Of a stretch of DNA of 36,378 bases, positions 1 to 36,378 are shown piece after piece. Below the pieces are notes generated by a model. The model saw only the letters and a program-made list of their open reading frames with translations, did not search any database and had not been told where the DNA came from. Source of the DNA: a virus; IMG/VR virus record IMGVR_UViG_3300045107_000306, positions 1 through 36,378 of that record. One strand, 5' to 3'. Position 1 is the first letter of the stretch. The number at the start of each line of letters is the position of its first letter. Position numbers and translations under genes: made by a program.

Positions 1-114
1 GGCGTCGACGTCCACGGCCTGCCGGGGCTCGTCGCCCTGTTCGGCATCGAGAGCCCCGGCCTCACCTCGTCGCTCGCCATCGGCGAGGAGGTCGCCGCCC
101 GCCTCGGCCTCTAG
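1..114 (+). CDS. FAD-dependent oxidoreductase, C-terminal end (host gene, partial)
   Basis: Only the last 37 codons are in the window; the frame is open from base 1 to a TAG at 112-114. The tail contains [20 protein letters not shown], which matches the conserved C-terminus of NAD(P)/FAD-dependent oxidoreductases of the L-2-hydroxyglutarate oxidase (LhgO) type. In that family this segment closes the FAD-binding domain. It is unrelated to phage functions and marks the host side of the prophage junction. The exact substrate cannot be judged from so short a piece. Confidence 0.75.
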
Positions 115-477
115 GACGGGCGCCGCTGTAAGGGGACACATGGTTCTGGAGTCCCGGGATGATGTGGGATGATGCGGGCCCAAGTGGGACGAACCCCGCG
201 GAAAAACAGAAGAAATCGCGGCGCGGGCGGTGCGCGGCGGCGGCGTCGCCCTGTCCCGAGCAACAGGCATCTCGCCGCGACTTAGACAGTCCATCCAAAG
301 GCCAAGCTTAGACATTCGAGGGGCGTTCGGACCGCCGGCGACCGGCCTTCGAGGCGCCGTCGACGGTGCGTTGAACCGATTGAGGAAATCGCCCCCGAAC
401 GCCTTCGAACGATGTTGCGACGGGCGCCCGAACCGCCCCCCAAAGAGGTGCCCGATGGCCGCCGACCAGCACGCCGG
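115..477. other. Probable host intergenic segment beside the prophage left end
   Basis: No convincing gene is seen in these 363 bases; the open frames on both strands look random. Visible structure: GGGATGATG repeated in tandem at 156-164 and 166-174; CTTAGACA repeated at 281-288 and 307-314, 26 bp apart; and an inverted repeat built on GGCGTTCGG (322-330) and CCGAACGCC (395-403). I cannot assign a function to these repeats. The segment may include the host gene's terminator and, if the phage end lies further left than I place it, some phage DNA. Confidence 0.5.
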
Positions 478-488
478 AACTGTAAACT
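478..488 (+). repeat. Left-end repeat, copy 1 (candidate transposase-binding site)
   Basis: AACTGTAAACT. It is a perfect 11-bp inverted match to copy 2 (510-520) and matches copy 3 (593-603) with one change. Three copies within 126 bp of the presumed phage left end resemble the L1-L3 sites bound by MuA in Mu. Copies 1 and 2 could also form a hairpin, so an RNA or operator role is an alternative. Confidence 0.45.
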
Positions 489-509
489 CCCGCTTTTCAG
501 AACGGCTGA

Positions 510-520
510 AGTTTACAGTT
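510..520 (-). repeat. Left-end repeat, copy 2 (inverted)
   Basis: AGTTTACAGTT on the plus strand, the exact reverse complement of copy 1. Between them TTCAG (496-500) and CTGAA (506-510) can also pair, so 478-520 could fold into a bulged stem-loop. Mixed orientation of end sites is acceptable for a Mu-type left end. Confidence 0.45.
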
Positions 521-592
521 TGAGACTTCATCAATGAAAGCAGAGTCTTAGCGCAAAGGGACTGAGCGGGCAGGTGCGGGCGGCTCCGCGGG

Positions 593-603
593 AACCGTAA
601 ACT
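593..603 (+). repeat. Left-end repeat, copy 3
   Basis: AACCGTAAACT, one base different from copy 1. It lies 13 bp beyond the stop codon of the secreted-protein gene, so all three copies fall between the host flank and the first phage gene, as expected for transposase sites at a phage end. Confidence 0.4.
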
Positions 604-615
604 CGCTTCTCGCGG

Positions 616-1161
616 TCATAGCGCAGCGCCGCTGCTGGCGATCTTCACCCCCGCGACTTCGGCGACCGCGCGAACTTGCGCCGGATCGATCGAGATTACG
701 AACTCGGAGTTGCTCTTCGATCCGATCTGAACGCGAAGGTCGCCCGACTTCAATCCCTCAGCGATTTGCTCGCTGGTGAAGGTCAGTTGATAGTTCTCCG
801 AGTGGGTGCAGCCCCCATAACGGCTGCACCTGCCAACTTCGCGTCCAAGGCTAGTGAACTTCACTTCCCGCCCTCCGGGCAGATAGGCACGGTCGTAGAA
901 GCGCCAGTCGGTGTTGTAGATGACGAACCCCTGGACAATGAAGACGGTGGCTCCGCTGCTGTTCGTCTTCCGTATCGCGACGACATAGCCGCCTTCACCG
1001 GTGCGCATGAACGGGCCGCTATAGTCGGTGGACGGTTTGAACTCGTCGCCCTCTACAGTCACCGTCACGCCGTTGGATGCCGTTCGTTCCTCCGCGAATG
1101 CTGCCGTGCTCGAGATGGCCAGGACGCCACAAAGGACCCAGGCCGCGAGAAGTCGCTTCAT
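616..1161 (-). CDS. Secreted/periplasmic protein of unknown function (candidate lysogenic conversion gene)
   Basis: A 181-residue protein with a clear Sec signal peptide: MKRLL, a hydrophobic core, then cleavage after AFA (about residue 23). The mature part looks mainly beta-stranded and has two nearby cysteines in the segment GRCSRYGGC, which could form a disulfide. I recognise no domain. The start is supported by a strong GGGGGG-type ribosome site 9 bases upstream, which overlaps the stop codon of the repressor gene; only 14 bases separate the two genes. It should therefore be made from the repressor transcript in the lysogen. This, with export, suggests a cargo gene altering the lysogen's envelope. 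That role is inference. Confidence 0.75.
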   Translation of the reverse strand: MKRLLAAWVLCGVLAISSTAAFAEERTASNGVTVTVEGDEFKPSTDYSGPFMRTGEGGYVVAIRKTNSSGATVFIVQGFVIYNTDWRFYDRAYLPGGREVKFTSLGREVGRCSRYGGCTHSENYQLTFTSEQIAEGLKSGDLRVQIGSKSNSEFVISIDPAQVRAVAEVAGVKIASSGAAL

Positions 1162-1175
1162 CAGTCGTTACCCCC

Positions 1176-1832
1176 CTAGATTGCCTGCAGGACACCCAGC
1201 ACCTGGCCAATGATCTGCAGGCGCTTCATGTCAGTAGTCCTCAACGTCTCCGGCGGGTAGGCCGGGTTGTCGGATATCAGCATGAGGCCGTCCGCCAGGC
1301 GGCGGAAGCGCTTCACGCGCGCCTCGCCGGCAAGCACGAAGGCGAAGACATCGTCGAAGGGCTGAGTGACGGCTTGGTCGATCACCATTAGCCCTCGATC
1401 GGCGATGGTCGACTCCATCGAGTCGCCACGGGCCTGCAGTACCGCCAGGTTGGCAGACGTCTGTCGGCCCAGCTGCTCTAGGAACGAGCGGGTAAGCGGA
1501 ACGTCTTCAAGGTGGAGCCTTCCATCGTTCCAGGACCCCGCGCCGGCGGCGAGCTGGACATCGAAGCGCGGAACCCGGACCAGGCCCTGGTCTGATGGCC
1601 CATCGCCGCGGCCGAAGACGAGCCAATCGAGCGTCACGCCGAGGCCCTCTGCCATCTTGGCCACGATGTCGAGGCGGGGTCCGAACGAGCCTCCGGCGTT
1701 CAGGTACTTCGAAACGGTACCGTGAGGCAGGCCCGTTCGGGCGGCGAAGGTAGTGATCTTCTCCGGGAACATGGCGTCCTTCGCTCGCTGAGCGAAGCCG
1801 CCATAGTCGAAGTCTGCGACAAATTGGTCCAA
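1176..1832 (-). CDS. LexA/CI-type phage repressor with S24 peptidase domain
   Basis: A 218-residue repressor. The N-terminal helix-turn-helix covers about residues 25-72 (ITTFAARTGLPHGTVSKYLN). The C-terminal half is an S24 autopeptidase: cleavage-type Ala-Gly near 96-97 (LAAGAGS), catalytic Ser138 in GDSM and Lys174 in ARVKRF. This predicts RecA-stimulated self-cleavage, so SOS damage would induce the phage, unlike the Mu c repressor, which lacks this domain. The start is a TTG with a stop in frame just upstream. An alternative start at Met21 is possible but would trim the helix that precedes the HTH in relatives. It is divergent from ner and shares the control region at 1833-1917. Confidence 0.9.
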   Translation of the reverse strand: MDQFVADFDYGGFAQRAKDAMFPEKITTFAARTGLPHGTVSKYLNAGGSFGPRLDIVAKMAEGLGVTLDWLVFGRGDGPSDQGLVRVPRFDVQLAAGAGSWNDGRLHLEDVPLTRSFLEQLGRQTSANLAVLQARGDSMESTIADRGLMVIDQAVTQPFDDVFAFVLAGEARVKRFRRLADGLMLISDNPAYPPETLRTTDMKRLQIIGQVLGVLQAI

Positions 1833-1887
1833 CGGCGCGCACGTTTAGAGCGCGGGACTTGCGACCCGACACGAAGGTGTGCATCTT

Positions 1888-1903
1888 CGTCACGTTCGTG
1901 ACG
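1888..1903. promoter_or_regulatory. Candidate operator O1 between repressor and ner
   Basis: CGTCACG-TT-CGTGACG, a perfect 7-bp inverted repeat in the 85-bp divergent intergenic region. A further half site (CACGAA, 1871-1876) lies to the left. Its place between the repressor and ner promoters is where a CI-type or Ner-type protein should bind. No strong -35/-10 pair stands out on either strand, so I have not marked promoters. Confidence 0.6.
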
Positions 1904-1917
1904 GGACGCATTGATTC

Positions 1918-2232
1918 ATGACGAAGCCTAGACCAGTCCGCCGACAAACGTGGCACCCGGAGCAGATCAAAGCTGCCATCCGGATGCGGAAGACCACGCT
2001 CAGCAAGCTGGCGACGGACAACGGCCTTCATGAAAGCGTCTGCAGACAGGCGCTCATTCGGCCGACCCCGTCGGGCGAATTGGTCATCTCCGCGTTCCTC
2101 GACGTCCCCCTTCAAGAATTGTGGCCCGAGCGGTACGGCCCCGATGGCCGCCGCTACGCGACTCGTCACGTTCGTGTTGAAAATAAACACGATCGGAACG
2201 GCGCGCACCGTCAAATCGAAGCGGTTCGCTAG
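1918..2232 (+). CDS. ner: Ner-like negative regulator of early transcription
   Basis: A 104-residue basic protein. Residues about 12-70 match the Ner/Nlp (SfsB) helix-turn-helix family: WHPEQIKAAIRMRKTTLSKL, then a recognition helix region, then the closing signature with FLDVPLQELWPERY. In Mu, Ner binds between the repressor and early promoters and turns down both during lytic growth; the divergent position here fits the same job. The C-terminal tail after about residue 72 is longer than in Mu Ner (75 residues). No good ribosome site precedes the ATG, so the message may be leaderless. Confidence 0.88.
   Translation: MTKPRPVRRQTWHPEQIKAAIRMRKTTLSKLATDNGLHESVCRQALIRPTPSGELVISAFLDVPLQELWPERYGPDGRRYATRHVRVENKHDRNGAHRQIEAVR
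2164..2176. promoter_or_regulatory. Second operator-like site inside the ner 3' end
   Basis: CGTCACGTTCGTG, identical over 13 bases to the left part of O1 (1888-1900). It sits within the last part of ner, about 60 bases before the parB-like gene. It is followed by a looser dyad (GTGTT at 2174-2178 paired with AACAC at 2186-2190). This could be a second repressor site controlling entry into the transposition operon, though chance or coding constraint cannot be excluded. Confidence 0.4.
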
Positions 2233-2234
2233 AC

Positions 2235-3158
2235 ATGGCCGCCGGGGGTATTCCGCAGACGGCTATGTGGGGCGGCCGCGCGGCTCAGGTCGAGCAGGAC
2301 GTGCGCGTTGCCGAGATCGAGGTGGGCGAACGCCTGCGCGAGCTCGGCGAAGGCGCAGTCGCCGACCTGATGGTTTCGATCCAGGAGACAGGGCTCATCC
2401 AGCCGATCGTGCTGCGCCCGCTCGAGCGCGAGGACGGCGAGATTGGGCTGCAGCTCGTCGCGGGCGCCCACCGGCTGGAGGCGCACCGACGCCTCGGCCG
2501 AGAGACAATCCGGGCTCGCGTGATCGACCTCAGCGATCTCGACGCCCAGCAGGCCGAGATCGACGAGAACCTGGTCCGCCAGGAAGTGGTCGGCTGGCCC
2601 CGCTGCCGGTTCGTCGCGGCCCGGGCCGGCATCTACGCCGAACGCCATCCAGAGGCCGTGCGGAACATCGGCGACGAAGGCCCTCGAGGGCGTGGCCGGC
2701 CGCGGAAGGATCAATTTCCGCTCCGGGGCGGAAAATACATCCCGTCGCTCATGGGGTTCGTCGCTGAGGTCGCGGACCAGACCGGCCTGGACCGCAGCAC
2801 AATCGAGCGAGACGCCCAAATCTGGGCCGCACTCCATCCATTCGACGCCCAAATCCGAGCCCTGCCGCTCGCGCACGACACCCGCGCCCTAAAGCGCCTC
2901 GCGGCGGCGCCGCCGGAGCTGCGCGCTCCTGCGATCGAGCTGCTCGCTAGCGGGAAGACCGGCGACGTCTCGGACGCCCTGGTGGTCGCGGACGGGGGCA
3001 AGCCGGCTTCGAAGCCCGCGCAAACACCCGTCGATCAGGCGGTGAAGGCCTTCCGGAAGCTGTGGGGCGACGCCTCGCCCAGCGCTCGGGCGGCGATCCT
3101 GAACGACCTGGCCGGCCGCTCCCTGCCGAAAGGCTGGATCGTGCGGGAGGACCGCTGA
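2235..3158 (+). CDS. ParB/RepB/Spo0J-family protein
   Basis: A 307-residue protein. The N-terminal ParB nuclease-like fold covers about residues 22-115: EIEVGERLRELGE, MVSIQETGLIQPIVLRP, then LVAGAHRLEAHRRLG (the GxHR-type box) and IDENLVRQE. The middle contains an HTH-like stretch (DQTGLDRSTIERDAQIW). The C-terminus is alanine-rich. ParB-like proteins directly ahead of MuA occur in several Mu-like phages of alphaproteobacteria, where the role is not settled; DNA binding, and possibly CTP binding, can be proposed from the fold. It begins 3 bases after ner and ends one base before the next start. Confidence 0.82.
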   Translation: MAAGGIPQTAMWGGRAAQVEQDVRVAEIEVGERLRELGEGAVADLMVSIQETGLIQPIVLRPLEREDGEIGLQLVAGAHRLEAHRRLGRETIRARVIDLSDLDAQQAEIDENLVRQEVVGWPRCRFVAARAGIYAERHPEAVRNIGDEGPRGRGRPRKDQFPLRGGKYIPSLMGFVAEVADQTGLDRSTIERDAQIWAALHPFDAQIRALPLAHDTRALKRLAAAPPELRAPAIELLASGKTGDVSDALVVADGGKPASKPAQTPVDQAVKAFRKLWGDASPSARAAILNDLAGRSLPKGWIVREDR

Positions 3159-3159
3159 G

Positions 3160-3426
3160 ATGGCGGACGGGGGACAACTGGCCTGCGGGTGCGGGATGCC
3201 GGCGACGGCGGCCGCGGCGCTGCGGGCGGCGGCGCGCAAGCTCGCCCAGGCCCGCGAGATCGCGGACGGCTACGCAGGGCGCGACATGGTCGCCGATCCC
3301 GAGGTCAGCCGGGCGATCAGCAGCCTGATCCGCGACGCCGAGATCCTGGTGAGCCGCGCTCATGGCGCGCCTAGGGGTCGTTATCCGGCGAGCGCGGCCA
3401 CGTCCTGGAGTCCCCGGCATGGCTAA
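3160..3426 (+). CDS. Small hypothetical early protein
   Basis: 88 residues, alanine-rich and probably helical through residues 15-65. The N-terminus has two cysteines (LACGCGMP). I do not recognise the family. The start follows the ParB-like stop by one base and the end overlaps the next gene by 8 bases, supporting it as part of the same operon. Confidence 0.6.
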   Translation: MADGGQLACGCGMPATAAAALRAAARKLAQAREIADGYAGRDMVADPEVSRAISSLIRDAEILVSRAHGAPRGRYPASAATSWSPRHG

Positions 3427-3907
3427 GCCCGGGGCCAAGCGCCATCCCGACCAGGCGGACCTGTTCGAGGTCCACAACGCGTTCCCGGTGCGCGCGCCGA
3501 GCGACCTGCTGCGGGCGCGGGACTTCAACCGGCGGATCGCCATGGCCATGAGCCAGGCGATCAAGGAGAGCCCGCGCACCCGGGCCGAGATCGCCGAAGA
3601 GATGACCCTGCAGCTCGCCTACGACGAGGGCGCGGTCACCGAGGGCATGATCAACGCCTACACGAGCCCCGGGCGCGAGAGCCACACGATCAGCCTGGTG
3701 CGGTTCGTGGCCTTCGTGCGGGCCACCGGCTGCACCTGGCTGTGGGACGTGGTCCTGCACGACGAGGGGCTCGAGATCCTGGAGGGCGAAGAGGCCCACC
3801 TGGCCCGCGCGGCGCTCCTGCAGAAGCAGGCCGACGAGCTGGCGGCCGCGGCCGCCGAGGCCCGCGCCGCGGCGCCGGCCCAGATCCGCGTGCGGAGGGG
3901 TCGATGA
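3419..3907 (+). CDS. Conserved Mu-like phage early protein preceding the transposase
   Basis: 162 residues starting MAKPGAKRHPDQADLFEVHN. The middle (RDFNRRIAMAMSQAIKE through TEGMINAYTSPG) looks like an HTH-type DNA-binding region of the sort found just before MuA in transposable phages of alphaproteobacteria. The C-terminus is an alanine/glutamate-rich helix likely to form a coiled coil. I chose the ATG at 3419 over one at 3362, since the shorter form overlaps the previous gene by only 8 bases. It overlaps the transposase start as ATGA. The exact function is unknown; a transposition accessory or regulator is plausible. Confidence 0.72.
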   Translation: MAKPGAKRHPDQADLFEVHNAFPVRAPSDLLRARDFNRRIAMAMSQAIKESPRTRAEIAEEMTLQLAYDEGAVTEGMINAYTSPGRESHTISLVRFVAFVRATGCTWLWDVVLHDEGLEILEGEEAHLARAALLQKQADELAAAAAEARAAAPAQIRVRRGR

Positions 3908-5844
3908 GCGCGGCGCGTGAGTGGTTCTCGGCCGGCGACCTGGCCGACATGGGGCTCCCGGGCCTGCCGGGCACGAAGCCCGGCATCCTGCAGCTGGTGC
4001 GGCGGCAGGGCTGGATGGGCGCGGAGGGCAAGACCCGCAAGCGCCAGGGTCGTGGCGGGGGCGTGGAGTTCCACGTGAGCCTGCTGCCGGAGGCCGCCCA
4101 GGCCCGGATCGCCGCCTCCACGGCGCCGAAGGCGGAGCGGCTGGACCGCGAGAGCGCCTGGCTGCGGTTCGACCGCCTGCCCGCCGGCTACAAGGCCAAG
4201 GCCGAGGAGCGCCTGGCGGTGATCGAGCAGGTGGAAGACCTGCAGCGCCACGGGCTGAACAAGAGCAAGGCCATCGAGCAGGTGGTCATGGCCGCCGCCC
4301 GTGAGGCGCGCGCCGCCGGTCGGGAGCCGCCGCTGAAGGTGGCGACGATCTACACCTGGTTCGCGCGCATCGAGGGCGTGGCCCGATCCGACCGGGCGGC
4401 CTACCTGGCGCCCGACTATGCCGGCCGCACGGCCACTGAGGACTGCTCACCCGACGCCTGGGAGTTCTACAAGGGCGACTATCTGCGCCTGACGAAGCCG
4501 CCGCACGCTGGCTGCTATCGCCGCCTGCAGCGGGTCGCTCGCGACAACGGCTGGACCATCCCCTCGGCCAAGACCCTGATCCGGCGCATCGACGCCGAGA
4601 TTCCGGTGCCCGTGCAGGTGCTGCTGCGCGAGGGCGAGGAAGCCGCCTCGTTCACGATGGCCCACCGCGACCGGGACCGCAGCGGCATCCTGCCGATGCA
4701 GATCCTGAACCTGGACGGCCACACCTGGGACGTCTTCGTGAAGTGGCCGAACGGCACGATCAGCCGGCCGCACGCGCTCGTGGTGCAGGACATCGCCAGC
4801 GGCCGCGTCCTGGCGATCCGGCACGACCTGACCCTGAACCACCACCTGGTGCGGCTGGCGCTGGGCGACACGTTCCGGGCCCACGGCCTCTGCGACACCA
4901 TCCTGATGGACAACGGCCGCGAGAACGCCGCCCAGGCGATCTCGGGCGGCCAGTACCGCATGCGCTGGGGCAAGACCCCCGAGCAGGAGCCAGCCGGCCT
5001 GCTGAAGACGTTGGGGATCAAGGCTGTGGCCGTGACCCCCTACCTCGGCCGCGCCAAGCCGATCGAGCGGGCCTTCCGTGACTTCGCCCACGACCTGGCC
5101 AAGTCGCCGGAGTTCGAGGGCGCCTACACCGGCCACAACCCGGTGGCCAAGCCTGAGAACTACGGCGCCAAGGCGGTGCCCTTTGCGCGGTTCGAGGAGA
5201 TCGTTCGGCGCGAGATCGCCTTCTGGAACGCCCGCGAAGGTCGCCGCGGCGTCGGCATGAACGGCCGGTCTTTCGACCAGGTCTTCGCCGAGGGCCTGGC
5301 CGTCCAGCACCGGCCGAAGCTGACCGACGAGCAGCTGCGACTCTGCCTCCTGGCCTCCAAGCCGGTGTCGATGGAAGCGGGATCGGGCGCGGTGAGCGTC
5401 GAGGGCCACCGCTACTGGTCGGCCGAGCTGAGCGCGGTGCGTCGCCAGAAGGTGACGGTGCGCTTCGATCCCGAGCGCATGGACCTGCCGGCCTACGTCT
5501 ACAGCCTGGACGGGCGGTTGCTGGCGAAGGCCGACCGGGTGCTCGCCGGCACCTTCGACAGCCACACCGACGCCAGGGAGACCCGCCGGGCCATGCGCGA
5601 ATACAAGCGTGGCCTGGCGCTGCAGGCAAAGGCGTTGCGGGCGCTCGACGCCCAGGACGTGGCCGCCAGGCTGCAGGGCCCGGCTTCGCCGACCCCGCCT
5701 ATGGCGGCTCCCGAGACCGTGGTCGCGGCCAGCTTCAAGGCCCCGCGGACACCCGAGCAGCTCGGCCGCGCCCAACCCAACCCGAACGAGGACTTCGACG
5801 CCAAGTGGCAGGCCGGCATCGCCCGGCTGGCTCGAGGCGGATGA
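3904..5844 (+). CDS. A: MuA-type DDE transposase
   Basis: 646 residues, close to Mu A (663). The N-terminus (EWFSAGDLADMGLPGLPGT) matches the winged-helix Mu DNA-binding domain. The RNase H-like catalytic core contains Asp271 (LNLDGHTWDVF), Asp336 (ILMDNGREN) and Glu388 (AKPIERAFRDF); these fall near Mu A's D269, D336 and E392. A beta-barrel domain follows, with the segment VSVEGHRYWSAELS. The C-terminal tail (PEQLGRAQPNPNEDFDAKW) resembles the part that contacts MuB. The start overlaps the upstream stop (ATGA). It cuts and joins phage ends for integration and replicative transposition. The active site is complete. Confidence 0.97.
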   Translation: MSAAREWFSAGDLADMGLPGLPGTKPGILQLVRRQGWMGAEGKTRKRQGRGGGVEFHVSLLPEAAQARIAASTAPKAERLDRESAWLRFDRLPAGYKAKAEERLAVIEQVEDLQRHGLNKSKAIEQVVMAAAREARAAGREPPLKVATIYTWFARIEGVARSDRAAYLAPDYAGRTATEDCSPDAWEFYKGDYLRLTKPPHAGCYRRLQRVARDNGWTIPSAKTLIRRIDAEIPVPVQVLLREGEEAASFTMAHRDRDRSGILPMQILNLDGHTWDVFVKWPNGTISRPHALVVQDIASGRVLAIRHDLTLNHHLVRLALGDTFRAHGLCDTILMDNGRENAAQAISGGQYRMRWGKTPEQEPAGLLKTLGIKAVAVTPYLGRAKPIERAFRDFAHDLAKSPEFEGAYTGHNPVAKPENYGAKAVPFARFEEIVRREIAFWNAREGRRGVGMNGRSFDQVFAEGLAVQHRPKLTDEQLRLCLLASKPVSMEAGSGAVSVEGHRYWSAELSAVRRQKVTVRFDPERMDLPAYVYSLDGRLLAKADRVLAGTFDSHTDARETRRAMREYKRGLALQAKALRALDAQDVAARLQGPASPTPPMAAPETVVAASFKAPRTPEQLGRAQPNPNEDFDAKWQAGIARLARGG

Positions 5845-5849
5845 GGAAA

Positions 5850-5879
5850 GCCCGCCCGGGGCGGCAACCCCGGACGGGC
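5850..5879 (+). terminator. Strong stem-loop between transposase and MuB genes
   Basis: GCCCG-C-CCGGGG, loop CGGCAA, CCCCGG-A-CGGGC: eleven G-C pairs with a single mismatch, six bases after the transposase stop. No T-tract follows, so it is more likely an attenuator or mRNA-processing/stability barrier than a full terminator; it could set the ratio of A to B protein. Confidence 0.5.
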
Positions 5880-5913
5880 CAGCAGTGCAACGAGAAACAG
5901 GAGCTTGAGTAGC

Positions 5914-6900
5914 ATGAACGTTGATCCCGGCAAGATCGCCTTCACCGAGGCTGAACACGCCGAGCTTCGCGCCCGGGTAAAGGCGCGGGCGTCCGCGCAG
6001 AACATCGCCCAGGCCGAGATCGCGCGGCAGGCGGACATCGCCCCGTCCACGCTGAGCCAGTACCTGGGCGGCACCTATCCGAGCGAGGCCGGCCGCATCG
6101 AGGTGGCCCGCTCGCTGACGCGCTGGCTGAAGTCGCTGGACGCTGCCGCCGAGCTGCGCAGCCGGATGCCGGTCGATCCGACCTTCGTGGCGATGCGCGG
6201 CGCGATGAAGATCACCGGCATCCTCAGCTACGCCCGTGTGGCCGGTGATCTCGTGATCATCGCCGGGAGCCCGGGCGTCTCGAAGACGTCCACCGCCCGC
6301 CAGTTCCAGGCCGACAATCCGCGGACCTGGATCGCCACCATGGACAGCACCACCAGCGGCGCGCCGATGATGCTGCTCGAGGTGCTGGCCGCGATGGGCG
6401 AGCCGGAGGCCAAAGGCCCGCCCGCGACGCTGCGCCGCCGGATCTGCCAGTTGGCCGAGGAGGCGCCCGGCTTCCTCATCGTCGACGAGGCCCAGCATCT
6501 CTCGGACAAGGCGATCGAGGCGCTGCGGGCGATCAACGACCGCGTGGGGCTCGGGATCGCCCTCCTGGGCAACGAGGAGATCTACGCGAAGGTCGGCGTC
6601 GCCGGCGGCAAGGCGCGGTTCGCCCAGGTGTCCAGCCGGGTAGGCCATCGCGACTACATCGTGAAGCCCGATCCCCGTGACGCCGAGACCCTGGCCAAGG
6701 CGATCGCCGAGGCCAACGACGAGGTGATCGGGAAGGCCGAGATCGCCTTCTGCCAGGACATCGCGGCCCGCCCCGGCGGCCTGCGCAACGTGTCGAAGAC
6801 TTTCCGCAAGGCCCTGATCGCCGCGCGCGGCGCAGACGAGCCCTTCGACGTCAGCCACCTGCAGGGCGCCTTCGCCCAGTTGGCCGGCCACACCCGCTAG
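5914..6900 (+). CDS. B: MuB-type AAA+ ATPase, target DNA activator
   Basis: 328 residues (Mu B is 312). An N-terminal HTH lies at about residues 25-65 (AEIARQADIAPSTLSQYLGG). The AAA+ core has a Walker A at 118-125 (GSPGVSKT, with Ser where Gly is usual) and Walker B Asp191-Glu192 (FLIVDEAQHL). In Mu, B polymerises on DNA with ATP, delivers target DNA to A and gives target immunity. I chose the ATG at 5914 because AGGAG at 5899-5903 is 10 bases upstream; a TTG at 5905 would sit too close to that site. Confidence 0.95.
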   Translation: MNVDPGKIAFTEAEHAELRARVKARASAQNIAQAEIARQADIAPSTLSQYLGGTYPSEAGRIEVARSLTRWLKSLDAAAELRSRMPVDPTFVAMRGAMKITGILSYARVAGDLVIIAGSPGVSKTSTARQFQADNPRTWIATMDSTTSGAPMMLLEVLAAMGEPEAKGPPATLRRRICQLAEEAPGFLIVDEAQHLSDKAIEALRAINDRVGLGIALLGNEEIYAKVGVAGGKARFAQVSSRVGHRDYIVKPDPRDAETLAKAIAEANDEVIGKAEIAFCQDIAARPGGLRNVSKTFRKALIAARGADEPFDVSHLQGAFAQLAGHTR

Positions 6901-6914
6901 CGCGGAGGATCTCC

Positions 6915-7226
6915 ATGCTCAGCTTCCACCCCGCCCTGGCCGCTCGCAGCGCGTCGCGCCAGATCCGCATCCTGCAGCGCGCCCACCAGCTCACCGGCCG
7001 GGAACTCGCCCGGCTGCTGGACAAGATCGACGTCGCCTTCGAGGGCCGCTGCGTCACCCACGCGATCCGCGATCTGGCGATGCTCGACGAGCTCAGCGCC
7101 CCCTCGCTGAACCGTCTTCTCGACGTCATCGATGTCGAGATCGAGCACGAGCTCGAGGTGGCCCAGGCGCCGGCTCGCGTGACCGGCGCGCCGACCCTGA
7201 CGGTCCATCAGGGAGGCCGGTCATGA
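6915..7226 (+). CDS. Hypothetical early protein
   Basis: 103 residues, predicted mostly helical, with no domain I recognise. A good ribosome site (GGAGG at 6903-6907) precedes the ATG. It overlaps the next gene by 4 bases (ATGA). It opens the block of small genes between MuB and Gam, a variable region in Mu-like phages. Confidence 0.72.
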   Translation: MLSFHPALAARSASRQIRILQRAHQLTGRELARLLDKIDVAFEGRCVTHAIRDLAMLDELSAPSLNRLLDVIDVEIEHELEVAQAPARVTGAPTLTVHQGGRS

Positions 7227-7432
7227 CCCTGGGCCGCCGGTCCACCGAGACCATGAAGCTGACGGCGTTCCGGCTCGACGAGGTCGAGCTGGACCGGACC
7301 GACGCCCAGGACCGGCCGGTCTTCCGCCACCGCCGCAGCTTCCGGGCCCGGCTGGCGCGCCTCGCCGCCTGGTGGGCCGCGGCCTGGACCGACCCGAACA
7401 ACCAGCGCCCGTCCGACCGGTACCGGGCCTGA
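7223..7432 (+). CDS. Small hypothetical protein
   Basis: 69 residues, very basic in the middle (FRHRRSFRARLARLAAWW), with a short amphipathic or membrane-associating stretch rich in tryptophan. It has an ATGA overlap with the upstream gene. Function unknown; supported by position and spacing rather than homology. Confidence 0.5.
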   Translation: MTLGRRSTETMKLTAFRLDEVELDRTDAQDRPVFRHRRSFRARLARLAAWWAAAWTDPNNQRPSDRYRA

Positions 7433-7461
7433 AATCCTTTCGCTTCCCCACAGGTGTTTGC

Positions 7462-7980
7462 ATGTCGAGAAACAAACTGAAGACCACCGCCGTCCCCGCC
7501 GCCCAGACCCGCGAAGAGGCGGAGGCCGCCGTCCACCGCCTGGGCGAGCTGCGGCGCGAGCTGACCCGGGCGGAGACCGCCCTCAACGACGAGATCGCCG
7601 CCCTGAAGCTGGCCGCCGAGACGCAGGCCAAGCCGCTCCAGGAGGAGATCGCCCAACTGACCGCGAGGGTGCAGGGCTACTGCGAGGCCAACCGCACCGA
7701 GCTGACCAACGGCGGCCGGACGAAGACGGTCATCTTCGCCACCGGCGAGGTGAAGTGGCGCGCCCGGCCGCCCAGCGTCTCGGTGCGCGGGGTCGAGGCC
7801 GTTATCGCCTACCTCAAGGCCACGCTCGGCGGCCGGTTCGTCCGCACGAAGGAGGAGATCGACAAGGAGGCCATGCTCGCCGACCGCGAGGCGGCCGCTC
7901 TCGTGCCGGGCGTGAAGATCGGCTCCGAGGGCGAGGACTTCGTGATCGAGCCGCTCAACGTCGAGCTGGCGGCGGCCTGA
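7462..7980 (+). CDS. gam: Gam-like host-nuclease inhibitor / DNA-end protection protein
   Basis: 172 residues, almost the length of Mu Gam (174). Residues about 10-75 form the long coiled coil typical of the family (EEAEAAVHRLGELRRELTRA and onward). They are followed by the conserved core with TKTVIFATGEVKWRARPP and the C-terminal FVIEPLNVEL. Mu Gam is a Ku-like dimer that binds double-stranded DNA ends and shields them from RecBCD-type nucleases. An upstream in-frame start at 7372 is ignored, since it would overlap the preceding gene and precede the conserved N-terminus. Confidence 0.9.
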   Translation: MSRNKLKTTAVPAAQTREEAEAAVHRLGELRRELTRAETALNDEIAALKLAAETQAKPLQEEIAQLTARVQGYCEANRTELTNGGRTKTVIFATGEVKWRARPPSVSVRGVEAVIAYLKATLGGRFVRTKEEIDKEAMLADREAAALVPGVKIGSEGEDFVIEPLNVELAAA

Positions 7981-7982
7981 CC

Positions 7983-8258
7983 ATGAGCCGCCTTACCGAC
8001 AACCAGGTGATCACCATCGCGCATGCGGCGGTCCTGGCCCGCCAGCAGGCGGCGGTGCTGTCGGATTTCGAGCTGGAGCTGATCCTCGAGATCGGCGCCC
8101 GCTTCCTGCAGCACGGGCGGCAGACGGTGATCACGCCGGCCGAGTGGCTGCCCTTCAGCGACGCGGTGGCCGCCATGGCGGCCGCGGAGAGGCGCGCCGC
8201 AGACCTGGACCGCAGCTTCAGCCGCGCGGCCGTTCTCGCGAACCCTAGGGCCGCGTGA
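7983..8258 (+). CDS. Hypothetical early protein
   Basis: 91 residues, helical, starting two bases after the gam stop. The C-terminal half has a charged alanine-rich helix (AAAERRAADLDRSF). No family recognised. Its stop shares a base with the next ATG (TGATG). Confidence 0.65.
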   Translation: MSRLTDNQVITIAHAAVLARQQAAVLSDFELELILEIGARFLQHGRQTVITPAEWLPFSDAVAAMAAAERRAADLDRSFSRAAVLANPRAA

Positions 8259-8689
8259 TGGGGCGTCGCATCACCTTCGCCGAAGTGATCGAAGCGGCGG
8301 CGTCGACCTACGGCGTCGCCGTCGAGCAGCTGCAGGACAAGGCCGACCGGAAAGAAGCCGTGCGGGTGGCCCGCGCCCGCGCCATCCTGGTCGGCCGGCG
8401 GCTGCGGATCTCGTGCGCCATCATGGGCGAGGCGCTCGGCGGTCGTACGTCCTCCACGATCGTCAACGTGCACCGCCGCGCGGAGGCGGCTTACGAGGCC
8501 GATCCCGCCGAGCGCCTGGCTGTGGCTTTCCTGCTGGACTTCCTGGGCTTGGCCGAGCTGCCGCCCTACGAGTGGACGGCGTGCGCGAAGGGCCGGCTGG
8601 AGCCGCTCGAGCGCCTGATCGCCGACACGGAAGCCAAGCTGCACCGCCTGCACCTGCGCCGCGCCCAGCTGCTGCGGAAGGCGGCCTGA
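8258..8689 (+). CDS. Stand-alone DnaA domain IV-like DNA-binding protein
   Basis: 143 residues. Residues about 10-78 match the C-terminal DNA-binding domain of DnaA: a leading helix (VIEAAASTYGVAVEQLQ), the basic-loop equivalent (VRVARARAILVGRRL), then the HTH and signature region (IMGEALGGRTSSTIVNVHRR), which parallels IG.AFGGRDHTTVLHA.RK in bacterial DnaA. The AAA+ domain is absent. The C-terminus (85-143) is a helical extension. It could bind DnaA boxes in the host or phage genome; the biological role is unknown. Start chosen at the TGATG overlap; a GTG one codon earlier is possible. Confidence 0.82.
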   Translation: MGRRITFAEVIEAAASTYGVAVEQLQDKADRKEAVRVARARAILVGRRLRISCAIMGEALGGRTSSTIVNVHRRAEAAYEADPAERLAVAFLLDFLGLAELPPYEWTACAKGRLEPLERLIADTEAKLHRLHLRRAQLLRKAA

Positions 8690-8690
8690 C

Positions 8691-8969
8691 ATGCCGAAAT
8701 CCCAGGTCATCTACGCCAAGCCCTGGAAGGACGATTTCCGGGAGTTCTTCGACCTGATGGGCGACGGTTGGACCCCGCCGGAGCAGGTTCGCGTGGTCGC
8801 CAACCCCAAGCTGACGCGGATGACTGTGTCGGCCGTCTTCCTCAACGCACACGGCCACCACGTCAAGCTGACCGCCCGGCTCCGGCAGTACGCCGATGGA
8901 TCCTGGGTGCAGCTCGAGGAGCGCCTGGAGCAGCGGTTCGAGATGCGCGTGGGCGGGGGTGTCCTCTGA
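8691..8969 (+). CDS. Hypothetical early protein
   Basis: 92 residues, probably a small alpha/beta protein with alternating strands (RMTVSAVFLNAHGHHVKLTA, then SWVQLEERLEQRF). No recognised domain. It starts one base after the preceding stop and overlaps the next gene by one base. Confidence 0.65.
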   Translation: MPKSQVIYAKPWKDDFREFFDLMGDGWTPPEQVRVVANPKLTRMTVSAVFLNAHGHHVKLTARLRQYADGSWVQLEERLEQRFEMRVGGGVL

Positions 8970-9229
8970 TGCAGTGGGCGGCGATCCTCAACCGCGGCGG
9001 TCGCCCGGCGATGCAGGTGGGTGAGGAGGTGCTCTTTGCCTGCCGGCACACCACGCGCGGCGACGCCTGCCTGGTTCTGGCGCGCCTGGCCAAGGGCGCG
9101 AGCCAGGATCAGCGCCCGCCCTTCGGACCCGGCCTCTACCTGCAGAGCACCTGGGACGGCCAGCCCGTGCCGGCCGTGCTCGTGCCCTATGCCTTCGCCC
9201 GCCCCATTCCTCCCGAGCTGAAAGACTGA
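8969..9229 (+). CDS. Hypothetical early protein
   Basis: 86 residues beginning MQWAAILNRGGRPAMQVGEE, linked to the upstream gene by a TGATG overlap. Two cysteines are present (FACRHTTRGDACL). I see no known fold signature. Confidence 0.65.
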   Translation: MQWAAILNRGGRPAMQVGEEVLFACRHTTRGDACLVLARLAKGASQDQRPPFGPGLYLQSTWDGQPVPAVLVPYAFARPIPPELKD

Positions 9230-9232
9230 CCG

Positions 9233-10213
9233 ATGGCAGCACACCTGGAAGAAGAGCGCACCGCCGAAAACGATGACGGCCTGTACGTGAGCGCCTGTGT
9301 GGCCAAGGGCGGCTTCCCGGCCGCGAACGCGGAGCTGGGCCGCCAGGCGCTGGCGGCCAACGGCGCGGGCCAGACGACCAAGCGGCCCGTTCGCCCAATC
9401 AGCATCCGAGACCTAAAGCCCGCGCCCATCGCCACCGCGGCTCCCAGCTTCGTCATCGTCGACCCGGCATCTCTCATCATCGAGGGGAGCTATCAGCGCC
9501 ACCTGTCCGGGGCGAGCCGGACGCTGGTTCGCAAGATAGTGGCTACCTGGGACTGGCGTCGCTTCAAGCCGCCCGTCGTCGCGAAGACCCCGGCGGGCCT
9601 GGAGGTGATCGACGGCCAGCACACCGCCATCGCTGCCGCGAGCCACCCCGCGATCGACCGGATTCCGGTCATGGTCGTGGAGGCCGTCCAGGAGGCCGAG
9701 CGCGCCGGCGCCTTCATCGGCCACAACCGCGATCGTATTGGGATGACCCCGATGCAGCTGCACTTCGCGGCGCTGGTAGCTGGCGATGCTCACGCGAGGT
9801 CGACCGAGGCCGTCTGCGCGGCCGCTGGTGCGAAGATCCTGCGCACCACACCGGGTCATGGGACCGGCTGGCAGCCAGGCGAGACAGTAGCGGTCAACGC
9901 GATCCGCGCCCTGTTCAATCGCCGCGGCCAGGAGCGAGCCACCGAGATCCTGGCCGTGCTCGTTCGGGCCGGCGCGGCTCCCATCAGCGCGGCCCAGATC
10001 AAGGCGGTCGAGATGCTGCTCTGCGAGGGCGAATACGCCGGACAGATCGAACCGTCGAAGATCTCCGCGACGATCCGCGCGATGGGGGAGACAGCAGACC
10101 AGGAGGCGAAGGTCTTCGCGGCCGCTCACGGCATCCCCGCCTGGCGCGCCCTCGGCGTGATCCTCTTCAAGAACCGCAACAAGCGCCGCGCCGCCGGAGA
10201 AGGGGCGCGGTGA
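9233..10213 (+). CDS. ParB-fold (DUF6551-like) protein
   Basis: 326 residues. After a variable N-terminus, residues about 75-165 contain a ParB/Srx-like region: FVIVDPASLIIEGSYQRHLS, the stretch with WRRFKPPVVAKTPAGL, and the motif VIDGQHTAIAA, which corresponds to the GxHR-type box of the superfamily. Such proteins (DUF6551) are common in phages and plasmids with no settled role. It differs from the ParB-like protein at 2235-3158, so the phage has two proteins of this fold. The final basic tail (FKNRNKRRAAG) suggests nucleic-acid contact. Confidence 0.75.
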   Translation: MAAHLEEERTAENDDGLYVSACVAKGGFPAANAELGRQALAANGAGQTTKRPVRPISIRDLKPAPIATAAPSFVIVDPASLIIEGSYQRHLSGASRTLVRKIVATWDWRRFKPPVVAKTPAGLEVIDGQHTAIAAASHPAIDRIPVMVVEAVQEAERAGAFIGHNRDRIGMTPMQLHFAALVAGDAHARSTEAVCAAAGAKILRTTPGHGTGWQPGETVAVNAIRALFNRRGQERATEILAVLVRAGAAPISAAQIKAVEMLLCEGEYAGQIEPSKISATIRAMGETADQEAKVFAAAHGIPAWRALGVILFKNRNKRRAAGEGAR

Positions 10214-10464
10214 TGGACCCCGACGAACCCCGCGATGACACCGAGGACAGCGAGCGCCTCATGAACCTGGTGGGCGACCTTCACATGGCGTTCAACCGCG
10301 CCATGAAGGCCGGCGCCGACGTGGCGGACGTCCTCACCTGCTCGGGCCAAGCCCTGGGCGAGTTCCTGGCTGACCAGCAGGTGCGCAACCCGACCACCCT
10401 GGTGATGACGGCCGTCGCGTCGACTGCCCAACGTGCTCACGACCACCGCGGGAGGGTCCAGTGA
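10213..10464 (+). CDS. Hypothetical acidic early protein
   Basis: 83 residues, acidic at the N-terminus (MDPDEPRDDTEDSE) and helical after that. TGATG overlap with the ParB-fold gene and a 4-base overlap with the next. Function unknown. Confidence 0.65.
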   Translation: MDPDEPRDDTEDSERLMNLVGDLHMAFNRAMKAGADVADVLTCSGQALGEFLADQQVRNPTTLVMTAVASTAQRAHDHRGRVQ

Positions 10465-10673
10465 CGGATCTCCGGCAGCTGATCATGTCGGCGCTCGCCA
10501 ACGGCTCGGCAGAGGCCGCCGAGCTGGCCCGCCAGCTGGGCGCCACCCGCGAACGCATTCTCCGCGAGCTTGAGGTCATGGCCTGTCTCGACCTGGTGGA
10601 CGCGATCGATCCGCCGCCGCCCTGCAGCTGGGATTGCATGCGGTGGCATCTGCGAAAGGTCCCTGTCCAATGA
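10461..10673 (+). CDS. Small winged-helix/HTH protein
   Basis: 70 residues from a GTG that overlaps the preceding stop (GTGA). The sequence LIMSALANGSAEAAELARQL followed by RERILRELEVMACLDLVDAI has the pattern of an HTH/wing DNA-binding unit. Three residues near the C-terminus (CSWDCM with two Cys) are notable. Likely an early transcriptional or DNA-binding accessory; the target is not known. Confidence 0.65.
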   Translation: MTDLRQLIMSALANGSAEAAELARQLGATRERILRELEVMACLDLVDAIDPPPPCSWDCMRWHLRKVPVQ

Positions 10674-11314
10674 GCGCCGTCGCCCGACGTCAGGTCAGCA
10701 GCGACCGCCGCGCCATGCTGGCAAAGGTCCACCTGGCCGCGAAGGAGCTGGGGCTGGACGAGGATACCCGGCGCGACGTGCTCGAGCGCGTCACCGGCCA
10801 GCGCTCGTCGGCCGACTGCACCGACGCCCAGCTGGACGAGCTGCTCCGCGAGTTCCGCCGGATGGGTTGGCAGCCCAGGCCCGGGCGCGCCGCCGCGCCG
10901 GTGGCTCGCACCGCGGCCCCGAAAGTCGCCAGCTCGCCGATCGCCATGAAGGCGCGGGCCATGTGGAAGTCGCTCGACAACCTGGGCGCCGTTCGGAACG
11001 GCTCGGAGCAGGCCCTCGAGGCCTTCGCCAAGCGCCAGCTCCACGTCGATCGGCTGCAGTGGGCCGACCAGAGCCAGGGCTTCCGCCTGATCGAGGCGCT
11101 GAAGGCGATGGCCGAGCGCGAGGGCTGGTCGCAAGAGATGGCCGGCGTCACTCGCGGCCAGGAGGTGATCTCGTTGAAGCGCCGCCTGGTGCAGCGCCAG
11201 GCCGAGATCCTCGGCAGGGAGCCGTTCCGCCTGGCCGGCATGACCGAGCGCGAGCTGGACGCTCTGGCGCGTGAGAACCGGGCGGCCGTACGCGCGGCGC
11301 GGGGGCTGGAATGA
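10670..11314 (+). CDS. gemA: GemA/gp16-like regulatory protein
   Basis: 214 residues matching the Mu gp16 (DUF1018, GemA) family. The N-terminal half begins with the helical domain RAMLAKVHLAAKELGLDEDT and contains LDELLREFRRMGW. The C-terminal half has MWKSLDNLGAVRNGSEQALE, then AFAKRQLHVDRLQWADQSQG and IEALKAMAEREGW, the conserved core. In Mu, GemA modulates host gene expression and DNA supercoiling. The ATG overlaps the upstream stop by 4 bases. Confidence 0.88.
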   Translation: MSAVARRQVSSDRRAMLAKVHLAAKELGLDEDTRRDVLERVTGQRSSADCTDAQLDELLREFRRMGWQPRPGRAAAPVARTAAPKVASSPIAMKARAMWKSLDNLGAVRNGSEQALEAFAKRQLHVDRLQWADQSQGFRLIEALKAMAEREGWSQEMAGVTRGQEVISLKRRLVQRQAEILGREPFRLAGMTERELDALARENRAAVRAARGLE

Positions 11315-11583
11315 CCGTCCTGGCCAGCCAACTGTTCAACGAGGCGATCTGGCCGCGCCTTGTCCTGGGCGAGCCGCCTGTCGTGGGCGCCTGCCGGGTC
11401 GAAGGCGCGTTCGTCGTCCAGTGGGGTGTCGAGGGCGCGCTGCTCAGCTGCGACCCGGAAGGCGCACGCACGGTCGCGGACGCCTTGGAAGCGGGTGGCT
11501 GGCTCCCGACTCTGGTCGACCTGCTGCGCATGGCCGCCGACATCTGCGACGCGAAGAACCGCGCAGGAGTGGCCCTGCAGTGA
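11311..11583 (+). CDS. Hypothetical protein downstream of gemA
   Basis: 90 residues, predicted alpha/beta. ATGA overlap with gemA; the next gene starts by GTGA overlap. No domain recognised. Confidence 0.65.
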   Translation: MTVLASQLFNEAIWPRLVLGEPPVVGACRVEGAFVVQWGVEGALLSCDPEGARTVADALEAGGWLPTLVDLLRMAADICDAKNRAGVALQ

Positions 11584-11792
11584 GCCGGTTCGACCTCTTC
11601 ACCTGGAGCGACGAGGCCGAGGCGGCCGCCGAGCTGGCCAAGGCGGAAGAGGCGCGGGCGCTCGCCGCCCGGAAGGCCAAGGTCGCCCCGCATGGCGAGG
11701 TGCAGGCGCGCCGCGCCAAGCTTCAGGCGGCGACGCACCAGCAGCTCGCCGCCGAGCTGGAGCTGGCGCGAATCCAGCGGGGGCTGCGTTGA
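11580..11792 (+). CDS. Small helical hypothetical protein
   Basis: 70 residues from a GTG in a GTGA overlap. Almost wholly charged helix (EAEAAAELAKAEEARALAAR and onward), likely coiled coil. Its stop overlaps the TTG of the Mor-like gene. Function unknown. Confidence 0.6.
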   Translation: MSRFDLFTWSDEAEAAAELAKAEEARALAARKAKVAPHGEVQARRAKLQAATHQQLAAELELARIQRGLR

Positions 11793-12166
11793 CGGGCCTG
11801 ACCGGGTTCCTGGCGGCTGTGGCCGAGGTGGCCGGCGAGAGCGCCGCGACGCGCCTGGCGCTGGCGGCCGGCGGCACGCGCCTCACCTTCTCCGCCGCCA
11901 AGAACTCGACCCTGGTGCGGATCGTCGGCCTGGACGCTGCGCAGAAGATCGTTGGCCAATTCGGGCGGGAGACCTACACCATCCCCATGGCCCACCTGCG
12001 CGGCCAGAAGGGTCGACAGGCCGCCGCGGCCAAGATGCTGGCCAGCGGCGCCAACGCGAGCGAGGTGGCCCGGGCCTGCGACGTCCACGAACGGACGGCG
12101 CGACGGGTGCGGAAGCGCATGGCGCAGGCCAAGCAGGCGGGCTTGCCGCTCTTCCCCGAGAGCTGA
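11789..12166 (+). CDS. mor: Mor-like transcription activator of late genes
   Basis: 125 residues (Mu Mor has 129). The dimerisation part includes VGLDAAQKIVGQFGRETYTI, with the family's strand-forming (Y)xIP motif, followed by LRGQKGRQAAAAKM. The C-terminal helix-turn-helix is at about 87-110 (NASEVARACDVHERTARRVR). Mor and C of Mu bind dyad sites upstream of middle and late promoters and recruit RNA polymerase. The gene ends 3 bases before the first of two identical dyad sites (12170 and 19998). No second Mor/C-type gene is seen. The start is TTG in a TTGA overlap. Confidence 0.85.
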   Translation: MTGLTGFLAAVAEVAGESAATRLALAAGGTRLTFSAAKNSTLVRIVGLDAAQKIVGQFGRETYTIPMAHLRGQKGRQAAAAKMLASGANASEVARACDVHERTARRVRKRMAQAKQAGLPLFPES

Positions 12167-12168
12167 CG

Positions 12169-12214
12169 GGCGGACAACTGTCCGCGGAGATCGCAGCGCG
12201 GACTTCCCACACTC
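12169..12214 (+). promoter_or_regulatory. Late promoter 1: Mor-type dyad and -10 element
   Basis: The dyad GCGGACA-AC-TGTCCGC (12170-12185) is inside a 23-bp block (12169-12191) repeated exactly at 19997-20019. A weak -10 (CACACT, 12209-12214) places the start near 12220 and the dyad centre near -42. No -35 box is present, as expected for activator-dependent Mor/C promoters. It would drive lysis, terminase, portal and MuF genes. Confidence 0.7.
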
Positions 12215-12230
12215 TGAGCGTGAGACATCG

Positions 12231-12252
12231 CCCGGCGCAAGCCGGGTTTCTT
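12231..12252 (+). terminator. GNRA-capped hairpin in the late operon 1 leader
   Basis: CCCGGC-GCAA-GCCGGG followed by TTTCTT. It looks like an intrinsic terminator with a very stable GCAA tetraloop. It lies downstream of late promoter 1 and 12 bases before the endolysin start, so it may end read-through from the early operon, or act as a 5' stabilising hairpin on the late mRNA. Confidence 0.55.
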
Positions 12253-12263
12253 GCAGGCGCAGA

Positions 12264-12896
12264 GTGAACACCCAAACCCCTCAGATTGTTTCCAGACCTC
12301 AGGGCTGGACCGCGGCGCACGAGAGCCGATGGCAGGCGCTGCAGCGCCGCATCCTCGTGGTGGAGGGCGGGTTCGTGGACGATCCCGTCGACCGCGGCGG
12401 CACGACCAAGTACGGGGTGTCCCTGCGCTTCCTGCAGGCGGTGGGCAAGATCGACGCGAACCGGGACGGGTTCGCGGACCTCGACCTCAACTTCGACCGG
12501 GTGCTGGACGGCCACGATATCCGGGCACTTACGCCGAGGATCGCCGGCGACCTGTTCCTGAAGCACTTCTACCTGCAGCCGGGCTTCTGGGTGCTGCCGC
12601 GGCCCTTCGACGCCGCGCTGTTCGACCAGGCCGTGAACGGCGGCACCACGGCGGCGATCAAGATCCTGCAGCGGGCGCTGAACCGGTTCGGGCCGCCGCG
12701 CCTGAGTGTCGACGGCGCCCTCGGCAACATCACTCAGGCCAAGCTCCTCGAGCAGATGCGCGCCGGAGCGCCCGTGATCCAGGCGATCCGCGAGGAGGCC
12801 GCGGCCCGGTATCGCGCGATCGTCGCCGCGGACCCTGACCAGCGGAAGTACCTGAAGGGCTGGCTGCGGCGCGCCGAGGAGCTGGGACGTGAGTAG
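12264..12896 (+). CDS. Endolysin, glycoside hydrolase family 108 (N-acetylmuramidase)
   Basis: 210 residues from a GTG. The GH108 catalytic motif is clear: Glu34 in VVEGGFVDDPVDRGGTTKYG. The second half carries the peptidoglycan-binding type 3 region (FDAALFDQAVNGGTTAAIKI and GPPRLSVDGALGNITQAKLL). It cuts the glycan strand of peptidoglycan at lysis. There is no signal peptide or signal-anchor, so export needs a holin. It is the first gene after late promoter 1, matching the Mu lys position. Frame-compatible starts further upstream would read through the promoter and are rejected. Confidence 0.92.
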   Translation: MNTQTPQIVSRPQGWTAAHESRWQALQRRILVVEGGFVDDPVDRGGTTKYGVSLRFLQAVGKIDANRDGFADLDLNFDRVLDGHDIRALTPRIAGDLFLKHFYLQPGFWVLPRPFDAALFDQAVNGGTTAAIKILQRALNRFGPPRLSVDGALGNITQAKLLEQMRAGAPVIQAIREEAAARYRAIVAADPDQRKYLKGWLRRAEELGRE

Positions 12897-13302
12897 CGCA
12901 CCGCTCCGCATCTACCGCGGCGACCGGACCGCCGCCCTGGGCGTGCTGGCCCTCCTGGGTCTGCTGGCCAGCCTCACCTTCCTTGACGTCTACGGACCCC
13001 CGATCATGAAGCGTATCGCCCGGCTCGCCGCGCTCGCCCTGCTCGCCGTGCCCCTGACGGGCTGCCTTGGGCTTACCCCGGTGGGGCGCACCATCGTGGG
13101 CAAGCTGCCCAACTACGAGATCCGCCAGGCGCCGGCGATTCCGTGCTCCGAGATGCTGGTGCGCGTCGATCCGGAGGCCCGGCTGACCAACGCGCAGCAG
13201 CGCGCGGTCGTGAAGGTCTGTGAGGACATGACCCGCGGGGTGATCGTGGATCCTGGCGAGCTGCAGGACGCCATGCGGCAGACCGTGCCCGGGCCCTTCT
13301 GA
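12889..13302 (+). CDS. Lysis-region membrane protein with internal lipoprotein start
   Basis: 137 residues from a GTG that overlaps the endolysin stop by 8 bases and has GAGGAG 8 bases upstream. Residues 15-35 form one hydrophobic segment and 43-58 a second. Met40 begins a perfect lipoprotein signal of its own (MKRIARLAALALLAVPLTGC, Cys59). Initiation at 13006 would give a 98-residue lipoprotein; initiation at 12889 would add a transmembrane segment ahead of it. The rest is soluble with two more cysteines. The position suggests a holin or spanin role, but neither family is recognised. I am sure of the frame and unsure which start dominates. Confidence 0.7.
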   Translation: MSSAPLRIYRGDRTAALGVLALLGLLASLTFLDVYGPPIMKRIARLAALALLAVPLTGCLGLTPVGRTIVGKLPNYEIRQAPAIPCSEMLVRVDPEARLTNAQQRAVVKVCEDMTRGVIVDPGELQDAMRQTVPGPF

Positions 13303-13304
13303 CC

Positions 13305-13775
13305 ATGGTCGCGAGGATCACGGGCAGGTTTCGCGTCGAGGAGGTTCCCGGGCTGTCGCGTGGGGGCCGAACCTGCGTCGCGCTCCTGGAGCCGCTGGAG
13401 TACCACGTCGGCCACGCCGAGAGCCCCGAGGTGATCACGGTGCCGACGGGGTTCCAGACGGACTTCGCCTCCATCCCGTGGGGCCTCTGGAACCTGTTCC
13501 CGCCGCTGGGTCCGTGGGCTCGGCCCGCCATCATCCACGACTTCCTCTACGCCACGCGCGGCGACGGCTGGTGGGGACCGGAAGGCGGGAACCGCCGCAA
13601 GTGGATCACGGGGCCGATCCGCGCCGACTTCACCGCCGGCGTCTACGTCCGTGAGGAGGCCGACAAGATCTTCCGCGAGGCGATGGGCGCCGTGGAGCCG
13701 CCCGTCCCCGCCTGGCGGCGTGAGGTCATGTACCGCGCCGTTCGCCTGGGCGGCGCCGAGGGATGGGGCCGATGA
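13305..13775 (+). CDS. DUF1353 family phage protein
   Basis: 156 residues with the DUF1353 pattern: VPTGFQTDFASIPWGLWNLF and RPAIIHDFLYATR, then a helix with EEADKIFREAM. The family is common in the lysis and late regions of phages and prophages; its function is not established, and the conserved His-Asp pair (HDFLY) has prompted suggestions of an enzyme. It starts two bases after the previous stop and overlaps the zinc-finger gene by 4 bases. Confidence 0.85.
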   Translation: MVARITGRFRVEEVPGLSRGGRTCVALLEPLEYHVGHAESPEVITVPTGFQTDFASIPWGLWNLFPPLGPWARPAIIHDFLYATRGDGWWGPEGGNRRKWITGPIRADFTAGVYVREEADKIFREAMGAVEPPVPAWRREVMYRAVRLGGAEGWGR

Positions 13776-13999
13776 CCGACGTCTTCGATCGCGCCCAGGA
13801 GGCCGATCAGTTCCGGCGCGAGCTGGCGATCCGCGCCTTCCGCGCCGGCGCGGCCGAGCTGGCCAAGCCCAGCGCCTTCCTGCTTTGCGACGACTGCGAC
13901 GACCCGTTGGACGCCGAGCGCCGGCGCCTCGTGCCCGCGGCCACGCGTTGCGTGCTTTGCCAGGAGGCCGCCGAGGCGCGCCTCCGAACCGTCAGGTGA
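13772..13999 (+). CDS. TraR/DksA-family zinc finger protein
   Basis: 75 residues. A helical N-terminus (DRAQEADQFRRELAIRAFRA) precedes a C4 zinc finger with two CxxC pairs: CDDC, with the DPLDAERRR signature right after it, and CVLC. Short TraR-type proteins bind the secondary channel of RNA polymerase and mimic DksA plus ppGpp; phages often carry one in the late region. The start at 13772 (ATGA overlap) is preferred over one three codons earlier. Confidence 0.85.
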   Translation: MTDVFDRAQEADQFRRELAIRAFRAGAAELAKPSAFLLCDDCDDPLDAERRRLVPAATRCVLCQEAAEARLRTVR

Positions 14000-14343
14000 C
14001 CCCGTTGCTTAAAACCCTCGTCGAGTACTCGCCCCTCCTGAGCCTCGCCGGCACCATGCTGCTGGCGGTTCTGGCGCTATGGGTCGACGCCCGCACCGAT
14101 CGGAAGATCTCGGCCGCCGTCGATCCTCTGAAGGATGACCTGGAGGATCTGCAGCGGCGGACCGACGCCAACGAGGCCAGCATCGCCGAGGCCCGGTCCG
14201 ACATCGAGAAGATGCCCACCAAGGCTGACCTGGCCCGCGTCGAGGGGGAGGTGAAGGCGACGCTGGGCGAGGCCACGGCCGCCGCCGCCGGCGTGAAGCG
14301 CCTCGAGACGATCTTCATCCAGCGGGGCGTGGAGAACGTTTGA
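13996..14343 (+). CDS. DUF2730 family protein (Mu gp25-like)
   Basis: 115 residues from a GTG in a GTGA overlap. One N-terminal transmembrane helix (about residues 12-30, LLSLAGTMLLAVLALWV) is followed by a long coiled coil (DDLEDLQRRTDANEASIAEA and onward). The same architecture and place are found in Mu gp25 between lysis and terminase genes. A membrane-anchored coiled coil would fit a spanin-like or other envelope role, but this is inference. Confidence 0.8.
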   Translation: MTPLLKTLVEYSPLLSLAGTMLLAVLALWVDARTDRKISAAVDPLKDDLEDLQRRTDANEASIAEARSDIEKMPTKADLARVEGEVKATLGEATAAAAGVKRLETIFIQRGVENV

Positions 14344-14645
14344 TGGACTACGCAGCGATCCTGGCCGCCGACCGTCGCCTGGCCATCCTCCGTCTCCTGA
14401 AGGAGGGCGGCGGCGAGGCCGGCGAAAGCGTGCTCGAGAAGGGCCTGCACATGCTGGGCCACCGAGCCGGTTGCGACCGCGACCAGGTCCGCGCCGACCT
14501 GCGCGCGCTCGAGGACCGCGCGTGCCTGGTGATCTCGCTCTTCCAGGACAAGTACATGGTCGCGAAGATCACGCGCCGCGGCGTCTCCGTCGCCGAGGGC
14601 ATCGTGCACGTCGAGGGCGTCGCCCGGCCGGCGATGGGGCTCTAG
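14343..14645 (+). CDS. Mu gp26-like winged-helix protein
   Basis: 100 residues. The pattern DRRLAILRLLKE, GLHMLGHRAGCDRDQVRADL and KITRRGVSVAEG is that of the gp26/ArsR-like winged-helix proteins placed just before the small terminase in Mu-like phages. DNA binding is likely; the role in packaging or regulation is not known. The ATG is in a TGATG overlap; a TTG one codon earlier is possible. Confidence 0.8.
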   Translation: MDYAAILAADRRLAILRLLKEGGGEAGESVLEKGLHMLGHRAGCDRDQVRADLRALEDRACLVISLFQDKYMVAKITRRGVSVAEGIVHVEGVARPAMGL

Positions 14646-15184
14646 TGCCCAAGCCCTCCTCCATCGACCGCCTCCCGGAAGAGGTGCGCAGCAAGATCGC
14701 CGAGCTGCGCCGCAACGGCCGCACCCTCGACGAGATCCTGGACCACCTGCAGCAGCTGGACGTCGAGGTCAGCCGCTCGGCGCTGGGCCGCCACGTGAAA
14801 AGCCTGGCGCAGATCGGCGAGCAGATGCGTCGCGCCGAGACCATGGCGAAGTTCGTGGTCGAGCGGTTCGGCGAGGACAGCGACGACCGGCTGGGCCGGG
14901 CGAACATGCGCATCCTGCAGGGCGCCCTGCTGGAGATGCTGGCCGAGGATCGGATCGACGAGGAGACCGGCGCCCCGATCACCCTATCGGCCAAGGAGGC
15001 GAAGGAGCTGTCGCTCGCCGTGCAGCGCCTTGTGAGCGCGCAGCGGATGGATGCCGAGCGGGAGCTGCGCCTGCGCGCCGCCTTCAAGCGCGAGGCGACC
15101 GAGAAGCTGGACGCCGCCGGCCGCACCGGAGAGATCGACCCGGACGCCGTGGAGCGCGCCAAGCGAATCCTTGGCTTTGCCTGA
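14645..15184 (+). CDS. Small terminase subunit (DUF3486, Mu gp27-like)
   Basis: 179 residues from a GTG that overlaps the previous TAG by one base. The N-terminus carries an HTH (SIDRLPEEVRSKIAELRRNG, then EILDHLQQLDVEVSRSALGR). The rest is a long helical oligomerisation region. DUF3486 proteins recognise the packaging site and hand DNA to the large subunit; Mu-type packaging starts near the left end. TGATG overlap with the large terminase supports co-expression. Confidence 0.9.
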   Translation: MPKPSSIDRLPEEVRSKIAELRRNGRTLDEILDHLQQLDVEVSRSALGRHVKSLAQIGEQMRRAETMAKFVVERFGEDSDDRLGRANMRILQGALLEMLAEDRIDEETGAPITLSAKEAKELSLAVQRLVSAQRMDAERELRLRAAFKREATEKLDAAGRTGEIDPDAVERAKRILGFA

Positions 15185-16695
15185 TGGCGGCGGAACCGTC
15201 CCTTGCCGGCCTCTCGCCGCTGATCAACTTCCTGCCGTACCAGCGGAAGTGGCTGGCGGATAAGTCGCGCTTCAAGATCGGGATGTTCTCCCGCCAGACC
15301 GGCAAGACCTTCACGAACTGCGCCGAGCTGGTCGACGACTGCATCGACGCCGAGGTCACCGGCCGACGTACCCGCTGGTTGATCCTATCCCGCGGCGAGC
15401 GCCAGGCGAAGGAGGCGATGGAGTCGGCGGTCAAGCCGTTCACCCGAGCCTTCTGGGAGCTGTATCGCGGCGTGCTGAAGGGCAAGGCGCCCGAGATCCG
15501 CGAGGATGAGTTCCGGGTCGAGCGCCAGGGCCAGAAGGATGCGGCCTATCGCATGTTCGAGGTGGAGTTCCCCGGCGGCTCCCGGATCACGGCCCTGCCG
15601 GCCAACCCGGACACTGCCCGCGGTTTCTCCTCGAACGTACTCCTGGACGAGTTCGCGTTCCACGCGGACTCCAAGGCGATATGGGGCGCGCTCTTTCCGG
15701 TGATCTCGAAATCCGGCCTGGTCCTGCGCGTCGTCTCCACCCCCAACGGCAAGTCCAACAAGTTCTACGACCTGATGACCCAGGAGCCGACGGTTTGGTC
15801 GCGGCACGTCGTGGACATCTACGACGCCGTCGCGCAGGGCCTGGACCGCGACATCGACATGCTGCGCGCCGGGATCGGCGACGCCGACCTCTGGGCCCAG
15901 GAGTACGAGCTGAAGTGGCTGGACGAAGCGACGGCCTGGCTCGACTACGAGCTGATCCACGCCTGTGAGCAGCCGGTGGGCTACACGGCCCGGGTGAACT
16001 ACACCGGCACGCCCCAGCGGCCGGTGCGAACGGTCGAGCGTGAGAACGGACGTCGGTCCTTCGCAACCCGCGACGGCAAGTTCTACGTCGGGATGGATAT
16101 CGCCCGGAAGAAGGACCTGACCTGCATCTGGGTGGCTGAGCTGGTCGACGGGGTGCTCGTCGTCCGCGAGATCATCACGATGCACCGGGCCGCCTTCTGG
16201 GCGCAGCACGCGGAGCTCGACCGGATCTTCGCCGAGTACAACCCGGTGCGGACGTGCATCGACGAGACCGGGATGGGCGCGCCGTTCGTCGAGGCGGCGC
16301 AGCTGCGGCTCGGCCAGCTTCGCGTTGAGGGCGTGGTCTTCACCCCGGCCAACCGCCTGTCCATGGCCGGACAGCTGAAGGAGAGGATGGAGGACCGCCG
16401 GTTTGTCCTGCCTGCGGGTGACCGCGACCTTCGGGACGATCTCCATTCGATCACCAAGGCGGTCTCGCTGACCGGCGCCGTGCGGCTGGTCCACGACGGT
16501 GAGAGCGACGGCCACGGGGACCGCTTCTGGGCGGCCGGCCTTTGCTGCGCGGCGGCGAGCGAGCCCATTCAACCTTACGCCTACCACCCCGTCCTCGCCC
16601 GCGAGCACCACGACATGAGCCCGCTGGCCCGGCGGCGCCAGGAGATCGAGCACGGCTCGGGCATGGGCGGCTTCCGCGGCCGCAGGAGCTTCTAG
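15184..16695 (+). CDS. Large terminase subunit (Mu gp28-like)
   Basis: 503 residues. The ATPase half has an atypical Walker A at 36-42 (SRQTGKT) and Walker B with Asp155-Glu156 (NVLLDEFAF). The RNase H-like nuclease half has acidic residues in the expected places: Asp305 (VGMDIARKKDLT), Asp360-Glu361 (CIDETGMGAPF) and Asp446 (GHGDRFWAAGL). It pumps DNA into proheads and cuts it by the headful. The protein appears complete. The N-terminal stretch PLINFLPYQRKWLADKSRFK is typical of the gp28 family. Confidence 0.95.
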   Translation: MAAEPSLAGLSPLINFLPYQRKWLADKSRFKIGMFSRQTGKTFTNCAELVDDCIDAEVTGRRTRWLILSRGERQAKEAMESAVKPFTRAFWELYRGVLKGKAPEIREDEFRVERQGQKDAAYRMFEVEFPGGSRITALPANPDTARGFSSNVLLDEFAFHADSKAIWGALFPVISKSGLVLRVVSTPNGKSNKFYDLMTQEPTVWSRHVVDIYDAVAQGLDRDIDMLRAGIGDADLWAQEYELKWLDEATAWLDYELIHACEQPVGYTARVNYTGTPQRPVRTVERENGRRSFATRDGKFYVGMDIARKKDLTCIWVAELVDGVLVVREIITMHRAAFWAQHAELDRIFAEYNPVRTCIDETGMGAPFVEAAQLRLGQLRVEGVVFTPANRLSMAGQLKERMEDRRFVLPAGDRDLRDDLHSITKAVSLTGAVRLVHDGESDGHGDRFWAAGLCCAAASEPIQPYAYHPVLAREHHDMSPLARRRQEIEHGSGMGGFRGRRSF

Positions 16696-16697
16696 TC

Positions 16698-18350
16698 ATG
16701 GTTCAGCTTGTCGATCGTTTCGGGCGCCCGTTGACGGCGAAGAAGGGCGACCTGACCCGCGAGGTGGCCGCGCCCGGGCTCACCGGCGTGCGCCAGGCGT
16801 GGGACGCGCGCACCGCTGTCGTCGGCCTTACGCCCGACCGCCTCGAGGCGATCCTGCGGCAGGCCGACCAGGGCGACCTGGATGCGCTGTTCACGCTCGC
16901 CCAGGAGATGGAGGAGCGGGACCCGCACTATGCCTCGGTCCTGCAGACCCGGAAGCTTTCGGTCGTGGCGCTCGAGCGCAAGGTGACCTGGACGAAGAAG
17001 CAGGCCGACGATCCGCGGGCCGAAGAGATCCAGGAGGCGTGCGAGGAGCTGCTCGAGGCCGACGAGATGGACCTCCTGATCCCGCACCTGATGGACAGCG
17101 TCGCGAAGCCCTACGCCGTGGCCGAGACCATCTGGCACAAGGGGCCGGATCGATGGACGCCGGAGCGCTACGAGGACCGAGATCCGCGCTGGTTCCAGCT
17201 GGATCGGCTTACGGGCAAGGAGCTGCGCCTGCGGGAGGTCGGCGCGCCGGACGGCGTGCCGCTGCCGCCGTTCACCTTCGTCTCGCAGTTCGCGGCCAAC
17301 AAGTCGGGCCTGATCGCGAGGCGGGGCCTGGCCCGCGTCGTCGCCTTCAGCTTCGTCTGCAAGCTCTACGGCCTGAAGGACTGGATGGCCTACGCGGAGA
17401 TCTTCGGCATCCCGCTCCGCCTGGGCAAGTACGGCGCGGGGGCGACCCCGGCCGACGTCGACGTCCTCAAGAGGGCCGTGTTCGGCCTCGGCTCCGACGC
17501 GGCCGCCGTGATCCCCGAGGGGATGACGATCGAGTTCCCGGCGCCGGCGAGCGGCACGGGCAACGCCGAGCTGTTCCACGCGCTGGTGGTGTTCATCGAC
17601 AACCAGGTGAGCAAGGCGGTCCTGGGCCAGACGGGTACGACCGACATGCAGAAGGGCGGCGGCTTCGCCCAGGCCAAGGTGCTCGACGGCGTCCGCACCG
17701 ACCTGAAGCAGGCGGACGCGAAGGCGGTGGGCGCCGCGATCCGCCGCGACATTCTCACCCCCTTCGTGCAGCTCAACTGGGGCCAGGACGCCCCGGTGCC
17801 GCGGGCCGAGCTGGTGGTCGAGGAGCCCGAGGACATGGAAGCCCTGGCGGGCTTCCTGGAACGGATGGTGCCGCTGGGCCTGCGGGTGGGCCAGTCCGAG
17901 ATCCGAAAGAAGGCGCGCCTCTCCGAACCGGCCGACGACGAGGAGGTGCTGTCGCCGCCGGCGAAGGCGGCCGCGATCGACCCCACCGATCCCAACGCGA
18001 AGCCAAAACCGACCCCGGGTGCCCCACCGAGCGCTGCGAACGACCCGGCAGCGCCGGCTCGCGACCCTGCGCTCGCCCGCACCGAACTCAGCGCCGAGGT
18101 GGCGGCGCGGGAGGCCGCCGATCGGCAGCTCGAGGAGGCCCAACTGGCCGGCCTCGAGGAGTGGCAGCAGACGTTCGCGCCGGAAGCCGCGGCGGTCATG
18201 GACCTGGTGAAGGGGGCCGGCAGCTTCGAGGAGATCTCGCGCGGGCTGGAGCGCATGGCTGCGGACCTGGCCGCGCCGCCCGCGGCGCGCGCCCTGGCCC
18301 GGGCGATGTTCGAGGCCGCGGTGATCGGCGAAGGCGGGCGGGAGGCCTAG
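16698..18350 (+). CDS. Portal protein (DUF935, Mu gp29-like)
   Basis: 550 residues (Mu gp29 is 512). It shows the DUF935 hallmarks: EMEERDPHYASVLQTRKLSV near residue 75-95, the central EIFGIPLRLGKYG, and FIDNQVSKAVLGQTGTTDM about residue 300. A proline/alanine-rich insert (about 430-465, KPKPTPGAPPSAANDPAAP) accounts for the extra length. It forms the dodecameric DNA gate at the capsid vertex. It starts two bases after the terminase stop and abuts the MuF gene. Confidence 0.94.
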   Translation: MVQLVDRFGRPLTAKKGDLTREVAAPGLTGVRQAWDARTAVVGLTPDRLEAILRQADQGDLDALFTLAQEMEERDPHYASVLQTRKLSVVALERKVTWTKKQADDPRAEEIQEACEELLEADEMDLLIPHLMDSVAKPYAVAETIWHKGPDRWTPERYEDRDPRWFQLDRLTGKELRLREVGAPDGVPLPPFTFVSQFAANKSGLIARRGLARVVAFSFVCKLYGLKDWMAYAEIFGIPLRLGKYGAGATPADVDVLKRAVFGLGSDAAAVIPEGMTIEFPAPASGTGNAELFHALVVFIDNQVSKAVLGQTGTTDMQKGGGFAQAKVLDGVRTDLKQADAKAVGAAIRRDILTPFVQLNWGQDAPVPRAELVVEEPEDMEALAGFLERMVPLGLRVGQSEIRKKARLSEPADDEEVLSPPAKAAAIDPTDPNAKPKPTPGAPPSAANDPAAPARDPALARTELSAEVAAREAADRQLEEAQLAGLEEWQQTFAPEAAAVMDLVKGAGSFEEISRGLERMAADLAAPPAARALARAMFEAAVIGEGGREA

Positions 18351-19709
18351 TTGGCCGACGAGCGCTTCATCTTCGATGCCGCCCCGGATCCGCGCGCCGT
18401 GGCGTTCCTGGAGGCGAAGGGCCTGAAGCGCTCCTGGCGCTGGCCATCGATGTGGCAGACCGAGCACGCCTACGCCTTCACCCTGGCCGGCGTGTATCGC
18501 CTCGACGTCCTGGCGGAGACCAAGCGCCTGGTGACGGCGGCGATCGCCGAGGGCCAGACGCTGGACGGGTTCAAGGCCGCGTTCGAGGCCAAGCTGCAGG
18601 GCCTGGGCTTCGCCGGCCCGCAGGTGGTCAACGACTTTGCGGAAGGTCCGCGCAAGGTGGAACTCACCGCGCCCTGGCGGGTGAAGGTGATCTACGACAC
18701 CAACGTGCGCCAGGCCTACGCGGCGTCCGCCTGGCAGGCGATCGAGGACACGGCGGCCGACTTCCCGGCGCTGCAGTACCACCACACCCCGCAGCAGCAT
18801 CCTCGGCTCAACCACCTGGCCTGGGACAAGATGGTGCTGCCGGTCACGCACCCCTTCTGGAAGACGAACTTCCCGCCCAACGGCTGGTACTGCAAATGCT
18901 TCACCATCCAAGTCAGCGTCGACGAGCTGGCCAGCGGCGCGGTGAAGCTCACGCCCGACGACGCCCTGCACGCCACCGGCTACGACGAGCGCCCGTCGCG
19001 CTGGCGGGAGTGGCGCCATGGGCCCACCGGCCGGGTGGACCGCGCGCCGGAAGGGGTGACGCCGGCGTTTGCCTACAACCCGGGCATGGAGCGCCGGCGG
19101 AACCTCGGCGAGCTGCTGGAGCGGCGCGTCGAGGCGCTGGACGCCGACATGGCGCGGGCGGCCGCCGCCGACCTGGTGAACCTGCCGCTGTTCCACGACC
19201 TGGTCAGCGACGCGATCCGGATCGGACAGGCGCAGGCGGCCGCGCGCAGTGCGACGGCCGCGCGCCTGGTCGGCGGATCCGCCCGAAAGGCCGAGATCGA
19301 CCAGGCGGCCCAGGACGCCGCAGCCGCCGCCGCCGAGTTCCCGAAGGACAGCTGGCCGGTGGGCGTGGCGCCGGCCGAGATCCAGGCCCTGGCGCCCGGC
19401 GCGGGCCGGCTGGTGGTGGCGAACGCCTCGACGATAGGCCACAGCGCCCACATCCACCCGACGACGCCGGCGGACTGGCGGCGCGTGCAGCAGCTGCTGG
19501 AAGGCGGCGAGGCCTGGCAGGGCGAGGGCGGCGAGCTGGTGTTCTTCGGCCGGTTCGACGACGCCCGCGGCGAGCGGACCTGGACGATGGCGCTGAAGGC
19601 CGTGGCTGGGGCCTGGCGGGTCCGGACGCTGTTCGAGAGTTCGCCGCGACGCCGGGCGCGGATGATCCGCCGGTTGCGTCAGGTGCGAGGCGAGAAGAGC
19701 GGCGGCTAG
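18351..19709 (+). CDS. F: MuF minor head protein with C-terminal nuclease-like (PBECR-type) domain
   Basis: 452 residues from a TTG (GGGAGG six bases upstream). Residues about 25-220 are the Phage_Mu_F/SPP1 gp7 domain, with VKVIYDTNVRQAYAASAWQA, HPFWKTNFPPNGWYCKCFTI and surrounding segments. It is an internal head-maturation protein. Residues about 334-443 form a second unit: HSAHIHP (364-370), a central helix (WRRVQQLLEGGEAW), and strands with Lys416 (MALKAVAGAW) and RTLFESSPRR. This layout resembles the phage Barnase-EndoU-ColicinE5/D-RelE-like domains often fused to MuF proteins. Nuclease activity is inference; a purely structural tail is possible. It is the last gene of late operon 1. Confidence 0.88.
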   Translation: MADERFIFDAAPDPRAVAFLEAKGLKRSWRWPSMWQTEHAYAFTLAGVYRLDVLAETKRLVTAAIAEGQTLDGFKAAFEAKLQGLGFAGPQVVNDFAEGPRKVELTAPWRVKVIYDTNVRQAYAASAWQAIEDTAADFPALQYHHTPQQHPRLNHLAWDKMVLPVTHPFWKTNFPPNGWYCKCFTIQVSVDELASGAVKLTPDDALHATGYDERPSRWREWRHGPTGRVDRAPEGVTPAFAYNPGMERRRNLGELLERRVEALDADMARAAAADLVNLPLFHDLVSDAIRIGQAQAAARSATAARLVGGSARKAEIDQAAQDAAAAAAEFPKDSWPVGVAPAEIQALAPGAGRLVVANASTIGHSAHIHPTTPADWRRVQQLLEGGEAWQGEGGELVFFGRFDDARGERTWTMALKAVAGAWRVRTLFESSPRRRARMIRRLRQVRGEKSGG

Positions 19710-19996
19710 GGGTACGCTACCTTCCCCATCGGTCCCGCGGGTCGCCCCGCCGGCCGGCTTCGCGAATTGACTTAGCCGCCGCGGCCAATATGCGCCGCCG
19801 AGCCCCGGATTTCAAATGGCCGTGGAAGCCCCGTAGAAGCCCGCTGACAGGCCTTGACGTCCGGCGCGCCGCGGCAGGGCTAGCGGAAAACCCCCAGCGG
19901 GCCTGTAGACCCGTTTGAAGGCGTTCGAAGGGCCATCCTGGCGCCCGGGTGCGGGGCGGGTCGGCCGCCTTCGGCCGTGTTCCTGGCGGCGGGTGA
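19710..19996. other. Intergenic segment between late operons
   Basis: This holds no confident gene. A 42-codon frame (19791-19919, starting MRRRAPDF, very basic) is open but lacks a ribosome site. Visible elements are a CGGCCG-CCTT-CGGCCG hairpin at 19962-19977, which may end late operon 1 despite having no T-tract, and a degenerate relative of the late promoter core at 19779-19810. Late promoter 2 follows directly. Confidence 0.55.
19779..19810 (+). repeat. Degenerate copy of the late promoter 2 core
   Basis: CCGCGG, three bases, then ATATGCGCCGCCGA (19788-19801) and CCCGGAT. The same order occurs in late promoter 2: CCGCGG, two bases, ATATGCGCCGCCGA (20018-20031) and CCCGAT. The dyad's left arm is missing here, so it is probably not active. 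It looks like the remnant of a duplication. Confidence 0.5.
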
Positions 19997-20043
19997 GGCG
20001 GACAACTGTCCGCGGAGATATGCGCCGCCGACATCCCGATACT
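19997..20043 (+). promoter_or_regulatory. Late promoter 2: Mor-type dyad and -10 element
   Basis: An exact second copy of the 23-bp block (19997-20019) with dyad GCGGACA-AC-TGTCCGC at 19998-20013. The -10 is GATACT (20038-20043), better than at promoter 1. The expected transcription start is at about 20050, so the dyad centre is near -44. It has no -35 box. It drives the protease/scaffold, capsid and tail genes. The first codon of the protease gene is at 20052. Confidence 0.75.
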
Positions 20044-20051
20044 CACCCGGC

Positions 20052-21131
20052 ATGTCGAAGCCCGCAACGCAAATCCCGGCTCACCTGGTTCTCGCCCTCG
20101 CCAACTCAGCGAGGGCCGAAGAGGTTGCATTCGGCCTGGCGCTGGACCTGTCGCTGGCGTTCGCCGGCGCCGAGGACCGCAAGGCTGCGCCGAAGTGGGT
20201 GCCGCTGCTGCCCGCTCCCGACGCCAAGGGTGAGATCGTCGCCCGCGACGGCCGGAAATGGACGCTGAAGGATCCGGCCGTGGTGGTCGCCCACTTCCAG
20301 CAGTACGGCGCCGACATCCCGCTGGACCTGGAGCACGCCACCCACCTGCTGGCGCCGGAAGGAAAGCCGGCCCCCGCGCAGGCCTGGATCCAGGAGATGC
20401 AGGTCCGCGAAGACCGCTCCACCTGGGGCCGCGTCGAGTGGACGCCGGCGGGCCTGGCGTCGTGGCAGTCGGGCGGCTGGAAGTACGTCTCCCCCGGCAT
20501 CCTCCACGACGACGCCCGCGAGATCTTCGGCCTGGCCTCCGCAGGCCTGGTCACCCGTCCCGCGCTCCATCTGCCGGCGCTCGCCCGCAGTGGAAGCAGG
20601 AACCCCACCCAGAAGGACGAAACCTCCATGACGACTGTCGCTCTCGCGACGCTCGCCGCCGCCGCAGGCCTTGCCGCCTCGGCGACGGAAGCGGACGTGA
20701 TCGCCGCGCTCTCCGCCGGCCGCCAGGCCCAGGCGGACCTGAAAGACCCCACCAAGTTCGTGCCGGCGGCCGACCTGGCCGCGGCGCAGACGCGCGCCTC
20801 CAACGCCGAAACCGCGCTCGCGGCCATCCAGAAGGACGGCGCGGAGAAGGCGGCCGTGGCGCTGGTCGACGAGGCGATCGCCGCGGGCAAGCTCGCGCCG
20901 GCCGCCAAGGCCCACTGGCTCGACATCGCCCGTGAGGCCCCGGAGAAGTTCAAGGCGGCGGTCGCCGCGATGCCCGTGACGCTCGAGGTCAGCAAGACCC
21001 GCGAGAAGCCGGATGGCCAGGACGGGGCAAAGGACGAGAACGGCCTCACCGCCGACCAGCTCGCCCTCTGCTCGCAGCTCAGCCTCGACCCGAAAGCCTT
21101 CGCCGCGAACCTCCCGAAGGAGACGAAGTAG
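20052..21131 (+). CDS. I: Prohead protease (Mu gpI-like) with nested scaffold
   Basis: 359 residues. The N-terminal protease part has the Mu gpI core: KWVPLLPAP, RDGRKWTLKDP, IPLDLEHATHL (with a conserved Asp-x-Glu-His), WGRVEWTPAG and KYVSPGILHDD, ending near FGLASAGLVTRPAL. The C-terminal part from residue 193 is an alanine-rich helical scaffold. It matures the capsid and degrades the scaffold. No ribosome site precedes the ATG, which sits at the predicted transcription start, so the mRNA may be leaderless. Confidence 0.92.
   Translation: MSKPATQIPAHLVLALANSARAEEVAFGLALDLSLAFAGAEDRKAAPKWVPLLPAPDAKGEIVARDGRKWTLKDPAVVVAHFQQYGADIPLDLEHATHLLAPEGKPAPAQAWIQEMQVREDRSTWGRVEWTPAGLASWQSGGWKYVSPGILHDDAREIFGLASAGLVTRPALHLPALARSGSRNPTQKDETSMTTVALATLAAAAGLAASATEADVIAALSAGRQAQADLKDPTKFVPAADLAAAQTRASNAETALAAIQKDGAEKAAVALVDEAIAAGKLAPAAKAHWLDIAREAPEKFKAAVAAMPVTLEVSKTREKPDGQDGAKDENGLTADQLALCSQLSLDPKAFAANLPKETK
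20628..21131 (+). CDS. Z: Capsid scaffold protein from an internal start (Mu gpZ-like)
   Basis: In-frame ATG at codon 193 of the protease gene, with AAGGA at 20613-20617, ten bases upstream. The 167-residue product (MTTVALATLAAAAGLAASAT onward) is the scaffold part alone: long alanine/lysine/glutamate helices that would fill and shape the prohead. Mu uses the same nested I/Z arrangement. The ribosome site is much better than that of the full-length start, so the short form should be more abundant, as a scaffold needs. Confidence 0.7.
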   Translation: MTTVALATLAAAAGLAASATEADVIAALSAGRQAQADLKDPTKFVPAADLAAAQTRASNAETALAAIQKDGAEKAAVALVDEAIAAGKLAPAAKAHWLDIAREAPEKFKAAVAAMPVTLEVSKTREKPDGQDGAKDENGLTADQLALCSQLSLDPKAFAANLPKETK

Positions 21132-21914
21132 ATGGCCGCCTCGTCCGTTGAACGGCTGCGCAAGTCGCGCGCCGGCGATCACATCAACCTGCCGGTCAAG
21201 GCCAACTCGCAGATCCTGCGGGGCTGCATGGTCATGCAGATCGGCCTGGTCGCCGCGAACGCCGCAGCCGCGGCCTCGCGCGCCGAGCTGGATTCTATCC
21301 AGGTGCTCGGCCTGGCCGTCGACAGCGTGGTCGGCGGCGCCGCGGACGGCGACGTCCGTGTCCAGGTGGAGCGCCGGGAGGTCTTCCAGGTCGCCAACTC
21401 GGCCGGTGGCGACGAGATCACGGTCGCCGACATCGGCGAGCTGTGCTTCCTGGTGGACAACCAGACCGTCGCCAAGACCATCGGCGCCGGCCTGCGTCCG
21501 ATCGCCGGCCGGATCGAGGACGTCGACGCGAACGGCGTGTGGGTGAACTTCCAGTTCGCCCGCGGACCGCGCCGCCATGTGCTGCAGTTCGCGATCAACG
21601 AGACCGACACCCTGGCCGGCACCTCCCAGGAGCTGCTCTCGCCGGTCGTCGGCGCGATCACCCAGCTCGACGTGACCGTCCAGAAGGCGGTCACCACGGG
21701 CGGCGACGTGACCGCCAGCGTGGGCGGCGTGGCCGTCGACGGCCTGGCCTGCACGATCGCGGACGGGGCCGCCAAGGGCGCCCGGGTCACCGATACGCCG
21801 ACCGCCGGACATGCGACCACGATCGTGGCGGTCGGCTCCCGCATCCAGGTCGTCCCCGCCGCGGCGTTCAACGTCGCCGGCGCGGTCTCCGGCCTCCTCG
21901 AAATCACCTACTAA
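21132..21914 (+). CDS. Capsid decoration/cement-like protein (Mu gp33 position)
   Basis: 260 residues, beginning directly after the protease stop. The N-terminal half has the beta-rich pattern seen in small capsid cement proteins placed before gpT (LPVKANSQILRGCMVMQIGL, then VLGLAVDSVVGGAADGDVRV). The C-terminal half (about 165-260) is a separate beta domain rich in V, T and G. The assignment to a decoration role is from position and composition rather than a clear motif. Confidence 0.65.
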   Translation: MAASSVERLRKSRAGDHINLPVKANSQILRGCMVMQIGLVAANAAAAASRAELDSIQVLGLAVDSVVGGAADGDVRVQVERREVFQVANSAGGDEITVADIGELCFLVDNQTVAKTIGAGLRPIAGRIEDVDANGVWVNFQFARGPRRHVLQFAINETDTLAGTSQELLSPVVGAITQLDVTVQKAVTTGGDVTASVGGVAVDGLACTIADGAAKGARVTDTPTAGHATTIVAVGSRIQVVPAAAFNVAGAVSGLLEITY

Positions 21915-21925
21915 GGGAGGGCTCG

Positions 21926-22807
21926 TTGCCCAACGTCATCAGCGGAACGCTGCTCCGGAACCTGTTCACCGGGTTCAAGACCAGCTTCCAGAACGGCTTC
22001 GCCGGCGTCACGCCGGCCTGGAGCCAGATCGCCACCAAGGTCGCCTCCATGGGCGCCGAGGAAGACTACGGCTGGCTGGGCGACTGGCCCGCGATCCGCG
22101 AGTGGATCGGCGACCGCGTCCTCGAGGAGCTGGCCGGCTACTCCTACACGGTCAAGAACCGCGACTTCGAGAGCACGGTGCGCGTGAAGCGCAACCACAT
22201 CGAGGACGACAAGCTCGGCATCTACCGGCCGATGTTCGAGGGCCTGGGCCAGGAAGTGGCCCTGTTCCCGGACAAGCTCATCTTCGCGCTGCTCGCCGCC
22301 GGCGCCACGACCAAGTGCTACGACGGCCAGTACTTCTTCGACACCGACCACCCCGTCGCCGGCGGCGTCGCCTCCAACCATGGCGGCGGCGCGGGCACGC
22401 CCTGGTTCCTGCTGGACACCACCCGGCCGCTGAAGCCGCTGATCTACCAGGAGCGGCAGGCCTTCGGCTTCGCGGCGCTCGACCGCGACACCGACGAGAA
22501 CGTCTTCATGCGGAAGGAGTACATTTACGGGACCGATGGCCGGGCGAACGCCGGCTTCGGCTTCTGGCAGATGGCCTTCATGTCGCGGCAGACGCTCGAC
22601 GCCGCCGGCTATGAAGCCGCCCGGGCCGCCATGCGCAGCCTGAAGCGCGACAACGGCGAACCTCTGGGCGTCCGCCCGAACCTGCTGGTGGTCCCCGGCT
22701 CGCTCGAGGGCGCGGGCCGCCGCCTCCTGAAGAACGACCTGGCCGCCGGCGGCGCCTCGAACGAGTGGGCCGGCACCGCCGACTTGCTGGTCGCCGACTT
22801 CCTGTAG
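21926..22807 (+). CDS. T: Major capsid protein (Mu gpT-like)
   Basis: 293 residues (Mu gpT is 305). Family features are the N-terminus with LLRNLFTGFKTSFQNGF, the segment GDWPAIREWIGDRVLEELAG, then YTVKNRDFESTVRVKRNHIE, and the central YFFDTDHP. It is an HK97-fold shell protein. The start is TTG, unusual for the most abundant virion protein, but it has a strong GGGAGG at 21915-21920 and the next ATG would remove the conserved N-terminus. Confidence 0.94.
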   Translation: MPNVISGTLLRNLFTGFKTSFQNGFAGVTPAWSQIATKVASMGAEEDYGWLGDWPAIREWIGDRVLEELAGYSYTVKNRDFESTVRVKRNHIEDDKLGIYRPMFEGLGQEVALFPDKLIFALLAAGATTKCYDGQYFFDTDHPVAGGVASNHGGGAGTPWFLLDTTRPLKPLIYQERQAFGFAALDRDTDENVFMRKEYIYGTDGRANAGFGFWQMAFMSRQTLDAAGYEAARAAMRSLKRDNGEPLGVRPNLLVVPGSLEGAGRRLLKNDLAAGGASNEWAGTADLLVADFL

Positions 22808-22814
22808 GCGACCA

Positions 22815-23408
22815 ATGGCCAAAGCCCCCACTCCCAAGAAGCCGGTCGCGGAGAAGCCCGCGACCGCATCGGCCCCCACCGCGCCCTCTCCCGCGGTCGG
22901 GGCCACCCCATCCGAGGGCGCCGGGGCGGCTACGGCCGCCCCCGAAGCCGGGGCCGGCGCGTCGGCCCCGGTGGACAGGAGCGCCAGCGCCGGCGGCCAG
23001 GATACCGCCGGTGCGGAAGGCGGCGCGGCGGCGAACGTCGGGGGCGTCGCCGCGCCGTCGATCGCCGAGCTGGTCGCCGAGTTCCGCGCGGCCGGCGCGG
23101 AGCTGCTTTCGGCGTACATCCTGCTGCGCAACGCCGCGTTGTCGGGCGCCGCCGAGGATGCCGCGGTCGCGCTGGACGCGATCTCCGAGCTGAACGCGGA
23201 TCTGCCGCTGGGGGTCAGCGCCTTGCGGCTGAAGCTCGAGGCGTCTGATGGTGAGCTGGTGGCCATCGAGGGCAAGTCCCGCGATGGCAAGCCCTTCCGG
23301 CGCGCCGGCCACGTCTTCGGCGCTGACTTCCAGTCCTATCTCGTCAGCAGGGACGCGCTCGAGCGGATCCGCGCCGACCACGGCATCGTCACGCGGGATC
23401 CCGCCTGA
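22815..23408 (+). CDS. Head-region protein with low-complexity N-terminus (Mu gp35-like)
   Basis: 197 residues. Residues 1-80 are an alanine/proline/glycine-rich low-complexity arm starting MAKAPTPKKPVAEKPATA. The C-terminal 110 residues contain a folded part with LRLKLEASDGELVAIEGKSR and KPFRRAGHVFGADFQSY, a pattern of the small HI1506/Mu gp35-type proteins found behind the capsid gene. Probably a virion accessory; function not proven in any phage I know of. Confidence 0.7.
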   Translation: MAKAPTPKKPVAEKPATASAPTAPSPAVGATPSEGAGAATAAPEAGAGASAPVDRSASAGGQDTAGAEGGAAANVGGVAAPSIAELVAEFRAAGAELLSAYILLRNAALSGAAEDAAVALDAISELNADLPLGVSALRLKLEASDGELVAIEGKSRDGKPFRRAGHVFGADFQSYLVSRDALERIRADHGIVTRDPA

Positions 23409-23623
23409 TGGCCCCGGTCGCCGCCCCCTGTCCTGATGCGGTCGGCGAGACCGCCATGCAGCTGGCCTACCGCCAGCAGCGGGCGGTCTGGCGCGGCCAA
23501 TTCCTGGACCTGGCGGCGGCCGGCGCTTTCCGAGCTCCGGAACACCTGCAGCCTGGTCTGCAGGCCCACCTCTTCCTTGATGCGGCCATGCCCATCGACC
23601 AGGCCGCCGCGGAGGCCGCGTGA
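23408..23623 (+). CDS. Small hypothetical protein
   Basis: 71 residues from an ATG in a TGATG overlap, ending with a GTGA overlap. Helical. The middle (YRQQRAVWRGQFLDLAAAGA) has no match I recognise. Kept for its tight coupling to neighbours. Confidence 0.55.
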   Translation: MAPVAAPCPDAVGETAMQLAYRQQRAVWRGQFLDLAAAGAFRAPEHLQPGLQAHLFLDAAMPIDQAAAEAA

Positions 23624-23889
23624 GCCGCGCCTTCGACATCGTGGTGGCGGCGATGATGGCCGACCTGCGCCGCCAGGAATGCCGGCTCCAGCCTTACGGC
23701 TCCGAGTTGGACAGCGGCTACGATGGCGCGCGTTTCGACGTGGCCCAGACTGCGGCTGCCGGCCTGCGCGCCCTGCGGAACCTCGACGACGAGGCGCTGA
23801 TCGAGATCATCGAGGGGTGCGCCGCGATGGAAGGCGTCCAGCACGGCCTGGTGTCGATCCTCGACGCCGTTCTGCGAGGCCGGCCGTGA
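23620..23889 (+). CDS. Small hypothetical protein
   Basis: 89 residues from a GTG. Helical, with acidic segments (LDDEALIEIIEGCAAMEG). No family recognised. It overlaps the DUF1320 gene by 4 bases. Confidence 0.58.
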   Translation: MSRAFDIVVAAMMADLRRQECRLQPYGSELDSGYDGARFDVAQTAAAGLRALRNLDDEALIEIIEGCAAMEGVQHGLVSILDAVLRGRP

Positions 23890-24299
23890 CCTTCGCGAGC
23901 GCCCAGGATCTCGTCACGCGCTACGGACAGCAGGAGATCCTGCTGCTGGCCGACCGCGACGGCGACCAGCTGGCGGACGCCGGCGTGCTCGAGGGGGCGC
24001 TGGCCGACGCGGACGCGGAGATCATCTCCGAGCTGGCGGGCTCCGTCACGATCGACACCGCCAACCCGCCCCGCAACCTGGTGCGCCTCTCGTGCCAGAT
24101 CGCGCGGTATCGGCTCTACGGCGCGAACCCGCCCGAGGCGGCGCGCAACGACTACCTGGACGCCGTCAAGTTCCTCCGCCTGGTGCGCGAGGGCAAAGCC
24201 AGCCTCGACGGCGGCGACGCCCAGCCCACCGTGACGCCGCCGCCGAGCTTCGCCGCGGCCTCGGAGCCGGGCAACCGCATCTTCCGGCGGGGGCTCTGA
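23886..24299 (+). CDS. DUF1320 head-tail connector protein (Mu gp36-like)
   Basis: 137 residues. Family features are the N-terminal FASAQDLVTRYGQQEILLLA, the ALADADAEIISELAG region, and the helical CQIARYRLYGANPPEAARND. DUF1320 proteins sit at the head completion/connector position in Mu-like phages. Start GTG in a GTGA overlap. Confidence 0.88.
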   Translation: MTFASAQDLVTRYGQQEILLLADRDGDQLADAGVLEGALADADAEIISELAGSVTIDTANPPRNLVRLSCQIARYRLYGANPPEAARNDYLDAVKFLRLVREGKASLDGGDAQPTVTPPPSFAAASEPGNRIFRRGL

Positions 24300-24790
24300 T
24301 GTCGATCCGCTTCCGCGTCACCCTGGACGACGAGCCGCGCCGGCTGCTGGCGGCTGCCGCCGCACGCGGCGAGGACATGCGCCCGGCGCTGCGGGCGATG
24401 GGCCAAGCGGGCGTCGCACAGACGCAGCGGCGCTTCGTCACCAAGCGTGCGCCGGACGGATCGGCCTGGCGTCCGACCGACAAGCCCTCCGGGTCGACCA
24501 TGATCGCGAGCGGCCTCCTGCTGCGCTCGATCTCCGCCCGTCCGCCGTCCGACACGGCCGTCGAATGGGGTTCGAACCGCGTTTATGCGGCGATCCGCCA
24601 GCTCGGCGGGATCATCCGCGCGAAGGGTGGCGGCTACCTGCGATTCCGCGTGGGCGCCAACGGCGGCTGGGTGGCCCGAAAGGAGGTCAGGCAGCACGCG
24701 CGGCCCTACCTCGGCGTGAACGACCAGGACATGGCCGAGTTCGCGGCGATCGGGCTTCGCCACGTCGCCGGCCCTCTGGGAGGCCGCTGA
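24299..24790 (+). CDS. Phage virion morphogenesis protein (gpG/tail completion family)
   Basis: 163 residues. Matches the family by helix ALRAMGQAGVAQTQRRFVTK, the motif APDGSAWRP and the segment LLLRSISARPPSDTAVEWGS with a YAAIRQLGG strand. It helps to close the head or tail joint. TGATG overlaps on both sides. Confidence 0.87.
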   Translation: MSIRFRVTLDDEPRRLLAAAAARGEDMRPALRAMGQAGVAQTQRRFVTKRAPDGSAWRPTDKPSGSTMIASGLLLRSISARPPSDTAVEWGSNRVYAAIRQLGGIIRAKGGGYLRFRVGANGGWVARKEVRQHARPYLGVNDQDMAEFAAIGLRHVAGPLGGR

Positions 24791-25233
24791 TGGACATGCT
24801 TGACCTGGGGCTGGCGAAGGACCGCTTGGCGGCCAACGCGCCGTCGCTGCGCAACATCGGCTACGCGGCCGACTTCAACGCCGCCATGCAGCCGGGCGCC
24901 GTCATCGCCAGTCCCTCGGCGTTCGTGCTGATCACCGGCGAGGAGTGGATCCCGCCCCGCGATGCCTCTGCGCCCATGCGGCAGAGCGCGAACATCACCG
25001 TGAGCGTCCTGGTGGCGGTCAAGCTGGCCGGCCCGCTGGGCGCCAACGGCCTGGCCGCCCTCGAGCAGCCGGTCCGTGAGGCCCGCCTCGCCATGTTCGC
25101 CTGGCACCACCCAGACGCGGAAGGGCCGTTCGCTCTCTCGGGCGGCGGCATCGAGGACTTCAACGGCCAGACCGGCGTCCTCCTCTATCGCCTCGACTTC
25201 ACCGCCCTCGCCAAGATCCAGGAGACCCTGTGA
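24790..25233 (+). CDS. Tail terminator-like protein (Mu gp37/DUF1834-like)
   Basis: 147 residues. A beta-alpha pattern with PSLRNIGYAADFNAAMQPG, SPSAFVLITGEEWIPPRD and YRLDFTALAKI resembles the gp37/DUF1834 tail terminators that cap the tail tube. It directly follows the gpG-like gene and precedes the tube gene by one small gene, the usual order. Confidence 0.78.
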   Translation: MDMLDLGLAKDRLAANAPSLRNIGYAADFNAAMQPGAVIASPSAFVLITGEEWIPPRDASAPMRQSANITVSVLVAVKLAGPLGANGLAALEQPVREARLAMFAWHHPDAEGPFALSGGGIEDFNGQTGVLLYRLDFTALAKIQETL

Positions 25234-25496
25234 GCCGCAAGCCCAAGGCCGCCGAACAGGCCGCCGACACCACGACCGCCGGCGCGCGCCGCCGCCCCGA
25301 GCTGGACGACGCCTCCGTCCGCGCCGCCTGCAAGGCTTCGATCGCCGCCGGCTTCCCGCCGCCGGCGCAGCTGGTCGAGCAGCTGGGCGGCGCCCACGCT
25401 GTGGCGGCGCTCGAGGCCGAGGTGGCCGCAGAGCAGCGGAGCGCCGACCCGGCCGGCGCGCCCGCTGAAACCCCCAACCAAAGCCAGGAGGGCTAA
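25230..25496 (+). CDS. Small hypothetical protein before the tail tube (Mu gp38 position)
   Basis: 88 residues from a GTG in a GTGA overlap. Basic N-terminus (MSRKPKAAEQAADTTTAGAR), a short folded middle, and a polar tail. Mu and its relatives carry a small gene at this place; no function is known. Confidence 0.6.
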   Translation: MSRKPKAAEQAADTTTAGARRRPELDDASVRAACKASIAAGFPPPAQLVEQLGGAHAVAALEAEVAAEQRSADPAGAPAETPNQSQEG

Positions 25497-25501
25497 GGTC
25501 C

Positions 25502-26446
25502 ATGGACCGCCAGCTGCTGCTCGCGAAGCAGGAAGTCACATACGGCGTCGACCCGGTCACAGCCGCGGTCGACACCATCTGGGCCGAGGAGGTCCGCCAC
25601 CAGCTCAGCGGCCAACGCGTCAAGCCAAGCCCTGCGAAGCCGGGCGTCGGGCCCGTCGCGAGCCACGTGTACGGCGAGTACTGCACGGTCACCTTCAAGG
25701 TGCCGCTCGCGGGCTCCGGTGTTGCGGGCACCGCCCCCAAATGGGGCAAGCTCATGAAGGCCAGCGGCTGGCTGGAGACCATCGTGGCCGCCACGTCGGT
25801 GACGTACGCGCTCCTGGCCGACCCGCTGACCGCCTCGACCTCCCTGACGCTGAAGTGGCGCGATGGGAATCGGCGTGTGCACCTGGTCACCGGCTTCAAG
25901 GCCAAGGTCGATTTCGAGCTCTCGGCCGGGAACCGCCCGATGCTGGTCTTCACCGGCAAGGGGCTGCACAACGACGTCACCGAGGCCGGCGCTGTCCTGG
26001 CGCATGCGGACGCCGACTTCTCTGGCTGGCTGGACGCCAAGCCGGTGGCCTCCGGCACCACCACCTTCGCCTACGCGGCGGTGACGGGCTTGGGTCTGCG
26101 CGAGCTGAGCTTCCAGCAGACCGACAACGTGAAGTTCGTCGATGTGCCCGAGCAGGAGAACGTCCGCCTCCTGGGCGAGCGCGCCTTCACGGGCAAGATC
26201 GCCATCACGTGCCCCCTGCCGTCCGTCCTGAACCTCGAGAGCAAGTGGAAGGCCGGGACGGTCGACACCTGGTCGATGGTGCACGGGGGCACGGCCGGGA
26301 ACATCGCGACCATCAACGGTCGCAGCCAGCTGGTCGAGCCGAGCTACGAGCGCAATCAGGACGGCGACGACATCGCGAACGCGGGCATCGAGCTCGTGCC
26401 GTCCTCGCTCACCACCGACAACGACCTGGCCGTCGTCCTGACGTAA
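25502..26446 (+). CDS. Tail tube protein (siphovirus type)
   Basis: 314 residues. The N-terminus LLAKQEVTYGVDPVTAAVDT and the central VTFKVPLAGSG, MLVFTGKGLHND and SFQQTDNVKFVDV fit the long tail tube proteins of non-contractile Mu-like phages (Pseudomonas B3/D3112 kind). It polymerises around the tape measure. There is no sheath gene ahead of it, in contrast to Mu. Start ATG with GGAGGGC upstream (25485-25492). Two hairpins follow its stop. Confidence 0.85.
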   Translation: MDRQLLLAKQEVTYGVDPVTAAVDTIWAEEVRHQLSGQRVKPSPAKPGVGPVASHVYGEYCTVTFKVPLAGSGVAGTAPKWGKLMKASGWLETIVAATSVTYALLADPLTASTSLTLKWRDGNRRVHLVTGFKAKVDFELSAGNRPMLVFTGKGLHNDVTEAGAVLAHADADFSGWLDAKPVASGTTTFAYAAVTGLGLRELSFQQTDNVKFVDVPEQENVRLLGERAFTGKIAITCPLPSVLNLESKWKAGTVDTWSMVHGGTAGNIATINGRSQLVEPSYERNQDGDDIANAGIELVPSSLTTDNDLAVVLT

Positions 26447-26519
26447 CCAGGCCTGGCTCTCCTACCCGGGAGAAGATGGGGGCGGCCCCACCCGGAGAGT
26501 TCCTGTGAAGGCCGCCCCC
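26447..26519 (+). terminator. Hairpin cluster after the tail tube gene (attenuator)
   Basis: Three elements in 73 bases: palindrome CCAGGCCTGG (26447-26456), stem TCTCC/GGAGA (26458-26473), and a perfect 10-bp stem GGGGGCGGCC (26478-26487) with GGCCGCCCCC (26510-26519). No T-tract follows. It probably lowers transcription or protects the 3' end of the abundant tube mRNA before the rarely needed chaperone and tape measure genes. Confidence 0.6.
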
Positions 26520-26559
26520 TGACTTCCGGGGAGCCCCATGCGGGCATTGGAGAAGACAC

Positions 26560-26886
26560 ATGAAGTTCGACTTTGGGAGCCTCGATCGGGACATCGAGGC
26601 GGACTGGCCCGTGCGCGTTTCTGTGCCGCAGGACGGCGGCAAGGCGCAGGAGGAGGTTTTCCTCGTCCGCTTCCGGGTGACGTCGGACGCGGACCTGATC
26701 AGCCTTGGCATGGGCGTCGAAGCGGCGAAGAAGTCGCTGCGCAAGTGCATCGTGGGCCTGGCGCAATCGGAAGGGCGCGAGCTGACCGACGAGCTGCTCA
26801 CCAAGATGCTGGACCGGGCCTACATCCGAACCGCCCTGGTCACCGCCTACAGCGAATTCTCCCTGGGCATCGAAGCAAAAAACTGA
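26560..26886 (+). CDS. Tail assembly chaperone, short form (G-like)
   Basis: 108 residues. It has a beta-rich N-terminus (MKFDFGSLDRDIEADWPVRV) and a helical second half (GMGVEAAKKSLRKCIVGLAQ, then DELLTKMLDRAYIRTALVTA). The position, between tube and tape measure, is that of lambda G and its functional analogues. Good ribosome site (GGAG, 26548-26551). The last codons, GCA AAA AAC TGA, contain a slippery heptamer that allows the longer GT product. Confidence 0.85.
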   Translation: MKFDFGSLDRDIEADWPVRVSVPQDGGKAQEEVFLVRFRVTSDADLISLGMGVEAAKKSLRKCIVGLAQSEGRELTDELLTKMLDRAYIRTALVTAYSEFSLGIEAKN

Positions 26887-27290
26887 AGCAGGCGGCCAGG
26901 CTGGTCGCGGTGGGACGCACCGGCGACAGCGAGGTCACCTCGGGCGAGCTGCAGCGGATGGCGGACGATCTCCGCGACCTTGCCGGCGCGACCGAGGCGC
27001 AGATCGAGGCGGCGTTGGCCCAGCATCGGGCCGCCGCCCAGCCGGCCGTCTTCCGCGTCCACCCCGCCAACGTGACGGCGGTGCGCCTGTTCCAGGGGAT
27101 GCAGACCCAGTGGAACATGATCGTCGCCTCTTCGCTCGGCGGCGCCCTGCTGCTGCAGACCGGCCTCAAGTACGAAGCGCTCGATCGCGTCGCCCGCGGC
27201 CTCGGCATCGAGGAAGGGCCTGACGACTTCCGCCGCCTGCAGCTGATGGAGGCCGAGGCCCTGCTCGCCTGGTCGGAGGCGCGGCGTTGA
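26560..27290 (+). CDS. Tail assembly chaperone, -1 frameshift product (GT-like)
   Basis: Read as join(26560..26883, 26883..27290): 243 residues. The -1 frame part (LKQAARLVAVGRTGDSEVTS to LLAWSEARR) has no start codon with a plausible ribosome site of its own. It contains NVTAVRLFQGMQTQWN and the ending GLKYEALDRVARGLGI, a DUF1799-like pattern typical of phage tail T domains. It would bind the tape measure while G keeps tube subunits apart. Its stop overlaps the tape measure TTG by three bases. Confidence 0.8.
26877..26883 (+). promoter_or_regulatory. Slippery heptamer A AAA AAC for -1 frameshifting
   Basis: In zero frame the codons are GCA AAA AAC followed directly by TGA, so the heptamer is perfectly phased (X XXY YYZ). 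A short hairpin (CGAGG-TCA-CCTCG near 26930) lies about 46 bases on, rather far to be a stimulator; the stop codon abutting the heptamer may suffice. Confidence 0.8.
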
Positions 27291-30200
27291 CCGACCTTGT
27301 CGCTCGTCTGCGCCTCGAGACGACTGGCGGCGGCCAGGCCGCTGGCGAGATCCGCCAGGTCGAAAGCGCGCTGGATCAGATCCCGGCGTCGGCCGCGGCC
27401 GCCGGCGCATCGTTCGACCGGCTCAGCGCCTCGCAGCAGGCCTTCGTGGCGCAGTACAGCCGCGGCGCCTCTGCCTTCGCATCGGACAGCACGAAGGTCG
27501 CCGGCGGCGCCCGCCTGGCCGGCCATGAGATCCTGAACCTTTCGCGGAACATCGCCGACGTGGGCGTCTCGGCGGCGATGAACATGAACCCGCTGATGAT
27601 CCTCATCCAGCAGGGTCCGCAGATCGCCGACGTGTTCCAGCAAGCCGCGGCGCGAGGCGTGTCGTTCAAGTCGGCACTGGGGGAGCTGGGCGGGATGGCC
27701 CTGTCCGTCCTGGGGCGAGGCGGCCCCATCCTGGTCGGCGTCGGTGTCCTGGGCATGCTGGTCGCCGCCTTCGTCGAAGGATCCAACGAGGCTGCCGACT
27801 TCCAGAACACACTCGCGGCGACCGGCAACTACGCCGGCCTGACCGCCCAGGCCTATGAGGACATGGCCGCGCGGATCTCCAAGGCCACCGGCGAGAGCGT
27901 GCGGACCAGCAAGGCCGGGATCAGCCAGCTGGTGGCCACGGGCCAGTTCTCGGCTGCGACGATCGAGAAGATGACCTTGGCGGCCGAGCGGTACAGTCAG
28001 CTCACCGGCAAGAGCACTCAGGAGATCCTGAAGGACTACGCCGGCATGTCGCAGGGCGTGACGGATTGGGCGGTGAAGCACGCCCTGGCGCACCACGACC
28101 TGACGCTGGCGCAGATCAAGTACATCGAGAAGCTGGAGAAGTCGGGCCAGGCCGAGCGCGCCTACCAGCAGGCGATGGACGACATCAACGCGTCGATCCA
28201 GGGTCGCGCCGTGCCGGCCTACGGCTTGCTCGAGCGGACGTTGCATGACGTGGCGGCCGCCGCCTCGAACATGTGGGACAAGCTCCTCGGCATCGGCCGG
28301 CCCGACACCATCGAGGGCCAGATCGAGAAGGCCAAGGCGCGGCTGGCCGGCCTCAACTCTGCCTACAACTCCGACCTGGTGAAGAGCGGCCAGGGCGAGA
28401 ACGTCCTGCGCGCCCGGCGCGACACACAGCTGCACCTGGACCTGCTCCAGTTCAACAAGGCCGGCATCGACCAGGCGGCGGCTGCCGAGGCCAAGCGGGC
28501 CCAGGAGGAAGCGGACAAGATCCGCAACGCCTACCCGAAGGGCTCGAAGTCGAGCGCGGGCAAGTTCGACGGCAGCGACATGGCCATCGAGGCCGCGGCC
28601 CGCGCCGAGCTGCAGGCACGCATGGCCCTCACCAAGAACGTCGAGCAGGTGGCTGCGCTCAAGCTGCGCGAGATCGACGCCGAGCAGGCGATCCAGCGCG
28701 AGCGCGTCCAGCGCCAGGTGAAGGAAGGCTCAATCACCAAGGCCGCGGCCAAGACCGTGCTCGCGAAGCAGGCCGAAGCCGCGGCCCTGCAGCGCGAGCT
28801 GGTGCGCCGCGAGGAGGCCGCCGGTATCGCCGCGCGAGAGCTGGAACGGCGCCAGTCGATCGGCGGGCTGCTCGACCGCCAGGCGACGGCCGAGGCCGCA
28901 GCCGCGCGAACGGCTTCTGAGGCCAACCGCATAGAGCTTGCCGCCTTGAACCGTCGCCAGGCGCTGGAGCGCGATGCCCTGGCGGAGAAGAACCGACAGG
29001 CCGTGCAGGAGAAGGCGCTCACCGAGGCTGAGGCATTCGCCCTTGCCGTCCAGCTCGAGGCGACCCAGCAGGCCGAACGCGATCAGACTACCCGGGAGCA
29101 GCGGGCGCGCCTTGAGGAGGAAGCGCTTCGGGGTGCCATCGCGTCTCGCGAGAACCAGGTCGATCTCCTGGCCTCGGAGGGGGCGCTGCTGAAGTCGAGA
29201 GTCGCGCGCAACCGCGTCGAGCTGCAGATCCTGAAGGCCCAGCACGACATCGAGCGCGTGAAACTTCAGGAGGTCGCAGCCTCGGCGAACTCCAGCAAGA
29301 CCGAAGTGGCCATCGCCGAGGCCCGGCTGCGCGTGCTGGACAAGATCCAGGCCAACGAGGTGAAGCTTCTTGAGCAGCAGACGACGCTGCTCGAGACGGT
29401 CACCGAGGCCACCGATGCGGTGGCCGGCTTGAAGAATGCCTTTCGACGCGGCGACTGGGCACGGGCGCTCGCCGAGTTCCAGCGGACGATCGAGACCGCC
29501 GGGGATGCGCTGAGGAACCAAGGCCTCGGCGGGGGCCTGCTGACTGCTGGCACCGCGGCCGCCCAGCTCATCGGCGGACGGACAGGACGGGTCGCGGGGA
29601 CGTCGCTTGGGATCGCGGGCTTCGGTCTCGGCGTGGGGACCTATGCCGGCACCGCCGCCGGCGCCGCGGCGCTGGGCAGCATCGGTCTCAGCGCGGGGCT
29701 GATCAGCGGGATCGCGGCGGCCGCCCCGCCGATCGCGGCGGCCGCGGCTGTCCTCTACGCAGCCGCGAAGATCTTCAACATCGGCGGCAAGCCCTCGAAC
29801 AAGGGCGCCGGCGTCGACCTGGTCACCGGCCAGGTCACCGGCGACAAGCGCGACCAGGAGACCGAGAGCGCGGCCCGGAAGGCCGCCGAGACCATCCTGG
29901 GCATCCAGGACGCGCTCAAGTCCTACGGCCTGGATCTGAAGACCACGATCAACGGCCTTGTGCTGGGGACCCGCGACCCGACGCAGATTTACACGTCGAC
30001 CGGCAAGACCCTGACCAGCGCCAAGGGCGACGTCGGCGCCGCCGTCGACACCGCGCTGAAGGCGTTGATCGAGGGCGCGACGTTCCAGTCGGAGGCCCAG
30101 AAGAAGCTGGTCGAGAGCCTGGTCGCGACCGGCAAGGGGTTCGACGCGATCAACGAGGCGCTGGCCAGCTATGCGGCTGCCCAGAAGATCCCGCAGCAGA

Positions 30201-31345
30201 TCAACGACGCCATCCTGCAGCTCACCGACCCCAAGGCCTTCGCCATCGAGGAGCTGAAGCGGGCTCAGGAGGAACAGCGCAAGGCGCTGAAGGCCGCAGC
30301 CGACGCCGGCTACATCACCGCCGAAGTCTTCGCCGAGGCGTCGGCCAAGCTCGCCACTCTCGAGGGGCTGCAGCTCGCCGAGGTCATGAACCGCTTCTCG
30401 GACGCGGTGAACAAGAGCACCGAGGAGCTCGAGGAACAGGCGTCGCGCCTGCGGGGCTCGATTGTCGACCGCATCCTCGAGCTGACCGACCCCGCGGCCT
30501 ACCGCGTGAAGCGGGTGAACGACGACATCAATGCGCGCATCTCCGAGGCGCAGCCGCTGATCGCCGCCGGGGTCCTTGGTGAGGAGTTCCTGAGCTTGGC
30601 CGAGCAGCTGCGCGCGCTCGAGCTCGCCAAGCTGGCCGAGGAGATCGACGGGACCACGAAGGCCTTCCAGGACGCGCGACCGCGGCTCCTCTCCTGGCTC
30701 GACCAGGTGCGCGCCGGTCCGGCGAGTGAGACCTCGGCCCGGGCCCAGCGGGAAGAGGCGCTGCGGCAGTATCAGCGGGAGCTCGCCAAGGCGCAGGGCG
30801 GCGACGCGGCTGCTCTGGGCAGCATCACGTCTTACGCGGACCGGCTCATCGAGGCTGACCGGAGCGCGACGAGCTCGGCCAGCGCCCGGCTGGCGCTGCG
30901 GAACCAGGTGCTCGGCGAGATCGAGGGCCTCGCCGGCCGCGGCGCCCAAACCCCGGCTCAGGCGATCGCCCAGCTGCAGGCGCCGCTGGCGCAGCTGGCC
31001 CAGGCCTCGGCGGCCGAGCTGGCGGCGCTGACGCCGACCGGCAAGGCCGTGGTGATCGCCAACCTGCCCAGCATGCAGGCCATGTACGGCCAGGTGCTGA
31101 CCGGGCAGACCGACCGCCTGGTCGCGGCCAACGACCAGACCCGCGAGGAGATCGTGGCCGCCGTGAAGGCGCTGGCGGTCAACCAGGAACAGATCTTCAA
31201 GGCCTTCGCCGATCAGCTGCACGGGGCTCTGGCGGACCTCGCTCTCCAGGGCGCCGCGGCCGCGGCCGACCAGGTGGCCTTGCTGCAGGCCCAGGCCGAC
31301 GAGCTGCGCCTCCTGGGTGCCCGGGCGAGGGCGGACCGCTCATGA
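27287..31345 (+). CDS. Tape measure protein (lambda H-type)
   Basis: 1352 residues from a TTG. The N-terminal third matches the prophage tail length tape measure family: NPLMILIQQGPQIADVFQQA, then YAGLTAQAYEDMAARISKAT and HDLTLAQIKYIEKLEKSGQA. Residues about 420-720 are coiled coil. A strongly hydrophobic stretch at about 745-830 (for example ISGIAAAAPPIAAAAAVLYA) probably inserts in the host inner membrane at DNA entry; a shorter one is at about 143-165. By the usual 0.15 nm per residue the tail would be about 200 nm. Confidence 0.93.
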   Translation: MTDLVARLRLETTGGGQAAGEIRQVESALDQIPASAAAAGASFDRLSASQQAFVAQYSRGASAFASDSTKVAGGARLAGHEILNLSRNIADVGVSAAMNMNPLMILIQQGPQIADVFQQAAARGVSFKSALGELGGMALSVLGRGGPILVGVGVLGMLVAAFVEGSNEAADFQNTLAATGNYAGLTAQAYEDMAARISKATGESVRTSKAGISQLVATGQFSAATIEKMTLAAERYSQLTGKSTQEILKDYAGMSQGVTDWAVKHALAHHDLTLAQIKYIEKLEKSGQAERAYQQAMDDINASIQGRAVPAYGLLERTLHDVAAAASNMWDKLLGIGRPDTIEGQIEKAKARLAGLNSAYNSDLVKSGQGENVLRARRDTQLHLDLLQFNKAGIDQAAAAEAKRAQEEADKIRNAYPKGSKSSAGKFDGSDMAIEAAARAELQARMALTKNVEQVAALKLREIDAEQAIQRERVQRQVKEGSITKAAAKTVLAKQAEAAALQRELVRREEAAGIAARELERRQSIGGLLDRQATAEAAAARTASEANRIELAALNRRQALERDALAEKNRQAVQEKALTEAEAFALAVQLEATQQAERDQTTREQRARLEEEALRGAIASRENQVDLLASEGALLKSRVARNRVELQILKAQHDIERVKLQEVAASANSSKTEVAIAEARLRVLDKIQANEVKLLEQQTTLLETVTEATDAVAGLKNAFRRGDWARALAEFQRTIETAGDALRNQGLGGGLLTAGTAAAQLIGGRTGRVAGTSLGIAGFGLGVGTYAGTAAGAAALGSIGLSAGLISGIAAAAPPIAAAAAVLYAAAKIFNIGGKPSNKGAGVDLVTGQVTGDKRDQETESAARKAAETILGIQDALKSYGLDLKTTINGLVLGTRDPTQIYTSTGKTLTSAKGDVGAAVDTALKALIEGATFQSEAQKKLVESLVATGKGFDAINEALASYAAAQKIPQQINDAILQLTDPKAFAIEELKRAQEEQRKALKAAADAGYITAEVFAEASAKLATLEGLQLAEVMNRFSDAVNKSTEELEEQASRLRGSIVDRILELTDPAAYRVKRVNDDINARISEAQPLIAAGVLGEEFLSLAEQLRALELAKLAEEIDGTTKAFQDARPRLLSWLDQVRAGPASETSARAQREEALRQYQRELAKAQGGDAAALGSITSYADRLIEADRSATSSASARLALRNQVLGEIEGLAGRGAQTPAQAIAQLQAPLAQLAQASAAELAALTPTGKAVVIANLPSMQAMYGQVLTGQTDRLVAANDQTREEIVAAVKALAVNQEQIFKAFADQLHGALADLALQGAAAAADQVALLQAQADELRLLGARARADRS

Positions 31346-32901
31346 CCCAGACGGTGCTCCTCATCGAGATCCAGGTCGTATCGCCCGTGGGCGAGGCCGA
31401 GGTGCTGCGCTTCAGCGACCGGGCGATCCCGCCGATGCCGCCGACCGATGCCCTGCGGCCCAACGTGGCCTTCGAAAGCCGCATCCAGGAGCCGCCGGCG
31501 CTGCGCCGGATGCTGTTCGACAACATCGAGACGCTCGCGCCGTCTCTTGGCGTGGGCGCGCTGACGCTGGCCAACGCGGACCGGGGGCTGGATGTCTACG
31601 AGGGGTATGCCTGGCGCGAGATCGCGGTGTGGGTGTGGAACGAAGGCACGCCCTCGGCCGAGGCGACGCTGGTCCTGAGGGGCTTGTGCGCCCAGCCTGC
31701 CTACTCGCGCGGATCCGGCCAGCCGAAGCGCGTGAGGGTCGACCTCTACGACTACGGCCGGGAGCTCTCGAAGACCGTTCAGACGACGCTCTACGCCGGT
31801 TCGAACGACGGCGGCGGGATCCTCTATGAAGGCGCGGCCGGTGACCTGAAGGACACGCCCAAGCCGCTTGCGTGGGGCGATCTCCGCACGGCGCACATCC
31901 CGGTCCCCATGGTGAACCCGGCCGAGCAGGCCCACCAGCTGCACGACGGCCCGGTCCAGGGTTCGATCGCACTCTTCGACCGGGGGGACGACTTCGGCCT
32001 GGCCGCAGACGGCGACCTGGTCGGGGCGGCGTTCGACGCGGCCGCCCCTGCGGCGGCCCACTGGGTGTCGGACAAGAGCCGCGGCCTCGTGAAGTTCAAC
32101 TCCGCGCCTGTCGGCCAGTTCACGGCGGGCTTCAAGGGCGACGCGGCGGGCGGCTACGTGGAGACCGCCGGTCCCATCCTGGCGCGGATCCTGGCCAAGG
32201 CCGGGGTGCCCACGGCCCGCATTTCCCCCACTGTCGCAGCGCTCGCCTCGACCGCCGTGATGGGGGTCTACGCCCAGGAGCCCGTGCAGCTGGGCGAGCT
32301 GGTGCGCTTCGTCGCGGCCGGCGCGCCCGCCGCCGTCTCCCCCGACCGGGAGGGCGTGTGGCGCGCGATTCCTTGGGGTCCGCCGGCGGCCACGGCGGAC
32401 TTCGAGGTCGGCGAGTACGAGCTGGTGGACGAACCTGTGTCCGATGAGGTCGCGAGCGCGCCGATCGGCGAGGTGCGCGTGGGCTACGGGCGGGTGTGGC
32501 GTACGTTCACGGGAACGGAGCTGGCGCCCGACCTGGTGGGAACCGACGAGCAGGCCCGCCTGGCGGCCGAGTATCGCTGGGCGGTGGATCCCGACGCCGG
32601 CGTGAAGGCGCGGTTCCCCGACACCTGGCGCACGGTGGAGATCCGCACCGCGCTGCGCGCTCAGGCAGACGCGGTCGCCCTGGCCGCTCAGCTGAAGGCG
32701 CTGCTGGCGCTGAAGGCCGATGGCAAGCCGCGGCGGTTCTGGCGGCTGACCGTGCAGCTCGAGCGCGCGCTCGCTCAGGAGCTGGGGCAGACGGCGGCGC
32801 TGGACATCCCGTCGCAGGGCCTGGTCGGCAACTACCTGCTGGTCGGCGAAGAGCCGGCGCGGCCGCGCCGCAACCTGGCCGTCTGGACCGTGTGGGGCTG
32901 A
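31342..32901 (+). CDS. Distal tail/hub protein
   Basis: 519 residues, ATGA overlap with the tape measure gene. Mostly beta-rich, with YEGYAWREIAVWVWNEGTPS in the N-terminal part and GKPRRFWRLTVQLERALAQE and LGQTAALDIPSQGLVGNYLL near the end; the latter resembles the barrel ends of tail hub proteins. By order, directly after the tape measure, it should be a distal tail or hub component of the non-contractile tail. The family is not certain. Confidence 0.72.
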   Translation: MTQTVLLIEIQVVSPVGEAEVLRFSDRAIPPMPPTDALRPNVAFESRIQEPPALRRMLFDNIETLAPSLGVGALTLANADRGLDVYEGYAWREIAVWVWNEGTPSAEATLVLRGLCAQPAYSRGSGQPKRVRVDLYDYGRELSKTVQTTLYAGSNDGGGILYEGAAGDLKDTPKPLAWGDLRTAHIPVPMVNPAEQAHQLHDGPVQGSIALFDRGDDFGLAADGDLVGAAFDAAAPAAAHWVSDKSRGLVKFNSAPVGQFTAGFKGDAAGGYVETAGPILARILAKAGVPTARISPTVAALASTAVMGVYAQEPVQLGELVRFVAAGAPAAVSPDREGVWRAIPWGPPAATADFEVGEYELVDEPVSDEVASAPIGEVRVGYGRVWRTFTGTELAPDLVGTDEQARLAAEYRWAVDPDAGVKARFPDTWRTVEIRTALRAQADAVALAAQLKALLALKADGKPRRFWRLTVQLERALAQELGQTAALDIPSQGLVGNYLLVGEEPARPRRNLAVWTVWG

Positions 32902-32903
32902 CC

Positions 32904-33776
32904 ATGACGCTCGGACGGTTCACCGACATCAACCTGGCCCTAGAGGCCGAGATCTCCGGCCCCGAGGGCGGCTGGTCGCCGGCGTTCCCGCTGGCCAACC
33001 TGCTCAGCGAGGAGAACTACGTAGGCGCGCCGGCCCGGTGCCTGGCCGCCACCGACCTGGCGCTGAGCCGGTTCGAGATCGTCTTCCCCGAGCCCTGCTC
33101 GCCGACGCTGCTGTCGATCTTCTTCCACACCATGAGCCTGGGCGCGCGCTACCGGGTGACGGGCGCCCTCGAGGACGCGTCCTACACGGCGCCCACGCTC
33201 GCGACCGGCTGGCAGTGGGTCTACCCCTCGATCTACGACCCGGAGGAGCTGGACTTCGGCGTCGAGAACTTCCTCGCCGGCACCGTGACCCTGGACGAGC
33301 TCGACCTGCTGAAGCGGCACATGTTCGCGCCGCTGGCCGAATCCCTGGTGGACCGCCTGCTGGTGGAGCTGGACGACCAGGAGCACCCGGACGGGTTCTT
33401 CGACGTGGGCGGCGTCCACGTCGCGGCCGGCCTCTCGCCGCTCATCAACTTCGACCGCGGGCGGGAGCTGTCGGTCCAGCCGCGCGACCTGGTCGACGAG
33501 GCGCCGTCAGGCCGCCGGTTCGCCGATCGCCGGCCGCCGCGGCGCGTGCTGAGCGTGAGCTACAGCAACCTCACCGACCCCGAGGCCCGCCGGTTCATCG
33601 ACGCGGCCATGCGCGCCCGGTCGGTCGGCACCGTGGTCTTCGTGCCCAACCTGGACGACCCGACCGCGACCCTTCGGGAGGCCTTCCCCGCCAACTTCGG
33701 CAAGACGCCCAGCGCCGGCATCTCCTGGCCCGGGCTGGCCCGCGTCGCCTTCACCCTCGAGGAGATCCTCGCTTGA
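32904..33776 (+). CDS. Tail tip/baseplate structural protein
   Basis: 290 residues starting MTLGRFTDINLALEAEISGP. The segment SRFEIVFPEPCSPTLLSIFF, with a galactose-binding-like pattern, is followed by an alpha/beta part (RRVLSVSYSNLTDPEARRFI, VGTVVFVPNLDDP). Similar proteins follow the hub gene in B3/D3112-like phages. The start is two bases after the hub stop. Confidence 0.7.
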   Translation: MTLGRFTDINLALEAEISGPEGGWSPAFPLANLLSEENYVGAPARCLAATDLALSRFEIVFPEPCSPTLLSIFFHTMSLGARYRVTGALEDASYTAPTLATGWQWVYPSIYDPEELDFGVENFLAGTVTLDELDLLKRHMFAPLAESLVDRLLVELDDQEHPDGFFDVGGVHVAAGLSPLINFDRGRELSVQPRDLVDEAPSGRRFADRRPPRRVLSVSYSNLTDPEARRFIDAAMRARSVGTVVFVPNLDDPTATLREAFPANFGKTPSAGISWPGLARVAFTLEEILA

Positions 33777-34333
33777 GCGCCGCTCTCGACCGCCTGACCA
33801 ACGGCTACTGGAACATCTCGCTGCGCTCCGGCGCGAACCCCGGCGGCCTGTCGGGCCCGGGCGCCGTGCGCGCCAACTGGGCGGCCATGCTGGCGGACAT
33901 CGCCGCGGTGATCGCCGAGGGCGCGCAGAGCAACATCGAGGCGGCGCAGGCGGCCGTCTCCGCGCTGCAGGCCCCGGGCACGTTCGCCACGTCGACCAAC
34001 GAGCTGACCATCCCCGGCGTCGTGGGCGGGCTGATGAACTTCTCGATCCAGGAGGCGGGGAAGCTCTTCATCCCGGGCGACACCTGCCTGTTATCGGCCG
34101 CCGCGCCCAACGCGCTGAACAGCGTGCTCGGCCGCCTCGAGGCGTTCGATCCCGTCGCGAAGACGGTGTCCCTGCGGGTCGAGTTCAAGGCCGGCGTCGG
34201 CACCTTCAGCAGCTGGAAGCTGCGCTTGGCGGCGTCGCTCGACACCACCCTGACCGGCCGCGTGGCGGCCTTGGAGACCGCGAATGCGAAGCAGCGCAGC
34301 GACGCGCTCTTCATCGCCAAGGAGTTCATCTGA
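33773..34333 (+). CDS. Putative tail fibre-connecting protein
   Basis: 186 residues from a TTG in a TTGA overlap. The N-terminus has AALDRLTNGYWNISLRSGAN, then a helical oligomerising stretch (NIEAAQAAVSALQ) and a beta domain (ELTIPGVVGGLMNFSIQE). A trimeric fibre or adaptor at the tail tip is a reasonable guess from position; no family was recognised. Confidence 0.62.
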   Translation: MSAALDRLTNGYWNISLRSGANPGGLSGPGAVRANWAAMLADIAAVIAEGAQSNIEAAQAAVSALQAPGTFATSTNELTIPGVVGGLMNFSIQEAGKLFIPGDTCLLSAAAPNALNSVLGRLEAFDPVAKTVSLRVEFKAGVGTFSSWKLRLAASLDTTLTGRVAALETANAKQRSDALFIAKEFI

Positions 34334-34668
34334 TGTCCGCGCTGATCAAGCCGATCCAGCTCACGGGGACGACCGGCCTGGTGACGATCTACCAGGTGCC
34401 CTTGAACAAGAAGGCGCGGATCGACCTTCGGGCCTGCAACATCCATGGCAGCCAGGACGGCTACGCCGACGTCTACATCGATGACCCGGACGTGCCCGCC
34501 AATTCCGGCTACCGCGCCCGGAACTTCTACATCCCCTTCCAACAGGTGGGGAGCGCGCCGGACCTCGAGTACGGCCTGGTGCTCACCGAGAACCTGAAGG
34601 TGCAGATCCGCGCGAGCGGGGCCAACACCATCGCCTTCTCCCTGACGGGCGTCGAAGACGATGAATAG
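34333..34668 (+). CDS. Small beta-sandwich tail protein
   Basis: 111 residues. The pattern GLVTIYQVPLNKKARIDLRA, ADVYIDDPDVP and VLTENLKVQIRASGANTIAF is that of small phage beta-sandwich proteins linked to tail fibres, in which a (T)LYxVPxGK-type start is followed by hydrophobic strands. TGATG overlap upstream and 8-base overlap downstream. Confidence 0.68.
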   Translation: MSALIKPIQLTGTTGLVTIYQVPLNKKARIDLRACNIHGSQDGYADVYIDDPDVPANSGYRARNFYIPFQQVGSAPDLEYGLVLTENLKVQIRASGANTIAFSLTGVEDDE

Positions 34669-35455
34669 GAACGCCTACATCGGCGACGTGGGCGGCGCAG
34701 CGGCCGTGCCGATCCATCCGGACGCCCGGGCCTACTTCGAGCGGATGACCACGCCGCCGACGCCGGCGTTCCGAGAGGCCTTCAATTGGGCCGTGGGACG
34801 CTGGGTGAAGATCGGCGTCTGGAAAGGCCTGGTGAAGGGCCTCTGGATCCTGGCGGCCGACACCTCGCAAGCGGCCCTGCTGAGCGCGATCGGCGACACC
34901 CCGCGCGACGCCGTGGTCGTGGGAACGGCGCCCACTTTCACGGCGCGAAAGGGCTTCTCCGGCTTCAGCGCCACCAAGCAGGTGAAGTTCCCCATCACGG
35001 CCACGATCCTGGCCAGCGACGACGTCTACAGCTTCGCCGCCCTCAAGGCGTCGGAGAAGTACGACGGCGGCATCGGCGTGAACCACTACGGCGCGATGAT
35101 CCAGTGCGACGGGGGCGCCAACTACCAGCGGCCGGGCAACTACGAGTTCGTCAACGCCGCGACCCAGGGCATCTCGTTCGGCGGCATCGCAAGCCCTTCA
35201 GCCCAGACCCTGCTGGTCGGGGGCGGCAAGGCCGGCCGCATCATTACGCCGGGGATCTACGACCGGCCGATCGGGGCGCCGGCGGCCACGCCCAGCGCGC
35301 GCAGCTCGAACTACATCACGACGGCGCATGCCGTGAACAACCTCGACCTCTTGAGCGCGTACGGCTTCCTCGACGCGGCGGCGACCGTCGACCAGTGCCG
35401 CAAGTTCATCTCGGTTCTCTCGGCCATGCTCGAGCAGCTGGGGGCGCTGGACTGA
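34661..35455 (+). CDS. Putative receptor-binding/tail surface protein
   Basis: 264 residues. An N-terminal helical part (DARAYFERMTTPPTPAFREA, NWAVGRWVKIGVW, LWILAADTSQAALLSAIGD) is followed by a glycine-rich beta domain reminiscent of lectin-like folds (FTARKGFSGFSATKQV, YDGGIGVNHYGAMIQCDGG). Proteins of this build lie among the tail fibre genes of many phages and prophages. The C-terminal helix (QCRKFISVLSAMLEQLGAL) fits end-capping of a lectin-like sandwich. Host receptor binding is inference. Confidence 0.68.
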   Translation: MNRNAYIGDVGGAAAVPIHPDARAYFERMTTPPTPAFREAFNWAVGRWVKIGVWKGLVKGLWILAADTSQAALLSAIGDTPRDAVVVGTAPTFTARKGFSGFSATKQVKFPITATILASDDVYSFAALKASEKYDGGIGVNHYGAMIQCDGGANYQRPGNYEFVNAATQGISFGGIASPSAQTLLVGGGKAGRIITPGIYDRPIGAPAATPSARSSNYITTAHAVNNLDLLSAYGFLDAAATVDQCRKFISVLSAMLEQLGALD

Positions 35456-35817
35456 TGGCTCGTTGGCGCAAGAACGGCGGGCCGGCCCGCGACCTTCCCG
35501 ACCGCGACCAGGACGAGGCCGGCAGCGTCTGGACCGACCTGGCGAACAGCCCGGACGCGCGCGCCGCCTGCGGCTGGGCGCCGGCCGGCACGCCGGACCA
35601 GGTGAGCCTGGCCGGGTTCCGGATCGCGCTGATCGACGCCGGCCTCGCCGAGGCGTTCGACGCCTGGCTCGAGGCGCAGCCGGCGCAGGCCAAGGCCTAC
35701 TGGCGCTCGACCCCCTACGTGCGGCCCGGCGGGCGCCTCGCCGCAGCCGCCGCAGGCCTGGGCTTGTCGGCCGGAGACGTGGACGAGCTGCTGTTCGCCG
35801 CCGAGGCGGCCGAGTGA
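35455..35817 (+). CDS. Tail-associated small protein
   Basis: 120 residues, TGATG overlap with the gene above. The second half has the arrangement SLAGFRIALIDAGLAEAFDA, the central QAKAYWRSTPYVRPGGRLA and the end LGLSAGDVDELLFAAEAAE. This is a pattern I know from small proteins beside tail fibre genes (a short four-helix unit). Possible tail-fibre assembly factor. Confidence 0.65.
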   Translation: MARWRKNGGPARDLPDRDQDEAGSVWTDLANSPDARAACGWAPAGTPDQVSLAGFRIALIDAGLAEAFDAWLEAQPAQAKAYWRSTPYVRPGGRLAAAAAGLGLSAGDVDELLFAAEAAE

Positions 35818-35836
35818 CCCTGAAAGGACGCCTGTG

Positions 35837-36184
35837 ATGGACATGGAACCCGGCGTGTTCGACGCCCTGATCGCCGCCGGCGAGCATGAGAGCGAGCCGG
35901 TCAGCCTCGGGCCGGCGGAGCGCCTGCACCGGATCGACATGCCGGCCGGGTGGGACGCCGCGCCGATCACGCTGCAGGCGCAGTCGGCGGAGGGCGTCTG
36001 GCGGCCGATCTACACCGACGCGGCCGAGTATGTGGTGTCGACGGCCGCGCCCGGCCGCTCGATCGTCCTGGACCAGGCCGTGACCTTCGGGATCAGCGCC
36101 GTGAAGGTGATCTCCGGTCCCTCCGGCGCGCCGGTGAACCAGTCGGCCGACCGGCTGCTGAAGCTGGTGACGGCCCCGCTGTGA
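35837..36184 (+). CDS. Small beta-rich phage tail protein
   Basis: 115 residues. The pattern with LHRIDMPAGWDAAPITLQAQ, VWRPIYTDAAEYVVST and KVISGPSGAPVNQSADRLLK is common in short phage structural proteins encoded by fibre operons. AAGGA lies ten bases before the ATG; a GTG one codon earlier is possible. It overlaps the last gene by 4 bases. Confidence 0.68.
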   Translation: MDMEPGVFDALIAAGEHESEPVSLGPAERLHRIDMPAGWDAAPITLQAQSAEGVWRPIYTDAAEYVVSTAAPGRSIVLDQAVTFGISAVKVISGPSGAPVNQSADRLLKLVTAPL

Positions 36185-36378
36185 ATCGCTACCGCGACAG
36201 GATCCGGAGGGCCGTCTTCGCGCGGCGTTACCTCCCGCCCATGGGCGAGGCGGACACCACGCCCGACCCGTTCGTTTTCATCGACGTGGATGGGGCGACG
36301 CCCGGCCAGGTGGTGGCGTCCAACATCATCACGATCACCGGGATCGACGCGCCGACGCCGGCGGCGATCTCGATGTCC
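36181..36378 (+). CDS. Ig-like domain phage protein, 5' part (partial)
   Basis: 66 codons from a GTG (GTGA overlap) and still open at the window end. After a basic leader (MNRYRDRIRRAVFARRYLPP), the segment FVFIDVDGATPGQVVASNII followed by TITGIDAPTPAAISMS matches the opening strands of Ig-like repeats found in phage surface proteins. Probably a fibre or capsid-surface adhesin; the rest lies outside. Confidence 0.7.
   Translation, partial: MNRYRDRIRRAVFARRYLPPMGEADTTPDPFVFIDVDGATPGQVVASNIITITGIDAPTPAAISMS

Follow-up and report, generated by a model that had tools for sequence, protein, structure and literature searches.

A single Mor/C-family activator and two identical candidate operators for late transcription in a Mu-like phage

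In phage Mu the late genes are reached through two paralogous activators in three stages. Mor acts on one promoter, Pm, which makes C, and C, the product of this Mor-dependent middle operon, has four targets (Plys, PI, PP, and Pmom). The Mor site is a 16-bp element centered at -43.5 that takes the place of the -35 box (PMC4390567), and the lys and I promoters of Mu share the 10 bp TCCCGCACCT (PMC4461284). Transcription of the Mu-like phage Fc02, which has a single mor gene, has been followed by RNA-seq, and its lysis/packaging and virion clusters form separate late units (PMC9936078). Thiobacimonas phage vB_ThpS-P1 and Pelagibaca phage vB_PeaS-P1 were reported to have no Mor (PMC5488378). Here we analyze a phage record which suggests that one activator can serve both late operons. 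We consider it very likely that a single Mor/C activator drives the lysis/packaging operon and the head/tail operon through two identical dyads, and we weigh this explanation against three others below.

Gene order and the Mor/C-like activator

The window, by which we mean the whole 36,378-bp stretch of DNA analyzed, is an IMG/VR contig of a Mu-like phage encoding MuA, MuB, GemA, a Mor/C-like activator, endolysin, terminase, a Mu-type portal, gpF, gpI, and tape measure protein. The genes around the two candidate late promoters are as follows:

11789..12166, plus strand: single Mor/C-family activator gene, 125 aa, TTG start at 11789 (PHROG 836, late transcriptional activator, 2.6e-20)
12264..12896, plus strand: endolysin, glycosyl hydrolase 108, first large gene of late operon 1 (Pfam PF05838, 5.7e-17)
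14471..15184, plus strand: small terminase ORF (PHROG 426, 3.2e-35)
15184..16695, plus strand: large terminase (Pfam Terminase_6N, 1.3e-24)
16692..18350, plus strand: Mu-type portal protein (Pfam PF06074, 2.9e-87)
18351..19709, plus strand: Mu F-like head morphogenesis protein, last gene of late operon 1 (Pfam PF04233, 8.2e-11)
20052..21131, plus strand: gene I protease, first gene of late operon 2, without a Shine-Dalgarno (SD) sequence (Pfam PF10123, 1.3e-45)

PHROG 836 has one match in the whole record. Against the Pfam Mor family (PF08765) the window protein scores 19.3 bits, below the gathering score of 24.9, and 24 of 41 relatives match that family. A profile of the family matches both Mor of Mu (1RR7, 1.9e-5) and C of Mu (9L0X, 0.004). 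Through PHROG 836 and these relatives, the protein is assigned to the C/Mor family. Its AF2 model is confident (pLDDT 90.8) and has a helix-turn-helix (HTH) at residues 73-117, in which the recognition helix (101-117) includes both R105 and R106. With this model Foldseek gave no significant match, 1RR7 ranking third (E 0.76), and VIA-align returned generic HTH proteins and no significant specific fold match; the activator sequence had no match in a single-protein search of the PDB.

The first-pass annotation had stated that there is no second, C-type activator up to position 36378, and our searches agree: no second Mor/C gene was found in the record, whose right end may be incomplete. A profile built from the window protein gave one match per locus in 131/131 loci. 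In Mu, the positive control, the same profile recovers both Mor and C, and a C-like paralogue would therefore normally have been detected. The C gene of Mu lies between mor and lys, and the equivalent region is within the window. The record thus shows one match to this family, not the two paralogues of the three-stage Mu cascade. The profile also found one divergent Mor/C-like gene each in vB_ThpS-P1 and vB_PeaS-P1, which corrects the published absence of Mor in these two phages (PMC5488378).

The repeated dyad and the geometry of the two promoters

The 23-bp block GGCGGACAACTGTCCGCGGAGAT occurs twice in the window, and no other exact direct repeat in the record is as long; the maximum in 30 third-order Markov simulations was 20 bp. 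Each copy contains the dyad GCGGACA-AC-TGTCCGC (7+2+7), and no third dyad site with ≤3 mismatches was found in the window. The exact recurrence of the block and its dyad had been described in the first-pass annotation, and both positions were reproduced. The elements of the two candidate promoters are the following:

12169..12191, plus strand: block copy 1, candidate operator of the lysis/packaging promoter (dyad 12170-12185, center 12177.5; also in relative L007)
19997..20019, plus strand: block copy 2, candidate operator of the head/tail promoter (dyad 19998-20013, center 20005.5; same arms 5' of gene I in relative L003/L105)
12210..12215, plus strand: -10 hexamer CACTCT, from the sequence and geometry common to 30 phages (predicted +1 at about 12222)
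20038..20043, plus strand: -10 hexamer GATACT, from the geometry and a survey of relatives (predicted +1 near 20050, leaving 0-2 nt ahead of the I start codon)
12231..12246, plus strand: hairpin CCCGGC-GCAA-GCCGGG followed by TTTC, in the leader of the lysis operon (same hairpin in L013 and L106, a similar one in L007)

Two bases separate copy 1 from the mor stop codon (12164-12166), so that the block starts three positions past the stop, just as annotated before. Copy 2 lies directly upstream of gene I, with 46.5 bp between the dyad center and the I ATG. At both copies the dyad center is 32.5 bp from the first base of the -10 hexamer, and a promoter scan of the plus strand found no sigma70-type -35/-10 pair at either promoter. 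The earlier proposal of promoters that lack a -35 box, with a dyad centered at -42 to -44, therefore holds for the missing -35 and the presence of a -10 hexamer; the center is computed at -44.5, and the hexamer first chosen for the lysis promoter, CACACT (12208-12213, two bases upstream of CACTCT), is kept as an alternative. A dyad near -43.5 in place of the -35 box is the arrangement of the C/Mor family, and the predicted center of -44.5 fits it at both promoters. The -10 register recurs over 30 phages (A at -11 in 73%, T at -7 in 63%), and the dyad center lies 43-47.5 bp, mostly 44.5 bp, from the I ATG in 27 loci outside Bartonella whose operators are unrelated.

The hairpin in the lysis leader is possibly the terminator of the early transcript; a terminator scan made no call at 12231-12246. 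As a general feature of lysis leaders a hairpin was rejected, the mean longest stem being 4.0 compared with 4.1 in shuffled sequences. In most relatives the lysis-operon transcripts have predicted short leaders with an SD sequence.

Like mor of Mu, the activator gene lies directly after gemA and has a promoter directly after it, with an inverted repeat in a 16-bp element near -43.5 and no -35 box (PMC4390567). The arms differ: Pm of Mu has 5-bp arms around a 6-bp spacer, the window 7-bp arms around a 2-bp spacer. Unlike Mor with its one promoter, the window protein has two identical candidate sites, at the lys and I positions. In this it resembles C, whose sites also lie before lys and I and whose gene is directly before lys. 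Unlike C, it would not depend on a middle operon, and no further C-type sites before P and mom were found with ≤3 mismatches in the window. Judged from these features, the activator is Mor-like by gene position and promoter geometry and C-like by its candidate lys and I targets. The best reading of the layout is that the first late promoter of the window corresponds to Pm, and that Mu has a middle operon and C inserted before lys.

Matched operator pairs and their covariation with the recognition helix

An exact scan of the 16-bp dyad against 2.9 million viral contigs gave nine matches, most of which look like chance; only L003 and L007 come from a relative. These two contigs are pieces of one phage, as they have an exact 22-nt end overlap and adjoining parts of the terminase. 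This phage carries GCGGACA-GT-TGTCCGC directly after mor and directly before I, and its activator is 44-46% identical to that of the window with an identical recognition helix, HERTARRVR. The scan for the block proposed in the first-pass annotation thus yielded two copies in the window and, in a relative, identical dyad arms at both corresponding places.

Searches of the viral contigs with the Mor proteins found no relative with the window protein and only itself with the L007 protein. Relatives were gathered instead by portal-based searches, from which 97 non-identical Mu-like loci containing mor as well as I were compared and which counted several hundred further loci. In 39 of the 97 (about 14 of the 39 being related Bartonella prophages), 18-20 of 20 bases agree between the two gaps, the one following mor and the one preceding I; when gaps of different loci are combined, 3.1% of the pairs reach this level. 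The 97 also include loci with no obvious element common to both gaps, among them most of the Pseudomonas ones. The candidate operators vary among phages and match within each, for example CCGACA..TGTCGG, CTGACA..TGTCAG, TGGAA..TTCCA, CTGAA..TTCAG, GTAGC..GCTAC, and others. Exactly two copies are present in 28 of 30 distinct loci (about 20 kb each), and the remaining two have one extra weak match.

The same pairing of gaps is seen in Rhodovulum P1, Pelagibaca P1, Thiobacimonas P1, B23, D3112, B3, and Fc02. Both vB_ThpS-P1 and vB_PeaS-P1 have the layout of the window, and in each a distinct element occurs at the two places. In B3, Fc02, and D3112, as in the window, one Mor/C gene was found and an element is common to the gaps of the lysis operon and of I; unlike in the window, these operators read TTTTCG..CGAAAA or GAACCCCTTC, and the early region of B3 and Fc02 is rearranged. 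We found no statement on these sites of B3, Fc02, and D3112 in the literature searched, which consisted mainly of open-access papers. By these comparisons the two-operator arrangement belongs to a large group of Mu-like phages, beyond the window phage.

The genome is GC-rich, repeats of 16-20 bp occur in it by chance, and Mu-like phages have transposase sites, so one might regard the block as a chance repeat or as a sequence kept for recombination or transposition. We give this explanation hardly any weight: the same arms stand at both positions in a relative, and the pair is specific to each phage while keeping to these two gaps and to a constant spacing from the promoter.

We compared the nine positions of the recognition helix with the operator bases over 38 distinct helices. 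Helix position 6 (R105 in the window) covaries with half-site base 5 (z 5.0), E going with C in 7/7, R with G in 4/6, and aromatic residues with T in 12/14. Helix position 7 (R106) covaries with base 2 (z 8.0), R going with GAC in 18/20 and other residues in 1/18 (Fisher 2e-7). These z-scores are upper estimates because the tests treat the helices as independent. The remaining helix positions were near the null or much weaker, and L070, L081, L097, and L123 are exceptions to the covariation. Protein identity also correlates with operator similarity overall (Mantel r 0.33, 0/5000 permutations).

The relative with an identical helix, the matched pairs elsewhere, and the covariation of bases with the helix tie both dyads to one protein independently of one another. 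A palindromic 16-mer would also suit a repressor or a ParB-like protein, and the phage encodes a repressor-type HTH protein (1918-2232) and a protein with a ParB-N domain. The dyads could thus be operators through which a lysogeny repressor or the ParB-like protein (2235-3158) silences or marks the late region. We consider this very unlikely, as two neighboring residues of the Mor-like recognition helix covary with the operator bases, the dyads keep a fixed distance from the -10 hexamer and the start codon that suits a Mor activator, and just two copies exist, both at late promoters.

A division of labor has to be weighed as well, in which the Mor-like protein drives the adjacent promoter only and the I promoter needs an unrelated phage or host factor, such as the DksA-like zinc-finger protein encoded in the first late operon (13763-13999). 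The somewhat different timing of the late clusters of Fc02 (PMC9936078) would agree with it. Operator and spacing are alike at both promoters, though, and within each phage both track the same helix, so that we regard a separate factor for I as improbable. Some extra late control is nevertheless possible, because the synchrony of the two late clusters in Fc02 is imperfect (PMC9936078). The shortened cascade put forward in the first-pass annotation, with one activator for both late operons, is therefore the reading that we retain, supported by the relative, the matched pairs, and the covariation.

The start of the gene I message and a two-step late cascade

Among the 91 phages whose gene I start is unambiguous, SD-like 4-mers precede I in 6.6%, compared with 13% in shuffled sequences and 97% for the next gene. 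The absence of an SD sequence, as expected of a leaderless mRNA, was thus found for I, and the window has none either. Upstream of the I ATG in the same 91 phages, position -11 is A in 85%, position -7 is T in 65%, and position -1 is C in 93%. With this sigma70-type -10 register on the ATG, the predicted +1 is the A of AUG in most phages; in the window it falls at 20050, giving a 2-nt leader. Because I lacks an SD sequence and the -10 is registered on its ATG, we consider a leaderless or nearly leaderless head mRNA probable. This would differ from Mu, where the SD sequence AGGA precedes the I ATG and the leader is about 24 nt, as judged from oligonucleotide design (PMC4461284). A literature search of mainly open-access papers gave no earlier report that late mRNA of Mu-like phages is leaderless.

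An inverted repeat around the I -10 is common in relatives (48% compared with 7% in shuffled sequences) and absent in the window. Its column-wise pairing is significant mainly at -16/-3, a pattern that does not distinguish RNA from DNA structure.

We propose the following sequence of events. The last product of the early operon would be the 125-residue protein, the sole activator of the Mor/C family. Presumably as a dimer, it would bind both copies of the dyad, whose centers lie about 44 bp before the predicted transcription starts. The bound activator would stand in for the missing -35 box, allowing host RNA polymerase with a sigma70-type factor to start at a weak -10 hexamer. From one promoter lysis, packaging, portal, and gpF genes would be transcribed, and from the other gene I, capsid, and tail genes. 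The I transcript would start at the AUG or within about 2 nt of it, so that heads and tails may be produced from a leaderless or nearly leaderless mRNA. Specificity would be set largely by two neighboring helix residues, R105 and R106, reading the GGAC half-site; as it would rest largely on these two residues, each phage could have its own matched operator pair. With one activator for both promoters, the middle stage of Mu (Mor to C to lys and I) would collapse into a single step, leaving a two-step cascade from the early operon through one C/Mor-type activator to two late promoters.

The components of this scheme are already known; what differs here is one regulatory stage fewer than in Mu, together with the matched operators. 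In the literature searched, again mainly open-access papers, we did not find phage-specific operator pairs and a recognition code for them described in Mu-like phages. The scheme gives a simple, testable picture of late control for the many Mu-like phages with a single Mor/C gene. It predicts the bases recognized by each activator, and it offers dozens of natural activator-operator pairs for a recognition code of the C/Mor family.

We think it likely, with less assurance than for the window phage itself, that in a large group of Mu-like phages one C/Mor activator controls all late transcription through two operators coevolving with two recognition-helix residues, and that these phages make a leaderless or nearly leaderless head/tail mRNA from a promoter built onto the I start codon, the Mor-to-C relay of Mu being a later elaboration. 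If this is true, the head mRNA of an entire phage group lacks a leader, and leaderless translation would gain a specific role late in infection.

Duplication in the activator

The N-terminal half of the 125-residue Mor/C-family activator (window 11789-12163) is built on an internal tandem duplication: residues 9-36 and 40-67 align with each other (hhalign probability 96.9, E 1.3e-10), and the duplicated unit is a helix-helix-strand. Mu Mor and Mu C appear to carry only one GGxxxIP unit each.

The gene I promoter and ORFs at late promoters

In relatives, an inverted repeat often brackets the -10 hexamer of the promoter of gene I, the protease gene that opens the second late operon (for example at loci L064, L138, L146, L158, and L013), with its 3' arm adjoining the ATG of gene I. 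The arms vary from phage to phage while their complementarity is kept. A stem of at least 5 around this -10 was found in 48% of relatives, as against 7% of shuffles and 0% of next genes. The region upstream of gene I in the window is without an inverted repeat flanking the -10 hexamer.

At Bartonella loci (e.g., L039, L042, and L043) a 6-codon ORF, ATGACAATTGTAAAGCAATAG, occupies the usual I start position just before gene I; it is a possible leaderless mini-cistron. In D3112 (L185) an ORF without annotation runs from 10750, directly after the first late promoter; like gene I, it begins with the arrangement GGCGGC-ATG at its start.

The lysis leader and a DksA-like protein

Two elements lie at the head of the lysis transcript:

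12220-12267: GTG ORF of 15 codons, its first codon at the predicted late start
12231-12250: hairpin with a GCAA loop, about 9 nt past the predicted transcript start and followed by a T-rich stretch

The hairpin is kept in the four nearest phages (the window, L013, L106, and L007) and is perhaps an early-operon terminator that late transcripts would have to pass. The stop of the 15-codon ORF overlaps the endolysin GTG start (GTGA), as if the two were translationally coupled.

The first late operon also encodes:

13763-13999: DksA-like zinc-finger protein (PHROG 54, 7.3e-17)

This protein could modulate late transcription.

Follow-up and report, generated by a model that had tools for sequence, protein, structure and literature searches.

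The G and T genes upstream of the tape measure gene

The window (the whole stretch of 36,378 nucleotides that was analyzed, IMG/VR virus record IMGVR_UViG_3300045107_000306) contains a G-like tail assembly chaperone gene followed, in the -1 frame, by a T-like domain that is long, carries a coding signal, and lies directly upstream of the tape measure gene (Table 1). G ends in GCA AAA AAC TGA; in the G frame, the slippery heptamer is split as A, AAA, and AAC, with zero bases between it and the TGA. AAAAAAC is present as a single copy in the window when both strands are considered, where 0.29 copies would be expected. A first-pass annotation had described this phased heptamer abutting the G-like stop codon and a -1 frame of 136 codons, and both descriptions were borne out: read from the CTG at 26883, the frame encodes 135 residues and ends at the stop codon at 27288-27290, which makes 136 codons including the stop. 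In-frame GC3 is 0.87 for G and 0.93 for the T domain, and the reading frame indicated by GC3 changes over from G to -1 between the 26800 and 26860 steps. This switch and the profile matches given below support the earlier proposal that the site joins G-like and T-like tail chaperones. The predicted GT fusion has 243 amino acids (108 from G and 135 from T), with the junction ...GIEAKN-LKQAAR... if both tRNAs slip. From the translations, its predicted Glu-C junction peptide is AKNLKQAARLVAVGRTGDSE, while trypsin would reduce the junction to NLK.

Table 1. Features of the G/T locus in the window
Feature	Position	Strand	Basis
G-like tail assembly chaperone ORF, 108 aa, C-terminus ...EAKN*	26560..26886	+	ORF list, translation, phrog_569, GC3
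Slippery heptamer A AAA AAC, in phase	26877..26883	+	Sequence; related loci (see text)
0-frame stop TGA directly 3' of the heptamer (intercodon)	26884..26886	+	Sequence; adjacency in related sites (see text)
T-like domain in the -1 frame, DUF1799, 135 aa + stop, read from CTG after the predicted slip	26883..27290	+	Translation, profile matches, GC3
Simple 7-bp stem-loop starting 8 nt 3' of the heptamer, candidate stimulator	26892..26908	+	Fold, -9.3 kcal/mol
Open T frame of 250 aa whose ATG follows GGGGAG; it overprints the whole of G and may offer another way to make T (unproven)	26538..27290	+	ORF list, sequence, clade comparison
Tape measure protein (TMP_2), listed TTG start overlapping the T stop as TTGA	27287..31345	+	ORF list, profile matches

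The window T matched the Pfam family DUF1799 (PF08809) with an E value of 6e-8 (33.2 bits against a curated cutoff of 26) and phrog_680 with an E value of 1e-16, and the window G matched phrog_569 (E value, 5e-9). DUF1799 was the sole family reported for T in the Pfam search at an E value of 0.001, which returned no match to the lambda Phage_tail_T family (PF06223). At the same threshold, G had no Pfam match to TAC_4/DUF1789 (PF08748), and its link to proteins annotated as TAC 4 or pfam08748 runs via phrog_569 and gene order. In PHROGs, phrog_569 and phrog_680 are both labeled tail length tape measure protein, a label that is also carried by both the G and the T genes in RefSeq records, e.g., NC_041880 and NC_018454. 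Direct protein searches with G, T, and the T of a near relative against named phages gave nothing at 1e-5; the bridge from the window T to the named phages is formed by one distant T sequence from the viral contigs. No T relatives were found in a first scan of genome contigs, and a second scan gave three matches, which are chromosomal relatives in Caulobacter, a Phenylobacterium MAG, and Marivibrio. Among solved structures, G had no match, and the four matches of T, all to helicase-primase proteins with E values of 0.3 or worse, were taken as chance. When the N-terminus of the tape measure protein was used as the query in viral contigs, the sole match was the window's own sister contig.

No family match was found for the gene 5' of G (25502-26446), which would, by its position, encode the major tail protein. 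A transposase (phrog_310) and a DNA transposition protein (phrog_296) are encoded within 3742-6900 and a tail module with the tape measure gene within 15184-31345, and the record has the appearance of a long-tailed, Mu-like transposable phage. The same record contains two ParB-like genes (2235-3158 and 9233-10213) and, between the terminase and protease genes, an ORF of 1039 amino acids (16799-19918) with no PHROG or Pfam match at 0.001.

The heptamer and the adjacent stop codon in related loci

We compared the site across three sets of related loci. Set 1 (102 loci) consisted of viral contigs and named phages and was drawn from the best 80 of 184 relatives and from 21 named records of 210 (982 at an E value of 0.1). 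Set 2 consisted of prophages selected solely by a match to the Pfam profile: a phylum sample of 398 genomes had DUF1799 in 30, a class sample of 385 genomes had it in 18, and 52 of 61 prophage places gave loci, while 9 gave none. Set 3 came from further viral contigs found with a second profile, in which 63 loci less 16 from contigs already included left 47 new loci. L004-L006, which are second copies of L073, L083, and L087, were left out of the counts, the named records L009-L011 (from tape measure or DNA similarity) were not counted, and the contig of L012 is identical to the window where compared. The counting scripts differed slightly across the sets in the limit set on the open G frame (50 or 55 codons) and in the reach past the match; the control families described below were counted with a near-identical script.

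Conservation of the heptamer in relatives, which the first-pass annotation had named as a check, was found in every set. A phased X XXA AAC was present in 99 of the 102 loci of set 1, X XXA AAN in all 52 loci of set 2, and the heptamer in 45 of the 47 new loci of set 3, which corresponds to a phased X XXA AAN in 196 of 201 loci when the three sets are pooled, many of these being near-identical and one row being the window itself. The 196 sites were made up of 110 AAAAAAC, 84 GGGAAAC, one AAAAAAG, and one AAAAAAT. X was always A or G, and the last base was C in 194 sites. On a tree of 92 T sequences, at least 12 A/G switches were counted at X, which indicates conservation of the X XXY YYZ pattern as such, beyond a mere run of A.

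The heptamer was not found in phiL7, Sf12, and Sushi of set 1 (it was present in 18 of the 21 named phages) or in L239 and L246 of set 3. In phiL7 (L104 890-910), the sequence is GTA AAA TAA, with only A AAA directly ahead of the stop. Sf12 (L108 885-905) has GCA AAG GTC TAA, placing GUC between the A/G run and the stop, and Sushi (L111 838-856) has GCA AAA GTT TAA, placing GUU between the A run and the stop. Despite lacking the full heptamer, all three have a T frame that still crosses the G stop.

A stop codon lay directly 3' of the heptamer in 165 of the 196 sites (128 TGA, 28 TAA, and 9 TAG), namely, in 90/99, 43/52, and 32/45 sites of sets 1, 2, and 3, respectively, and in 17 of the 21 named phages. 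It was absent in 9/99, 9/52, and 13/45 sites, and at these 31 sites, where the stop lies farther away, the G tail reaches lengths of up to 35 codons. When the 151 loci of sets 1 and 2 were grouped into 75 clusters at 50% identity, 64 clusters had the touching stop, and on the tree of 92 representatives, the minimum numbers of changes were 9 for adjacency and 17 for stop identity. Within the same T genes, the slip site touched a stop in 32 of 35 clusters (set 1, 50% identity) versus 43 of 320 other CTN codons with a stop behind them in the other frame (P = 5e-25, with kinship corrected by clustering only). A touching stop forces the second T codon to begin with A or G; despite this constraint, the second T residue varies (I, K, T, M, S, V, or R), which suggests that it is the stop, and not the T protein, that is held.

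The adjacent stop marks the DUF1799-type family, and two other tail chaperone families are mostly without it. For lambda-type T (PF06223; 20 loci, 17 of them with a candidate site), the stop touched the heptamer in 3 of 17 sites (Fisher, 2e-6 against 43/52). For P2 GpE (PF06528; 34 places, 4 of them without a locus, leaving 30 loci and 29 candidate sites), it did so in none of the 29 (Fisher, 2e-14 against 43/52); one more PF06528 site, TTTGGGC (L216), has a touching stop and was left out by the A/T rule. In lambda itself, the stop lies 15 nt from the heptamer, and mean distances to the stop of 26 nt and 36 nt are given for two other sets in the available text of PMC10885494. An informal comparison for a weak stop context around the sites revealed no pattern. 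Before TGA, any heptamer-final base other than C would produce a T-frame ATG, GTG, or TTG, and the heptamer-final C may also avoid a stop-start overlap. This leaves the C before TAA or TAG unexplained, as those sites have C too.

Stem-loops 3' of the site could act as stimulators. At the window site, the bases of the 7-bp stem listed in Table 1 are taken up by another, larger stem (26890-26940) in the minimum-energy fold of 26884-26944 (-30.4, z = -2.1), and the 91-nt fold showed no excess (z = -0.2). Across the viral set, stems beginning 4-11 nt 3' of the heptamer had a median of -23.7 versus -15.4 elsewhere in the same genes (P = 2e-11), and the prophage set gave a median of -24.3 behind the site versus -15.9 at other places (P = 8e-12), the control places for stem strength not being matched in GC. 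The shuffle z of the stems was -1.5 at the site versus -0.2 (P = 4e-5). A significant stem was absent at many loci, e.g., L023, L094, and L098, and among 7 close relatives, compensatory pairing was detected in 0 of 6 pairs. An SD-like sequence upstream of the site was present in 19/49 cases versus 85/343 at control places, a modest difference that we do not claim as a stimulator.

Probable programmed frameshifting, the possible role of the stop, and alternatives

On sequence grounds, the site very probably directs a programmed -1 ribosomal frameshift of the lambda G/GT kind, which would make a minor GT fusion beside abundant G for tail assembly. Most ribosomes would decode AAC and then terminate at UGA. 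In a minority, tRNA-Lys and tRNA-Asn would re-pair on AAA AAA, and translation would resume from CUG, perhaps assisted by the stem-loop 3' of the stop. With UGA in the A site, the release factor would compete with late (E/P-site) slippage, and this competition would hold the GT:G ratio low and tie it to release-factor activity. Speaking against it, A AAA AAC is described as far less shift-prone in E. coli than A AAA AAG (PMC5009743, available text); speaking for it, a published reporter assay measured shifting at 6% and 7% for two genes from an HK97-like tail chaperone cluster (PMC3711429, available text).

The first-pass annotation had suggested that a stop directly behind the slippery site may raise frameshift efficiency; published stops at other sites lowered -1 shifting in an RF2-sensitive manner. 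According to the available text of PMC4373837, the Tate laboratory found that, in human cells, apparent shifting dropped by about 70% when a stop replaced the codon behind the HIV-1 heptamer, that a stop there also reduced -1 shifting when a bacterial system was used, and that shifting in bacteria was abolished by additional RF2. They interpreted this to mean that slippage occurs while the next codon occupies the A site, with the caveat that the stop also shortens the reporter product. Based on these experiments at other sites, we tentatively suggest that the adjacent stop was selected as a brake on GT, a proposal to which we give somewhat less than even weight. Keeping the GT ratio low would be the most likely role of the stop, with coding economy as a close rival.

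In the economy reading, G would simply end where T starts, so that no double-coding stretch exists, and the stop would have no effect on frameshifting. The long G tails at the distant-stop sites suggest that such a tail is dispensable, as economy would have it, but the lambda-T and P2-GpE families mostly lack the adjacent stop, and on the tree, stop identity turns over while adjacency mostly stays. We regard economy alone as possible but doubtful. The phiL7 site (A AAA plus stop) would fit slippage while the stop is in the A site, and Sf12 and Sushi, with GUC and GUU before the stop, are poorly explained by either the brake or the economy model.

T could also be made by separate initiation from a start of its own, either alone or beside frameshifting; separate initiation is what the first-pass annotation had given as a ground for refuting the site. 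The candidates are the ATG at 26538, whose frame overprints G, and the internal GTG at 26910, ATG at 26958, and TTG at 27015. The first-pass annotation had seen no credible start for T. Within 15 codons upstream of the slip site, there was no T-frame start in 48 of 49 clusters, and in L101 and L106, there was none anywhere from the opening of the T frame to the core. The claim of no credible start is weakened, and not fully right, in view of the ATG at 26538. This codon stands behind GGGGAG, and all 8 members of the window clade that were examined have a T-frame ATG 7-22 nt upstream of the G ATG, with an SD-like sequence in all 7 that were scored (L015 unscored). In 15 of 49 clusters, the window included (TTG, T codon 44 counted from 0), the stretch separating the slip site from the T core does contain an in-frame start that has an SD-like sequence.

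The T frame of the window clade is stop-free over the last 100 G codons in 8/8 members examined. Synonymous permutation kept it open in 0.06 to 1.0 of the trials per sequence, with a product of about 3e-4 that ignores kinship, and the frame was open in 26 of 92 clusters versus 11.9 expected; however, chance openness of the T frame is easily reached in high-GC genes. Substitutions in the clade were nearly flat across the codon positions of G (1117, 1045, and 1179), whereas T had a third-position excess (1383, 1288, and 1798). The T-frame residue identity across G was 0.36 versus 0.30 after permutation, but it is not distinctive, as overall codon identity was also raised (0.32 versus 0.277). Likewise, identical codons at shared residues exceeded expectation in G (0.694 versus 0.593), T (0.615 versus 0.567), and TMP (0.575 versus 0.530), but the excess was higher still in the longest upstream ORF (0.609 versus 0.433). 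Over the 92 clusters, T-frame ATGs upstream of G were not clearly enriched (14, clade included, versus 12 and 8 in the other frames), GC3 across 26538-26882 fits G alone, and the clade that has the T-frame ATG has also kept the heptamer. We consider separate initiation improbable, and the putative second T start in the window clade is unproven.

Transcriptional slippage on the A6 run of the window, as opposed to ribosomal slippage, is very improbable, because GGGAAAC, with three A only and in the same phase, replaces AAAAAAC in 84 of the 196 family sites, and the A6 run falls short of the length (more than 7 A) tied to such slippage in the available text of PMC3711429.

Returning to the programmed ribosomal frameshift, a broader version can be formulated in which the stop would be a fixed part of the bacterial -1 signal in DUF1799-type phages (RRRAAAC-UGA/UAA plus stem-loop). 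The release factor would compete after translocation, and the chaperone ratio would be read from release-factor activity, making the signal a -1 counterpart of prfB; in the window clade, a second start in the overprinted frame would in addition make a T-containing protein. Taken as a whole, this version appears rather unlikely.

Existing annotation and comparison with known systems

The first-pass annotation had anticipated that automatic annotation would usually miss the product, in agreement with what we found: 20 of the 21 named phage records are annotated; G and T are entered as two distinct CDS in 17 of these, T is missing from 1, and a joined product is given in 2 (Smarc2 and Sushi). The annotated T start in RS1 (L106) is the CTG behind the heptamer and in HK578 (L103) the ATT after that CTG codon, neither of which is ATG, GTG, or TTG. 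For VarioGold, the tail assembly chaperone and the DUF1799 protein are given as two genes (PMC9658991, available text). For annotators, RRRAAAC followed by a stop can serve as a compact signature when the region 5' of the tape measure gene is screened.

Across the surveyed sites, the stop as intercodon emerges as a common rule, from which the two other tail chaperone families mostly depart. We found no statement of such a rule for DUF1799-type chaperones in the available text of the PMC literature; the main survey, Xu et al. 2004, lies outside it and so may carry the rule. The 165 sites, including those of HK578 and of the T1-like phage LeonhardEuler (recorded on E. coli K-12), could provide material for two questions: the timing of bacterial -1 slippage (before or after entry of the next codon into the A site) and the possible control of a structural-protein ratio by release factors.

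As in phage lambda gpG/gpGT, ribosomes would slip by -1 close to the 3' end of the first of two genes upstream of the tape measure gene, giving two products that share an N-terminus. It differs from lambda in its heptamer and spacing (A AAA AAC with 0 nt to the stop, versus GGGAAAG with 15 nt) and in its T, which belongs to DUF1799 and not to PF06223 at the threshold given above. In its T family and in the XXXAAAC-stop arrangement of 17 of the 21 named phages, the locus resembles the DUF1799-type (T1/HK578/TLS-like) tape measure chaperones. Among the best 80 of 184 relatives, the window T has 44-50% identity to the nearest and 29-44% to the others. The window clade differs from other DUF1799-type phages in its extra T-frame ATG, and Sf12 and Sushi differ in being without the heptamer. 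By description, the locus is also like the chaperones preceding the tape measure in the Caulobacter phages phiCbK and Colossus, for which AAAAAAC and GGGAAAC sites are given in the available text of PMC3556154. By sequence, the frameshift of the window itself is of a known kind; the noteworthy part is the stop next to the heptamer, which most family members share. A stop directly behind the heptamer is described for Rous sarcoma virus, barley yellow dwarf virus, and artificial HIV-1 UGA/UAG constructs (PMC4373837, available text). Unlike these stop-intercodon cases, which are eukaryotic viruses or reporters, the sites described here belong to a natural family of bacterial viruses.
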